Assembly: GCA_964036665.1 (NCBI GenBank)
Contig: OZ038529.1
Location: 25,616,060 to 25,680,059 of the forward strand
Length of the DNA: 64,000 nt
Direction: 5' to 3'
DNA from: Gordius sp. MW1
Lineage: Eukaryota; Nematomorpha; Gordioida; Gordea; Gordiidae
Part shown: positions 1-64,000 of the stretch, piece by piece
How the letters are laid out: every line of letters begins with the position of its first letter
How positions within the stretch are numbered: position 1 is the stretch's first letter
Position numbers and translations under genes: made by a program
The notes under the pieces: generated by a model
What the model was told of the DNA's origin: nothing
Seen by the model: only the letters and a program-made list of their open reading frames with translations
Databases searched by the model: none

Positions 1-882
1 GAACTATGAATTGAAATTATCTCAGATTTTAAATATATGTTTGTAAAGGACTCTTAATTGATGGTATAAATTTTGATATAAATTTAAACAAGATTACAAA
101 AATTATTAACATTTTTCTGAAGTCATATTAATTTTTTTTAATTTCACAGCCTCGCCTCATTTTACCTCTTAACATCATAGACCATGAAATGAATCAAAAT
201 TAAAATGATTTAAAAGAAAGTCGGAAATGCATAAAAAATATAATTGTACAAACATATGATGATATAAAAATAAATACAAACATTTATTCGTGGGGTACAC
301 AGGACCCCTGTGGCCAAAAAGATGCTATATTTAAAAAGTAGTGGGCCAAAAGTTCTAAAATCCCAAAATTTAGTCTTGGTAAAATATAAGACTAGTGAAA
401 AGGCCAGATGAATTCGTCTTTAAACGCGTTTTAAACTATCGTCAGGTCGGTGGTGTCCCATGAATGCTCTCGAGAGTTAATGCACATTTATATACTACAT
501 TTAAAAACTTGTACTCATAAAAACTGGGGAAACCATATAATTCGCTGAACAGTCTAAATACAGACTAAGTTATTTTTTATTAGATGCCTTACTAGAGACA
601 ATTTTGTAAATTATTTATATACTCTACTTCTTTAATAAAGGTTTTGCACATTATATTAATAGCCATGAATTGGATAAAAGTTGTAGAAAGTTAAATTTAA
701 ATATGCCAAGAACAATGTTTTTCAATTACGACGAGGGCGCTAACTATAACAAGTCTGATAAAAAAGGAATACTTAATTTTTAGTGCTTCCTATTGAGGCA
801 TTTAGTTAGTTTAGAATTTGAGTCGAGCTTTTCTTCGAACAAATAGGTGAACTTTGTTTGTTCTAATCTATTCATATGTTAG
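1..882. other. No gene recognised (upstream or intron of SLC5A-like gene)
   Basis: AT-rich sequence without a convincing exon. It is probably intron of the symporter gene whose later exons begin at 883, because that exon starts in mid-protein. The earlier symporter exons were not found here and probably lie to the left of the window. Confidence 0.4.
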
Positions 883-2457
883 CACCATGTCTTCTGGGAT
901 CAACGCTTTAGCTGCAGTAACCTTGGAAGATTTTGTCAAAATGTTTATAAATCCCAACATTAGCGAAATCAAAGGTGCCATCGTTTCCAAATGTGTGGCT
1001 GCGGGCTTTGGGGCAATTCTCATTTCCTTGGCTTTCGTGGCCTCTTACCTAGGCGGAGTGCTTCAGGTTGTCATATTAAAATGCAATTCTTTAGCGACTT
1101 ACATTTTTTTATTACATCTTCTTACACAAACTTGAAACTTCAATGGCTTTTTCAACATGTTCAGCAATTAATAAATCACTTATTTAAATGATAAAGACGA
1201 TCTCGAAATGTGTTGGACTATCCAATATCCCAATAACATTGTTAAAAAAATCCTATAGCTAGATGACTGAACTTTTTATTTAATTGCTTGCCTATGAATA
1301 AAATTATCAGGTTAAAAAGTAATTTTGCTTTAATAATAAGCTTTCAATTAGAGCTCAATCTGATTTCTTCTTTTTATCAAACAAACTGGACTAGCTCCTC
1401 TTAGACTCTTGTTGGGAACTTAACTATTCTAAAGGACCCTAACAGCTATACATTCTAATGATATCTTGTATAGATAAAAGTGTTCAGCTTAAACTTTTTT
1501 AATGATATATTTGAATTTAAAAGTACATTTATATTTTTTAAATGTTATAAGAAATTAACAGATATTGCTATTAAAATAAATATCTTATTTTTTTCTATAT
1601 ACAGGCAGCTTTGAGTATATTTGGTATGATTGGTGGCCCTTTGCTTGGACTCTTTACCCTGGGAATGTTTTTCCCCTGTGCTAATTCTATAGTAAATACA
1701 CTATTTCTAAATATTGTTGTGACTAATGATTTTTATATCGTCATTATCGTTAGGGGTCCTTTATAGGATGGATTCTGGGTTTAATCTTTTCTTTTTGGGT
1801 TGGGATTGGATCCACTATACATAGACAGCCCATACCAAGACTCAAGCTTAACATAGATGGATGTTTCGATTTCAATATTACTCACTCATTCACTAATAAT
1901 TCGTTATTCCCTAGAAGAAGCATAAATGAATCGTAAATTTTTTATAATTTAGAATTATCTATTAATTTATTTTTGTTATATTGATTATAAATAAATGTAT
2001 TATCTTTCGCACGAAAACATGTATTAATATTAGCAACGCTTAATATATATTATATCATACCTAAAAATCAAATTACATTTTTTAAAATGATTTTTTGATA
2101 GGCTCGAAGCTATTTCGAAAGGGAATACTACATTCAAGATCTACCAATTATCTTACCTATACTTCAGTGTTTTATCCACACTATCAGTCGTTGTAATAGG
2201 TCTTGTTATGAGTCTTGTCGTCAAGTTGATTTTTAAATGTAATTTTAATATAGCATAAAAATATCATTATAATTAATATATTTGTGAAAAAAGCTGAAAG
2301 AAATAAACGGCCAGACCCTTCTCTCATTTCACCGCCAATCAGAAAATTAATTTATTGGTTATCTAGTAGTCAGTCCTACGAATTAAACAACGCAATTCCT
2401 GAAGTACAAAAAAATTCGCTGGTATATTATATTTTTGAACAAATCAACGAATACTAA
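883..2457 (+). CDS. Sodium/solute symporter, SLC5A (SMCT/SMVT-like), 3' exons only
   Basis: Last five exons of a sodium-coupled solute carrier; these plasma-membrane proteins import monocarboxylates, vitamins or iodide with Na+. Exons read as 883-1066, 1605-1691, 1754-1932, 2102-2238 and 2294-2457 (stop TAA). All introns are GT-AG and phases agree; the shortest is 55 nt. The first exon encodes [18 protein letters not shown], the family's conserved 'STVSSGINSLAAVTxED' segment. Later exons carry a Gly-rich helix ([15 protein letters not shown]), a further helix ending SFWVGIGS, a [15 protein letters not shown] segment and a final helix, followed by a Pro-rich 'DPSLISPP' tail, as in SLC5A5/6/8/12. 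An in-frame TGA at 848-850 means the exon cannot start further left; the acceptor at 881-882 follows a good branch-point-like CTAAT. AATAAA lies at 2791-2796. The substrate cannot be told from this part. The 5' part lies outside the window. Confidence 0.85.
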
Positions 2458-3397
2458 TTAAATAATTTGTAAAAACTTTTTTTTACAAAAGAAAGATATT
2501 ACTTATTTAATTTATCTGACCGAGCGATGTTGCATAAATATTTATACCATTATTGTTGCTGAATTTAGATTTATATTGACATTTTTAATAGGCGATGAAA
2601 CAAAAAAAGTGACGTAAGAGGATAAAAGGCACGAATTAAAATCCGAACACAATATATATAATATAGATGTTTTATGCAAATACTCTACACTTTATAACAT
2701 CTGCATAATTTTATTAGAACATTGTATAGACTCGGTGTAAATAGTCCGCTATATTTATGTTAAAAAATGTATCTTAATGCAGAAAAGAGTAATAAAATGT
2801 GTATAAAAATTTGCGATGACTTTTAATTTTGTTTATGATGAATATCTTTTAAATGAGATCAAAATAGTTTGTGAATAAATCGATTACCATAACACTATTT
2901 TTCCATTTTAAATAACTCTAAAATGTAAAGGCAATTTAAAATAGCTAATAACTATTTTTGAATTATAAAATAAATTTTTATTAAATTCTTTTATTTATTA
3001 TTGGATTTAAAAAAAACACTTAATTAGACAAACAATACACACTAACATGGGTGTAGCCAACATTGGAATTAGAGGTAAGTAATAATGATTTATGGAGAGG
3101 CAAAAAGATCATTTTTTAAAATTTTAGCCATAATTTTAATAAATTTAAACCAATGTTTGGATTTAGAGGGTAAGCCGCCCATCCCTACCCCCCTTGGCTA
3201 CGCCATGCACACCAAGTTTTCATTATTCAATGTTAATAATAAAATTAAATTTTGCCTAGAAATGACTACTTTTAACCTTCAAAATCAATTAACATTGTAT
3301 TGTGTTAAATTATATAAGAGTACATATAATTGTTGTTGTTAAATACATATTGGTATAAATAAATTTTTATTAAAGAATTAGATTATAGACTGTACAT
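2458..3397. other. 3' intergenic spacer between two convergent genes
   Basis: About 940 nt between the symporter stop and the homeobox stop. It holds the AATAAA of the symporter (2791-2796), the reverse-oriented AATAAA of the homeobox gene (3371-3366), and one MITE (3046-3207). Nothing else recognised. Confidence 0.6.
3046..3207. mobile_element. hAT-type MITE with CATGGGYGTAGCC ends
   Basis: Begins CATGGGTGTAGCC and ends GGCTACGCCATG, an imperfect inverted repeat of the family found many times in this window. Flanks CACACTAA (3038-3045) and CACACCAA (3208-3215) match at 7 of 8 positions, as expected for an aged 8-bp hAT target duplication. No coding capacity. Confidence 0.7.
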
Positions 3398-3969
3398 TTA
3401 GTCGTATTCTAAATCACTTTTACTATCTTGTACATTTCCACATTTCCTTTTACTTTTAGCCCTCCGGTTTTGGAACCAGGTTATAACTTGATTGGGATGC
3501 AAGTTTAATCTTTCCGACAATTCATCTCTATCCCTCGGTGACAAATATTTTTGAACAGTAAATTTTTCTTCCAGGGCATGTAACTGCGTAGATGTAAAAG
3601 CGGTTCTCATCTTGCGTCTCTTCTTAAACTTTTGATATGGGAAAGAGCCTATAGGTAAATCCCCAAGCGATTGCATTGGGTAATTTGATTGTACGAACGG
3701 ACTTATTCTACTTTCAATATTTCCCGCATGATTTTTAGGATAAAAGTTTAAATGAGATGTTTTATACGAGAATGTGGGAAGACCAGAACAAGGCCAGTTA
3801 TTGAAAGGATTTGCATTTGTGAATGTTTTAACTTGAAAGTAGCCTCCGAAATCAGCCTCAAAATTAATTTTTGGTAATACATAATGACTCCAAACAGAGT
3901 CATTTTGAAAATCTCCTAGAACAGTGTTCCAACATGAATCGCATTTATGGTATTTGATTTCATACTTAC
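3398..3969 (-). CDS. LBX-like (NK-related) homeobox protein, 3' terminal exon
   Basis: Terminal exon of a homeodomain transcription factor on the minus strand. The exon opens after an acceptor whose AG is the complement of 3971-3970 and runs about 189 codons to TAA at 3400-3398. The homeodomain (about residues 117-176 of this exon; bases 3619-3440) starts RRKMRTAFTSTQLHALEEKF and contains QKYLSP.DRDEL and QVITWFQNRRAKSKR. Gln50, Asn51 and Arg53 are intact, so sequence-specific DNA binding is expected. Thr47 in 'QVITWFQNRRAK' together with QKYLSPxDRDE is the pattern I associate with ladybird/LBX; TLX and BARX share parts of it. The roughly 115 residues before the homeodomain are Asn/Phe/Tyr-rich with no recognised domain, and only about 17 residues follow it. 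The 5' exons (to the right on +) were not found. LBX assignment is moderate, homeodomain certain. Confidence 0.85.
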
Positions 3970-5400
3970 CTATATAAAATAAATTAGTGGATTATTTTAT
4001 AGATAGCTATAAATCACTTTTAGCGTTTCCCAGGCCTTTCATCGAGTTTAAAGAGGACTCTCCATATTTGTCATTGGAAATTGAGAGGACAGAGGGTTTC
4101 AAATTTTGATCTTTATTACCAGGCGGCTTAAAGAGCAAATTGTGAATGGAAAAGGCACAATTCATCAACTTTAAATGGTAGCTAAATAAGATATTTTAAA
4201 AAAAAACTTTTTGGTTTAGGCATTGTAAAGGAGTCTTTATAATTGTGGATGGGGAGGGGAAGATAAAGGTGTAATTGGAAAGCACACCGGTGTTTAAGAT
4301 ATCCCTTTAATTGTAGGATGCGGCATAGTAGCCTTTTAATCTCAATTATAGACGAGCCATTCTTTAATAACATAACGGCCCGATAATTGAGCGCGATGTC
4401 TCATCTGTGTTGTTCCTTCAGCAATATAATTTAGATGAAACCGTATTGGCTTACGCAAATTAACACGTTGCCCACACAGATTGCCCCAATATGCATATCA
4501 CAGATCAATCAACTAATCTCAGCGGGGAATCTCTAAGTTTTACCAAGTCCTCCAAAGTTTATAAATGTTTATGAGACGCTTTAATAATTTTCAGCATCCA
4601 TTTTTTGTGTTGAAAGAGCTAACATGCTGTGTTAATTGTTTGCGGGCATATGGTATATTTTTCTACCGTTTATTTCGGAAAAAATTTCCATACTCATTTT
4701 ATCATAGTTTGCTTAACATTAGATACTCGGACATTCACTAAGATTTTAGGTGTACTCACAGACTTGGCTAAGATAGATTGGTCAAGCAAAAGGCTTTAAA
4801 CTTTTCCAGTTAAAAAATATGTAAAGCTCTTTATTAATTTTAAAGTCGTCCTAATGAAAAATTTTAATTAATTTAATAATTTTTACTAAAAATTACTTTT
4901 TAACGACAACTTACGTGCTACATAATAATAAAGCTAAAAAAGCAGTTATGGAGGAGTTTATCTAGTGCATTCATAGGTATTGTCTAGGTCTTTTACGGTT
5001 AAAGCACGAGAACTTAAACCCATACATACACTAAAGAGTTAATGGCTCAATTACGATGGAGTAATTACTACTAACGCGCTGAAGCACCTTGAAATTGCTT
5101 TTCTTAATTTCGGTGTAGTAGTTGAATAAAGGAGAGAACCTTTCGTGCAAATTGCTTGTAATAGTAATTATATTCGGGCCAATTGTGATAAAGAACCTTA
5201 ATTTATCGTGCTCACCATATGATACTATCACTACATTAAATACAAGTATGTATCTTAAAGCCTCCACGGGTGATGATCCAAAGGTCGAATTTGGGCTAAA
5301 AAATATGGTCCTTTCTAGCACGCCATGAGATCATATGGTAATAATTAATTTTTTTAACAAAATCTTAATAAATTATTTTACTGATGCTTCTCTGTTTACC
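3970..5400. other. Single-copy-looking DNA upstream of the homeobox exon; candidate regulatory region
   Basis: Intron or upstream DNA of the homeobox gene. It is less AT-rich and less repetitive than its surroundings and contains many TAAT cores, a GTAATTAC palindrome near 5059, octamer-like ATGCATAT near 4491, and CATATG E-boxes in the inverted pair CCATATGAT (5215) / ATCATATGG (5332). Open frames on both strands at 5031-5328 match no family I know and lack convincing splice context, so I do not call a gene. Confidence 0.3.
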
Positions 5401-7533
5401 ATACTTATCCTTTTCAATTTCGCTAATTGATTATTGAGGTGACAGGGAGGGGTATTTGCTGCAGGGCTTGATACTACAAAATAATTGATGGGTCTCGTTA
5501 GGGCTGGAATTTAAGAAAGGCATTTTAGGTGGAAGCTTTACATGACTCTGCCTTTCCAATACCATTCTATCCCATAAGATTTTAGGGAATTTGTATTAGA
5601 AAATTACTCAATATGAATTTGTAATAATCATAGGTGGCTTATTTGGGTCGGTATTTAAAAATAAGCTTATGATAAATTATATTAATTCTACATAATCTTT
5701 GCTTTGATATTATTTGATAAATGCATCTCTCAACAAAGTTAAAAGACCATTTTTCACACCTTTTATTTAATTATTCAAAATCTCGACAACTTGGGTGAAA
5801 ACTATAAACATATTATTGTTCAGATTAATATTCCCATCTTTAAATAAGCCTTAATTAAGATGAACATTTAAAGCAGTGGAATAAAAATTTAAAAATAAAC
5901 TTTTAAGTAAATAAATGGATTGTGAAAAATAAAATGAATGTATATATTAAAGGCTTAAAAGTCTAAATATAGCATTATAATTGAATGATTTTTTGTCAAG
6001 AGGCATTCAAAGCCACTCTTGTTCTACCAGAAACCGACCCAAATGCGTTTTAAATTTTTCAACCCTACCCGACTTAAAGGATTTTAAATTTTTTAAACGA
6101 AGCCGACCCGAAATTAGACAGATTATTTATTCAAAAGTGTCAGTTTTAAGAAAGTAATTAATGACGCGGATTTAAGTAGGCACTAAATTATTTAAACGAC
6201 TAACTGAGTCCAGCAAGGCTTGTTTTGACTTAGTCTTCAATTCCCAAAATGATTAGTATTTGTAAATGATGTATTGAATTTGGATTGCAAGAAAAGAATA
6301 TAAATATTTGAAAGCTTATTTAAAATGCACCACAATTTAAATAAACATAATGATCATTAAAATTAAAATCAATTCTGGCGAGTTTTATTACGCTTATGGA
6401 TTTTTAAGAGTTGAAAATTAAGAAGGCATTTTAGCTTGCAAACACATAATTAACTATTAACATTCTTACGATAAACGTTCCTTATTTTTTACCTTATGTA
6501 ATTTAAGGATGCTAGAGGCTATGAAGCGCAGTTTAGATTTGTTTGAATTATTCTGCCTTCACTTAGCTCCGTCTTATATTATAAATAAATTGTCCGCCCT
6601 GCCATGCCCGAATCATTAGAGCTGCCCGACCTGATCGAAATAACATATTTTCCCGTTAGGCCCAATTTTGAGATTATCAAATGAACACCTATTAAATAAT
6701 CAGCATTATTTTGTTGGTATACTAGCAAGAGATATGTGTCAAGGGGGGGGGGTGGCAAAGATTTAAAATCACCTCGGTGATGGGGGCTAAATGATTATTT
6801 TGTTGTGCTTTCAAAAAAATTTAATTTAATACGCGTTTCGGATAAGATCTACCGTTAATAAACATTTTAAAATCAAATGAAAAAGTGACTAATGATAGCC
6901 GAAAACAAATAAAATACTGTATATAACATATAAAACATTAAACCCAAATTGTTCTCAGGCCTGTCTAAAAATCTAATTTACGACAATTGACCGATCCTGC
7001 CTGCCCTGTGTAATAAAATAATATATATTGTGGTATTTCATGATTAGAATGAAGAAACCATCATTGGTATTATTGAATTTTGAGAGTTTTATCTCTTCAG
7101 TAATTTTCGATTTGCGGGGGTGTTATGATCAAAAATCCGTCTTTTACGACATCGGTTCCTGATGTTAAATTCAATTAAATTTTATTTACCCTTTAATCAA
7201 AATTTTGCCCTAACAATTGATCATCTGGCATAGCCCGAAACGGTGAAAATGCTATTTTCATTGATAGACAGCTCCAAACTATTTACATTTTAAAGCAAAT
7301 GTTTTTGTTGTAACAAATTAAATGAAGATGAGAGTTAGGGCAACCATTAGAAAATGGTATAAAAACTATGTAGGTTTTATTCATTTCGACACCAATTTAA
7401 CTAAACAAAAATATATTATTGCTGTTTGAGCAATCTTATATTATAAATATCTATTATAATAATGATAATGACGTTGAATTAGCACACCATTTACCTCCTT
7501 CCCATTCCCCATTGATTTATAATTAAATAGGTA
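5401..7533. other. Intergenic, decayed repeats, no gene recognised
   Basis: AT-rich DNA. Scattered GC-rich patches (ACCCGAC-like runs near 6030-6110, CTGCCCGAC near 6600-6670, and 6960-7005) resemble worn subterminal repeats of hAT elements. A short stretch at about 6972-6990 (TCTAATTTACGACAATTG) recurs at about 48135-48157, marking a shared old repeat. No open frame with homology. Confidence 0.4.
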
Positions 7534-7684
7534 CATGGGCGTAGCCAGGGGGGGCAGGCCCCCTAAATGACAAAAACAATTTTTCAATGCAAAAACTAAA
7601 AAAATTATGTTTTACCCCCCTCTAATTGAACTTTTAAACGTTTTGCCCCCCCCCCTTCTAATCCAAAACCTGGCTACGCCCATG
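7534..7684. mobile_element. hAT-type MITE, CATGGGCGTAGCCAGG ends
   Basis: A 151-bp element starting CATGGGCGTAGCCAGG and ending CCTGGCTACGCCCATG, a near-perfect terminal inverted repeat. It is flanked by an exact 8-bp direct repeat AATAGGTA (7526-7533 and 7685-7692), the hAT hallmark. The inner sequence is C/G homopolymers and A/T runs; no coding capacity. Confidence 0.85.
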
Positions 7685-7963
7685 AATAGGTAGTGTTTTA
7701 ATATATATAAATTTTAGTGAGATAAAGGGTAAATATGTTTAATATAAACTAGCAAAACATTACCTTTAAAAATATTAATGATGCCCCTTATTTGCATGCT
7801 TAATGCTTTTGTTATAAAGCAGAATTAGCAGCATATGAAGAAAACAAACTTTATAAACTAGAAGTTAAAGTGATTATGCAAAAATGATAAGTAACCAAGG
7901 AGAAAAAGCTTTGGCTCTCTTACACATTTTGTTCTAAAATTTTATGAAGCTTTTATGAGGGGG

Positions 7964-9570
7964 CAGGGGCGTAGCCAGGATTTTCTCAAGGGGGTATAAA
8001 ATTTCCAATTTTTTTAAAACATTTTTATTTCAATAATATAAATACAAAAGCGGTGTATGAAACTAGTCGCTATAAAACAATGTTTAATTTTCTTTTGCGA
8101 AAAGATAAGACATCAAGAATTTCATCCGGAGTTGGGGCTAACTCCCGATGAATCGTTAAAAGCGCCAACCATTTAATCTATTGTTTGACATGGTATTTCG
8201 TAAGTAGGTCTTGAGTCTTCTCAAAGTTGAGAAACTTCTCTCATTTGTGCATGTAGTAATTGGGAGGCAAGCTAATAGATAATACAAAGTTCTAAGGTTC
8301 GGTAAGCATTCTAATTTGGTTTTGTGATTTAGCAAAGCCTCCAAAGAATTCTTGGGACGCAATTCTTCTGGTATCTGAGACAACGACATATACCAGATAT
8401 CAAATTCTGTTTTAACGTCAACATTTGTACCATTCAAGTCATTAAAGTAAAAATCCACTAAGTGATTTATTTTTATCTGAGCTGTAGCCTACAGCTCATT
8501 CGCCTACAGCCTGTAGGCGAAACTTTTGAATCTTGAGGAAACAAAACTTGAAAATTTGCAATAATTTCCTTCTTGTCTAAAAATCTTTCATTGAGTTGAA
8601 CAATAAAAAAATCAAGTAATGGAATAAAAATTGTGATTTTATAATAGTCCTCAACAGAGTCTGTTGGAATATTACTTCGCAACGTTTGTTTTCTAGCCCA
8701 TCTGGGTTTTACAAGATCAAACTGGTATAAGTTTGCCTTAGCTTCGGCCATTAAAAAAATTTGATGAAATTCTTGATCAACATATATTTCAATTAAAAAG
8801 TCAACTCTTAATAATCTTAAAGAATATGTACAAATATAAGTTACCAATTTGTGTCAATCTTTCTTTTAGTAAAGCTTGGCTATCTTCTATAAAATATATG
8901 TATAAATTATAAATACATTTACTAATGCCTAAAGTTAATAGAATAGATTAAACTTAAATGTTTTATTTTTATAATTATTATTTAACTATAATAAGAATTA
9001 TATAATTCTGTTTAGGCATCTTATCTTTCACTTTCATTTACTACTTATCACTACCTTAAAAACTACTTAATAAAAACTAGCCAAATTTTGCAGATATTCT
9101 TTCTAAAATAAATTTTGTTAAGCTACTAAAATATATTTTAAAGATTTAATATCAGTAGAAAATGAAAAGCATTATACATTATTAATAATATCAGATCAGT
9201 GAATAGAAAAATAAATAAATCATAGCTATTAGTTATCAATAGATCAAGTCAAGAAATTACTAGGATCAGAATCGGATGATTTCAACAAAGGAAAATAATG
9301 TTCCAAATTTCTTTTTTTCATTGTAATGCACGTGAATAAACGATATCGGAAAAAGAGAATAATGGTTAATTGGCTTTTTGTCGAAATTTAATTCAAAAAT
9401 AAAAAAGTATATATCGGTATATATTTATAAATGTCATTTTGAGTCAGTTACTCAGCTATAGAATAAAAACTTTCAATCTAAAAATATGTTATTGTTTAAT
9501 AAAAAAAATTATCAATTTTTGGCCAAGGGGGTAAACTATCCGTTTTTCTACCCCCTTGTCTACGCCCCTG
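7964..9570 (-). mobile_element. Decayed hAT transposon (CAGGGGCGTAG ends)
   Basis: A 1.6-kb element whose ends CAGGGGCGTAGCCAGG and CTACGCCCCTG form an imperfect inverted repeat, with flanks TGAGGGGG (7956-7963) and GGAGGGGG (9571-9578) matching 7 of 8. It carries transposase remnants on the minus strand and AT-rich filler on the right. Its GCGTAGCC termini are those of several short MITEs in the window, so this is plausibly a relative of their autonomous parent. Confidence 0.75.
8130..8790 (-). pseudogene. hAT transposase C-terminal fragment
   Basis: Two open segments on the minus strand. The downstream one (8458-8156) contains TTCTNERSFSTLRRLKTYLR, the C-terminal dimerisation motif of hAT transposases (TNERxFSxLRRLKTYLR). 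The upstream one (to about 8725) has KPRWARKQTLRSNIPTDSVEDYYK, also typical of this hAT group. A frame break lies near 8460-8500, beside a small inverted repeat. The N-terminal zinc finger and first catalytic Asp are missing, so this copy cannot be active. Confidence 0.75.
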
Positions 9571-10471
9571 GGAGGGGGTATTAATTTTGGGTAAAAAAAG
9601 AGAGGGAAAAGATGAATTAGTCCAATGTAAGCCTAAGTTATCGCTTATATAATGATGTAGAGAAGCTAATTTGAATAAGTGAGCTTATTGTTAATATACC
9701 GCGAGTTATTCGCGAACTAATGTATACAGTTAATTCAATTAACATATATTTTAATAGTTCCTACAAGTACAAAGTATAGCATATTTGCGGGTTAAAGAAC
9801 ATTAAGCTTTTGAAATGAAAAACTGCAATTATATCTTAACACCTGAATAAGGAAAACTTTTTGAAAGAAAAAAATAATTAAATAATTCCTTTTATTAGTG
9901 TTATTGTTAACCATGCAGGAAAAACTTAGAGGCATCAAATATTTTTATTTACCCATAGCATATTGACTATGTGATATAGTTGAACATGAAAAGTAATGGG
10001 TAACCAAATTATGAATTGAATAAGATAATTGATATAAGAATATATAAAATATTGAGTTTTATAAAAATATGATTTTATTATTATGTTTGTAAATAGAAAA
10101 AGCATTAGCAGTTAAAATTTTTTTAATTTTGTGACTAATTGGTCCTTTTCCCAAGGACTTAATTTGCAATCCGTCATTTTTTTATATATGCCAATTAATG
10201 TTGTGTTTAAACTAGAGATACAGAGCCTTTTAGGCTTAGTAGCACATCATTAGGAAAAAATTTACGAACCCATGCTTGGCCCTGTTAAGAAGACATATCA
10301 TATTATAGGTCCTACCCCTGCCTGTTATTTTTTATACAAAGCATGGGCTAAGCCTGCGCCTTTTCCTAAAATATTTTTTTTGCTACTTTAAAATGAATTA
10401 TTTTATTAAAACAATCATTTATATATATGTATAAAATGTTCAAAAACAAACATGTTAAAAATGCATCAGTC
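9571..10471. other. AT-rich spacer, nothing recognised
   Basis: No coding sequence, RNA gene or clear repeat boundary seen. Confidence 0.4.
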
Positions 10472-10817
10472 CATGGGCGTACGCAGGTTTTGAATTAAGG
10501 GGGGGGGGCAGATTAAAATTTTCTTGCGACCAAAAAAAAATCCAAATATTTTGAGAGCAAAATAAAAAACGGACAACGTAAAATCAAAAACGAGCCCATA
10601 AATTGCATAGCAATTAAAAAAATCACGACTATCTAAAAATTTTTCTGAGAGCAAAAAAAAATACTGTCCAAAAATTTTCCTGAGAGCAAAAAAACAAAAC
10701 AAAAAAGTCTCGACTAAAAAATTTTCTCAGGGCAAAAAAAAATACTATCCAATTTTCCTGAGAAAGGTCTCGACTAAAAACCCCCCCTTTCCCCCCCCCT
10801 CCCTGCGTACGCCCATG
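10472..10817. mobile_element. hAT-type MITE, CATGGGCGTACGCAGG ends
   Basis: Ends CATGGGCGTACGCAGG and CCTGCGTACGCCCATG are near-perfect inverted repeats. Flanks CATCAGTC (10464-10471) and CGTCAGTC (10818-10825) match 7 of 8. The interior has degenerate tandem copies of a CTGAGAGCAAAAAA..CTGTCC-type unit and, at 10592-10616, the GAGCCCATAAATTGCATAGC hairpin sequence that recurs elsewhere in the window. No real gene inside. Confidence 0.8.
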
Positions 10818-10895
10818 CGTCAGTCTCAAACGAGTTTTTATTTCTTTCAACAAGCTACCTACCGTTTCACTTTCACTAGTAGCACTTGTCTGCAT

Positions 10896-11055
10896 GGGCG
10901 TAGCCAGGCCCCCCCCCCACCTAAATGACGAAAAAAAATTTTTTAATCCAAAAACCCTTTAAAATCAAAAAAAAAATTATGTTTTGCCCCTGCCATTTAT
11001 TGAACTTTTAAACGTTTCGCCTCCCACCCCCTAATCCAAACCTAGCTACGCCGTC
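10896..11055. mobile_element. hAT-type MITE, one end damaged
   Basis: Left end CATGGGCGTAGCCAGG followed by C runs; right end about 11038-11052 CCTAGCTACGCC without the final CATG. GTCTG(CAT) occurs on both sides (10890s and 11052s), probably the remains of the target duplication. Confidence 0.6.
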
Positions 11056-11289
11056 TGCATAAAATATTTATGTTAAGTACTATTGGAAACTATTACATAA
11101 GATTTAATAAAATACCTAACCTAGTTCTTAAAGTTTTAATTTTATTAATAATCAAAACTTTGGGATTCACACATTGGTAAATCACAAGTTCTATGAATAA
11201 ACAATGAGGGAAAATTAATTTAATTAAATCGTTATTAAAAATTTTATAGAATTTTAAAATTAGAAAAAGATCGCACACCATTTCTTATA

Positions 11290-12540
11290 TCTTGTTCTTT
11301 ATCAATCGTTTTGTCCCACTATAGGGTTTGTTTTAATAAATTTCTTCCATTTTGACCGAGTGACTGCCATGTTTTGACTAATCTCTTCTGTTTTTATAAC
11401 TTTATCGACTTGCCCTTTCCAAGTGACACGGGGTCGTCCTCTTCCTCTCTTCCCGGGTACCTCCATGAGCAGTACTTTTTGTTAGTATATGCCCATACGA
11501 CCTTAGCCGATTTTCGTTAATCATGTCCGCCATAGGTTGATTACCCTTTATTTTGGTTAAAAAGTTTATTTTTACGAAACAAAGTTACATAAATAAGGGT
11601 AATACAAAAATAAAGACATATTGGTTAAATACAAAGATCTATATCATTATCTTCTAAAATAGGACATGAGTCGGCAAAGGATTTAAAGTTGTATCGTACA
11701 ACAAGAATCCCGAGTTGTTTCCTGAGTAAAAAGGACGCAGAAAATTTAGATTTCGGTGAGCGTTTTCCAATTTCTTTAAAAATTCCATTGCCTGTTTACC
11801 AAAGGAACAGGAGCACGAGGCAATGACAGGGATAAAAATATTGGAAGCCAAAAGGGCAGAGTAGTTTGTAGTTTTAGGCCCTTGGTAGCGATAGGGTCGT
11901 AATTAAAATGGGAAAGGGTATTTGAGGGATAGGCCATTTTGCCAGGGGACTAGAGAAGAGCCGTCAGGGCGCATCCTACCTTCAAGAGAGGGATATGACG
12001 GCTCAAGGTTTGAGGGGATTTTCTCCTTTTTAAGGACAGCTTGAATTAATAGAATTAGCTCTAGTGTGCCTAACATATTTATATTTGTTTGCTAGGCAGT
12101 GTAGAGGGTGACTAGCATGTTCATCTACAATGGTAAAACAATTTAGACAATTAAATTCTCTGGTGCAACTAATCCCCAACTTTGAAGCTATGGAATATGA
12201 TAGCTCAAAATCTTCAAGCAGCATTCCCAAAAGTTTGCTGGAATAGGCTTCAAGAAAGTCATTCGTCACATGGCCGAGTGTAATATACCCCAAGCTCCAC
12301 CGCATTATTCTCATCTATGTGGCTTGTAATAACTTTTCTTCCGTGGTGTTTAATGTTTATGTTTCACTTCCACATAGTAACACCGGTCATGCGATGGATT
12401 TGTAAGCTTTGCTCTTCAACAATATTTTCTTGTCGCGCATTACACCGGCTATACTTCGCCATTTAAGCCATCCTTTTTGGATCCGGGCATTGACTTCTGT
12501 TGGGTAACCTCCCTCTTGGGGTATTAAATGCAAAATGATT
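11290..12540 (-). mobile_element. RTE-like LINE, 3' end, interrupted by a second LINE
   Basis: Minus-strand 3' part of the same non-LTR element seen at 21.4-24.0 and 58-60.4 kb. From 12540 leftward it encodes the region after the RT domain (MRIMRWSLGYITLGHVTNDF near 12314-12255), then is broken at about 12250. It resumes at about 11556 and continues to the 3' end at about 11290 (complement of the GGGACCAAATAACTG-type terminus). The inserted block 11557-12250 is another LINE. Confidence 0.75.
11557..12250 (-). mobile_element. Restriction-endonuclease-type LINE, 3' end (nested)
   Basis: Minus-strand 3' fragment. It encodes a Cys/His segment (SCTREFNCLNCFTIVDEHASHP, then a HxxxN-like RHTRAN) and a C-terminal NIFIPVIASCSCSFGKQAMEF block. 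Both also occur in the copies at 63.2-63.8 and 56.3-58.0 kb. It sits inside the RTE copy 11290-12540, so it is the later insertion. Several frame breaks; inactive. Confidence 0.65.
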
Positions 12541-12569
12541 AGTTACTTATTTACAGAGCTGTTAAGAAC

Positions 12570-12765
12570 TAGTTCATTTTGAACTAGTTCATAGAACTAG
12601 TTCATTTTTTTCTGAACTTAGAACTGAACTAGTTACCTTCCCAAAAATTTGAACTGTGAACTTGAACTAGTTCATTTTTTTAAGATTGAACTTGAACTTG
12701 AACTAGTTATTTTTTTTCTAATTCTGAACTTGAACTTGAACTATACAATGTAATTGAACTAGTTC
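12570..12765. repeat. Subterminal GAACTAGTTC array, left end of hAT
   Basis: Many copies of GAACTAGTTC and the half-form GAACTTGAACT. The same motif repeats at the right end (15175-15370). The palindromic core suggests binding by a dimeric transposase. Confidence 0.85.
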
Positions 12766-12909
12766 ATCACAAATATATTATTTAAAATAAATTTATAAGC
12801 CGAGTGTATATGCGTCAACAATTTGACGTGCATGGTCTTGTCGGTAATCATACAGACACACAGTAACCGCAAATTTTTGATTTTAAAAACACAAAATTTT
12901 TTAGAAAAG

Positions 12910-14981
12910 ATGGATACCATTTCTGAAGTAGATAATAGGAACGAGGCAGCTCAATCTACCTTTTTACCTTGGCTTTCAATGGAAGAATACTTCAAATATG
13001 TATCTTCAGATAAAGATTCATTTAAAGTTAAGTGCAAACTATGCACTAAAGTTGTGGCGGCTTCAAGAACCTCAACAGCCAATTTATGGAGACATATAAA
13101 GGTAATAAGAATAACGTATTAATATAAAATCTAGGTGTCTCACTATCAAAAACATGATGAGATTAAGAAGGCTGTCAAGAATAAGGCTGGAAAAAGTTGT
13201 GAAGCTAACAAAAAGTTAACACAGACCTTAATTGACAGGCCTTTAAACCAAAATTCCCCAATGGCCATTATCAAATATATAATCAATGGTAATCAACCAT
13301 TTTCGCTATGTGATGATGAGCACTTCAATGAATTGTTGAGGGCTTTTAATCCAAAAGCAAAAACAATTTGTAGGCAAACACTCACAGGGAAGGTGATGAA
13401 ATTTGCTGCAAAGATGAAAGATACAGTTAGAACAAAGTTAATGGCACCCAAGTATGTATGTACAACTGCAGACTGTTGGACAGCATTTAATAAGTACTTA
13501 TTAATTTCTCTAAAATTGTCAATTTATTTTTTTTGTTAGGTCATTTATTGGGGTAACAGCTCATTGGATAGACGATGAGAGTCTTAAAAGAGTTGATGCA
13601 GTTCTAGCCTGCAAATGTTTAGAGGGGAGGCACTCTTTTGATGTTATATGCAAATCCCTTACTCAAATTTACAAAGAGTACCATATTCAAAACAAAAATA
13701 TCTGTACAATTACTGACAACGGATCTTATTTCGTTAAAGCATTCAGGTACTATTTATATAATTCTTCTTTCCTAACTTTTATATAGGATTTTTAATGAAA
13801 ATGATGAGATGCAGGAGGAAGTAGTATCTCTTAAGGATATACTTGATCGGGCTGGTTTAGAGGGACATAATCAAAATGATTATGATTATCTACCCAAACA
13901 TAAGAGATGTGCTTGTCACACCCTAAATCTGATTGCTACAAGTGATGTTAACAAGCTTTTGAAAAACAATAATGCGTTTACTAAATTATATAATTCTTCA
14001 TTCTGTAAGTGCCAGGCACTTTGGAACCTCAATAGCAGATCCACATTATCGGCACAAACCATACGTAACCGTTTTGGGTGTAATATACCCTACCCTGTAG
14101 TAACTAGATGGAATTCAACATTTGATTCCATCTCTGTTATAAAAAAAATGATTCAAAATAAGCCTAGTGATTTTCATACTCTCTGTGATGAATTGAGGCT
14201 TGAAAGGCTTTCTTTGGAAGAATCAAATTTTTTACAGGAATATCACTTAGTGAGTCATTATTTTAAATTTATTTAATTTTTTTAAGGTAATGGAGCCACT
14301 TGCTAAGGCCCTTGAAATTTTGCAGGGGCAAACATACATGTATATGGCTTATTATACACCTACCATAAGCCAGATTCAGTTATGTCTGCAGAATATGGTA
14401 AACTTAAAATGGGCTCAACCATTAAAAGATGCTATTTTGAAAGGAATAAACATCAGGTATCAAATATAAATGGATTCTAATATATAAATCATATGGTTTT
14501 AAGATTTCCTGATCTCTATGATGAGGAAAATATTATTGCAGCTGTCCTGCATCCAATTTTTAAGACAGACTGGGCTTGGATCCGGTCACCAGAAAATGTG
14601 GAGGAAAGGTCCAGAATCATAAAAGCAATAAATTTACTAGTGCCTCAAACAACTGAAAATATGGAGGTGCATGATACACAGAATGGTTTAGATTTTTTTG
14701 ATATAATACGTGAGAATTCTAATAAAGAAACAATTGAAGACTATATTAAATTAAATAATACCTCATTCGATGTATTCGATGAATTTCCCAATCTAAAGCA
14801 AATTTTTATAAAATTTAATGTTTGCCTCCCATCTAGTGCTCCAGTTGAAAGGCTTTTCAGTCTGGGAAAGCTTATATTTGGAGATAAACGTACTTGTTTA
14901 TTAAACGATAATTTTGAGAACAATATTTTATTAAAGTCTTATGGACATCTACTTTCACATGATTTTTATTGTAAATTATAA
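12910..14981 (+). CDS. hAT-superfamily transposase with BED zinc finger, intact
   Basis: Cut-and-paste transposase that binds its element's ends and excises it. I read six exons: 12910-13101, 13135-13493, 13540-13746, 13787-14249, 14287-14456 and 14504-14981. All introns are GT-AG (33-47 nt) and phases agree, giving 622 codons plus stop without interruption. A BED zinc finger (C42, C45, H62, H67) is split by the first intron. Catalytic acidic residues expected for hAT are visible: D177 in TTADCWT, D243 in TITDNGSYF and E579 in the C-terminal SSAPVERLFS dimerisation block. CACHTLNLIA and RWNSTFDSI, also conserved in the superfamily, are present. AATAAA lies at 14997-15002. The start ATG was chosen because it begins the finger-containing frame just after the subterminal repeats. 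Confidence 0.9.
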
Positions 14982-15174
14982 TTGTATATTGTTTGTAATA
15001 AAGATTTTAAACATTGTATGGTTGATGATTTTGCTATATATGAATATTTCCTTAAATTAGATTTTCAAATATATAATAAACTATGAAATTTATTTAAAAT
15101 TTTGGATAGCTCTCAAAAAAACTGATTTTAATTTAGGAATCATTGCCTAAATTAAAACTTTATCATATTTAAAA

Positions 15175-15370
15175 AAATGAACTGAACTTTGAACTGAACT
15201 TTAACTAGTTATTTTTGTAAAATTGAACTATTAACTTGAACTAGTTACATTTTTTCCTACATGAACTTGAACTTGAACTAGTTACTTTTGAAAAAAAAAT
15301 GAACTTTAACTTGAACTAATGATTTTCTCAAATTGAACTATGAACTTGAACTAGTTCGTAACATAGATGA
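15175..15370. repeat. Subterminal GAACTAGTTC array, right end of hAT
   Basis: Right-end counterpart of the array at 12570-12765, with TGAACTTGAACTAGTT variants leading into the terminal inverted repeat. Confidence 0.85.
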
Positions 15371-15399
15371 ACTTTAACAGCTCTGCTTATTTATACAAA

Positions 15400-15905
15400 A
15401 ATAGTAAAAAAAAACGAAAAAAAAACTTCGTTTCACAGTTTAGCCAATGGTCATTTTTTTATTGGTCAGCAGCAAGGATAGGGTAAAAGTGGATATAAAT
15501 TCATAAGAGTCAAAAAAAAACGAAAAAAAATTTTCGATTCACATTTTGGCTAATGGTTATTTTTTTCCATTGGTCAGCAGCCAACGGACGGCCAAAAAGC
15601 CATATTATCAATGGTATTAACAAGAACAATCATAATAGTCAAAAAAAACGAAAAAAAATTTTCGATTCACATTTTGGCCAATGGTCATTTTATTCCATTG
15701 GTCAGCAGCCAATGGACGGCCAAAAAGTCTTATTATTAATGGTATTAATAAGAACAATATATAAATTTAATTTAAAAAAAAAATTCGTCCTCTCCTTGGC
15801 TTGATCCAGAACCTCCGGGTCATAAAGCTGGCGCCAATAACTTGGTGGACGACGGACGGACGGATTACCAAAAACGAGCCCATAAATTGCATAGCAATTA
15901 AAATA
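15400..15905. repeat. Dispersed repeat with about 129-bp tandem units and a hairpin end
   Basis: About three tandem units (period about 105-129 bp; e.g. 15511 to 15640), each with a CCAATGGTCA / TCCATTGGTCAGCAGCCA core and an AAAACGAAAAAAA lead. They are followed by a GACGGACGGACGG run and the terminal segment GAGCCCATAAATTGCATAGC (15876-15900), in which AATTGC-ATA-GCAATT forms a short stem-loop. The reverse complement of the whole arrangement occurs at 33850-34860. Transposon class not identified. Confidence 0.7.
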
Positions 15906-16768
15906 AATATATCATACAGCATACCTTCTTTCAAACTCCAGCCTCCCTCCCCCTGTTTATAAATATTTTTCAATCAAATTGCAAATTTTATTTTTAAAAT
16001 TTGTTATAAGTTAATTAAATTATTTATTGGAATGTCAAAATATTAGTTGATAAATTATAGCAATAGCAAATGGAATCGTTTCCAAACATATCTTTGTTGA
16101 AAAATGATTACAATTTTTTTATGTTTTTCTGTTAGAATAAAATGGATATTTCAAACTTGGCTAAATGTTTTCCTTTAAAATGAAATCAAGCCGGGCTTGG
16201 GTTTGGATCGGCCCAAAAAGACATAAAGCATTTCAGGTTCAAGACGGCTTGGGCAAATTAAAATGTAAGATTTTGGGCCGAGGCTGGCCCCGTAAAAATT
16301 TTATTTCGCAGGACTCTAAATTTGACACCCTTGACCCCCTTAGCTACGCCACTGCTCCCAACTTTAGTTGATGTAAAAATAATCAAAAACGTTTATATCT
16401 AGAGAATAAAATTTAAACTTTAATTTATCATTAATCAATTACCTGCTTATTTAATTTAGACAAATTTTACGCAAACAAAAACTGTATCATCATAAAAAAC
16501 TTAAAATTGTCTATAAATTGTGGACCAATCATATTTATTATTAAAGAACCAATCAAAAATGTACACCTCTTTTAAATGTCCATTGTTATTTGGTAGAACA
16601 AATATGTTCTAGAAGCCTTTTCATAACAAAAGATTTAAAACCTTTTTCAACCATTATTCAATTTTCTCTCCAAAAATGGTAAAATCATAATTTAATTATT
16701 TATATTTATTTTAGCACTTTAAATCTTTGATATTTTGGGATCGGAGTAAATGCAATGACTCAAGTCTC
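15906..16768. other. Upstream region of the ABCA-like gene
   Basis: Contains a moderately GC-rich remnant (16180-16365) ending CTTAGCTACGCCACTG, a worn right end of the GCGTAGCC-type hAT family. A pyrimidine-rich tract ends in an AG at 16713-16714, followed by 54 nt open in frame with the ABCA start. That could be a 5'-UTR exon acceptor, a coding acceptor, or a trans-splice site. No promoter motif stands out. Confidence 0.4.
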
Positions 16769-16973
16769 ATGTTTTTGGTACTATTAGTGTGGAAAAATAT
16801 TCAAGTATTCAAAAAAGATAAAGTAAGTTTACCCACAATTATTATTTTTATCTATAACATATAAATATAGGTGGATTCAATTCTTCACATGTTGACTCCA
16901 TTATTTTTGGTCATGCCCGTTGTCTACATTAGATGGGGCTACGGAGATCGGGCATTTTTACGTCAATCGCCTT
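16769..16973 (+). CDS. ABCA-like exons 1-2: N-terminal anchor
   Basis: Exon 1 (16769-16822) encodes MFLVLLVWKNIQVFKKDK. The LLxWKN followed by a basic stretch is the N-terminal signature of ABCA proteins just inside the membrane. Exon 2 (16871-16973) adds a hydrophobic helix (HMLTPLFLVMPVVYIRW) serving as TM1 and ends in phase 1. The next exon is 9.25 kb away and completes the split Cys of CHYSPKP, the ABCA 'CHFPNKPLPSAG' element, which confirms the join. Confidence 0.85.
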
Positions 16974-19900
16974 GTAAGTATTTTATTCTAATTTTTTATA
17001 TTAAAGAATATAAGGTCAAATTCATACTTTTTATACGTGAAAATTTTAAATTCTTTTAGATTATAAAGTTTAAAATTGATTACAAAATTTTGCCTTACTC
17101 TTTGCATGTATAGAAACACAAGTTATAACATTTTATATAAAGCAGCGAATTTCAATTTAAAAATTTTTAACCATTGATTTTTCAATATATTTCCTGCGCC
17201 ATTGCTCTATGAAGTTTTAGGTTAGTATAAAGAATAATTTGCAATAAATGTAAATTTTGCATTTTTGAAAATATTAGTAGAGCGTGCTAAATATAAAAAA
17301 CTCGATTGCGAAAGTATAAATTGTTAGTTAAAAAAATCAATAAAAATAAATTTTTATCAGAAAAACAAATATTTGTTGTAAAATAATTTGCAAATAAAAA
17401 ATAGTCTTTAAACACATAATGTTTATTTGAAAGATTTTTTGCTCGTTATTAGCTAAATTAATTTTTCCCTTTTAGAATAATTAATTTATTAAGTTATATA
17501 TAAGCCAGTAGATAAAGGATTGTTGGTGGGTAGAACAAATATAAAAATAGAACGTCTGCGTTTTATAATCACGTGATTATTTTTTATAACAAAAAAGTAT
17601 TAAATCTTCTGCGTTTTATAATCACGTGATTCTTTATTATAAAAAAAGTATTAAATCGTCTGCGTTTTATAATTATAAAAAGAATTTTTAATACGCAACA
17701 CATTTACCGCTCAACAACTAACCCACAGATAGCAACTTATTATATAAAACGCAATTAAGAAGTGATATGGTAATTAAAAAGAAGTTTAATTTATAATTTT
17801 GTCTAAAATAAAATTTAAATTAGTTAACATTTGATGACTTATAAATGTTAGCACCTCGCATAAAACGTTTTCTTTCTATGAAATATTATTTAATTTCTCA
17901 AAAAGTTTTTACTTAACCTTTGTAAAGATACACATTTGATTATTATTTGATGTTATTAAAAATCTGATATTTTATTAGGCTAAAAAAAGACTAAACTTTA
18001 TCTGCCATATACCTATAGGCACTTTTAAGCTTATGTTTAGCACGATTAAAATAATAACTAGATTTTTAGTTATTTAAATAGCATATATAAGACACAATTA
18101 CTGTTATGGGCGCTTACATTGCTACCATTCTTGTTCTTCTTATCAGTTATTTAGTCCCACATGGGGTTTGTATTAATAAGTTTCTTCCATCTTGACAGGG
18201 TGAGTACTAGAGACCTGCAACGGGCCTGTTTAGGTCAGTCGGCCCGCCCGTAATAAAAATTTAAAAGCCCGGGCTTATCAAAATATTAAATTATAATGGC
18301 GTGGCCCGCTAATTTTATAAAAAGCCCCGGGCCCGTAAAATATTTTTATTTTTTTTGTTTAATTTTTATTATCAATATGGTAAAAGATATGTATATGTTA
18401 AAAATGTTAATAAAAATATTGTAAAATAATAAATTGGTAATTCCCGGTCACTCGAGTACTTATTTTTTTTAAGAAACGACCTACATGGAAAATTTTTTAG
18501 CTACGAGTGCACTTCAGGATACATAAAACCATATAAGCCGAATAAACTTTTAAAACCCTTATTTGGTTATAATGTTGTTAATAAAGTTAATTAGCGTCTT
18601 TGCTTTTTCACCCTTTCAAATAATTAAGTTATTGATATAAAATGAAAAAAACAGTAATAAAAGTACCTTGAAGAAATAAATTTTAGAATTTGTTTTAAAT
18701 TTGTTAATGATAATGAGTATATATATTTTTGCATTTGGCCGGTGTCAGATAAAGTAGAAGTTAGGAACGGTCAGCATATTTGCAGGGAATTACTTTGCCA
18801 GTTTCGCAATCATTCCTTATAAATTAACAACCTAGACAAATTGCCCAAAAGAAAATCACAAAGCAGCAGGCGCGTAGCCAGGATTTTCTCTGGGGGGGGG
18901 GAAATTATAAATTTTTTTTTAACATTATTTAAAAAAACAAAATAAACATTTGATATTTTTTTTTCGGGGGGGGGGGGATTTCCCGTTTCCCCCCCGTCTG
19001 GCTACGCCACTGCAAAGCAGCAAATATAAATAGCAATTAACCAGAATTGTGGCTTCTGGTCGGGTCAGATAATTAAATGTAAGCAACGGTCAGCATTAAT
19101 ATGCAGGGAATTATAGCCACTTTTTCAATTGTCCAATATACGCCTCTGGGAAATATTCGATTCGAGATTCGATTCGAATTCGATTCGGAATATCGAATCG
19201 AATCGAATCCATACGTCTAAGTTTCGATCGAATATTCGCGCTGCTAAGATTCGAAAATCCGAATCGAATCCTTGAAAAACCGAATTTTATTTTTTGTAAG
19301 TTTAATTTATATGGACGAGACTCAAATATTTGGCTATTTTTATCTTACCGCATTTTATTTTTCCTGCTCCAGTTTAAATAAGTTTAATTAAAAAATTTTC
19401 AAACTTACATAAGTTATGGAGAACGAGGATCACAATTTAATTGAATTATGGAATTTTATAAAAACTGCAAAACAGCCCAAAGATATTTCACGATTAAAGG
19501 CTATATGTAAAGAATTTGACCCACCAATTAATTACATAAAGGCAAAACTTGACATGGAAGTCAGATGGAACAGCAGATCATGCTAACAAAATGGCCAAAC
19601 AGAAAATTGAAGATATATAGCATTCAATAAGAAGACAGTCTTATAAGCGAGTGTGGTCGATTTAAGGCTCAATATTTGAGTGCTTATCACCAGTACATGG
19701 CATATGGTATAGAAAAATTAAAGATGAATTGAAAACTGCTTTAAGAAGTCAGCCCAGTTTTGTATCAACTAGCGAGGTATCAACACTGGATCGTCTATTA
19801 AGAGCGACATGATTTTTGCACATTGAATGTTGAGCCTTTACAATGGTGGAAATCGAATCAACGTCGTTTTCCAACCATTCAAAAATTGGCATAAAATCTT

Positions 19901-22900
19901 TTCTCTATACCTGGATCAATTACCCCGTGCGAAATAATATTTTCAACCGGAACCAATTTATTGACCAAACACAAGCAATCGTTTAATGATGGGTGTTAGG
20001 AAGATAATTTACCTTAAAAGTTAGCTAAAAACGGTTCTTGATTGTCCTACACATATCGCCATCGATTTTTGTTGGCTTTTAATATTTTTATTTTCGATGT
20101 GTGTATTTTTTAAAAAAAAATTAATTAAATTTTAAATGTATATGCAAATTAAAAATCATAGTAGTCTTTTTAAGGTGTTTTTTAATACTAATAAAAATCG
20201 AACTCGAATCTTCATTTTAATATTCGACGAATCTCGAATCAAATATTTTTTTGAAAAAAAATTGGAATCCGAATCGAATACCAGAAATATTCAATTCTAT
20301 TTGAAATCCAGAGGCATAGTCCAATGCATAGCAACAACCTAGATAAGTTGCCCAAAGAATCTCATTAATAAGGGTAACTAGTCGGTCACAAAAACAATAA
20401 TGGTATTTGAGTTTGGAGAGGTCGAAAAAAGTAAAGCCAATTAGCGGTCAGCAAAATAAAAAAAAGTCTTTTACAAAAGTATAAGTCCACAGCCATTAAA
20501 AATCCGTATCACGGCAATTATTAGAAAATTACAAGTTAGACAGGACAGGATGGACAGAACGGATAGCCAAAAGAGAGCCATTAAATTGCATAGCAATTAA
20601 TATAAATAATCTTTAATAATACTAAATTAATTCACTCAATATTGCTAGAGGGTATACTTGGGGAGGCAAGGATGGGCAGCTGCCAAAAATTCTTGGTGGA
20701 AAAAACATTTTTTTACTCTATCTAAACTGCCCCCGCTCTAATTTAGATTGGCTCCGCTCATGGGATTACGTGTATAAATTATCTTTAACATTTATAATGC
20801 GGGTTGAGATTGATGTATTAATGAACTAGGATGGAAAAAGAATTTAAGTTTCCTTGTTAATTTATATAACATAAAATAATAATAAATTAGAACATTATAA
20901 AAACATCTTATTTTAAACTAAATTTAATTAATTTTTTAACGGGCCTTAAGTATAACTAGGCCCGGCCCGAGCCCGTTAAGTTGTATATCGCCCCGTCCAA
21001 GCCCGGCCCGCGATTTATTATTAAGCAGAAGCCCGTCCAAGCCCGGCCCGGGCTTTTAGGCCCGTCCGCGGCCGGGCCGTGCAGGTCTCCAGTGAGTACC
21101 ATGTCTTGACTAATCTCTTTTGTTTTCATAACTTACGTGACACGAAGTCGTCCTCCTCCTCTTCCCAGGTACCTCCATTTCTAGCACTTTTTGATTAACG
21201 TCATTTAGATGCCCATACCACCTTAGCCGACTTTTGTTAATGATGTCCGCCATAGGTTTAATACAAGTCATTTGTCATATGGTCCAGCTTAGTATACCCC
21301 AAGCTCCACCGTGACATTTCATCTGTGTGGCTTGTAATAGCTTTCCTTCCGTGGTGTTTAATGCCCATGTCACTTCCATAGAGTAACACCGATCTTACGA
21401 TGGGTTTGTTTCTAAGCGAATCGTTCAAGGACAAGGTGGTGCAAGTCAAGCGATGTTCAAACAGGTCAATGTGATGAATATTCAAAATCAATAGGATTTA
21501 CTAAGCGTTAGCGCCAGTGCTTCCCAAATTGAGTGAATGTTCTCAGAGAAAGGCACATTCATCGATTCATTGGCAAAGGAAATACATAGAATATGACTGG
21601 AGTAGAGGCTAATTATTGGGGCGGATTTCAACGCTCACGTAGGAAAAGATCGCCTCGGGTATGAACATAATCATGAAAATTTTGGGCACGGTCTGACGAA
21701 AGAAGAAAAAAAACATATCCAAGTATCCCAAGCATACGACATAACGATTGTTGACACCTATTTTTAAAAACGCGAAGATCATATTGTAACTCATAGATGT
21801 GGGAATCATTTAAGTCAAATTGAATATCTGCTCATATGGCGAAAGGACTTATGGAGTATCAAGGATTGCAAAGTAATACCGAGAGAAGAAATCGTCAAGC
21901 CACATCGTCCTCTTGTTATGGATCTTGAGAGAAGAGTATTTCCCGAAAGAAAAAAGGTCTATGAACCTCGAATTCGATACGAAAGGCTAAAGGATACGTC
22001 AACGAACAAAGAATACCATCAAAAAGCCTCCTCACACTTAAGTCCAAGGAAGTTGCAAAGGGACGTAGACGACGATTGGGAGACGCTATCTAAGGACATT
22101 AAGGAAACAGCGATTCATGTTCTAGGACAGACTAAAGGAGGCAAAACTATGAATAGGGAACCATGGTGGTGGGATCAAAAGGTTAAAGATTTGATCGAAA
22201 GAAAGAAATCTATATAGACGGTGGCGTAAATCAAAAAAGTCGGAGGATTATCAAGAATATAGGGACGCAAGGGCCGCAAAAAAAGCCGTTGCAAAAGCGA
22301 AGAATGCTGCGTACACCGAGATGGCAAACAAACTGGATCATAAAGGGGGCGATAGGCTTATGTACAAATTGGCCAAGATAAGGGAGAAGAAAAGTCGCGA
22401 TGTCGGAGTTCTTAAAATAGTCAAAAACGAGGGTCAAACCTTATTCAAGCCGAAAGAAGTGATGGAAAGTTGGAAAGGATATTTTAAGAAACTTATGAAT
22501 ATTGCAAATGACAAGGATTCTCTTCCCAAAATTGAGCCAAATATAAGCATGGTCGGACACTTTCAGGAAGATAAAGTTAGGACACAAATGAACAAGATGC
22601 AAAAAGGAAAAGCAAATGGCCCAGATGGAATACCTATGGAAGCATTGCTCGGATGTCGTGAAGAAGGAGTCACCACCATGACGAACCTCCTTAACAAGAT
22701 ATTGGTTGAAGAGCGAATTCCTAATCAATGGAGAGCAAGCACGATTATACCCTTATTTAAACGCAAAGAAGACCCTCAGGACTGTGGCAATTACAGAGGT
22801 ATCAAGCTAACTTGCCACTCCTTGAAGCTTATGGAAAGGATCTTAGTAACAAGGCTGAAAAACGAGGTGGAAATATCGGCTAATCAATTCGGATATGTGG

Positions 22901-25900
22901 GCAGCAAATCCACAATCGACCCAATCTTCGCCCTAAGACAAATGATGATAAGTATGGTGAAAAGAGGAAAGACCTTTTTATCGACTTAGAGAAAGCTTAT
23001 GACACGGTCCCCCGCGATTTAATATGGTGGTGCCTGACAGAACAAAATATCCCTGACGCATATATACGGCTTATGAAAAATATATATGGAGCCTCAAACT
23101 CTTGCGTTAGGACGACAGTTGGAGACACTAAACCTTTTCGGGTTAATTTTGGATTACATCAAGGCTCTGCTTTAAGTCCCTTTTTATTTAATATAATTCT
23201 AGACACAATAACGAGGGACATTCAAAAGCCATCGCCTGGTGTATGCTATATGCCGATGATATAGTACTATGCGAGGAAAAAAGGGAGAAAGTATTCGAAG
23301 AGCCGAAAAGTGGTCAAAGGGCTTAGCTGGATATGGCTTAAAGGATAACGATCGAAAAACGGTATACATGAAAATGAATGGTACAGGCACCCCATCCCTG
23401 GATGACCATCTAAAGTACCCAAAAGTAGACAGGTTTATATACCTCGGCTCGATGCTACATCAAGATGGAGGTTGTGCAACGGAAGTCAATGCCCGGATCC
23501 AAAAAGGATGGCTTAAATGGCGAAGTATTTTTGGTGTAATGTGCGACAAGAAAATGCCAATATGGTTGAAGAGCAAAGCTTACAAATCCATCGTATGACC
23601 GGTGCTAGTGTATGGAAGTTAAACATAGCATACCACTGAAGATAAGTTAATACAAGCCACAGAGATGAGAATGATACGGTGGAGCTTGGGGTATACTAAG
23701 CTCTACCATATGACGAATGACTCTCATGATAAAATTGGGTATTCAACCTATGGCGGACATGATTAACAAAAATCGGCTAAGGTTGTGTGGGCATATTCTA
23801 ATAAGGAAGACGAATAATGTAAGTCTCGAAAAGTACTGGACATGGAATCCTGCGGAAGAAAGGAAGAGGACGACCTCGTGTCACGTGGAAAGGGCAAGTC
23901 GACAAAGTTGTGAAATTAAAAGAAATTAGTCAATACATGGCGGCACTTACCAGGTCAATATGGAAGAAACTTCTCAAAATAAACCCACGACTTTGAGACT
24001 AGATTTGATAAACAAGAAGAGCTTAAAAAAAATTATCTTAGAATATATCTGCAAAATTTGGCTTATTTTTATCGAACACTTCTTTTGAATATAGATAATA
24101 TAGATGCCCGTGGGCTTCCAGTACTCCAACTTCCATAATATGAAATATTTCAATCTATTTTTAAATACAAAAACCCATTATCATAAGCTTATTTACTTAA
24201 ATTATCTTGCGCACTTTGATTTTTCTATAAGTCTAATTTTGATCACTGCTTTGATAACTCTTCACCCAGAGATGATATAAGATAACATTACATTCAGTAT
24301 CTCCAAAAATATTAAAAAATAGTTTAAGGAGTTTTTACTTTAAAATAGATATATAAAAGAATAAAAATTTAGTAGACTAAAAAATCATAAAAACATAAAG
24401 TCTGTTTATAAAGTAACTTTATAAAAACTAAAATAATTGAATCTGACCCTTAGGAAATATCATTTTTTACACAAAATTTACTGATTTTATAGCTTTATAA
24501 AATTTCTTTTTAAACAACTTTTAGATTTTTTTCATATCCTTAAAACCTAGCCTTCTATGAAATATTTATTTCTAAAAATTAAAAAAGTTGAAAAACTGTA
24601 AAAAAAAATGGATCAACAAAAATAGAATCTTTTATTAAAAATAAAGTGTCAAAACTCTTTATTTTTGTTTTAAGGTATTTTTCTGCCAATTCGCCAAAAT
24701 TTATATGATCTTATTAATTAAACCATATAAAAATAAAGAAGTTATTTTGTTATGAGCCAAATTTTGACCAAATACCAATATAATATTTTAATTTTAAAAA
24801 TAAAAGCTGGAATATAAAGCTTGCAAATAAAAATTGATATTATAATACAACGAAGTTATAGCTATTTAAAGTTTGAGGTCTTCATGACCTGACCCCCTTT
24901 ACCATCCGTGTCCGCATTTTTGACCTGCAGGGTGCCGAGATTAAATCTATTTTGTAAACATTTGTCCATTACCAGTTATTTATATAGCCAATTTTGTTTA
25001 TTTAGTTTAAAATCATTCTTAAAATTTAAAACACCGTGATTATGTTACTACATGTTGCATATGCAGGATTTTATTTCGTGGGTTTTACATTTTTCTTTCG
25101 AATATTTGGTAAATTTTACATGTGATAAAAACAATAGCATAATTACACCTTTAAAAAAAGGTGTCGTGAATTTGTACACAGTCTAAATTACATAGTTTTA
25201 CGTTATATTAACTCTGGTGTAACGGAAATGTAATGGATCGAAATAAAAACTAATTTGAAGATACTTACACAACACATTCTATTGTGAACTCTAAATCTCA
25301 ATTTATGATTTTCATGCTTTGTCCTAAAAATCATCAAAACAATATTATGTCCCCAACAATTTACAACTTTTAAAACTAACAAGAATTTCTTCAACAGATT
25401 AGTTTTCAGCTGTTTTACCTTTGCAACTCTTTAGTATTTGATGCTACATACATACATAGGTATAGGTTGACATTTATAAATAATTTGTAAAATTGTTATT
25501 ATAACACCTGATTATGCAAATGTACAGCTTTGCAAATTGCATTTCAACGGGGCAAGGAGAGGCGGCTGACCCCCCTTTAAATTCAAAAAATTTGTTGAAA
25601 TTTATTAAAATTATGGCTAAAATTTTAATAAATGATTAATTTGCCCCTCCCTAAATCATTACTGCCTCCCTCTAATCCCAATGCTGGCTACTCCCATGGC
25701 TCGGCCCTAGCCTATTGCTTTTATTTTTGTTTTGCCTAAGCCCGATAAAGAATATATTTACACCCTTGCAATTATTAATCATACTTTGAATTTAAAATCT
25801 AATTATATAAAAGTAAATTGAATTATTAAATGATGAAGAACCAGAAAAATTTCGATCAAAGATTAGCTCAAAATTGTAAAATATGTTGTAAAGATTACAC

Positions 25901-28900
25901 CATCTATTATATTTTATGTTTTATTAGAATTCTTTATTTTGTTGTTTGAAATAATTACGCTTTTTGTATTAATTAGTTATATATATATTTACGCGGCGGC
26001 TATTCATTTCTTTAATTTCGTTCAAAAAACAGTACCCGTCCCCTTGCATACGCCAATGCTACATTGCCTAAACGGCATAATGTGTTTATCATAAAAAGGG
26101 CGAACCATGTTAAAATCGTATCTTTATAACATCCTATAGAATATAAATATAATTGCTCAATCAATGTTGATAATCAACTGATTAAAGTTAGATGAGTTAT
26201 AAGGAATTTTATATTTTGCCAATAGGTCATTACAGTCCCAAACCGTTATTATCAGCAGGTTTCCTCAATTTTTTCTACGGATACATCTGTAATTACAATA
26301 ACACTTGCCATAACAAGCCAATGGATAACCAAAACTTTTTCGTTGACGGCAAATCTGAGTATGTCCCACTCATTTTGTGTATAATGGCTATATTCGGCTC
26401 TTGAAACACTTGTTGCCCTAATTACTCAAAGTCACAACGTCTGCCATCTTAATAATTAATTTTGTTTTGGCTGATTAAATAATTATATCATTATTATTAG
26501 ATTTGCCATGGCTTTTATAGATATGGATAGATATCTTGGGAATCAAAGCGTGAAAAAAATTGCCAAACATATTACTAACTTACTCAAAGGTATTATAAAT
26601 TCTATTTTTTAAACCTATATAATATGCATTTCCCATATAGCACCGAACATCAAGGAGGTAAAAATAAGTTATAAATTTGTAACTCCTACTAGGTCTATTG
26701 GACAAGCTTGGATAACTTAGCGAATGTTGTCTCCAATATTTCAACGGTTAGCTCTTTTGTAACTTGAGCGAATGTTATTCTTATACAATTCTTATTGATA
26801 TCTACGTTGATTAATTAAGTGCCTTAAAAATAAAATAGGTGTATTAAATGTAGCAAAATGCTCTTTTTAAATTCACACTATTTCTTAATCTAAAATATTT
26901 CCCAATATTTTTATACAGGGTAAGACACTTAATAATAATTACGCTCATTCGATAATTTATTTATAAAAATTTAAATTCTAAAGATCATTTCTTTTTCATG
27001 AATTTTGTACAAAAATATATAGAAAGTATATGTCAAGAGATTTGTCCGACATTTGAAACCTTTATTTACGATGTTGATTGAATGGAGTAATAATAATCGG
27101 ACCTATACACCTAAAGAATATTCTATTCCACTAATGTCTGGACTCAGATCCTTATGTGGCATGGATTATTCAGCCATACAAGACGAATATTTGAAGGAAA
27201 TTAGTTTAACAGAATTTTTCCAAGATATTCTCTATAAATCCTTGTCAAATTTTGACAAAACTCCATACACATCAAGTAGAATAATTGTACATTATCAGTA
27301 CTTATTACCATAATATTAGGGTTAAAAAATATAAATTATAAAGATTTAAATTTTTTGTTAATTTATATACCTCCATTTTAGCTTTCGATTATTGACCAAT
27401 TCCATCTAAATAATTTAAGCTATAGCACATTTGGCTGATAATCTAATGTGATACCATAGCTTTTTTGCAATTATAATCCACTATTTTTAATATGATTGTT
27501 TTAAATACAACCAATATATCGAGACAAGAGGATGTTTTTTATATAAAAATTTTAGGAAGGGGGAAGGAAGAGGGGTTATGTGCTGTGTTAAGGGAGAGTT
27601 TGTAGCTGAGGTGATGTCTGAAATTAGAAGTCTAAACAAAGGTAGAGTTTGGAAACAAAGCGTGTGAACAGAGGTCAGAAATGCCCGGCCCGGCCCGCTG
27701 CCCGGCCCGCCCGGCCCGGCCCACGGGCCGGGCCGGGCAACTGTCTTAAGTTTTACTTTTCGGACGGGCCCGGGCGGGCACGCTGATAAGATTCGGGCAA
27801 TTCGGGCATGCCAAAAATTTTATCAAATTGATTTTCCTCGAAAAAAGAAAAATTCGCTTATAAACAATTTTGGGCCATAATAAATTTGACTAGATTTTTT
27901 TCTGTCGCTTAAATCCTTATCGTACGTTTATATAATGTCCTAAATCCTAATTTTAACTTCTTCAGAATTAAATTTTATGTTATTTCGAATAAATTAGTTT
28001 ACTGGTTTATCTCAAGATCAAAAATTTTTAATTTTCATATTATATTATAAAAGATGTTCTGATCAATATGTCTTTATTTAATGCTTATTTTGTAATAGTG
28101 GTTAAAAGATTTTGGGATTGGATAATTTCTAGTCACGGGCAAATTTTATTAATAAGGCCGGGCAGCTCTAATGGTTTGGGCATGGCTGAGCTGACACTTA
28201 GAAGGGTTCAGGCGGGGAATTTAGTTAAAAATTTAGACCGGGCCGGGTTTGGGCAGAAAAATTTTAACAAATCCGACCTCTGTTTGCGACCTCACAAATT
28301 CGGGACTAACGGGCAAATTTAATATTTCGGGCCGGGCAATTCGGGCAGCTTTAACGATTCGGGCGGGCCCGGGCGGACACTTAGATGGGTTCGGGCGGGC
28401 TCGGGCGGGCAGATTAATTATAAAATCGGGCCGGGCCGGGTTCGGGCTGAAAAATTCTAACAAATCTGACCTCTGGTGTGAAGCGTATAATTAAGGTATA
28501 AATAACAACTTCAAAACTACTTAAAGGTGGGAGTTGGTGAGGTAGGGACGGTTTAGGGGAGCTAGTTGCGCATAAAAGTAGAGCGTCAAGAGGGGGGGGG
28601 GTTCGTGTTACCTAGAAATGAGACGGGAATTAAATTCAATCATTAAAGAATAGGCGATCTTGATTTACAAAGATGTCGGGCCAAAAATACGGCCTCCGGC
28701 AGGGCCCACACAAATTAAATGTAAACAGCGGTTTTCCGGATTGTAGTTTGCCATTTTAAACCAACAAGCTGCACACTACACTACACAACAATTTAAGTCT
28801 AAAGTGAGCCGAGCCCATAAGTTGCAGACAATTAATATATTTCTAATAATAAATGGACTATTATTATTTTTCTTATAAAATTTTACTATTAAATTATTAC

Positions 28901-31900
28901 AGTTAATTTTTAACTAATAGACCCCTAGAATCATTAGCGATTTTGCAACTTTAAACCTATTTAACTCTGTTGTATTTGGAAAAACTAGATAAAAGTATTT
29001 TTTCGCATATATATTGTTTATTTGAACGTAAGAACATTATGAAAACGAAATGTTAAAATTGGAAAAATATAAGAGCGGGTATAAAACAAAATAAAAAAAT
29101 TATAATTCAAAAGCGTCGCATGTGTCATCTAAGAAAAGTGGCCAGCTGTCGGCCAGGGATTTAAAATTGTACTTTGCTATAAAAATGCCAATTTTTTGTG
29201 TTAAAAAATTTGTGGAATATTTAGAGGGCGGACAGCGACGGCTGATTTCTCTGAAAAGCTTACTGGCGGCAGGACCAAAAGTCCCAGCAATTTTTAAAGT
29301 TTTTGGAGTAAATAAGTTATTTTTATGTGGATCTCTGTCATTATTATTGCAATGAACTTTTTGGAACAATTTTTAGTGATATGAAAAAATGAAGATCGGC
29401 TACGTTTAAAATAATTATAATTATTGGCAAATATACCAGGAATTTATTGATGTCTATTTCTTAAAATCAATATTACCTGCGTTCATTTACGTTCATCATT
29501 CCAAATTTAATCGTAAAAATATGGAGCTGGAGTTTTATGTTTGATATGTTTATTTACACTATTGATCTTTTTACTACTTTCCATTTGTTATATATTTATT
29601 TAAATTTTAAACGAGGCAAATAATATAATGATAAAAATAGATTATTGTCAGAACGTATTTTATGAACTGGAGCAATCGAGACTATTGACAAAAACTTGGA
29701 AGACTCTAAAACCACTATTTGTTAACAAACTCTTATTTACGCCTGTTAACTCTGGTAAGGTAGATTAATATATGTTTAAAATGTATGAAGTTACTTGGAA
29801 AATTATGGAGAATGTGAATAAGACATTTGAAAGGTTTTCTTTCTATCACCATCTGTTGAAAGATGTAATCCATAATATTTTGATAAATATTGAAATCATG
29901 GAAAGCAAAGAGGGAAACACGGCAACTCCTAAGCAAAAGAGATATATACCTATTATAACCATTTTGGATAAATTAATTACAAGGATATCCCAGACGCTAG
30001 ATTGTTTTTCGGTTGATAGAATAGAAGGTTTAACTAGCGAATTAGAGATGGAAAAATACAGTCAAGCTTTAATGGACTCGGACAACTTTTTTGCTGGAAT
30101 TGTATTTATAGATATGGTTAATGATAAGCATATGCTCAAACCAATCGATGCATTGATTGAAGATTCGTCAAAATTTGTACGTTACAAAATACGGATGGAT
30201 GCCGGAAAAATTGATTCTACAAACACATTGTACGATGAGCATTACATACATTCACCTTTAAGACATCCACTAAAACACCACAAATACTACTATAACGGTT
30301 TTGTCATTCTTCAAGACCTTATCGATACTGCCATTATTGATGTTTTTACTAATAATACTCTTGAAAATGAATCTTATATACACAAGCCAGGCTTATACCT
30401 TCAGCAGACGCCATATCCCTGCTATAATCGAGACGAGTAAAATTTAAAGCGATTAATATTTTGATAATTTATGAAAATTTGCTGCAAATAATTATTCTAG
30501 GTTTCTAAGGTCGATAAAAACGCCTATGAGTCATCATTTAAACTTATGTTGGTTACCATATGTAGCACTAATAATAATATCTATGGTAGAAGAGAAAGAG
30601 AACAAACGTAAAATGTATTACAAAATGTTTGGAGTGAGTCACACCCTTTGGACAATCTCTTGGATTTTTAATTACTTATTTCCAACCATAATAACTTCTA
30701 TACTAATAACATCACTCCTATACTATGGGGGCATATTTACATACGCCGATAATTTGATCATATTCATCATAGTTTTTTTGCAAGGATTCGCCAGCATCTC
30801 ATTTGGCACCTTAATTGCAAGCTTGTTCAGTAAAGCTAGATCAGCTGTTGTCACCGGTTTTTTTACCTATCTTTTCACAAGCATGCTCCTGAACTACTTA
30901 TCCTTACAAGAAATATATTTATATGTAAGACATTTAATTTTAGCTATAACTTAATAACTACCATAAAAGAGGAATACCCCAAGGGTTTAGTCCGTCTGAT
31001 TACACTGGTCTACAAAAAAAATCAACCGGGAAACGGTCAACATATTCTGATAGAGTTTTTTGTGGTGAACACAAATATGTTTTTCGTTTGTTTCCTATAC
31101 GTTTTTTAGATATTTCGATTCAAAGTTGCGAAAAGGACCTTTTTTGATGCTCAATAGAGCGATATTGAATGGCTAAAAAAAATCTTAAACCTCTAAGTGG
31201 TAGAACCAACTTAGGGTAAAACATTGAAAAATGATTTTTTCCCCTATTGTTTTTACTTTTTCTAATATATCAAAAATGCAATTAGTCCCTATGCGAAATC
31301 GCGGCATCCTTTGAGCCTCCCTCCCTCTCTATCTAATTGGCTTATATGCTTATATAACACTATACCCTTAGTGCATGTAAGTGATTGATGGGTGTGGTGG
31401 GTGCAAGAGTAGTGGGTTAATACGAACTATTCCTACTACTACGCCTGTCATCCTCCCTCTCTACTAGAGGAATAGCTCGTATTACGCCACTACTTTTACA
31501 CAACCCCACATCATCCATCAATCACTCACATGCACAAAGAGTATAGTGTTATAAACCCAATTAGATAGAGAGGGAGGGATGGAGGCTCAAAGGATGCCGC
31601 TTCGCATAGGGACTAATTGAAATTCGATATATTGGAAAAAGTAAAAACAATAGGGAAAAAAATCTTTTTTCAATGTTTTACCCTACGTTGGTTCTACCAC
31701 TTAGAGTTTTAAGATTTTTTTAGCTATTCAATATCGCTCTATTGAGCGTCGAAAAGGGTCGAAAAAGGTCATTTTCGCAACTTTGAATCGAAATATCTAA
31801 AAAACTTGACGTATAGGAAAACAACGAAAAATACATTTGTGTTCACCACAAAAAACTCTATCAGAATATGTTGACCGTTTGATTACACAATACCTTTATT

Positions 31901-34900
31901 TGTAGACCAGTGTTATTTACTTCTCTTTCCTAATGACATTCTCTCGAGTCAATTTTTTTAAATAAAGACGTTTCTAATGCAATGCCATAGAAAATATAAT
32001 TATTTAGCATTTTAATTTATATGTTATTATTTTTTTAATTACTCTAAAGATTTGATTTGAACTATATTAAGGTTCCTCTACCTGTCGCCTGCTATACGCA
32101 ATTAATGGAATTAATTATAAGCAAAGAAATTGAACAAGATGGTTTGCAGTGGAATAATTGGACGGCAGAAAACATTTTAAATGTCTTTGTTTTGTTCTTA
32201 TATGCAGAAGTCTACATAGCATTAGGATTGTGCGTTGAGGCACTAACTAAAAAATTGAATTTCGAAAGATTCCAAAAAATATATGCTATTACATTACAGC
32301 GCATTAAGCGTATAATGGGAATAAAGAAAATAACGAATCCTGACACGGAAATGCCTGATAAACATGATTCAAATATTTTTGAACCAGAGATTGGCAATGA
32401 ATTTAAAAAATTACTTTCTTTCCAAAACGTGTATAAGGTTATTTAAAAAATTTATCATTTTAAACAAAATAGTAATTATTATCAACCATGACTCAGGCTT
32501 TTTCTTAACTATTCTAATAAACACTATAGCCTTTAAGTTATAAATTCAATTAATTATTATTCACTGCTAACTTTACTTTTTATAGAAGACAAAAAATAAC
32601 ACTATGTTGTTGGAGAATATGACCTGCTCATTTTATCAAAATGAAATCACCTATTTATGTGCTGATTCACCGGCTACGATTGACACATTAGATGCTATTA
32701 TTAAAGGAGAAGTAACACCTGATTCTGGTCAAATTTTATTTGAATGCGATGACACAGCACCCACGAAAAGGTTACTTTATTATTAATTAATCATTATTAT
32801 TGCAACACATGGAATAGGACTAATATTGGATATGCGTCGGAGACTGTTTGCTATTTTAGGGAATTAACTGTCGAGGAAAATTTATGGTTTTTTATGAAAC
32901 TCGCTAAAACCAAGAGTAACGTGCGCCACCAAGTAAAAGCAATAATTTAGATATTTTATTAATAATTACATGTTAAAATACCTATTTTATTAAAAATATT
33001 AGCATATGTTTTAATTAAGCTTTTAGATGATAAGAGGTTAATTTAGGTTTTAAATTATTTATATAATATAAAAGTCTAATGTAAGCGCAGCTATACAAAT
33101 TCGAACAACGGGGTGTATTTTTAGACTACATTCATACCAAAAACATAGAACTTAGCTAACACTATTTTATCCTTCTTTTCTCTTAAATTCTTTGTTACAT
33201 TAAACCGGCTTTCATCTACTACGTTCATTTAAATACTCCCCCAGCCCCACCCTTCCCACAAAGATATCCTTAATTCATGGGCGTACGCAGGGGGGGGGGG
33301 CAGGCCCCCCCTAATTTAAAAAAAAAAAATTTTAATACAAAAACCCTTAAAAATTAATAAAAAAATTATGTTTTGCCCACCCCTAATTTTGCTCTGCCCC
33401 ACCCTCATTAGGCTCTGCCCCACCCTAATGGCTCCCTGCCTCCCCCCCCCCTCCGGATAGCCGAGACCTTTTTTTTTTTTTAGCTCTCAGTAAAATTTTT
33501 GGTAAGGAAAAATTTTGGATTTGGATAGTCGAGACCTTTTTTTTTATTTTTTTGCTCGCCGAAATATTTTTCGTAAGGAAATTTTTTTTTAATTCTGCCC
33601 ACCCCTAATTCAAAACCTGCGTACGCCCATGCCTTAATTATTAAGTAAACACAACTATTATTTAAGGTTTAAATGAAGCTAATACTATATTTAAAACAAT
33701 GGTAAATATGCAATAATTTTCCCAAAAAATAGGCATAAAATGTAAGTTTAGCTAGTTATATTCAATTGTTTTAATAACGAATGTGTCGCTTTATGCATTT
33801 TTTTACTCCATTTTCCATAAAACTTAATTTGTACGAGCCATACGATCAGTTATTAATTGCTATGCAATTTATGGGCTCGTTTTTTGGTGTCCGTCCGTCG
33901 TCCGTCCGTCCGTCCGTTGTCCGTCCGTCCTCCCTATCTATTTGCATTGGGTATATTAGGTTATCGATTTTTTAAATTAATGCATGAGAAAGAGGTGCCC
34001 CACCCCTCATCTCTATCTCCCTCGCTGTGTTATTTTTGAAATTAATGCATAAGAGGTGCCCCACCCCTCATCTCTATCTCCCTCGCTTTCGGGCGGGGTC
34101 GGGTTTTAATTGCTACGTTAAATTAATGCATAAGTATATCTATATGCAATTATTTAACTAGTTTTTGGGTTAGAATCCCGGAGTTTTTTTTGACTCTTAT
34201 GATTGTTCTTGTTACTATCATTGATAATAAGACTTTTTGGCCGTGCGCTGGCTGCTGACCAATAAAAAAAATGACCATTGGCCAAAATGTGAATCCGAGT
34301 TTATTTTTTCATCTTTTTTTGACTATTATGATTGTTCCTGTTACTACCATTGCTATTATGACTTTTTGGCCGTCCGCTGGCTCCTGACCGATGGAAAAAA
34401 TGACCATTGGCCAAAATGTGAATCGAAATTATTTTTTTCGGTTTTTTTGACTATTATGATTGTTCCTGTTCCTACCATTGCTATTATGACTTTTTGGCCG
34501 TCCGCTGGCTGCTGACCAATGGAATAAAATGACCATTGGCCAAAATGTGATTCGAAAATTTTTTTTCTCGTTTTTTTTGACTATTATGAATTCATATCCA
34601 CTTTTACCGTGTCCTGGCTACTGACCAATGGAAAAAAATGACCATTGGCCAAAATGTGATTCGAAAATTTTTTTTTCGTTTTTTTTACTCTTATGAATTT
34701 ATATCCACTTTTACCGTGTGCTGGCTGCTGACCAATGGAAAAAAATGACGATGGGCCAAAGTGAACTTCAAAATTTTTTTTCCGTTTTTTTGGCCATCAT
34801 TGACTTATAGAGTATCTGTTGGTACTGACCAATGGAGAAAAAATGACCATTGGCCAAATTTTTGATTTTTTTAATTAAAAATTGTTCAAATTCAACAAAA

Positions 34901-37900
34901 AATTTCTCCCAACAATTCTGCAAATTCTTAACATTGTGATGTTTTATAATATAATGTTTGTTAGACCCATAATCACTAAAGGCCATAAAAACTAATGTAA
35001 TACGCAACTAGATGCAAACACTAAATCTAACCCTAACCCTTGCCTATATTACATTTTGCCTATATTACATTTTGCCTATAAAGGGAAAATTTGTATAAAT
35101 AATTAATTAATCATTAGGCATTTAATACCCCCCTATAGGCATTCTCGCCCCTTCCCACCTTTCTCGCCCATAAATTGCATAGCAAATATGATCCATTTAT
35201 ACGAAATATAGATGAGTCGTCCCCCCTTCCCTTCCCCCCTTCCCTTCTCCCCTCCCCCTTCCCACGAGGGCCGAAGGCCCGAGTTCTATTGTTTAATCGA
35301 TCGTTCTTTTATTTATTTATATACCCTTATAACATGTTAAGGTTAAATGGGGATTTATAAAATTCATGTATATTACATTTTTGTTTTTCTCATAATAATT
35401 TGCAACCTGCTGAATTACTAAAATATATTAAACTGCTTTTAATTGAAAGTGACATTTTGATTATAGGATGTGCAAAAATTGTTAAAAGTTTGTCAACTCT
35501 ACGAATATCGACATTGCAAAATGTACGAATTGGCTCGTAACAAGAGAATTTTGTTAAATTTGGCAATAGCATTTGCTGGAGAATGTCGGGTTGTACTATT
35601 AAAAGAAGCCTTACAAAATTTAGAATTTGGGTTTTATAACGATTTATGCTCTTTGCTTATAGACCAAAAACAAAGTATGATAATGACCTATTTTTTAACC
35701 CTATATAATAATTAGACAAAAGCATCATTATACTCACCTCACAACTTGTACCCGTTGCCACAATATGTGATAGAATAGCCTATGTCATGCAGGGAAAACT
35801 TCTTTGTTTTGGGTCAGAGACACAATTGAAATTGGCATTTACAAAAGGTTTGAAATTATACATCACTCCAAACGACATCGTGGAATCTGAAAAGCTCAAT
35901 GCCGTGGTAAATTAAAACTGTTTATTGTGTTTATTATGTAAAATCACACCAAGAGAAATTGATCGAAATTTAATTTTTATTATAAAATAGAGCGAGACCC
36001 AAACTTTACCCGTTTTGCCTAAAGGTATTGTTACTTAGTTGTTTTTATATATTATAAGAAATGATTTTAATTTAATTAGCATTTTTAAATTGCATTTATG
36101 TTATATTCCCGAATTTAAATACGATTACAAGCCATGATTTGGTAGACTTTTTTTTATATATTGTCGCTTAATTTGTAAAATAATTTCTCTTATTATATTT
36201 TAAAATAATTTTACCTTTTCAAATTCAACTGGTAAGAGGAGAAGATTTTATTCTTGAAATATAAATATTTTACCATAAACATATAAGTATACATTACATT
36301 AAGAGCGCTTGTAAAAAGTCGTAAAAAATTATAACTTACAGCGTTTTTCTTTACTTTCGCTCTTATTCACTCTCCTCCCCCACACTAGTGGCAAATAAAA
36401 GATTAATCTTAGCTTTTGAAAAGAACGCACTTTCCCTCTTCTTATTTACCATGCACTTTACTCCTTCCCTTAATATGTGTGTGTTTTCGCCACTTGCATT
36501 TGATCCTGCACAATTTATATGAGATGATTTTGGTATATTTTGTTGCCCTATATGTCAAGTTTTTGAAATCATTGCTGTCAAAGTTGCTGAAAACATCGAT
36601 TTGGCGTTTACCTCATTAACTGCAAATTAATCAGTAAAATTTTCGTTTAATAAATTGTATTCATCCATATTAATTTAATAAGGATCAAAAATTAAATTGG
36701 AACATTTTAAACTCAAATCTTTGTTAATAATTTATAAAACACAGATAAAAATCTATTTGATTCTGAAACTGGCTTTTAGCTGGCCTTACGTATATCTAGG
36801 CCTGGCCAGAGCCCGTTAGGTTATATTACGGTCAGTTCAGGGCCTGCCCGTTTTTTTAATCAGAAGCCCGCCCAAGTCCGGCCCGCGCCTGTCCTCTGGT
36901 CGGGCTAGGCCGTGCATGTCTCTAGTAATATTTGATAAAACAACACGCTATTCCTATTGTTAAAGGGAAGAGAGAATGTTTTAAGTCTGGGCCAATTCGA
37001 CAAATTTGAATATATCAAATTGTAATAAAGCTATGGCTAATTTTTTTAATGGATTCTTATCTTATTTATATATCAACTGTTACCGATCAATTTATAAATT
37101 AATGATGTTTCAAAAACGTCAAAATTTCTGCTCTTAGCAACTTTGACAGCAAATATTTTAAAAACTTCACATATAGGAAAATAGATAAACAATATATTTG
37201 TGTTCACCGTAAAAAACTATAGCAAAATATGCAAACAGTTTGCCGGTCAATTTTCGGATTTGTTGATATTATTTAAAGTTTAAAAATATAAAATTTTATA
37301 CAAAATTAATTTAAAAATTAGGATAACTATTTTCAAAGGTTATGTAAAAAAGTAATCTAGTGAATATTTTATTCGTTTTTTTAACAATATCGTATACAAA
37401 ATTAGTAAAAAATTAGAAAGAACCGGTTTCAAAGGTTATTTACTAAATAATCTAGTTATAATTTTAATTTAAAACTTTAATAAAAAAATTAAATAAAGCT
37501 TCATCCTATAATTTAGAAATTTTAGCTAGCTTTTTTTATATCATCCAAAAATATAGCAGATAAATCGACACATTTCGGACAAAAACTACCAAATTTTAAA
37601 ATAGTCTGAGGCAAATGCAAGGGTAACGAAAATAGTAAGGGAAGGAGTAAGTTGCATGCGAAGTAGAGAAAGGGAAAGAGAGTTCTCAATCAAAAGCTAT
37701 GATTCACTCTTTTTCTCTCCCAATAGTGTGCGGGACAGAGTGTAGAAGTACCATAGAAGTAAAGAAAAAGGCGGCGCTTGTACAAAGAATTGCCAGCCCA
37801 GCCTCCTTTTTTGATCTTGAGACAAACCAGGAGTTATGTATTGGTTTGGTACCACTTCTGCAAGGATATTTAAACCTTTGCTCTGCTTGTTATGCGACTA

Positions 37901-40900
37901 AGAAAAACAGACACCAAAAAATCTTTAGTTTGTTCATGTGTAGTCGACTGACTAAAACCAAAGGAGGTCGACCAAGCAACGAAACACACCCAGCCCCGTT
38001 TTTACAACATTACTGCATAAACCCAGCCCAGATGTTAGATGCGCGTTTATTAGATCTAAGAAGCTATTGAAAGGATTAAACACACTAATACCATCACTAG
38101 CAAAAATGCCTGTAGTGTGTCGTCCTGTGTCGTCCTATTTTTATGATGATCCCCTCCCCCCTATCGTCTTCTTAAATCCTTATAGATAAAATTACTATAG
38201 GGCGATTGTTGTTAATTAGCATCGCCACATGTGCCGGATTTTCTGGCTACCCTTCGCTTCTTAGATTATTAATACGTAGCTGCAAAGCACACAACGTGTT
38301 GTTGACAGTAACAAAATATTCGATTATTATCTATTGGTGTTGTAAAAAGACCTGGGTTTTTAGCCGACCTTTGGAGTAGACCTTTAGGCTTAGCCGAAAT
38401 TTGAAAAGCAGACCAAAAGTTAGGGTTAGGGTATTTAGTTTAGAAACCTTTAGGCCTAGTCATAATTTTGTTAATAAACCAAAGGTTTTTCATCAGAATT
38501 CATCAGTCGACCTTTGGCATGGTTTAGGTGTTTTGGAGTGTATTTTGAGGATGTTTTTGTGACTTTGAAAATATGCAATATAGATTAGAGATTTACAACG
38601 GGCCCTTTTTAGAAGGTCGGCCCGCCCGTACCCGTTTTCAAAACCTCAAGGCCCGTCCGAGCCCGCCAGTATTTTTTTTAACATTTCAGGCTCGTCCGAG
38701 CCGGTCCATGAGTATTTCAAGCCCGTTCCTACCCGTTTAGAAAAACGTCAAACCCGCGCAAGCCCGTTCAAATTTTTTAAAAAGAACTCCGCACTCGGCC
38801 CAATTTATCAAAAATTTCGCATTATTTTATTTTCTGATATTCATACAAAACATCAATAATTATCATGTAAGAAAAACAAATCGTCAATTATTTCCGTAGT
38901 TAATACACCTAAAAATATCAATATAGTCCTACCATTAAACAACTATAAAAATTAAGAATATTCTACTTTAAACAATTTACTGTTATTTGATTAATTTAAA
39001 TTAATACACCTGAGAAGTTAAAATTCAGTATTATCATTAAATTAATATACTCTAATAAAATTACATGAAAATATTCAACTTTCAATAAGCAGTTTACGTT
39101 GATTTGATTAATTTATATTAGTCAATACACCTAAATTTTAGATTAGAACAAAAATATTTATTAAATTATATAGCACTAATAATAAATACCAGTATTATTT
39201 GTGATAGAATTAAAGAACAAAAATTTTGGTGCATTGTAACTAAGAATTGAACTTACTTATAAAAGAATATATACGAAGCTATAATCTAATTATGTAAACG
39301 AAAATTTATAGCAAATAGAATAAAAATGTTTTAAAGTGAAATTTAGCGCTTGAATAGGAATAAATGCTTCAGGATATACAAAAATTAGTGGTTAAAAAAA
39401 TTAACCATAATAAAAATTATATATTTATTTAATTTTCGCCTTTAAGGACCTTTGTAATTCCATGACCGTTTATATAAAACTTCAGGCCCGTTCAAGCCCG
39501 TTAAAAAAATCTCAAGCCCGCCCGAGCCCGTTCCATCAATTGTTAAGCCCGTCCGGGCCCGGCCCGTTAAATTTTTTATGATACAAAGCCCGTCCGTACC
39601 TGCCCGCGGTACGGGCTTTTAGGCCCGTCCGCGGGCCGGGCCTGCCCGTGCAGATCTCTAATATAGATACAGGGATCTTTTTAATTGCACTGATTTGATT
39701 CTAATAACTTTGAGGGTGATTTATAATATTGATACCTAGTGGTAAAATATAATTAAGAAAAATAATTTGTCAACTTAATTTGGTGACAATTGTCATAATT
39801 GTCTTTTATGAAAGCATAATTAATTTTTTACAAAAATTGGTGGGATAGGGTGTCATAAAATTGTGCAAATATAGTATTTAAATCTGTTAACATATCTTGG
39901 TGATAAATGTTATAATTGTCGTTTGGAAATCAAAATAAATTTTTCAAACGAAAATAGATGGTTCAAAGTTTCACAAAATAAAATTATATTTGTCAACCTA
40001 ACTTGGTGACAGTTGTCAAAATCGGCGTTTACAGAGCTAATTAAATTCTTTTAACAAAAATTAATGGGTAAGGGTCTCACGAAGTTAATATGAATATAAA
40101 ACCAACGGGTCGGATCTCGGACGGCCCATGCAGGGCTGTACCTACAGATTACACTGGTACCCGTCGAAATTAAATATTTTAACTATTTAGTTTTACTTTT
40201 GTGCATTTAAGTTTAAAAATTGAAGAATTATAAACATTAGTGTAAAATAATTTTTTTTTATATTTTACTGAATAACTTGCATTAATGGCACCAATGTCGA
40301 TGTGCTGCCGTTGTGATAACTTTTTTTATTATCTCATCCCTACGATAATTTTATGTAATTTGTTATGTCTTTAATATCACTTAGATGATTATACTCTTGA
40401 GACAATAAAGCAAATGGTGTCTGAATTTATAGGAGGGATCGAATTTATTGGACAAAGAAACAAAGTTTATGAATTTACTTTACCCTATGACTCTAAAGAT
40501 TGCAACTGTATATCGTCTAGCAAAGCAATACAAAAATTTGTGACCTATGTAGAAGAAAATCAAGATACTTTGGGGATACATAATATTGAGCTTTATGATT
40601 CTTGTATTACAGATGTAAGTAGTATAGTTTAAACGTTAAATTATAATTACTTCGTCACAGGTTTTTGAAGTTTTAAAAGGCAGAACTATGGTACAAACTT
40701 CTCCAAGTAGTAGTGTGCAAAATAAGGAAACATATCTCGATCAAAGTTTATTTATATATATTTTATAACGTTAAAATTTATTGAAAAGATATTGTCAAAA
40801 GTCTGTCGAAAGAAGTTAAAAGCTTATGGATTCTTCAAAGCATTGACAGAGTTAAACACAAGTGTTTATATATAATGCGCAACAACAAGTGTTTATACCA

Positions 40901-41735
40901 AATTATCCTTTTCATTTCAGTATTGACCTTTTCAACACACTTGCATAAACTGCATAACAATGATGAGCAAGAGAATATATATCCAATACCTTTAACTACT
41001 TTGATGCATTCAACTCATCGGGGTGTTTTTGAAAAGTGAATACTACAACATTCGAACCTTACATTTAATTTTTAATCATTATTGGCCACCACTTTACATA
41101 GGCCTAACGATTTTAAATTGAGGAAAAAGGAGGGGGGGGGGGGAGGGGGGAAGGAGGGCAAAAAGTTTGGTACTCATTTAGGCCCTATTTGTTTTAAACT
41201 ATTATCATAATGTTAAATGTATGAGATTAATTATGAGATAGAAGCGCTAAGCTCATCAAATAATTTGTTTTATATGATTTAAGGCAAAACCATCGACTAA
41301 TAGACGGCTTAATGCCTTCTGAATATTAATCCATCTTTTGTCATCTATCAAGATGGTTAGTAAAAAGCTTATTTTGCTTCTTATATCTGTTTCATATAAA
41401 ATTACAAATAATTTATATTTTATAAAATTGAGCTTTTTAAACAAAAATATAGGGATAATAATAGAATAATTTATAAATTAGATCAACCTATAAAGCACCA
41501 TCTACACTTATATTTTAAATAATTTCTGCCTAATTTATTTCGTTCAAAGAATTCTTAAGATAAATATTAATTGTTATATTTCATTATAATTGCCAAATAC
41601 AATCCCTCGCTATATAAAGTTTAGGTGAATTTTCAATACGGCGGTCACTTTTAGCAAAACTTTATATCTTGAATATATAAATCCGAGAAATCTATTAGTC
41701 TATAATTAATATATTATCTTATTCTGCGACATCAA

Positions 41736-41781
<46 letters not shown>

Positions 41782-44700
41782 ATTTTCAATTAACGATAAA
41801 AATTAATATGTATATATATATAGGTTTTGATACTATGTTTTAAATGATTATTCAGAGCTAGAGATTCCTATGATAACACGACCTCTACGGGCGTTTTAGG
41901 CACAAGCAAAGAGTTTTTTGGAAAAAATACTATGTCAATACTTTATGATTATCCAGATACTTTATATATCAAGAAATTAAATGAGTGTATATATCGCATT
42001 CCTCATAAATACGATAACAAATGTCACATAACTCTTTCTATCAAGTCAAGGTCTCACGGGTCCAAAATAAAATGTACCGACCTATTCGATCAAATTTGTT
42101 TTAATAAAGCAAAGAAACCTAATCAGAAATATGGTAGAAAAATTTTAAAGATTTTACCTAGTAAAAACAACAAGTGTATTTGCCTTGATAAAGATGGTCA
42201 AAATCAATGTTTTAAAACACCTAGCTCTCAAGCATCTTTCGAATCTTGGTCCAATTTAATTACTAGAGTCGATACTAAAAAATTAAGTAAATTTTTTGTC
42301 AGGAATACAAACTATAGATTTGATGTGATTGGAGGCTACGATAAAATATATCCACAAAATCTCACTTTATCTCTACAGGACAAATATAAAAGTGCATTCG
42401 TTATACAAGATATTTTAAACAAAACTCTGTACAATCCAAGAAAACAAGATATATTAAAGTTGTTATTAACGAATACAGAGCATATACATTATTTGCAATA
42501 TCTTGCATATGCTGATATCGACTATGTTAAAATTTGGTATGATAACAGACTCAAAATTGGAATGGCATCCTTCCTAACTTTATTCGACACATCCTACTAC
42601 AGGAATCTCATTAAATTCAAAGCCAAATCGACAAGCACCTTTAGTAAAACTTCACCTTCAACGGAGAATTACAAATATACGGCAAATAAAAAGGTTTCTC
42701 ATTACACAGACGAGATAAATATACATAATGGGGTTGATTACGGCATTCTTACAATAAATCATCCTATTTTTAACGAAAAGTCACATATAAGGTAATCTTT
42801 TTTAGAAGTAAACAAAATAATTCCAACTTTATATTATAATGTGTAAATTAATATTTTTATATTCTGTATATATTTAAATTCTAAATCTAGTAATTTTTAT
42901 TATAATAGGAGACTAATGATTACCTATGAAACTCAAATAGCAATCATTCTTTTAACTTTAAACATTTTAAATGGGCTAATTAAGAGTAGCTCTTCCTACG
43001 AAGTATTAGAAAGACTTGAACCCTATCACGCCATTGGCTATACGATTGCTCATTTAATAAGCAATTCTATTATACAATTAGCATTGTTAGCATCAGCCTT
43101 TATACTACAGACCATAATTGGGCAAGCTTATGATCCATTTGTCATACTATTTTTTGTTTCATTCAGGTATAAAATATATTGAATAAACTTTCAATATCAA
43201 ACCTCTTTTATTTACATAGCTTAGCGTATATTCCTTATATGGGTTTACTCTGTCGTTTATTTAACTTCATTTGCCCCTCATTTATATGTAATGTTCTAAT
43301 CACCATGTTATGCGTCCTCGCAGACATAACATTAAATATACTGCCAATATATTTTTATAAATGGAGTGCAGTGACAATATTGTTTCCTCCTTTTAGTTTT
43401 TTCAAGGGTTTGCTATTAGTGCACAAACATCATTTTCCGAAAGTTGAGAGGTAATTTATATATTACATCTTAGAAAATGTGTTATAGTGTTTCATATAGA
43501 CACGCGGTTTATGATGAATCTCAAGAAGTTGTCAGACAATCCTACAAATTTTTATTCTTTGCAATTGTCTATAGTGTCCTTGAAATCGCAATACGGGTTA
43601 AGAAGCCGTGGCAATTAAATAAATTGTATTGGGGAAAAATCAAAACTAGGTTTGCAGCTTTAAAAAATCGGATGAAAAAGCATTTACCTATGAAAAATGA
43701 AAGATCTGAAATAAAGTCTGAAGATCCACTTCAAGATTCAGATAATTTAAGGAAAGATAATAATTCAATGGAATTCAAAATTTGGATGAAGGATGTAACT
43801 ACTTCCTTATTAAAAAATATTAACATTCAAATACAAAATAAAAAATGTTTTGGAATTCTCGACCTTAATAAAGCCAATTCAAGTATATAATTTTTACAAC
43901 AACATTATATAATTTTTTAGATTGCAGAATCTTCTACGAATTATTAAGTGGAAAGGTGAAAATTTTGAAAGGAGATGTATATGTGCATGGTTATAATGTT
44001 CGAAAATCAATGTGTGGTAGTTTCAAACTTATTGGTTATTATCCAACCAATCAACTTAATAAGTATTTAACTCCCAGAGAAACGCTTGTCTCGTATGCGC
44101 ATATGTTGGGGTTAGGTGATGCTCATCAGGTAAATTCATAGCTCCACAACCTGGAGCCTAATTAGCGATGCGCATTTTATATTTTATAACGGCAATTTAT
44201 GAAGGTTTACTTATTTTCGTTATTTACTTTTATAATAAGTGCAAGCCCCGAACAAACAATTTTAATCGAGTTAATATTCATCAGGTCAATTTTTAGTGAA
44301 GGAAATTTAGGAGCCAAGTCAAAATTCGACCTAAGTTTAAATTTAGTTCCCCATTATAAATACTTGTTTAGTTGCATTATACATGCAAATTCTACCATTC
44401 TAATTGGTGAATATTTTCGCTTTCCTATTCTAATTATCACCTTTATTTAATTAATAGTTCAAAAATTATCCCAAAAATTAATAACTTAATACATTTTACA
44501 CCAGGACAGCTGGATTTCTGCTACAAAACTTTGAGTAATCCTAAATGTTTTGTTAATTACAAGAGGTTTTAACTTTTACTTTAATTTTTGAATATGCAAG
44601 CAAGTTAAACAAATGTCATATCTTCCAGAAACTTCGTTTAAATTTTCATAAATTTATGAGCGTAGTTAAGTTGCCAACTTAAAGCAATTCTAAATGTTAA

Positions 44701-47700
44701 ATAACGAAATAATGTAAGCAACGCATGTCAAAATAAAGGAAATTTAATTTAAAAACTCATACCCAAGATTAATTTTACCAAGACTATGTTAGTATTGATA
44801 ACTGACAATGTCAATCATAGGTAACTATGTCTCTCTATACTTAAAAGGTGAAAGTCGAGATAAACAAGACCTTAACATTGTTGTATTAAAATGATTGAAA
44901 GTCAGAATTAATTTTAATCCTTACAAGGTTAACTAAATCGTTTTGTGAAGTTTAAATATAGTAAATTAACAAAAATATCCTGATGGGTTTATGCATGTTA
45001 ATCATTTTTTAGCTGGTAGAAAAATACTTGAAGGATTTCGAGTTTGTGGAAGATACATGGATACATCATTGTACTCATGAAACTCGTAGAAAAGTGTGCA
45101 TTGCTCTAACACTCATGAGTAATTATAGGATAGTTTTATTGGAAGAGCCTTTCGAAGGTTTGCCAATATTATTTTTTGTGTATATATCCATGGGCGTAGC
45201 CAGGTTTTGGATTAGGGGGGGGGCAAAAGTTGTTTAAGGGGGGGGGTAAAGCACAAATTTTTTTAAATTTAAGGAATTTTGTATTAAAAAATTTATTTTT
45301 TGTCATTTAAGGATATCTTTTGGTAATATTGTTATTACATTGTTTAGTATTAAATTTTTAAAAGTTGTTAGAATATTTAAAATTTTCAAGGTGTCTAATA
45401 TACATAAAAATATAAAAATCTATGTCGTTTAATAATTTTACAAATAATCGGTCATTATGAGCTATTTTTAAAATTCGCTCGGTAATTTTAACGTATTGTA
45501 CTTATTTACTATATTTGCACAATTATTAAATTATTTTAATACTATTATCAGGCTTTAACGGAAATATACGAAATGTCTTACGAGATTATATTCTTCAGAA
45601 GATCAACCAAGATCGCATTGTGTTAATTTTTACTAGTAGTTTGGAAAACTTTGATATCTGTTGTGAAAGTGCGGTGTTATTTAATGGACAAATTAAATAT
45701 AATGGATCACATAAGGAATTACTATCAAGGTAAGCATAGTTAGCGCGTGTCCGAATTAATATCTCTCCGTGTGTATTCGCTGAGTTACCCATAATTATAC
45801 TATAACAGGTATGGAAGCACCAGCTATCGCATTAAAAATAGCAACTTTGATATAGAGTAGGGCTTTGATTTAGACGACATTATAGAATAAAACGTTTTCT
45901 TGAAATCGAAAAACCATATATTACCCTGCGATTTTTTTTCTATTTGATTAAATTATATTTAAAAAAAATTGTCTATTTTTTAATTTACCCCAATAACTTT
46001 AATGTAACTAGCTCCATCAGGTAGGTAATTGGTACTATATTTAATTATTTTGAAACAAATGTAATTATAATTAGTTACATTTTTTTTAATTTACTGTAAT
46101 TTAAATTGAAATATGTAGTGGAAAAGTAACTTTAACATCTATAAGAATCGCGCTTATAAAATAATTGTCGAATAGCTGTTATATGGTAAATCATTCTCAA
46201 AATTTCCCCCAAAAGTGTGATTGTCTCCTCATCATCGTTAATCACCGCTGTAATTCTGTTATTGTAGGAACATTATAAGATTTTTACCGTTGTGATTGTG
46301 AATCAATATCGGGAGGTGGTGATAAAATCTTAAATTGTTACTACATATAAATGGTTGTTATTTATCATTTAACTAGCTCAACATTTAGTCTTTGTTCCTT
46401 TGAGATTTTGAATAAGTTGATCATAGTATCCTCATCATATATGTATTATAAATGTTATATGAACTTAAATTTCTGTAGTTTGAATTTTATGGTATGGATC
46501 AGTCATAAAATATAAAACTGGCATAATAAAAGGTTTCCAAAGTTGCCGTTTTTTTCAGTCGAAAAGGTTATAAAGTTTCCAAACATTTTTATGCCTTTCA
46601 ACAACACCTAAATTTATTAAAGATGTACATTTATTAAACAAAATAAAAAATTTTACAATAAACCTCGTTATACCTATCATTACAATTTATCATAAATATA
46701 CTTTGTAATTTCCATCTTTTTATTACATTTTATACACACTACTTAATCAAACTTTAACCTAAATATACAAATACATTTCAATTAAAATACAAAGTATGTA
46801 ATTATAATGATACATTTTTTAAATTGTTTGTAGTTATGAATTTGGGTATAGGCTGTTTATAAAATTGAATGCCAAGTCACAGAACAAGTTTCTGAACAAG
46901 ATCCATGACTTATTGGCTCAAAGAATTACAGGATTTTATCCCTTAAGCAAATTCTTGATGGTCAACTCTTCATACATTCTAGTAAGTGAATATTGCATTT
47001 AGATTATAAAGATATTAATTATGGAATTAACGTTTATTTTGATATAGCAAATTTATTTTCAAATATTACTTTATATCTTTACGTTTTATTTTATGTTTCT
47101 ACCTAAATTGGGTATTTGTATCTTCTGATTTCCTTCGAGTTGAAACAGGCGCGTAGCCAAGGGGGCGGAAAGCGGGACTTTTCCTTCCCATTGACCAAAA
47201 TTTGAAATTTTTTTTGATTATTAATTAGATTAAGTGGGTTAAAATATTATAGTTTAGTTGCATAAAAGATTTTAAGACACTTAAAAGCCTGGAAACATAA
47301 TATATACATTTAATTTTTCGAATTTAATTTTCGATTAAATGCATTGTAAAATTTCCGAATATGATTGTGAAAATTGTTATGAAAAAAAAACTTGGTTGAA
47401 CATTTTTTCACATAAAAACATTATACCGGCCCATTGCTAGGAAGTGACTAATTAAGCGATTATGTTTAATATAGTAATTAATTTCTTATATATTTCAATT
47501 TTTATAAATATTATGGTTTGTGTTTTAATTGTTACTTGTGCATATATAGATAAAACTATGCATCTCTTAACCTAATTAAGCATTGAATATCAAATTAAAT
47601 AATATTTGTGGTAATCTATCCTATCCTATATATTTACATAATTTTATTCCATTGATTAATAATTTCTAGATGATACCCTGTATTTGTTCAAAGATGTAGA

Positions 47701-50700
47701 AAACGTCTCACTTAATATAAACAATGGTTTAGTTTTCAGTGGCGTAGCCAAGGCCCCCCCCCCTCATTATTCAAAAAAAAATTGGTATAAATAAAATATT
47801 AAATAGATTTAATTTCAGCAAAAAGCTTTAACATATTTTTTGTCTTCTTAACACCACATCCACCAATGATGTTTTTCTAAAATCATGAGATTAAAAGTTT
47901 ATTCAAAAAATAGAATGACACCGATGGAAAGAATTAGAAATATTAAATTATCATAGGTAATGCTCATACTTCAGGTGAAATTTCTAAATGTCAATCGCTG
48001 GGCAAATGAAAAAATTAAATGACTAATTATTATAATGTTCCTCATTCTATACCCAGAATTAATACCTTTATCATTTATCATATTTGTCTAAAATTTTCTG
48101 CTAACCCATCACGGCCCGACCAGGCCTATTTGAGAATCTTAATTTACGACGGTTGCTTGCCCGGCCCTTGGCCGAGTGGGCCTGACTTTTGGGTTGTTTA
48201 ATTTTTAAATAAAATGATAAAAAATTTTTTTTGTCAGCTTTCCTTCCCCTTGGTAAATTTTTGGCTACGCGCCAGAGTTGAAAATTTTCTACTTTTTACC
48301 ACCTCTCATTTACCTCTTTAGTGCTAGCAACTTAAATACTGCAACAAATTATGCCTAGGTTCCTCTTTAATTCAATATTTATATTTTAATCCATCCTACT
48401 ACCCTTAAATTCACTTTATTCTGCCATACTTTTACATTGTTTCAACCAACCCCCGTTTAAAATAACATTGATGTTTTGGGCTTCATTTGTTGTAAATTCC
48501 CTAGAATAATAATAAATTTTATAAATACATATCTCCTGCAATTGCCTGCCTAGTTAGCTTTTGACCCCGTTACTATAGAAGGGAATGGGGTCACTAGGTT
48601 GACTTTGGAGGACGAAGCATCTAGAGCTAGTCCAATATTGTAAATTTGGTGATTAAGTTACGGGATGATTCTCGTGGTTAGGCCATAGACTAATAACATC
48701 ATAGAGAGACTGATGAACAACTTATAATTATTATTAGATAAGGATGTAGGCCGCCTCATTTTTTGTATATAATAATTACAAAATAAAGGTTATTTACTTT
48801 TTTGGATAATTAAATGTCGAGCTTAGATATGGAAAGTTAATCCTTTAATGTTCTCATTATTCCTTCTTTCATAAATTTTTCAATCATTGCACAAGGGCGC
48901 AAATATGCAAAAACAGCTTTGGTCAGTATATAGTATACTAGTCTATGTTTTAGGCTAAAAGCTATTTAAAGTAGCAAAGAAATAATTTCTTAAAATATAA
49001 TATGGGTATTTAACAATTGTTCTTAAAGGTTTGTTGGCTATCAAGTCATGCTATCCTATCAAGCCCATTTATTGTAGTAGAAGCTCCAAGCCGATGCTGG
49101 AATCTTCTTGCTCTTTATTCAAACTCAAAATAGATTAAATTCTTAAATTCTGACTTTGTATATACAATAGTTGATTTATTAGTAATGTTTTTTCGGATGT
49201 TAAAAGGTTTTTATAGGTAATATTATTACCACTCTAATTAAATTCATCAGGTTAAGTTTTAACAAATTATTGCAAATACATAAGCAAACCCCCGCTCCTT
49301 CAATTTTACTGTACACTCCTCACATCTAGGATTAAGCATTTACAGACGTAATAAATCTCTATCGCAGTAAAAAATTTACCCCCCCCCCTCCCATTGAAAC
49401 AAAATCCTGCGTACCAAGAATGTGTTTATTTTTAAAAATTTTCAATTGTAGTACCCAAACAGATAAGATTATAAAACTTGTTTCTTACTAAAAAACAAAT
49501 TTATGACAAAGTTATTTATAATCAACAAGGATTTATTTGCTTGAAAATGCCCAATAATAATATTAGGTTTTTAATAATTAAGTTTAATCCCAAAAATCGT
49601 AATATTCGAAGTGAAAATCCTTTCATATATAAAATGGGAGAATAAAAAATCGCGCGAAGCACAAACGAAATTTACGACTAATTTATATATATCAATGTTC
49701 GGTTTTTAACCAATCTAATCCCCATATGGTTTTCGTTCACACTTACAAATTTGTTATGTTATTGTTATGTTATATATGTGTTATATACGTGTGAGGTTAT
49801 ATATGATGTTATATATGTGTTGTATATCAGATTATATGATTGATATAATTATAGTATTGAATATTGCAAGCCAAAAAGCCGAGTTGGCAAGATAATCAGA
49901 TGTGATAATTGTCTTGGGTTCAAAATGTCACAGTCCAAAATGTCACACGAATATCACGAAAAATTAAATCTCAAATGGGGAGGGAATTTGATGTACATCT
50001 AATCCTAACCCAACCCCTAACCTAAAACGCTGACCTAAAACACTACCCAATGGAAATTATGCGATTGCGCAATGAGTAATTGCGAATCTCACGATCGTGA
50101 GATTCGCGAATCTCACGATGTGGCTTTGTTACATTTTGGACTGTGACATTTTGAAACGATACCGTGATAATTTGCATAACACGCAGATGTTTATTTTTTG
50201 TTTTGATTAATAAATGGATCCATTCTTAGTTTAGTATCATTATTCCAGTTTTATTATCATTCTTATTTAGTTTAATATTATTAGTAGATTATTAGTACAA
50301 TAACAACTTGGCTATCATGAACAAATGGTGTCGGAAGTAAACAAACTTTGGGAAATATGAAAAGAAAACAGTTGAAGAACAACAAAAATATATGTGCAAA
50401 CAAATGGCTTTGGGTATTGAACATAAAGAGGAATTCCAAATGATGCAATGAAAAGGGAAACATTATTCTATGGAAATGATAAGACTTGTGAGAGGATTAT
50501 ATGAATTCAGGAGGAGATCATTTCAGTAAAATCTCATGAGGTGGATGGGAGGAGAATTCCAGGATTAATAAAAATTCAGGTTGTTAATTAATTATTCTCG
50601 GGAGAAGGGAGATCATTTCAGGATGTTAAATTCATTATTCTATGGATATGGGAAGATAGGAATGTGCCCCAAATAGAAAACTACATATGAATTTAACACT

Positions 50701-53700
50701 GACACTTTTCCCACACCCTTACAGCTAGGAGAATATGAATTCAGGATTAAATTCATTATTCGAAGGAGATCATATCAGGAGGTTAATTCATGATTCTATG
50801 GATATGGGAAGATAGGAATGTGCCCCAACGTAAAATAGAAAACTATAACCCTCCCACTAGCTTCCCCAAAACCCACTTTTCCAGATCCACGTCCGCTGAG
50901 ACTAGACCAATTTCAGGGTGGTAATAGGTAGAGAAATCCCTTAATGATGCCATGTATGGCTTGGGGCCCTGAAGTCTACCTCTCGGAGTCGAAATGGACG
51001 GACTATCGGTAGTAAAGGGGGAGTCGCAGGATCGGCCGACATCTTCTACCGACACCTGTAATCTTATGGGTGGTGGTGCAGTCCGGTCCCTGAAGTTGGT
51101 CAGGAAGTCTACAGCAGATGATGGGAAGGGTCAAGTTCAGAGTCCACGTTGCCGAGTCCATGCACTAAAACCCTCCATATTTCCCTACTGACAATTTCCA
51201 TCCCATCCTTACAACTAGCCCACTGCAAAGGTTATGGAATGTTACACATGGGAGACATAGTCGAAGAACAAAACCAAAGGGAGCCTTCATACCTTAAGGG
51301 GAAAGGTGTTATGTTATTGTTATGTTATATATGTGTTATATACGTGTGAGGTTATATATGATGTTATATATGTGTTGTATATCAGATTATATGATTGATA
51401 TAATTATAGTATTGAATATTGCAAGCCAAAAAGCCGAGTTGGCAAGATAATCAGATGTGATAATTTGCATAACACTCAGATGTTTATTTTTTGTTTTGAT
51501 TAATAAATGGATCCATTCTTAGTTTAGTATCATTATTCCAGTTTTATTATCATTCTTATTTAGTTTAATATTATTAGTAGATTATTAGTACAATAACAAC
51601 TTGGCTATCCTGAAAAATTACAATTAACTAACACAAGGGGAAGAGTGTAAGAGATGGAACATTTATGTTGAGTGTGAGGAATTAATTACAATCAGATCAG
51701 AGGGGAGGGAAGAGTGTAAGCTTGATGATGCCGACCCCGACACTTACATTGGTCGATAAAAGTGATTATGAGAAATAATAGGATTCAACTTTAATTAATC
51801 TAAACAAAAGGAAATCTCTTTGGCGATCTCTAAGTCACTCACAGACCCTTTACAGGTTTGTTTTTTCGTCTCATGTTTTTATTTTTCGTTATAGCCCCTG
51901 ATTATTTTTTCATATTTACAACTTATTAATTTTAAATTTCAAATACGTATGTAACAATCTTTTTTTATTCAAAATCAATATAAACACTTATTAAAAGCTG
52001 TGCATCTTCTCTGTGTTGGGTTTTTGGTAGACCAATGCTCCATGTCATCGTATGTTCCCTGGTCGTGCACGTTGTATAGGTAGGCAGGATTTATAACCCT
52101 AACTCGTGGTATTTTTAAATAGTGAGTAAGGGGATTGCCATTCTTTGGGTTACGTTTAATAAAAAATCATTACAGACGCGTTTAAACAAAAACCCATTAT
52201 CAACCAAATATTTATAAACGCATATTTTTTTGATAGACTACTCTTTTGATTTCTTTGCCATTATAATAAGTGTAAAGAATGGAATTTATTGTCAATTAAC
52301 ATTGGGTGGGCTATCGACAAAACCTAGGACATTCCTTTGGTGGCACCAATTTTTTCATTTTCATGTATTTCACACACTTTGAAACTGCAACAATAGTTGT
52401 TCGGCTGGTTCAGCACAAAAACGTAAACCCAAATTTAATGGGCTTACCTTGTTATATTATCCAACATATTTTCAACTTTCCCTTCATATATTAAATTTTG
52501 TGTCCAATGAAACTAAAAAAGACTCGAAAGGACCTTAGAAATTATTCAATAGAAGAGGGAGGGCAAAATTTTAATTATTATTTAGGGGGGGGGGCGGCAA
52601 GATGATAATATTGTGAAATTTTTAACATTTTTTAATAATTAGGGGTGGGTCAAGCACATCCACTCCTCTTAGCTACTCCTAAGCGAAGGGGTAAAATTAA
52701 AATTCAATTTTTTAGTATTTTGCTTATTTAACTATTGAATTCTCAAAATACGCCTATTTCTGCAGTGGTTCACAATATTATTTGCCCATCGTATGATTTT
52801 TCCTAAGTTAAAATTTAAAAAAATGTATGAATATGAAAATTTCGCAAATGTTATATGAATATAAATTATATATATCATCTTAAAGATAAATTCGTATGGA
52901 CCAGGCGCGTAGCCAGGATTTTCTCTCGGAGGGGGAAAATTTCCAAAATTTTTTTATAAAATTTTTTTTCAACATCAAATTTATAAAATTTGGTATAAAA
53001 CATAAAGAAAGTCATTATAAATAATTAACTTGGTCAGTTACGTTGCACAACATAAAATATAACTCCAAAAATTTTTTATAACATTTTTATTTCAACATCA
53101 TAATTATAAAATCTGGTATAAAACATAAAGAAAGTCATTATAAATAATTAACTTGGTCAGTTACGTTGCACAACTATAAAATATAAACTTTAGATCTAAA
53201 ATATTTTTTTTCATAAAAAATCTGCGGGGGGGAATTTCCCCCCCCCCCCCGTCATTCGCCACTGCTATGGACTAACTAAGATTGGTAAGGTATATTATAT
53301 AGATTTAACAAATAGCTAAAGAGCGTCCTATTTTTCCCGATGCACAAAAGTGATACTTCTTTAACGAGAAACGGAAGTAATCTTTTTAGATCAACTTTGT
53401 TCGATATGATACTGCGGTTTATTTTTATGTACTTACAAGTATAGTGGCCTACACTTTCTCGAGCAATATTGGTGTTGACGGGGCAGGGTAGGTTTTTGGG
53501 ACCACGTTGTTTGTTTTTAACGTGGAAGTACGTAAGAACTATAGGAGTAATGAGAAACTCAACAATAAAAAGGGATTAAGTGGTTAATAAAGCTTATTTT
53601 CTATTTTTATGACCAGGAACCTTGTACTACTTAAGATCATTCCTTGGCCTATTTGAATCTTTTTTATCACCTTTACTATTTAAGGTATACACGGAAATCC

Positions 53701-54327
53701 CCTGCTTATCTAAAATCCTCTCTTACGTAACTAGAGCGTTCCCTATAATAGTAATCATTTCCATATCAATCGCCTCCTTATAAAGAATGGCCATAAAATT
53801 CTTTGCCGCCCTATTTTGGTTCTGTGGTATTCTCCATCATTGTCATAGTGTTGATTAAAAGATCTCATTTCAACCCTAGGGACGGTAATTAAGCTTAATA
53901 GTTTTAAACCTAAGCTCTAAGTACAAATTGAAAGGGACTACCGGGAGTGAGGCATTATTATGTTGTTGTGGATACGACATTTAAAATATAGCCACTATTA
54001 TAAAATTGTAAAAGGAATTTGTTTTATAAGTTATTTTGATTATAATTAACTTATATATAGGTATATCTCCCTGGCACAAAACTTTCTAAGATTTTGCTCT
54101 TGATGGAACCTGTAAGAAAACTATATGAGTTTGAGGATTATTCTATCACAAAATATACCTTAAAAGAAGTAAACAAAATACATTATAATTTTTTATTTAA
54201 CTATTTATATATCATGTTGCATCATAATTTTTTAAAGTACTTTATATATACACGAATAATTTCAAAAAAATTCTTACAGCATTTCTTATGTATTTATTTA
54301 AAGGCCTTTTATTGTTACAACATATAA
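16769..54327 (+). CDS. ABCA1/4/7-like transporter with degenerate ATPase domains
   Basis: A-subfamily ABC proteins are full transporters that move lipids across membranes. I read 30 exons: 16769-16822, 16871-16973, 26226-26358, 26501-26589, 26641-26657, 26693-26746, 27023-27275, 29641-29754, 29791-30436, 30501-30924, 32072-32437, 32586-32770, 32818-32932, 35467-35674, 35716-35906, 35991-36024, 40385-40614, 40661-40745, 40789-41035, 41856-42791, 42909-43166, 43220-43450, 43500-43882, 43921-44129, 45013-45157, 45552-45729, 45809-45856, 46834-46981, 54061-54168, 54280-54327. Every junction is GT-AG and phase-compatible; the total is 2,079 codons plus stop, or 2,063 without the 48-nt exon. Landmarks (CHYSPKPLLSAG, LMDSDNFFAGIVF, VRYKIRMDA, YLQQTPYPCY, FEDYSITKYTL) match ABCA1/4 from N- to C-terminus; ABCA1 and ABCA4 have about 2,260 residues. 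Both ATPase domains lack catalytic motifs. Start choice: first Met of the frame, directly before the family's LLVWKN segment. Confidence 0.85.
17553..17690. repeat. Tandem repeat, about 63-66 bp x 2-3, with CACGTG cores
   Basis: The unit TCTGCGTTTTATAATCACGTG followed by ATT..TATAA..AAAGTATTAAATC occurs twice in full and a third time with the CACGTG part lost. The ATCACGTGAT palindrome is an E-box-like site. It lies in intron 2 of the ABCA-like gene, about 0.8 kb after exon 1. Confidence 0.75.
18867..19012. mobile_element. hAT-type MITE, CAGGCGCGTAGCC ends, exact TSD
   Basis: A 146-bp element starting CAGGCGCGTAGCCAGG and ending CTGGCTACGCCACTG. Exact 8-bp flanking repeat CAAAGCAG (18859-18866 and 19013-19020). 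The interior is G and C homopolymers and T/A runs. Confidence 0.88.
19145..20320 (+). mobile_element. Decayed hAT with TTCGATTCGA subterminal arrays
   Basis: Left boundary near GCCTCTGGGA (about 19142) and right boundary near TCCAGAGGC (about 20305). Both ends carry dense ATTCGATTCGAAT repeats (19155-19280 and 20195-20285). A transposase relic lies between them. The target duplication could not be read confidently. Confidence 0.65.
19415..20010 (+). pseudogene. hAT transposase relic
   Basis: Interrupted plus-strand frames. About 19500-19590 reads CKEFDPPINYIKAKLDMEVR then WNS, the RWNS region of hAT enzymes. About 19820-20005 reads EPLQWWKSNQRRFPTIQKLA and, after frame breaks, TNLLTKHKQSLND-like sequence, the hAT C-terminal block. 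Several stops; inactive. The N-terminus is not recognisable. Confidence 0.7.
20340..20605. repeat. Hairpin-ended dispersed repeat, partial copy
   Basis: Ends with the GAGCCATTAAATTGCATAGC variant (20575-20600) preceded by GACAGGATGGACAGAACGGA, the same order as at 15840-15900. The body is diverged and lacks the clear tandem units. Confidence 0.5.
21413..24025 (+). mobile_element. RTE-like LINE copy, frameshifted
   Basis: A 5'-truncated non-LTR element starting inside the AP-endonuclease domain. Its open pieces (21918-22217, 22321-22989, 23073-23264, 23269-23598, 23717-23929) join into one EN-RT frame with several shifts. RT landmarks: GKANGPDGIPMEALLG, WRASTIIPLFK, NYRGIKLTCHSLKLMERIL, GLHQGSALSPFLFN and a Tyr-Ala-Asp-Asp core at about 23252, where a frame change has occurred. 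The tail beyond RT (LDDHLKYPKVDRFIYLGSML) is typical of RTE/BovB-like and related LINEs. It lies in intron 2 of the ABCA-like gene in sense orientation. Inactive as it stands. Confidence 0.8.
26226..30436 (+). CDS. ABCA-like exons 3-9: first extracellular domain
   Basis: Seven exons encode about 435 residues of the first large extracytoplasmic domain (residues about 53-487). Recognised pieces: CHYSPKPLLSAGFL with GYICNYNNTC (exon 3), LRSLCGMDYS (exon 7), YCQNVFYELEQS with WKTLKPLFVNKLLFTP (exon 8), and ENVNKTFE, DSDNFFAGIVF, YKIRMDAGKID, ILQDLIDTAII and YLQQTPYPCY (exon 9). These follow the ABCA1/4 order but the domain is shorter than in vertebrates. Exon 5 is only 17 nt (26641-26657), and the intron between exons 8 and 9 only 36 nt. 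Conserved Cys in the CHY, ICN..NTC and YC motifs suggest the usual disulfides. Confidence 0.85.
27669..28475. mobile_element. GC-rich hAT-type element, CAGAGGTC ends
   Basis: Ends CAGAGGTCAG and CTGACCTCTG are perfect 10-bp inverted repeats; GTGTGAA flanks both sides (27662-27668 and 28476-28482). Both ends carry runs of CCCGGCCCG / CGGGCCGGG. A second copy of the right-end pattern (..AACAAATCCGACCTCTG at about 28265-28281) indicates an internal duplication. Open frames here are by-products of the GC-rich repeats. Confidence 0.75.
29100..29370 (-). mobile_element. Restriction-endonuclease-type LINE, short 3' fragment
   Basis: The minus strand reads GTFGPAASKLFREISRRCPPSK and GIFIAKYNFKSLADSWP, the same C-terminal end as the copies at 11654-11851 and 63354-63800. 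Only the last part is preserved; no poly(A) tail or TSD was read. Confidence 0.65.
30501..30924 (+). CDS. ABCA-like exon 10: first transmembrane domain
   Basis: Encodes residues about 488-629. It starts FLRSIKTPMSHHLNLCW, matching the ABCA 'FLRVMSRSMPLFMTLAW' segment, followed by MVEEKENKRKMYYKMFGV (the cytoplasmic EKE-x3-K-x6-G coupling loop) and at least three hydrophobic helices (ISWIFNYLFPTIITSILITS, IIFIIVFLQGF, SAVVTGFFTYLFTSMLLNY). The following intron holds the foldback element 31003-31912. Confidence 0.88.
31003..31912. mobile_element. 910-bp foldback (near-palindromic) element
   Basis: The two halves are reverse complements along nearly their whole length. CACTGGTCTACA at 31003 pairs with TGTAGACCAGTG at 31912, and further pairs include GGTCAACATATTCTGATAGA with its complement near 31860-31880, and GGCATCCTTTGAGCCTCC with its complement near 31580. 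The centre is around 31445. TTA flanks each side (31000-31002 and 31913-31915), compatible with a 3-bp PIF/Harbinger-type target duplication. No protein-coding content. A worn piece recurs near 37115-37250. Confidence 0.85.
32072..36024 (+). CDS. ABCA-like exons 11-16: degenerate first nucleotide-binding domain
   Basis: Exon 11 ends the first membrane domain and linker. Exons 12-15 align to NBD1 of ABCA proteins over its length, but the catalytic motifs are gone. Walker A (family GHNGAGKTT) is YLCADSPATIDT, residues about 774-785. The Q-loop CPQHN is ASETV before the conserved LTVEENLWFF. The LSGGMQRKL signature is LARNKRILL (873-881). Walker B VVILDEP is VVLLKEA (893-899). The switch His in STHHMDEA is replaced (LTSQLVPVA). 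Structural neighbours remain clear, such as CDRIAYVMQGKLLCFGS for DRIAIISHGKLCCVGS. Intron 14 is only 41 nt (35675-35715) and removes an in-frame stop, supporting the model. ATP hydrolysis here seems impossible. Confidence 0.85.
33276..33631. mobile_element. hAT-type MITE, CATGGGCGTACGCAGG ends, exact TSD
   Basis: Starts CATGGGCGTACGCAGG, ends CCTGCGTACGCCCATG, flanked by exact CCTTAATT (33268-33275 and 33632-33639). A sister of 10472-10817, sharing the internal 'GTCGAGACC' and 'TAAGGAAAAATTTT' patterns. Confidence 0.88.
33850..34860. repeat. Hairpin-ended tandem repeat, reverse orientation, about 6 units
   Basis: Starts with the complement of the hairpin end (TTAATTGCTATGCAATTTAT at 33852) and a GTCCGTCCGTCC run. 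A short internal duplication (GAGGTGCCCCACCCCTCATC, twice) follows. From 34180 there are about six tandem units of about 100-130 bp, each with TGGCTGCTGACCAATGG, a TGACCATTGGCCAAAATGTG core and TTTTTTGACTATTATGA. It is the reverse complement of 15400-15905. Confidence 0.8.
36775..36925. mobile_element. hAT end fragment (GCCCGTCC-type)
   Basis: Carries AGAAGCCCGCCCAAG and ends GCCGTGCATGTCTCTA, the same right end as 18208-21091 and 38586-39660, diverged. The left end was not found, so this is a partial or solo end. Confidence 0.6.
37115..37250. mobile_element. Worn fragment of the foldback element family
   Basis: Shares ACATATAGGAAAATA and TTTGTGTTCACCGTAAAAAA with the right arm of 31003-31912 (about 31800-31860), with several substitutions. 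No ends identified. Confidence 0.55.
37699..38070 (+). other. Unassigned 123-codon open frame in intron
   Basis: A relatively GC-rich open frame from ATG to TGA, Cys-rich in the middle (GYLNLCSACYATKKNRH) and with a basic KTKGGRPSN stretch near the C-terminus. No family recognised and no splice context. It might be a relic of a transposon gene or chance. It lies within ABCA intron 16, same strand. Confidence 0.25.
38586..39660. mobile_element. Non-autonomous hAT element (TAGAGATTTACA ends), exact TSD
   Basis: Left end TAGAGATTTACAACGGGCCC, right end GCCCGTGCAGATCTCTA, flanked by exact ATATAGAT (38578-38585 and 39661-39668). Subterminal GCCCGTCCGAGCCCG-type repeats occur at both ends; the middle 800 bp is AT-rich without a gene. 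Same family as 18208-21091. Confidence 0.88.
39760..40090. repeat. Degenerate tandem repeat, about 120-130 bp x 3
   Basis: Three diverged units, each with TTGTCAAC / GTTAACATA, CTTGGTGACAATTGTCA-type and ATAATTGTC..TTTA motifs, followed by ACAAAAATTGGTGGG or a similar stretch. It directly follows the hAT element 38586-39660. Confidence 0.6.
40385..42791 (+). CDS. ABCA-like exons 17-20: linker and second extracellular domain
   Basis: Exon 17 (MVSEFIGGIEFIGQRNKVYEFTLPYDS... LGIHNIELYDSCITDV) matches the ABCA segment after NBD1 with 'TYVLPYE' and 'LGISSYGISETTLEE', and exon 18 continues VFEVL. Exon 19 has a basic stretch then a hydrophobic helix (LYQIILFISVLTFS), the TM opening the second half. 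Exon 20 (936 nt, 311 codons) is the second extracellular domain. It contains CTDLFDQIC, a CICLDKDGQNQC pair, DYVKIWYDNRLKIGMASFLTLFD (for VKVWFNNKGWHAISSFLN) and YGILTINHPIF (for YGITAFNHPLN). Introns 17 and 18 are 46 and 43 nt. No stop or frame break. Confidence 0.85.
41036..41855. other. Intron 19 of ABCA-like gene
   Basis: AT-rich. It contains a G-rich stretch at about 41128-41160 and the (AT)n microsatellite at 41739-41778. No insertion with clear ends. Confidence 0.6.
41739..41778. repeat. (AT)20 microsatellite
   Basis: Uninterrupted AT dinucleotide run of about 40 bp, with a second shorter TATATATATA run at about 41812. Likely length-variable. Confidence 0.95.
42909..43882 (+). CDS. 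ABCA-like exons 21-23: second transmembrane domain and linker
   Basis: Exons 21-22 encode about 160 hydrophobic residues with several helices (IAIILLTLNILNGLI, IAHLISNSIIQLALLASAFI, VLITMLCVLADITLNILPIY) and FPPFSFFKGLLLV, matching the ABCA 'FPHFCLGRGL' segment after the last helices. Exon 23 adds one helix, a charged linker rich in Lys/Glu/Asp, and the start of NBD2. It ends within the Walker A equivalent FGILDLNKANS. Introns are 53 and 49 nt. Confidence 0.85.
43921..45729 (+). CDS. ABCA-like exons 24-26: degenerate second nucleotide-binding domain
   Basis: NBD2 keeps the fold order but not the chemistry. Walker A (GVNGAGKSS) is DLNKANSN (about 1779-1786), split by the exon 23/24 intron. 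The Q-loop in GYCPQFDA is GYYPTNQLN, with Thr1828 in place of Gln, before LTPRETLVSYAHMLG (for LTGREHVEFFALLRG). The YSGGNKRKLS signature is THETRRKVC (1876-1884). Walker B FLDEP is LLEEP, a conservative Asp-to-Glu change that keeps the catalytic-Glu position. The switch His in LTSHSMEE is Ser1933 (FTSSLENFD). VLFNGQIKYNGSHKELLS matches the segment after the switch. The intron before exon 25 is 883 nt, and a MITE end lies in the next intron. Confidence 0.85.
44130..45012. other. Intron 24 of ABCA-like gene
   Basis: AT-rich 883-nt intron. The open frame at 44199-44450 has no homology that I recognise. No repeat boundaries seen. Confidence 0.6.
45189..45260. mobile_element. hAT-type MITE, left end only
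   Basis: CATGGGCGTAGCCAGG followed by TTTTGGATTAGGGGGGG, in the 394-nt intron 25 of the ABCA-like gene. The matching right end was not found before the next exon at 45552, so the element is truncated. Confidence 0.6.
45809..45856 (+). CDS. ABCA-like exon 27: possible cassette or alternative last exon
   Basis: A 48-nt segment after a good acceptor (ACAG at 45805-45808), encoding YGSTSYRIKNSNFDI. Its donor would be GA|GTAGGG at 45857. If unspliced, the frame hits TAG at 45858-45860, ending the protein at about 1,979 residues. Exons 26 and 28 are phase-compatible with or without it, and exon 28 opens with a similar YEFGYRLFIK segment that aligns to the family's RFGDGYTIVV. So exon 27 may be a cassette, an alternative terminus or a splice-site coincidence. 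Confidence 0.45.
46834..54327 (+). CDS. ABCA-like exons 28-30: C-terminal tail
   Basis: Exon 28 (46834-46981) encodes YEFGYRLFIKLNAK...LLAQRITGFYPLSK, equivalent to the post-NBD2 'FGDGYTIVVRI...FPGSVLKE' region. After a 7.1-kb intron, exon 29 (54061-54168) encodes VYLPGTKLSKILLLMEP and FEDYSITKYTLKE, a close match to 'YQLPSSLSSLARIF...IEDYSVSQTTLDQ'. I end with exon 30 (54280-54327), HFLCIYLK then stop, which aligns to 'VFVNFAK'. Without that last intron the frame would still close at the same TAA after a 37-residue AT-rich insert. Exon 29 and the phases are strong; exon 30 is moderate. Confidence 0.75.
47146..48275. mobile_element. hAT-type element, CAGGCGCGTAGCC ends, exact TSD
   Basis: Left end CAGGCGCGTAGCCAAGGGGG, right end CCCCTTGG..GGCTACGCGCCAG, flanked by exact AGTTGAAA (47138-47145 and 48276-48283). 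At 1.1 kb it is longer than the other MITEs. It has a further CAGTGGCGTAGCCAAGG end inside (about 47739), so another element has inserted. No transposase recognised. Confidence 0.8.
49911..50163. mobile_element. MITE with 9-bp TSD (Mutator-like) inside left LTR
   Basis: Present in the left LTR and absent from the right LTR, so its limits are certain. Inverted ends contain TTCAAAATGTCACAGTCC and its complement GGACTGTGACATTTTGAA. The 9-bp GTGATAATT is duplicated (49902-49910 and 50164-50172) and occurs once in the empty right LTR. A 9-bp duplication suggests the Mutator superfamily. Confidence 0.88.
51307..51614 (+). repeat. Right LTR, uninterrupted
   Basis: Nearly identical to the left LTR outside the MITE insertion (for example ACACTCAG here, ACACGCAG there). 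The few differences indicate a fairly young element. Confidence 0.85.
52902..53264. mobile_element. hAT-type MITE with internal duplication
   Basis: Left end CAGGCGCGTAGCCAGG, right end CCCCCGTCATTCGCCACTG. Flanks GTATGGAC (52894-52901) and CTATGGAC (53265-53272) match 7 of 8. A stretch of about 110 bp containing AACTTGGTCAGTTACGTTGC occurs twice in tandem (about 52960-53065 and 53070-53175). Confidence 0.82.
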
Positions 54328-56339
54328 TAACGAGGCACTCGCATATTGATAGATATATTGAGATGTTTTATGTATTATCTATTTTTTATTCGTTTTTTTT
54401 GCACGAGGGTCAACAGATTTAAATTGCAGATATCAAGTTTTAGTTAAGCAAAATTTAATTTATTTTTTCACGGAAATTAATTCAGTTTTATACTAAGTTA
54501 AACTTTAGTTTTATGAAACAAAAGAGGAAGCCGTTTTAGAACATTTGATGAGATCACTAGTTAATTAATTTAAACTAGAACTTTAGTCCGCACCCACTTA
54601 AAAGCAGATGGAAAAATAATTAAATTTTTTAAGACAAGTGTTAGATAAAAAAATACACCAACAAAATCTAATATATTTTGTAAATTTATTATATTAGATC
54701 TATTTGCACTTTAGACATGTAATCATAGACTAGATAGACTGCTTATCAACGCACAAAATGTGTACCCTTTTTCCACCATTTTGAAATGCACATTGTAACG
54801 TGGTAATCATATAGAAATTCGTAATTTTCGCAAATTAAATAATCTTAAAAAGGCAAATAAAAAAATAGTGAATTGGGTAGATATTAAAAATAGCATTTTA
54901 AAATAAATATCATTTAAAAAATTCATAAAAATGCGATTAAAGTTTATTTAATAATATAGCGCCATCAATATTAATTGCTATTTTGAATAATATTAATTTA
55001 TTGAAGTTCGTTTTAATTTATAAACTAGTGAGGAAGGTAATTGACTGTTATAGGTCAAAATTACATGGTTAAGAATAAGATACACCAGTTGCTCTCTTCA
55101 AAATGGAGGAAAATTTGACACACAATTAACCATACGCAACATAGGGCATGAGCAGTCTATCTAGTCTATGCATGTAATGTAGATTAGTTAACTTACTTTT
55201 GTTTTATAATTGCTTTCGCTTAACAGTTCTCAGATTTTTGTTCATTTTTTCGCTTGTAGTAGTTTAAGTCGAAAATCCTACATATTAAGGGCTAAACTAA
55301 TTAGAAAGATATAGTAATGCTAAAAATCATGAAAACTAAGAGAGCTTACAAAAATTTATTGCATTAATAATTTTATTTATTTATTATGTAATCAGCAAGG
55401 TTAATTTATAAAAAAGCTTGTACACCAACACTACACAAAGAAAACTTCATAATCTATAAACCTCAATAAAAGCGGTTTTGTTTTAATTAAAAATTCGAAT
55501 GAGCAATCTTTATGAATTAGAATAGTGCTTTAGCTTAATAAAGGAATAAGGTATGCATAAGAGCGTATGAGACCTAAAATGATTATCTGTTTCATTATAT
55601 TGTGCAAACAGGAATTGCAAAATAAATTTATCTTTACAAACTACTTTTAGATTGGTCCTATAATTTGGAAACCAGAAGAAAATGTTTTCAAACCACAAAT
55701 TCTTTGCCAGTCTGACGTGCCATACTCTAATGAAACATAAAGCATATTTTCTGTTAAAACGTCACGTCATTAAATATTGAAAAACTGCATGCATTAATTA
55801 ATAATATATATTGGATATTTTTTTAACCTTTAATAAATTAATTCTTATACAATCATCAGTAGTATTCTAAGAAACTTAATACCTGGCTCAATTTGAGTAA
55901 TGTAATATAAAAAAGATAGTTGGATAATAGTACTAGAAGCTAATTCGCATCTTAAAAAGTTTTAAATATATTATGAAATTAATAAAAGGATACAAGTATA
56001 TTTATAAATAAAATTATTTAAAGGCGTTATTTTTCTTCGTCTTCTTTAAGAATGGGCATTGAATCCATCAAAGATTAAAAATTGGATTTAGCGATTGCAA
56101 TGGCGATTAATTGTTTTAGTAGAAAACTGTTCGATATTTTTAAGGGAGGTGAGCGTTTATTATGTTCTTAAAAAAATTTAAAGCGCTCTTCCCAAAACGG
56201 AGAATTCGGATAAAGCTGAATATTTTACGGATTTACGATGCTCTGCGGATCCTAGGGGGTCGTGATCGTTGAAAGGGCTAACAGGTCAATACAAGTGTAG
56301 CATTAAAAAAAAGCCTTTGTTCTATGGGACAAGTGACGT
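54328..56339. other. Downstream of ABCA-like gene, nothing recognised
   Basis: AT-rich sequence with no open frame of known type, no RNA gene and no element ends seen. No AATAAA occurs close after the ABCA stop codon. Confidence 0.5.
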
Positions 56340-57960
56340 ACCGTTAGAACGCATCCGCCCTTCATGAGAGGGATCTGACGGTTTAATGGCGAAAATTTGG
56401 CCCGTTTGATGGGAGCTTGTAACAGTGTGTTTGTTTTTTGGTGCCTACTATACCTGCTATTGTTAAATTTACAATGCAGAGGGTGACGCTCTTTCTCATC
56501 TACAAGTGAATTACAAAGCCGGCAGGGGTATGGTGAAGTGTAATTAAATCCAAAACGGAAGGCTATCTTTAAAGGATAGAATGGGGTTCTCTATGAGCAT
56601 TCCCGAAAACTTGCTAGAGTCAGCTTCAAGCCATTCATGACCGGATTGATCAAAAGCCAATGACCTAAGATTGCAATGCTGTTTGGCGTCGCATGTCGAG
56701 AGAAGGTAATTAACGGACAGAGACATTCAACTTGCCTCCAATGAGCGTATGATTATGGTATATTAGCTCCTACATTGACATTCTCATTCCATAGGGATAT
56801 GGCTTGATTGATGGAGGGATTAAGTGAGAATGGGACAAGGTCCTTAATATGTTTTTTAAAAGATAGATAAAGGAGGCTAGGAAGTCGCAAATGGTGAGCG
56901 AATACCTGGACCACCGGATTTTGTGGAAAGAGTGGCTTGAAGGCAAGTATTCGTGTCAAAAGAAATATTTAAAATTGATTCAAGCGTGGATTTAAAAAAG
57001 TTTTCATAATTGTGTAAAACATCTTAAAAAAAAAGCTTGCGTGGAGCGGAAACAGAATAAAATTTTGGTAATGTTGTATTAGTTTTTTATAATATAAAAG
57101 GAATGATGATAGGGCATAGATTTAAAAATGTCTAATGGTTTTTAAAAATGAAAGGTTTTTGTTTAAAAAGTTTTTGAGGCTAGGTCCCCCGATAAGTGCG
57201 CCTAAAACATACGTTTTTTTAAATTATGGCAAAGTTAAAGAACTTTGTGTGAATATCCAAGTCAGAATAAATTTCACTTTTTAGGGCGTTTAAAGATAAG
57301 TTTAAAATGGCGAAAAAAGCATGGATTACTTCTAGTCCTTGGATTAGGTTGTCGGGAGTGCTGACAAGAGTGGCGTCATTTAGATATTTGACACTAAGGG
57401 TGAGTTTAGAATGTTTTTTAATTTCATTAATTAGGTGATTTATAGCCAAACAGAATAAGGGGGGCCTAAAAGGTCGTCTTGTTGGATCTCTTCTGCGAAT
57501 TCAAGGAAGAACTTTCCATATTTGAAAATTGAAGGGCATCCGTAACTTAAAATAATGTAGTTGGTGTATTGAAGGAATAGCTTGATAAAATCATTTGTGA
57601 GAGCTGTGCAGGAAATGGAATTGAAAGCATTTTTTGAATCCAGTTTTAAAAAGGAGTCACCCAGAGGGAGGTGTTCCAGGGCTAAGCGTGCGGCATGGGT
57701 ACTCGCATCCTCCTTTGACCCCAAAGGCTAGTTGATGCAAAATTAAAATCGGGGTCGATATAGGTTTGATGGACGAACAAATTAATTTAGAAATAAATTT
57801 TCGAAAGACACCGCCGATAGCGATAGTTCTGACTGAATTATCGGCCTTCCCTATAGCTAAAAGCTTTGCTCAAAGACTATGGGCGATATTTCTTTAGGTA
57901 ATACACCCATTATCTAAGAGGTTACAAAATATGGTGAGTAAGTTTCTGAGGAGTTATTAT
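56340..57960 (-). mobile_element. Restriction-endonuclease-type LINE, RT part, decayed
   Basis: Read from 57960 leftward. An RT N-terminal segment (about 57880-57780: CAKLLAIGK..NSVRTIAIGGVFRKF, matching the CGAxLxALxKKDGGxRPIAVGExLRR pattern) is followed by SFLKLDSKNAFNSIS and LSYGCPSIFKYGKFFLEFAEEIQQDDLLGP (57724-57440), then KYLNDATLVSTPDNLIQGLE (57449-57219) and the GHEWLEADSSK region (56726-56544). The catalytic tetrad is YLND instead of YLDD. Multiple frame breaks; inactive. Confidence 0.7.
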
Positions 57961-57982
57961 TATTAATTGTTATAAATAACGT

Positions 57983-60425
57983 GCTTGAATGTGGGAACGT
58001 TGACGGGGAAGAGCATTGAGGTCGCATAAAGGCTAAAAAAAAGAAAGGTACACATCGCTTGCCTACAATAGACGAGGTGGAACGGAATTAAAGCTGGGGA
58101 ATTAGGAGAAGGCTACAAACTAGTCTACAGTGGGTTACCATATCGTAACGGGGTCGGTATCGTTCTAGCGAATCGTTCAAGGACAAGGTGATTGAAGTCA
58201 AGCGTTGTTCCGACAGGCTATGTGGGGGAAGATTGCAGATCAAGGGGGGCCTCCTAACCGTTATCTGCGCGTATGCTCCCCAAATTGGGTGTATGGAATC
58301 AGAGAAAGACATATTCTTCGATTCATTGGAAAAGGAAATACAAGGAATCCGACTGAAAAAAAGGCTAATTATTGGGGCCGATTTCAACGCTCACGTAGGA
58401 AAAGATCGCCTTGGGTATGAACGCAATCATGGAGGCTATGGGCATGGTCTGAAGAACAAAGAAGGGGAAAACTTCTCCAAGTATCCCAAGCATATGACAT
58501 GGCGATCGTTAACACCTATTTTCAAAAGCGCGAAGATCATATTGTGACTTATAGAAGTGGGAAGCATGCTTATACGGCGAAAGAACTTATGGAGTATCAA
58601 GGATTGCAAAGTAATACCGGGAGAAGAAATCGCCAGGCAACATCGTCCCCTTGTTATGGATCTTGACAGAAGAGTATTTCCCGAAAGAAGAAAGGTCTAT
58701 GAACCTCGAATTCGATACGAAAGGCTAAAGGATACGTCGACAAACAGAATACCATCAAAAAGCCACTCACTCTTGGGTGCAAGGAAGTTGCAATGGGACG
58801 TAGACGACGATTGGGAGACGCTAGCTAAGGACATTAAGGAAACAGCGATTCGTGTTCTAGGACAGACCAAAGGAGGCAAAGCTATAAATAGGGAACTATG
58901 GTGGTGGGATCAATCGGTTAAAGATTTCATCGAAAGAACAAAAAATCTATATAGACGGTGGCATAAATCAAAAAAGTCGGAGGATTATCAAGAGTACAGG
59001 GACGCAAAGAGGGCCGCAAAAAGGCCGTTGCAAAAGCGAAGAATGCCGCGTACACCGAGATGGCAAACAAACTGGATCATAAAGGGGGCGATAGGCTTAT
59101 GTTTAAATTGGCCAAGATAAGGGAGAAGAAAAGTCGCGATGTCGGACTTCTTAAAATAGTCAAAAGCGAGAAGGGTCAAACCTAATTCAAGCCGAAAGAA
59201 GTGATGGAAAGGTTTAAGGATATTTTAAGAAACTTATGAATATTGAAAATGACAAGGATTCCCTTCCCGAAATTGAGCCAAATATAAGTATGGTCGAACT
59301 CTTTCAGGAGGATGAAGTAAGGACACAAATGTACAAAATGCAAAAAGGAAAAGCAAATGGTCCAGATGCAATACCTAGGGAAGCATTGCTCGGATGTCGT
59401 AAAGAAGAAGTCACCTCCATGACGAACCTCCTTAACAAGATATTGATAGAAGAGCAAATTTCTAATCAATGGAGAGCAAGCACCATTATACCTTTATTTA
59501 AAGAAAGGAGACCCTCAAGACTGTGGCAATTACAGAGGTATGAAGCTAACTTGCCACTCCTTGAAGCTTATGGAAAGGATCTTAGTAACAAGGTTGGAAA
59601 ACGAGATGGAAATATCGGCTAATCAATTCGGATTTGTGGCCGGCCAATTCGCAATCGACCCAATCGTCGCACTAAGATAAATGATGGATAAGTATGGTGA
59701 AAAGAGGAAAGACCTACATATGGTCTTTATCGACTTGGAGAAAGCTTATGACACTGCCCCCCGCCATTTAATATGGTGGTGCCTGAGAAAACAAAATATC
59801 CCTGACGCATATATACGGCTTATGAAAAATATTTATGAAGCCTCAAACTCTTGCGTTAGGACGACAGTTGGAGACTCTAAACTTTTTTGGGTTAATATTG
59901 GATTACATCAAAGCTTTGCTTTAAGTCCCTTTTTATTTAATATAATTATAGACACGATAACGAGGGACATTCAAAAGCCATCACCATGGTGTAATGCCGA
60001 TGATATAGTACTATGCGAGGAAAATAGGGAGAAAGTATTCGAAGAAGCCGAAAAGTAGTCAAAGCGCTTAGCTGGATTTGGTTAGGTTAACGATCGAAAA
60101 ACGGTATACATGAAAATGAACGGTTCAGGCACCCCATCCCTGGATGACCATCTAAAATACCCAAAATTAGGCAGGTTTACATACCTCGGCTTGATGCTAC
60201 ATCAAGAGGGAGGTTGCAAACAGAAGTCAATACCCGGATCCAAAAAGGATGGCTTAAATGAGGAAGTATATTTGGCCGTGTCACGTGGAAAAGGCAAGTC
60301 AATAAAGTTATGGAAACTAAAGAGATTAGTCAAGACATGGCACTCACCCGGTCAAGATGGAAAAAACTTATCAAAACAAACCCCACCAATGTGGGACCAA
60401 ATAACTGATAAAGAAGAAGAATATA
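57983..60425 (+). mobile_element. RTE-like LINE copy, near full EN-RT, frameshifted
   Basis: Begins in the AP-endonuclease domain (NVGTLTGKS, then LGEGYKLVYSGLPYRNGVGI at about 58100-58165). It continues with RLIIGADFNAHVGKDR (about 58355-58405, the GDFNA-type catalytic block), the GKANGPDAIP RT entry, KDLHMVFIDLEKAYDTAPRH and ADDIVLC with the preceding Tyr lost (about 59998-60018). The 3' end resembles other copies (GGGACCAAATAACTG at about 60390). Frame breaks near 58750, 59040, 59510, 59680 and 60060. Highly similar to 21413-24025 but starting farther 5'. Confidence 0.8.
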
Positions 60426-60479
60426 TTGTGTTAAAAAAAAATAAGACATTTATTTATATTAAATTTAAAAAAATCATAA

Positions 60480-60600
60480 AATTTTGAACGAACGTGAACG
60501 CGCTCCTTTTTTTTAAAACGAACGTGAACGAGTTTGATTTTTGTCAATGAACGTTGAAAGCATTTGATTTTTTTAAAAATGTTTACAGCACTACTTAAAA
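60480..60600. repeat. GAACGTGAACG repeats
   Basis: Short repeats of GAACGAACGTGAACG with T/A spacers directly after the LINE 3' end. They resemble the subterminal arrays of the hAT elements here, but no matching second end was found. Confidence 0.5.
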
Positions 60601-61149
60601 TTAACGAATTTATAAAAAGTGAAACTTGATTTATCAGGCATTTATTTTAGCTGTCCAGCATGCTTAATTTATCTTAAAGGGTTTATGGGTGTTACCGGTG
60701 CCGTGTTTGTGCTATTTGTTATTGATATCGTCTCATATTTACCAAATGCTTGCTAAATTTTAAAGGCAGAATTTTAAATATTTCAAATAATATTGTGCAA
60801 TCAATAAAGTTTTTTGAATATATAAATGTATCGTCAGACCAGATTCTATTTATTTATATGCCTGCGTCTCTCATACTTAATTTTGGTCACTTATTTATAG
60901 CCCTGAGCTTATTAATTAATTAACCTAGATACAACCACATGTGCCCATAGTAATGCAATTTAACCTATAAAAAGCCACATGTGTCCATGAAGCATTTTAA
61001 CCTATAAATTTTATAACAATGTTAACGCCACGCTATAGCTTTAGTGTCTTTAGTGACTATGTGCTATAGCTCTAACGCCTTATGTGACTATATGCTATAG
61101 CTCACGTAATATGTCAAAAACATAACAATTTGTGTTTTCAACCAATGAG
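60601..61149. other. Spacer with two small tandem repeats
   Basis: ACCACATGTGCCCAT and AACCTATAAA motifs repeat with a spacing of about 38-40 bp (60935-61010), and GCTATAGCT..TAGTGACTATGTG repeats twice (61030-61100). No gene. Confidence 0.5.
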
Positions 61150-61618
61150 AATGAATATTTCAAGTGGAGAAGGATTATAATGGAGACGTTTTTTTGCGTT
61201 ACACCGGTGTTATTATATGGAAATGAAACTAGAGCATTAAACACAACGGAATGAAAGCTATTACAAGCCACGGAAATGAGAATGATACGGTGGAGCATGG
61301 GGTATACTAAGCTCGACCATATGACGAATAACTTTCTCATGACAAAAATGGGCATTCAACCTATGGCGGACATGATTAACGAAAATCGGCTAAGATGGTA
61401 TGGGCATATACTAAGAAGGGACACGACTGACGTAAATCGAAAAGTAATGGACATGGAGATACCGACGAAGAGAGGAAGAGGACGAGAGAGGCAAGTCTCT
61501 AAAGTAATGAAAACAAAAGAGATTAGTCAAGATATTGCACTCACCCGGTCAAGATGGAAGAAACTAATCAAAACAAACCCCACGACTGTGGGACCAAATA
61601 ACTGATGAAGAAGATAAG
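61150..61618 (+). mobile_element. RTE-like LINE, 3' end fragment
   Basis: 5'-truncated copy covering the C-terminal tail (MRMIRWSMGYTKLDHMTNNF, MGIQPMADMINENRLRWYGH) to TTVGPNN and stop, ending GGGACCAAATAACTGATGAAG. The open frame 61276-61605 is the best preserved example of this tail. Confidence 0.8.
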
Positions 61619-61652
61619 AACTTTTAAAATTGGTTTTATGCATAGACTAATA

Positions 61653-61930
61653 AAACCATAGACGGCCAAACAGCTGATAAATTTTGAGCAAATATAGCAA
61701 GCGCAATTTTGTGGGAAATTGCAACCAAAAAATAGAATTCACCAAAATTTATTGTTCTAATTTATTTATTTTTTTATTTATAAATTAAGCTATTAGTCTT
61801 ATTTATTTTCTTCAATATTTTATCGTGGAGAAGTATAAATATACCTGTTGTTATTTCCTACAATATGATAGCTATTTTGGTGTCTGAATGATTTTAATTG
61901 TAAAATCAGCTGTTCGGCAGTCTATGGTTT
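61653..61930. mobile_element. TA-flanked MITE (Tc1/mariner-like)
   Basis: Ends AAACCATAGACGGCCAAACA and its imperfect complement TGTTCGGCAGTCTATGGTTT, flanked by TA on both sides (61651-61652 and 61931-61932). 278 bp, no coding capacity. The TA duplication suggests the Tc1/mariner group. Confidence 0.7.
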
Positions 61931-62019
61931 TATGCCGTGGAGAACACTTACATATTTCATAGGAAAAGATAAGATGGCACGAATGTCTGATGACTTAAAA
62001 GCAATATCTGAAGTAGTGT

Positions 62020-62165
62020 TTCGATCTCGTCTCGTCTCGGTCTCGTCAAAAAAATCTCGTCTCGTCTTGGGAGCGATTATGAAAATCTCGTCTCGGTCTA
62101 GAAAAATCTCAATCTCGTCTCGACAAGAATTCCCGTCTCGTCTCGACCTTTTAAAAAAAATATAT
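62020..62165. repeat. TCTCGTCTCG repeat array
   Basis: Dense repeats of TCTCGTCTCG with AAAAAAT spacers, comparable to a hAT subterminal array. Only one end is seen in this window. Confidence 0.65.
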
Positions 62166-62169
62166 ACGA

Positions 62170-63200
62170 GATAAAATTTTCTCCTGTTTTATTAAAAAAT
62201 ATAAAATAGCGTTAAAAACCAAATGGCAATTTTTTATATTTTTTGGAAAACTTTAATAAACAAACTTTTTAAAGATTTAGCGGGACACGACATCTAATTA
62301 ACAGTAAAAAGATATGAATTAATTCATAAAGGAAACATTTTCTATAGAAAGTGAAGACTAAAAAAACTATAAATAAATTTGAAGTATAGAAAAATTGTAT
62401 TGTTTTAGCAAATTATAACATTTGTATCAAATTCACTATGTTTGTAACTATAAATAGACTTAAAAAATAATAAATTCGCTTATAGTTGACTCAGTTGCAT
62501 AGCAAATTGAGACCCTTTATTAACTTTGGCTAAAGCTTCAGAGTAGACCGTAACATATTTAAGGCAAACGTTTAAGTGCATTGACATTACCATTACTAAT
62601 TATAGCCCATAGTGTTTATTGCATGTTTACTATAGCGTTATAAACCACAAAGTGCGAGTGACTTGTAATGATAGTATTATTATTTACAGAATTGATAACT
62701 AGTTGCATATATTTAAACGTTGTAATAACAACAATAAAAGCAGCATTATATATAGGATCAAGTACATAAAGTTTTAAACTTTAAATTAAAGTGCACGCAT
62801 TTAAATTTATGACAAAAACCATTATAATCAAATTTATACTCCATTCTAACTAACTTTGCCATTAAATAGTTATTTATCGAATACATATAGGTTCCTGTAT
62901 ATTTTATATTGCACAATTATGGAAATGTAGTACATTTAAATGCACCTGCCAACCCATGTTATAATGTGAAAAGTAATGCATATGACAAAACTATGTATTC
63001 ACATAATGTCTTATTAAGGTTCAAAAATTTGGGAGGTATACTATTAGTTGAAGCATAAAAACTTCTTGAAAACGCATGACTTAATTTTAATCTATTACGG
63101 TGTCATTAAATACTCTATTGTACTTTTGAAATCGTTAGGCGGGTGCCCAAAAATCTCGAGCCACCTTAGCTTAACTTGTTTAATTAATCAAACTGATTGA
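62170..63200. other. AT-rich spacer, nothing recognised
   Basis: No open frame, RNA gene or element boundary found. Confidence 0.45.
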
Positions 63201-63211
63201 CCACCAAAGTT

Positions 63212-63215
<4 letters not shown>

Positions 63216-63262
<47 letters not shown>

Positions 63263-63799
63263 TTTATTTGTTAAAAATCCGCTGACAGTAATATAATATA
63301 AATACATGAAATATAAAAGGCAAAATGCGCCGAATAAAATAATACACTATTCGGATATATCATCATCGAGGGGATCTTCCAAAATTGGCCAAGAATCCGC
63401 GAACGATTTAAAGTTGTACTTGGCTATAAGAATACCAAGTCTTTGTTTTAGTAAAAAGGGTACCGAATGTTTAGACGGGGGAGAACGTCTTCCAACCTCT
63501 TTAAAAAAAAGCTAAGGCCTGTTTGCCAAAGGTGCCTGAACACGAAGCAACCAATGGAATAAAAATATTTGAGGATAATAGGGCTTTGTATTTATTGGTT
63601 TTCCGCCCCTCTGCAACAGCTAAAGAATCATTGTTGCAGTTAGAGGGGGCAAATAGGTCAATACATGTGAAGTCCCATTTAAGGTGAAGACCATTGCTCC
63701 ATGGGACTAAAGAAGATCCATCAGGACGCATACGTCCCTCCAAGGCGGGGTCCGATGGCTCCAAGATGGATGGAATCTTTGCTCTCTTCAGGGCACTTT
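63216..63799 (-). mobile_element. 5'-truncated LINE with poly(A) tail and 15-bp TSD
   Basis: Minus-strand insertion of the restriction-endonuclease-type LINE. The T run 63214-63258 is its poly(A) tail. The flanks CCACCAAAGTTAATT (63201-63215 and 63800-63814) are an exact 15-bp target duplication. The coding part reads RMRPDGSSLVPWSNG, LKWDFTCIDLFAPS and NIFIPLVASCSGTFGKQALAF. The PDG...WDFT spacing resembles a PD-(D/E)xK nuclease core, which is why I call the family restriction-endonuclease-type. Nearly intact tail and long poly(A): a recent insertion. Confidence 0.85.
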
Positions 63800-64000
63800 C
63801 CACCAAAGTTAATTATTGCCTTATGCTGGATGAGTAACTGCGAAATTCAAATATGCTTTAGTAATATTTACTATTCCATCAAAACTCATTCTAAGCCTAA
63901 AATTTTGTAATATTTTATAATGCTATGGATACAAATATGTGATAATAATATTACAAAATTATTCAAATACCCTAAGGGTCAACCATACTTAGATAAATGA

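What the first reader, a model, noticed from the sequence alone, without database searches (positions are those of the whole stretch)
32586..45729. Full-length ABCA-like protein with both ATPase domains catalytically dead
Across 30 joined exons the gene keeps the complete ABCA1/4 architecture and many identical landmarks. Yet in NBD1 Walker A, Q-loop, signature, Walker B and switch His are all replaced, and in NBD2 Walker A, Q-loop, signature and switch His are replaced while Walker B is LLEEP. There are no stops or frameshifts inside exons, and every intron has GT-AG ends in phase. A neutral pseudogene would show random breaks; here loss is concentrated on ATP chemistry. I know of no full-length metazoan ABCA described with both NBDs dead (from memory; not searched). 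It could be a pseudo-transporter: a lipid-binding receptor, scaffold or dominant partner that no longer uses ATP.
Basis: partly seen in the sequence, partly recalled or inferred. Interest (0 to 1): 0.92.

Follow-up and report, generated by a model that had tools for sequence, protein, structure and literature searches.

The report
ATPase-dead ABCA-like gene family near telomeres
This animal genome carries several copies, near chromosome ends, of a large ABCA-type membrane protein whose two ATP-burning domains have lost their chemistry motifs yet are still kept intact by natural selection, which suggests a transporter turned into something else, perhaps a receptor or a brake on real transporters.

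Summary
The core observation holds, and the thing is larger than reported. The gene spans at least window 26226-54204 (26 exons found, in phase, GT-AG, 1,993 stop-free codons), not 32586-45729. NBD1 and NBD2 have lost Walker A, Q-loop, signature and switch-His residues; the Walker B glutamate stays in both. No contiguous frame in the gene restores them. It is one of at least eight related loci on six contigs, all within about 320 kb of a contig end. Six are long and stop-free, including an older paralogue (C5; dS about 0.9) dead at nearly the same places. Codon models give omega 0.24 (NBD1) and 0.15 (NBD2, lowest of seven parts), which refutes neutral decay. The closest canonical homologue found in this genome keeps its NBD1 motifs. 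The N-terminal part of ECD2 has pN/pS near 1 and moderate support for diversifying sites. I read it as an ABCA-derived pseudo-transporter family whose NBDs are structural, possibly presenting a fast-evolving ECD2; receptor and dominant-partner roles stay open. No transcript, assay or structure model was available; TM1 and the start codon were not found; the species is unknown.

The parts
26226..26358 (+). e01, ECD1 start (HYSPKPLLSAG..ICNYNNTC)
   Evidence: aligns ABCA1 HFPNKAMPSAG (weak, 3.8 bits); present in C1, C2, C3s, C5, C6, C8
26501..26589 (+). e02, ECD1
26641..26657 (+). e03, 17-nt micro-exon, tentative
   Evidence: phase and splice sites only; no match listed in paralogues
26693..26746 (+). 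e04, ECD1
27023..27275 (+). e05, ECD1
29641..29754 (+). e06, ECD1 (YCQNVFYELEQS..KPLFVNKLLFTP)
29791..30436 (+). e07, ECD1 C-terminal part (GLYLQQTPYPCY)
30501..30924 (+). e08, TMD1
   Evidence: (Pfam ABC2_membrane_3 5.5e-12)
32072..32437 (+). e09, end of TMD1 and linker to NBD1
32586..32770 (+). e10, NBD1 with lost Walker A (LCADSPATIDT)
32818..32932 (+). e11, NBD1 with lost Q-loop (GYASETV)
35467..35674 (+). e12, NBD1 with lost signature (ELARN) and Walker B VVLLKEA
35716..35906 (+). e13, NBD1 with lost switch His; donor moved one codon to 35906 after comparison with paralogues
35991..36024 (+). e14, linker micro-exon (SETQTLPVLPK)
   Evidence: identical protein in C1, C3s, C6, C8
40385..40614 (+). 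e15, regulatory domain 1
40661..40706 (+). e16, RD1 end
40789..41035 (+). e17, TM7 region
41856..42791 (+). e18, ECD2 in one 936-nt exon; N-terminal part fast evolving
42909..43166 (+). e19, TMD2
43220..43450 (+). e20, TMD2
43500..43882 (+). e21, end of TMD2, linker, NBD2 start with lost Walker A (DLNKANS)
43921..44129 (+). e22, NBD2 with lost Q-loop (GYYPTNQ)
45013..45157 (+). e23, NBD2 with lost signature (CTHET) and Walker B IVLLEEP
45552..45729 (+). e24, NBD2 with lost switch His (FTSSLEN)
46834..46981 (+). e25, regulatory domain 2
54061..54327 (+). e26, RD2 end; homology to about 54186, open frame to the stop that ends at 54327

Best explanation
It is a functional, multi-copy, ABCA-derived pseudo-transporter. 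Inferred history: an ABCA1-like gene was duplicated in this lineage, lost ATP binding and hydrolysis in both NBDs, was kept as a protein with the ABCA layout (ECD1-TMD1-NBD1-RD1-TM7-ECD2-TMD2-NBD2-RD2; TM1 not found), and was copied between contig ends. Shown: open frames, lost motifs, paralogues dead at nearly the same places, purifying selection on both NBDs and RD2, and positions near contig ends. Inferred: the NBDs serve as a structural platform that holds the two halves together, and the protein cannot pump lipid by ATP hydrolysis. Inferred, weaker: it works from the cell surface through its two ectodomains, with the fast-evolving N-terminal part of ECD2 as the contact surface, binding a lipid or protein ligand or competing with an active ABCA for partners. 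An experimental double Lys-to-Met ABCA1 is a precedent for the second option.
For: Stop-free frame of 1,993 codons. 1,914, 1,949, 1,945 and 1,947 stop-free aligned codons in C1, C2, C6a and C8, and 1,771 in C5. Codon model with omega=1 rejected in 7 of 7 parts; omega NBD1 0.242 (2dlnL 68.4) and NBD2 0.151 (134.9), against ECD1 0.214, TMD1 0.304, RD1+TM7 0.429, TMD2 0.393, ECD2 0.451. Without C5, NBD1 0.328 (14.1) and NBD2 0.180 (59.1). RD2 pairwise ratios 0.00-0.20 in 10 of 10 pairs. Window-to-C5 DNA matches in the gene are about 86% exonic (3,476 exon bases in 4,049 aligned, summed). Replaced motifs are largely shared between copies. The canonical control gene keeps NBD1 motifs, 16 of 17 motif residues identical to ABCA1. 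ECD2 N-part: M2a over M1a 2dlnL 14.8-20.3 on three topologies, gap-masked. ABCA1 with both Walker A lysines changed is reported to traffic normally and to act transdominantly on MEGF10 engulfment (PMC1762421, abstract and passages).
Against: No expression, localisation, binding or ATPase data. No structure model. TM1 and the start codon were not found. Without C5 the RD1+TM7 part does not reject omega=1 (2dlnL 3.2), and some close pairs give ratios above 1 on few changes (for example e17 W-C2 3.07, W-C1 1.40; TMD2 C1-C8 2.00; e21 linker C2-C6a 5.63). Selection on ECD2 could be relaxed constraint plus recombination: the best tree differs between ECD2 and its N-part, and whole ECD2 gives only 2dlnL 5.0-10.1. 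Retained Walker B glutamates leave residual nucleotide interaction conceivable.
Confidence: 0.8

Rival explanations
1. Recently dead pseudogenes: the family lost function lately and frames have not yet broken.
For: C3s is broken: an in-frame stop in e09, a lost e11 donor, and no e22-e26 in the fetched stretch. C6b is a 3'-half copy.
Against: C5 and the window share lost motifs at dS 0.87 over 1,318 codons, with NBD omega 0.15-0.24. Six long copies are stop-free.
Confidence: 0.05
2. Dominant partner or decoy: the dead protein joins or competes with an active ABCA (for example the C5:21.33 Mb gene) and tunes its lipid export or engulfment role.
For: ATPase-less ABCA1 (MM) is reported to traffic normally and reverts MEGF10-driven engulfment to background in a titratable way (PMC1762421, passages). 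A homologue with intact NBD1 motifs exists in the genome.
Against: The same mutations in ABCA7 gave no such effect. Eight loci and ECD2 divergence are not needed for this role. No interaction data.
Confidence: 0.25
3. Diversifying recognition receptor: an ABCA shell that displays a variable ECD2 for self/non-self, pathogen or lipid-ligand recognition.
For: ECD2 N-part pN/pS 0.74-1.74 in 13 of 15 pairs (the other two 0.12 and 4.70, both involving the broken copy C3s), against 0.19-0.49 in 14 of 15 pairs for the C-part (C8-C3s undefined, no synonymous change). M2a favoured there but not in NBD1, NBD2 or ECD1, the three other parts tested. Copies near contig ends.
Against: Low synonymous divergence in the N-part and recombination between copies can mimic positive selection. 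No ligand, no signalling motif tested.
Confidence: 0.3
4. Still a transporter or scramblase: one or both NBDs bind ATP in an unusual way, or lipid moves passively through the TMDs.
For: Walker B Glu kept in both NBDs of the window copy; TMD1 and the ECD1/NBD parts still recognisably ABCA.
Against: P-loop, Q, signature and His are lost in both NBDs of the window copy, and likewise in the other long copies except that C5 keeps a His near the NBD1 switch position. The Walker B Glu of NBD2 is Asp in C1, C2, C6a, C6b and C8.
Confidence: 0.12

Closest known systems
ABCA1 / ABCA4 / ABCA7 / ABCA3 (full-length ABCA lipid transporters)
   Same: Sequence homology over ECD1, TMD1, NBD1 and NBD2-RD2 (ABCA1 chain 7tbz 2.6e-86; NBD2-RD2 best to ABCA3 7w01 6.3e-39).
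   Different: Both NBDs lack the ATP motifs; NBD1 is 28% identical to ABCA1 (64 of 232) where the canonical paralogue is 51% (118 of 232).
Canonical ABCA at G000:C5:21.326-21.346 Mb (same genome)
   Same: Outside the family, the only locus among the 52 matches listed for the C5-paralogue query; shares segments such as LQDIIDTAIID and QQTPHPCY.
   Different: Has LGHNGAGKST, CPQ, LSGG, VILDEP and TTHYMDE in NBD1; its NBD2 was not read.
ABC exporters with one degenerate site (ABCC, TAP, ABCG5/G8, some ABCA)
   Same: Non-canonical motifs kept under selection.
   Different: There one site is degenerate; in human full-length proteins it is always NBS1 (PMC7756269, passages). Here both are lost.
ABCA1-MM engineered ATPase-less mutant
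   Same: An ABCA without catalytic Walker A lysines in both NBDs.
   Different: Engineered two-residue change in human cells (PMC1762421, passages), not a natural gene family.

Membership tests
ABCA subfamily (by descent) | Homology over ECDs, TMDs, NBDs and RDs in ABCA order | tested here: met
   ECD2 and TMD2 rest on order and on shared stretches with the canonical paralogue, not on a PDB or Pfam match; TM1 exon not found
ABCA subfamily (working transporter) | Intact Walker A, Q-loop, signature and switch His in at least one site | tested here: not met
ABCA subfamily (working transporter) | ATP hydrolysis and lipid export | not testable with these tools
   No assay
ABC exporters with one degenerate site | One degenerate and one canonical site | tested here: not met
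   Both sites lost
Neutral pseudogene | Stops or frameshifts and omega near 1 | tested here: not met
   of eight loci, C3s is broken and C6b partial
Pseudo-enzyme (pseudo-transporter) | Catalytic motifs lost, fold domain under purifying selection | tested here: met
   catalytic inactivity itself is inferred
Diversifying receptor family | Replacement excess in an exposed domain | tested here: inconclusive
   recombination not excluded

The most novel reading that the evidence does not exclude
An animal lineage turned a lipid pump into a near-telomere family of ATP-independent surface receptors. The two dead NBDs are kept as a rigid intracellular clamp, and the ECD2 ectodomain diversifies from copy to copy as the recognition surface.
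Probability: 0.3. Interest if true: 0.87.

Novelty: new variant of a known kind. Interest (0 to 1): 0.72.

Why it matters
In the human full-length ABC proteins surveyed in PMC7756269 the degenerate site is always NBS1 (passages). A natural ABCA family with both sites dead and both NBDs conserved separates the structural role of NBDs from their ATP role and gives a natural test of what an ABCA ectodomain does without pumping. The position near contig ends and the fast ECD2 add a possible recognition family in an animal. Of nine paper searches, eight were on this question and one on the organism. Among the rows listed (titles and abstract openings, at most 15 per search; several searches matched 30-58 papers) none describes a natural full-length ABCA with both NBDs dead. 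The library holds only open-licence PMC papers, so this is a limited check.

Tried and rejected
Considered and rejected. (1) Neutral pseudogene: rejected by omega and open frames. (2) Alternative exons restoring motifs: six-frame scan for contiguous strings negative inside the gene. (3) 'Loss concentrated on ATP chemistry': not significant against the rest of the NBD. (4) An alternative C-terminal exon at 45809 (YGSTSYRIK..stop): the matching places in C1, C2, C6a, C6b, C8 and C5 do not keep that frame, so taken as chance. (5) The first unmasked ECD2 site test (2dlnL 41.5) was set aside because several of its sites lie beside gaps; the masked test (47 of 314 columns dropped; C5, C3s and C6b left out) is the one used. 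(6) TM1 exon: candidate hydrophobic frames upstream of 26226 are not open in all copies. (7) Naming the organism: bryozoan assemblies were looked up (listing and abstract openings only) but nothing ties them to this genome; the 18S searches failed.

Rows dropped: C3s and C6b were left out of codon models (broken and partial). In one search only sense-strand matches with E<1e-3 were listed. One search scored 24 of 139 candidates, one search scored 48 of 48. The other ABC genes listed (20 matches) were not compared. Codon models used one fixed tree and one starting point each.
Full report
What was checked. The window lies at G000:C3:25616060-25680059 of an unnamed 211.8-Mb, 12-contig genome. The start of contig C3, the one contig end read, carries a CCCTAA (TTAGGG-type) telomere array. 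I built a gene model by hand and checked it by script. Twenty-six exons from 26226 to 54204 join in one frame, all 25 introns have GT-AG ends, and they encode 1,993 residues without a stop. Base composition predicts a stop in 7.8% of codons, so chance openness is about 5e-71. Comparison with paralogues moved the e13 donor by one codon, to 35906, which adds one residue. TM1 and the start codon are not in my model.

What it is by homology. Against PDB chains the protein is closest to ABCA1 (2.6e-86), then ABCA4, ABCA7 and ABCA3. NBD2 through RD2 aligns to ABCA3 at 6.3e-39. Pfam finds ABC_tran at NBD1 (4.2e-13) and ABC2_membrane_3 at TMD1 (5.5e-12), and nothing else at E<0.001. ECD2 alone matches no Pfam family at E<0.01. 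It keeps six cysteines invariant over the six copies aligned, and stretches such as YVKIWYDNR and YGILTINHPI whose counterparts (FVKVWFDNR, YGIMTISHPL) occur in the canonical paralogue.

The motifs. NBD1 reads YLCADSPATIDT for Walker A, GYASETV for the Q-loop, ELARN for the signature, VVLLKEA for Walker B and LTSQLVP around the switch His. NBD2 reads ILDLNKANS, GYYPTNQ, CTHET, IVLLEEP and FTSSLEN. The Walker B glutamate remains in both NBDs of the window copy; in NBD2 it is Asp in C1, C2, C6a, C6b and C8 and Glu in C5. C5 has a His (TSHL) near the NBD1 switch position. A six-frame scan found no contiguous Walker A or signature string within the gene. At 17 motif positions the window keeps 3 of ABCA1's NBD1 residues, against 61 of 215 elsewhere; against the canonical paralogue, 3 of 14 aligned motif positions against 70 of 211; NBD2 keeps 4 of 17 of ABCA3's, against 54 of 203 elsewhere. 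None of these differences is significant, so the motifs have lost special protection rather than been singled out. The canonical paralogue keeps 16 of 17 of ABCA1's.

A family near contig ends. A translated search of the own genome found loci on C6 (two), the start of C3, C2, C1, C8 and C5 besides the window. With the window that is eight loci on six contigs, and all eight lie within about 320 kb of a contig end by the coordinates and contig lengths; I made no formal test of this position. Counts are lower bounds, since one search scored 24 of 139 candidates. C1, C2, C6a and C8 have 1,914-1,949 aligned stop-free codons, and C5 has 1,771. C6b is a 3'-half copy. C3s, about 17-33 kb from the telomere, is broken by a stop in e09 and lacks e22-e26 in the fetched stretch. 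Splice ends counted where the match reached the exon end: C1 44 of 45, C2 43 of 43, C3s 34 of 36, C5 20 of 21 (first part only), C6a 40 of 41, C6b 11 of 11, C8 43 of 44. In C3s, C6a and C8 the e13 miss is cured by the donor one codon on; C1's e17 donor, C3s's e11 donor and C5's e13 donor are not. The nearer copies share intron as well as exon DNA over much of the gene, which marks recent duplication, whereas in-gene DNA matches to C5 are about 86% exonic (3,476 of 4,049 bases, summed).

Selection. Pairwise NG86 between the window and C5 gives dS 0.873, dN 0.290 over 1,318 codons. A codon model (GY94-type, one fixed six-copy tree) gives omega ECD1 0.214, TMD1 0.304, NBD1 0.242, RD1+TM7 0.429, ECD2 0.451, TMD2 0.393, NBD2 0.151; omega=1 is rejected in 7 of 7 (2dlnL 16.3-139.7). 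Without C5, 6 of 7 reject it (2dlnL 11.7-59.1); RD1+TM7 does not (3.2). RD2 was tested only pairwise: 0.00-0.20 in 10 of 10 pairs. Close pairs give unstable ratios, some near or above 1 on few changes: e17 W-C2 3.07 and W-C1 1.40, TMD2 C1-C8 2.00, e21 linker C2-C6a 5.63, NBD1 C6a-C8 0.83. Overall both dead NBDs are under firm purifying selection.

ECD2. Site models favour a positively selected class in ECD2 but not in NBD1, NBD2 or ECD1, the three other parts tested. That first ECD2 test has several sites beside gaps. After realignment and masking (267 of 314 columns kept, five copies modelled) the whole domain gives 2dlnL 5.0-10.1 and its N-terminal part (129 columns) 14.8-20.3 over the three best topologies. 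N-part pN/pS ranges 0.74-1.74 in 13 of 15 pairs, with outliers 0.12 and 4.70 that both involve the broken copy C3s; the C-part ranges 0.19-0.49 in 14 of 15 pairs, the last being undefined for want of synonymous change. The best tree differs between ECD2 and its N-part, which suggests recombination, so diversifying selection is likely but not proven.

Control gene. Besides the family itself, the C5-paralogue query listed only one locus, C5:21.33 Mb. It reads LGHNGAGKST, GLCPQYN, LSGGLKRR, VVILDEP and LTTHYMDEA in NBD1. The same exon-by-exon reading thus recovers intact motifs where they exist. Its NBD2 could not be read. Other ABC genes of this genome were not compared.

How it most likely works. 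Shown: a stop-free, selected, multi-copy reading frame with the ABCA layout whose NBDs lack ATP motifs. Inferred: NBDs and RDs act as a structural clamp and the protein does not pump. Precedent: ABCA1 with both Walker A lysines replaced is reported to traffic normally and exerts a transdominant negative effect on MEGF10-dependent engulfment, while ABCA7 with the same changes does not (PMC1762421, abstract and passages). [quoted passage not shown] I weigh a surface receptor (0.3) and a dominant partner (0.25) as the leading concrete roles, with overall confidence 0.8 in the pseudo-transporter reading.

Limits. No transcripts, no structure model, no related species, unknown organism. Catalytic death is read from sequence. 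The names of motifs and domains are from general knowledge of ABC proteins.

Noticed in passing
window 3398-3991 (-): Homeodomain open frame (Pfam Homeodomain 3e-21).
   Followed up: no
window 22195-23600 and 58149-61605 (+): Fragments of a non-LTR-type reverse transcriptase element (RVT_1 below Pfam's cut-off; frames); related DNA lies near the C6 and C8 copies.
   Followed up: partly
window 12799-14981 (+): hAT-like transposase remnants (Dimer_Tnp_hAT below Pfam's cut-off).
   Followed up: no
window 31002-31912: An insert with long imperfect inverted repeats in the intron between e08 and e09; the matching DNA of C1, C2, C3s, C6a and C8 runs on without it.
   Followed up: partly
G000:C12 and nuclear places on C1, C3, C4, C5, C8: COX1 matches: 1 of 24 on contig C12 (mitochondrial-looking), the rest on large contigs, mostly with TGA inside, i.e. 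likely nuclear mitochondrial insertions.
   Followed up: no
G000:C6:144-182 kb: One long copy and a tandem 3'-half copy (C6b) of the same gene, about 18 kb apart.
   Followed up: partly
window gene introns: Many very short introns (12 of 25 between 35 and 87 nt) beside long, repeat-filled ones.
   Followed up: no
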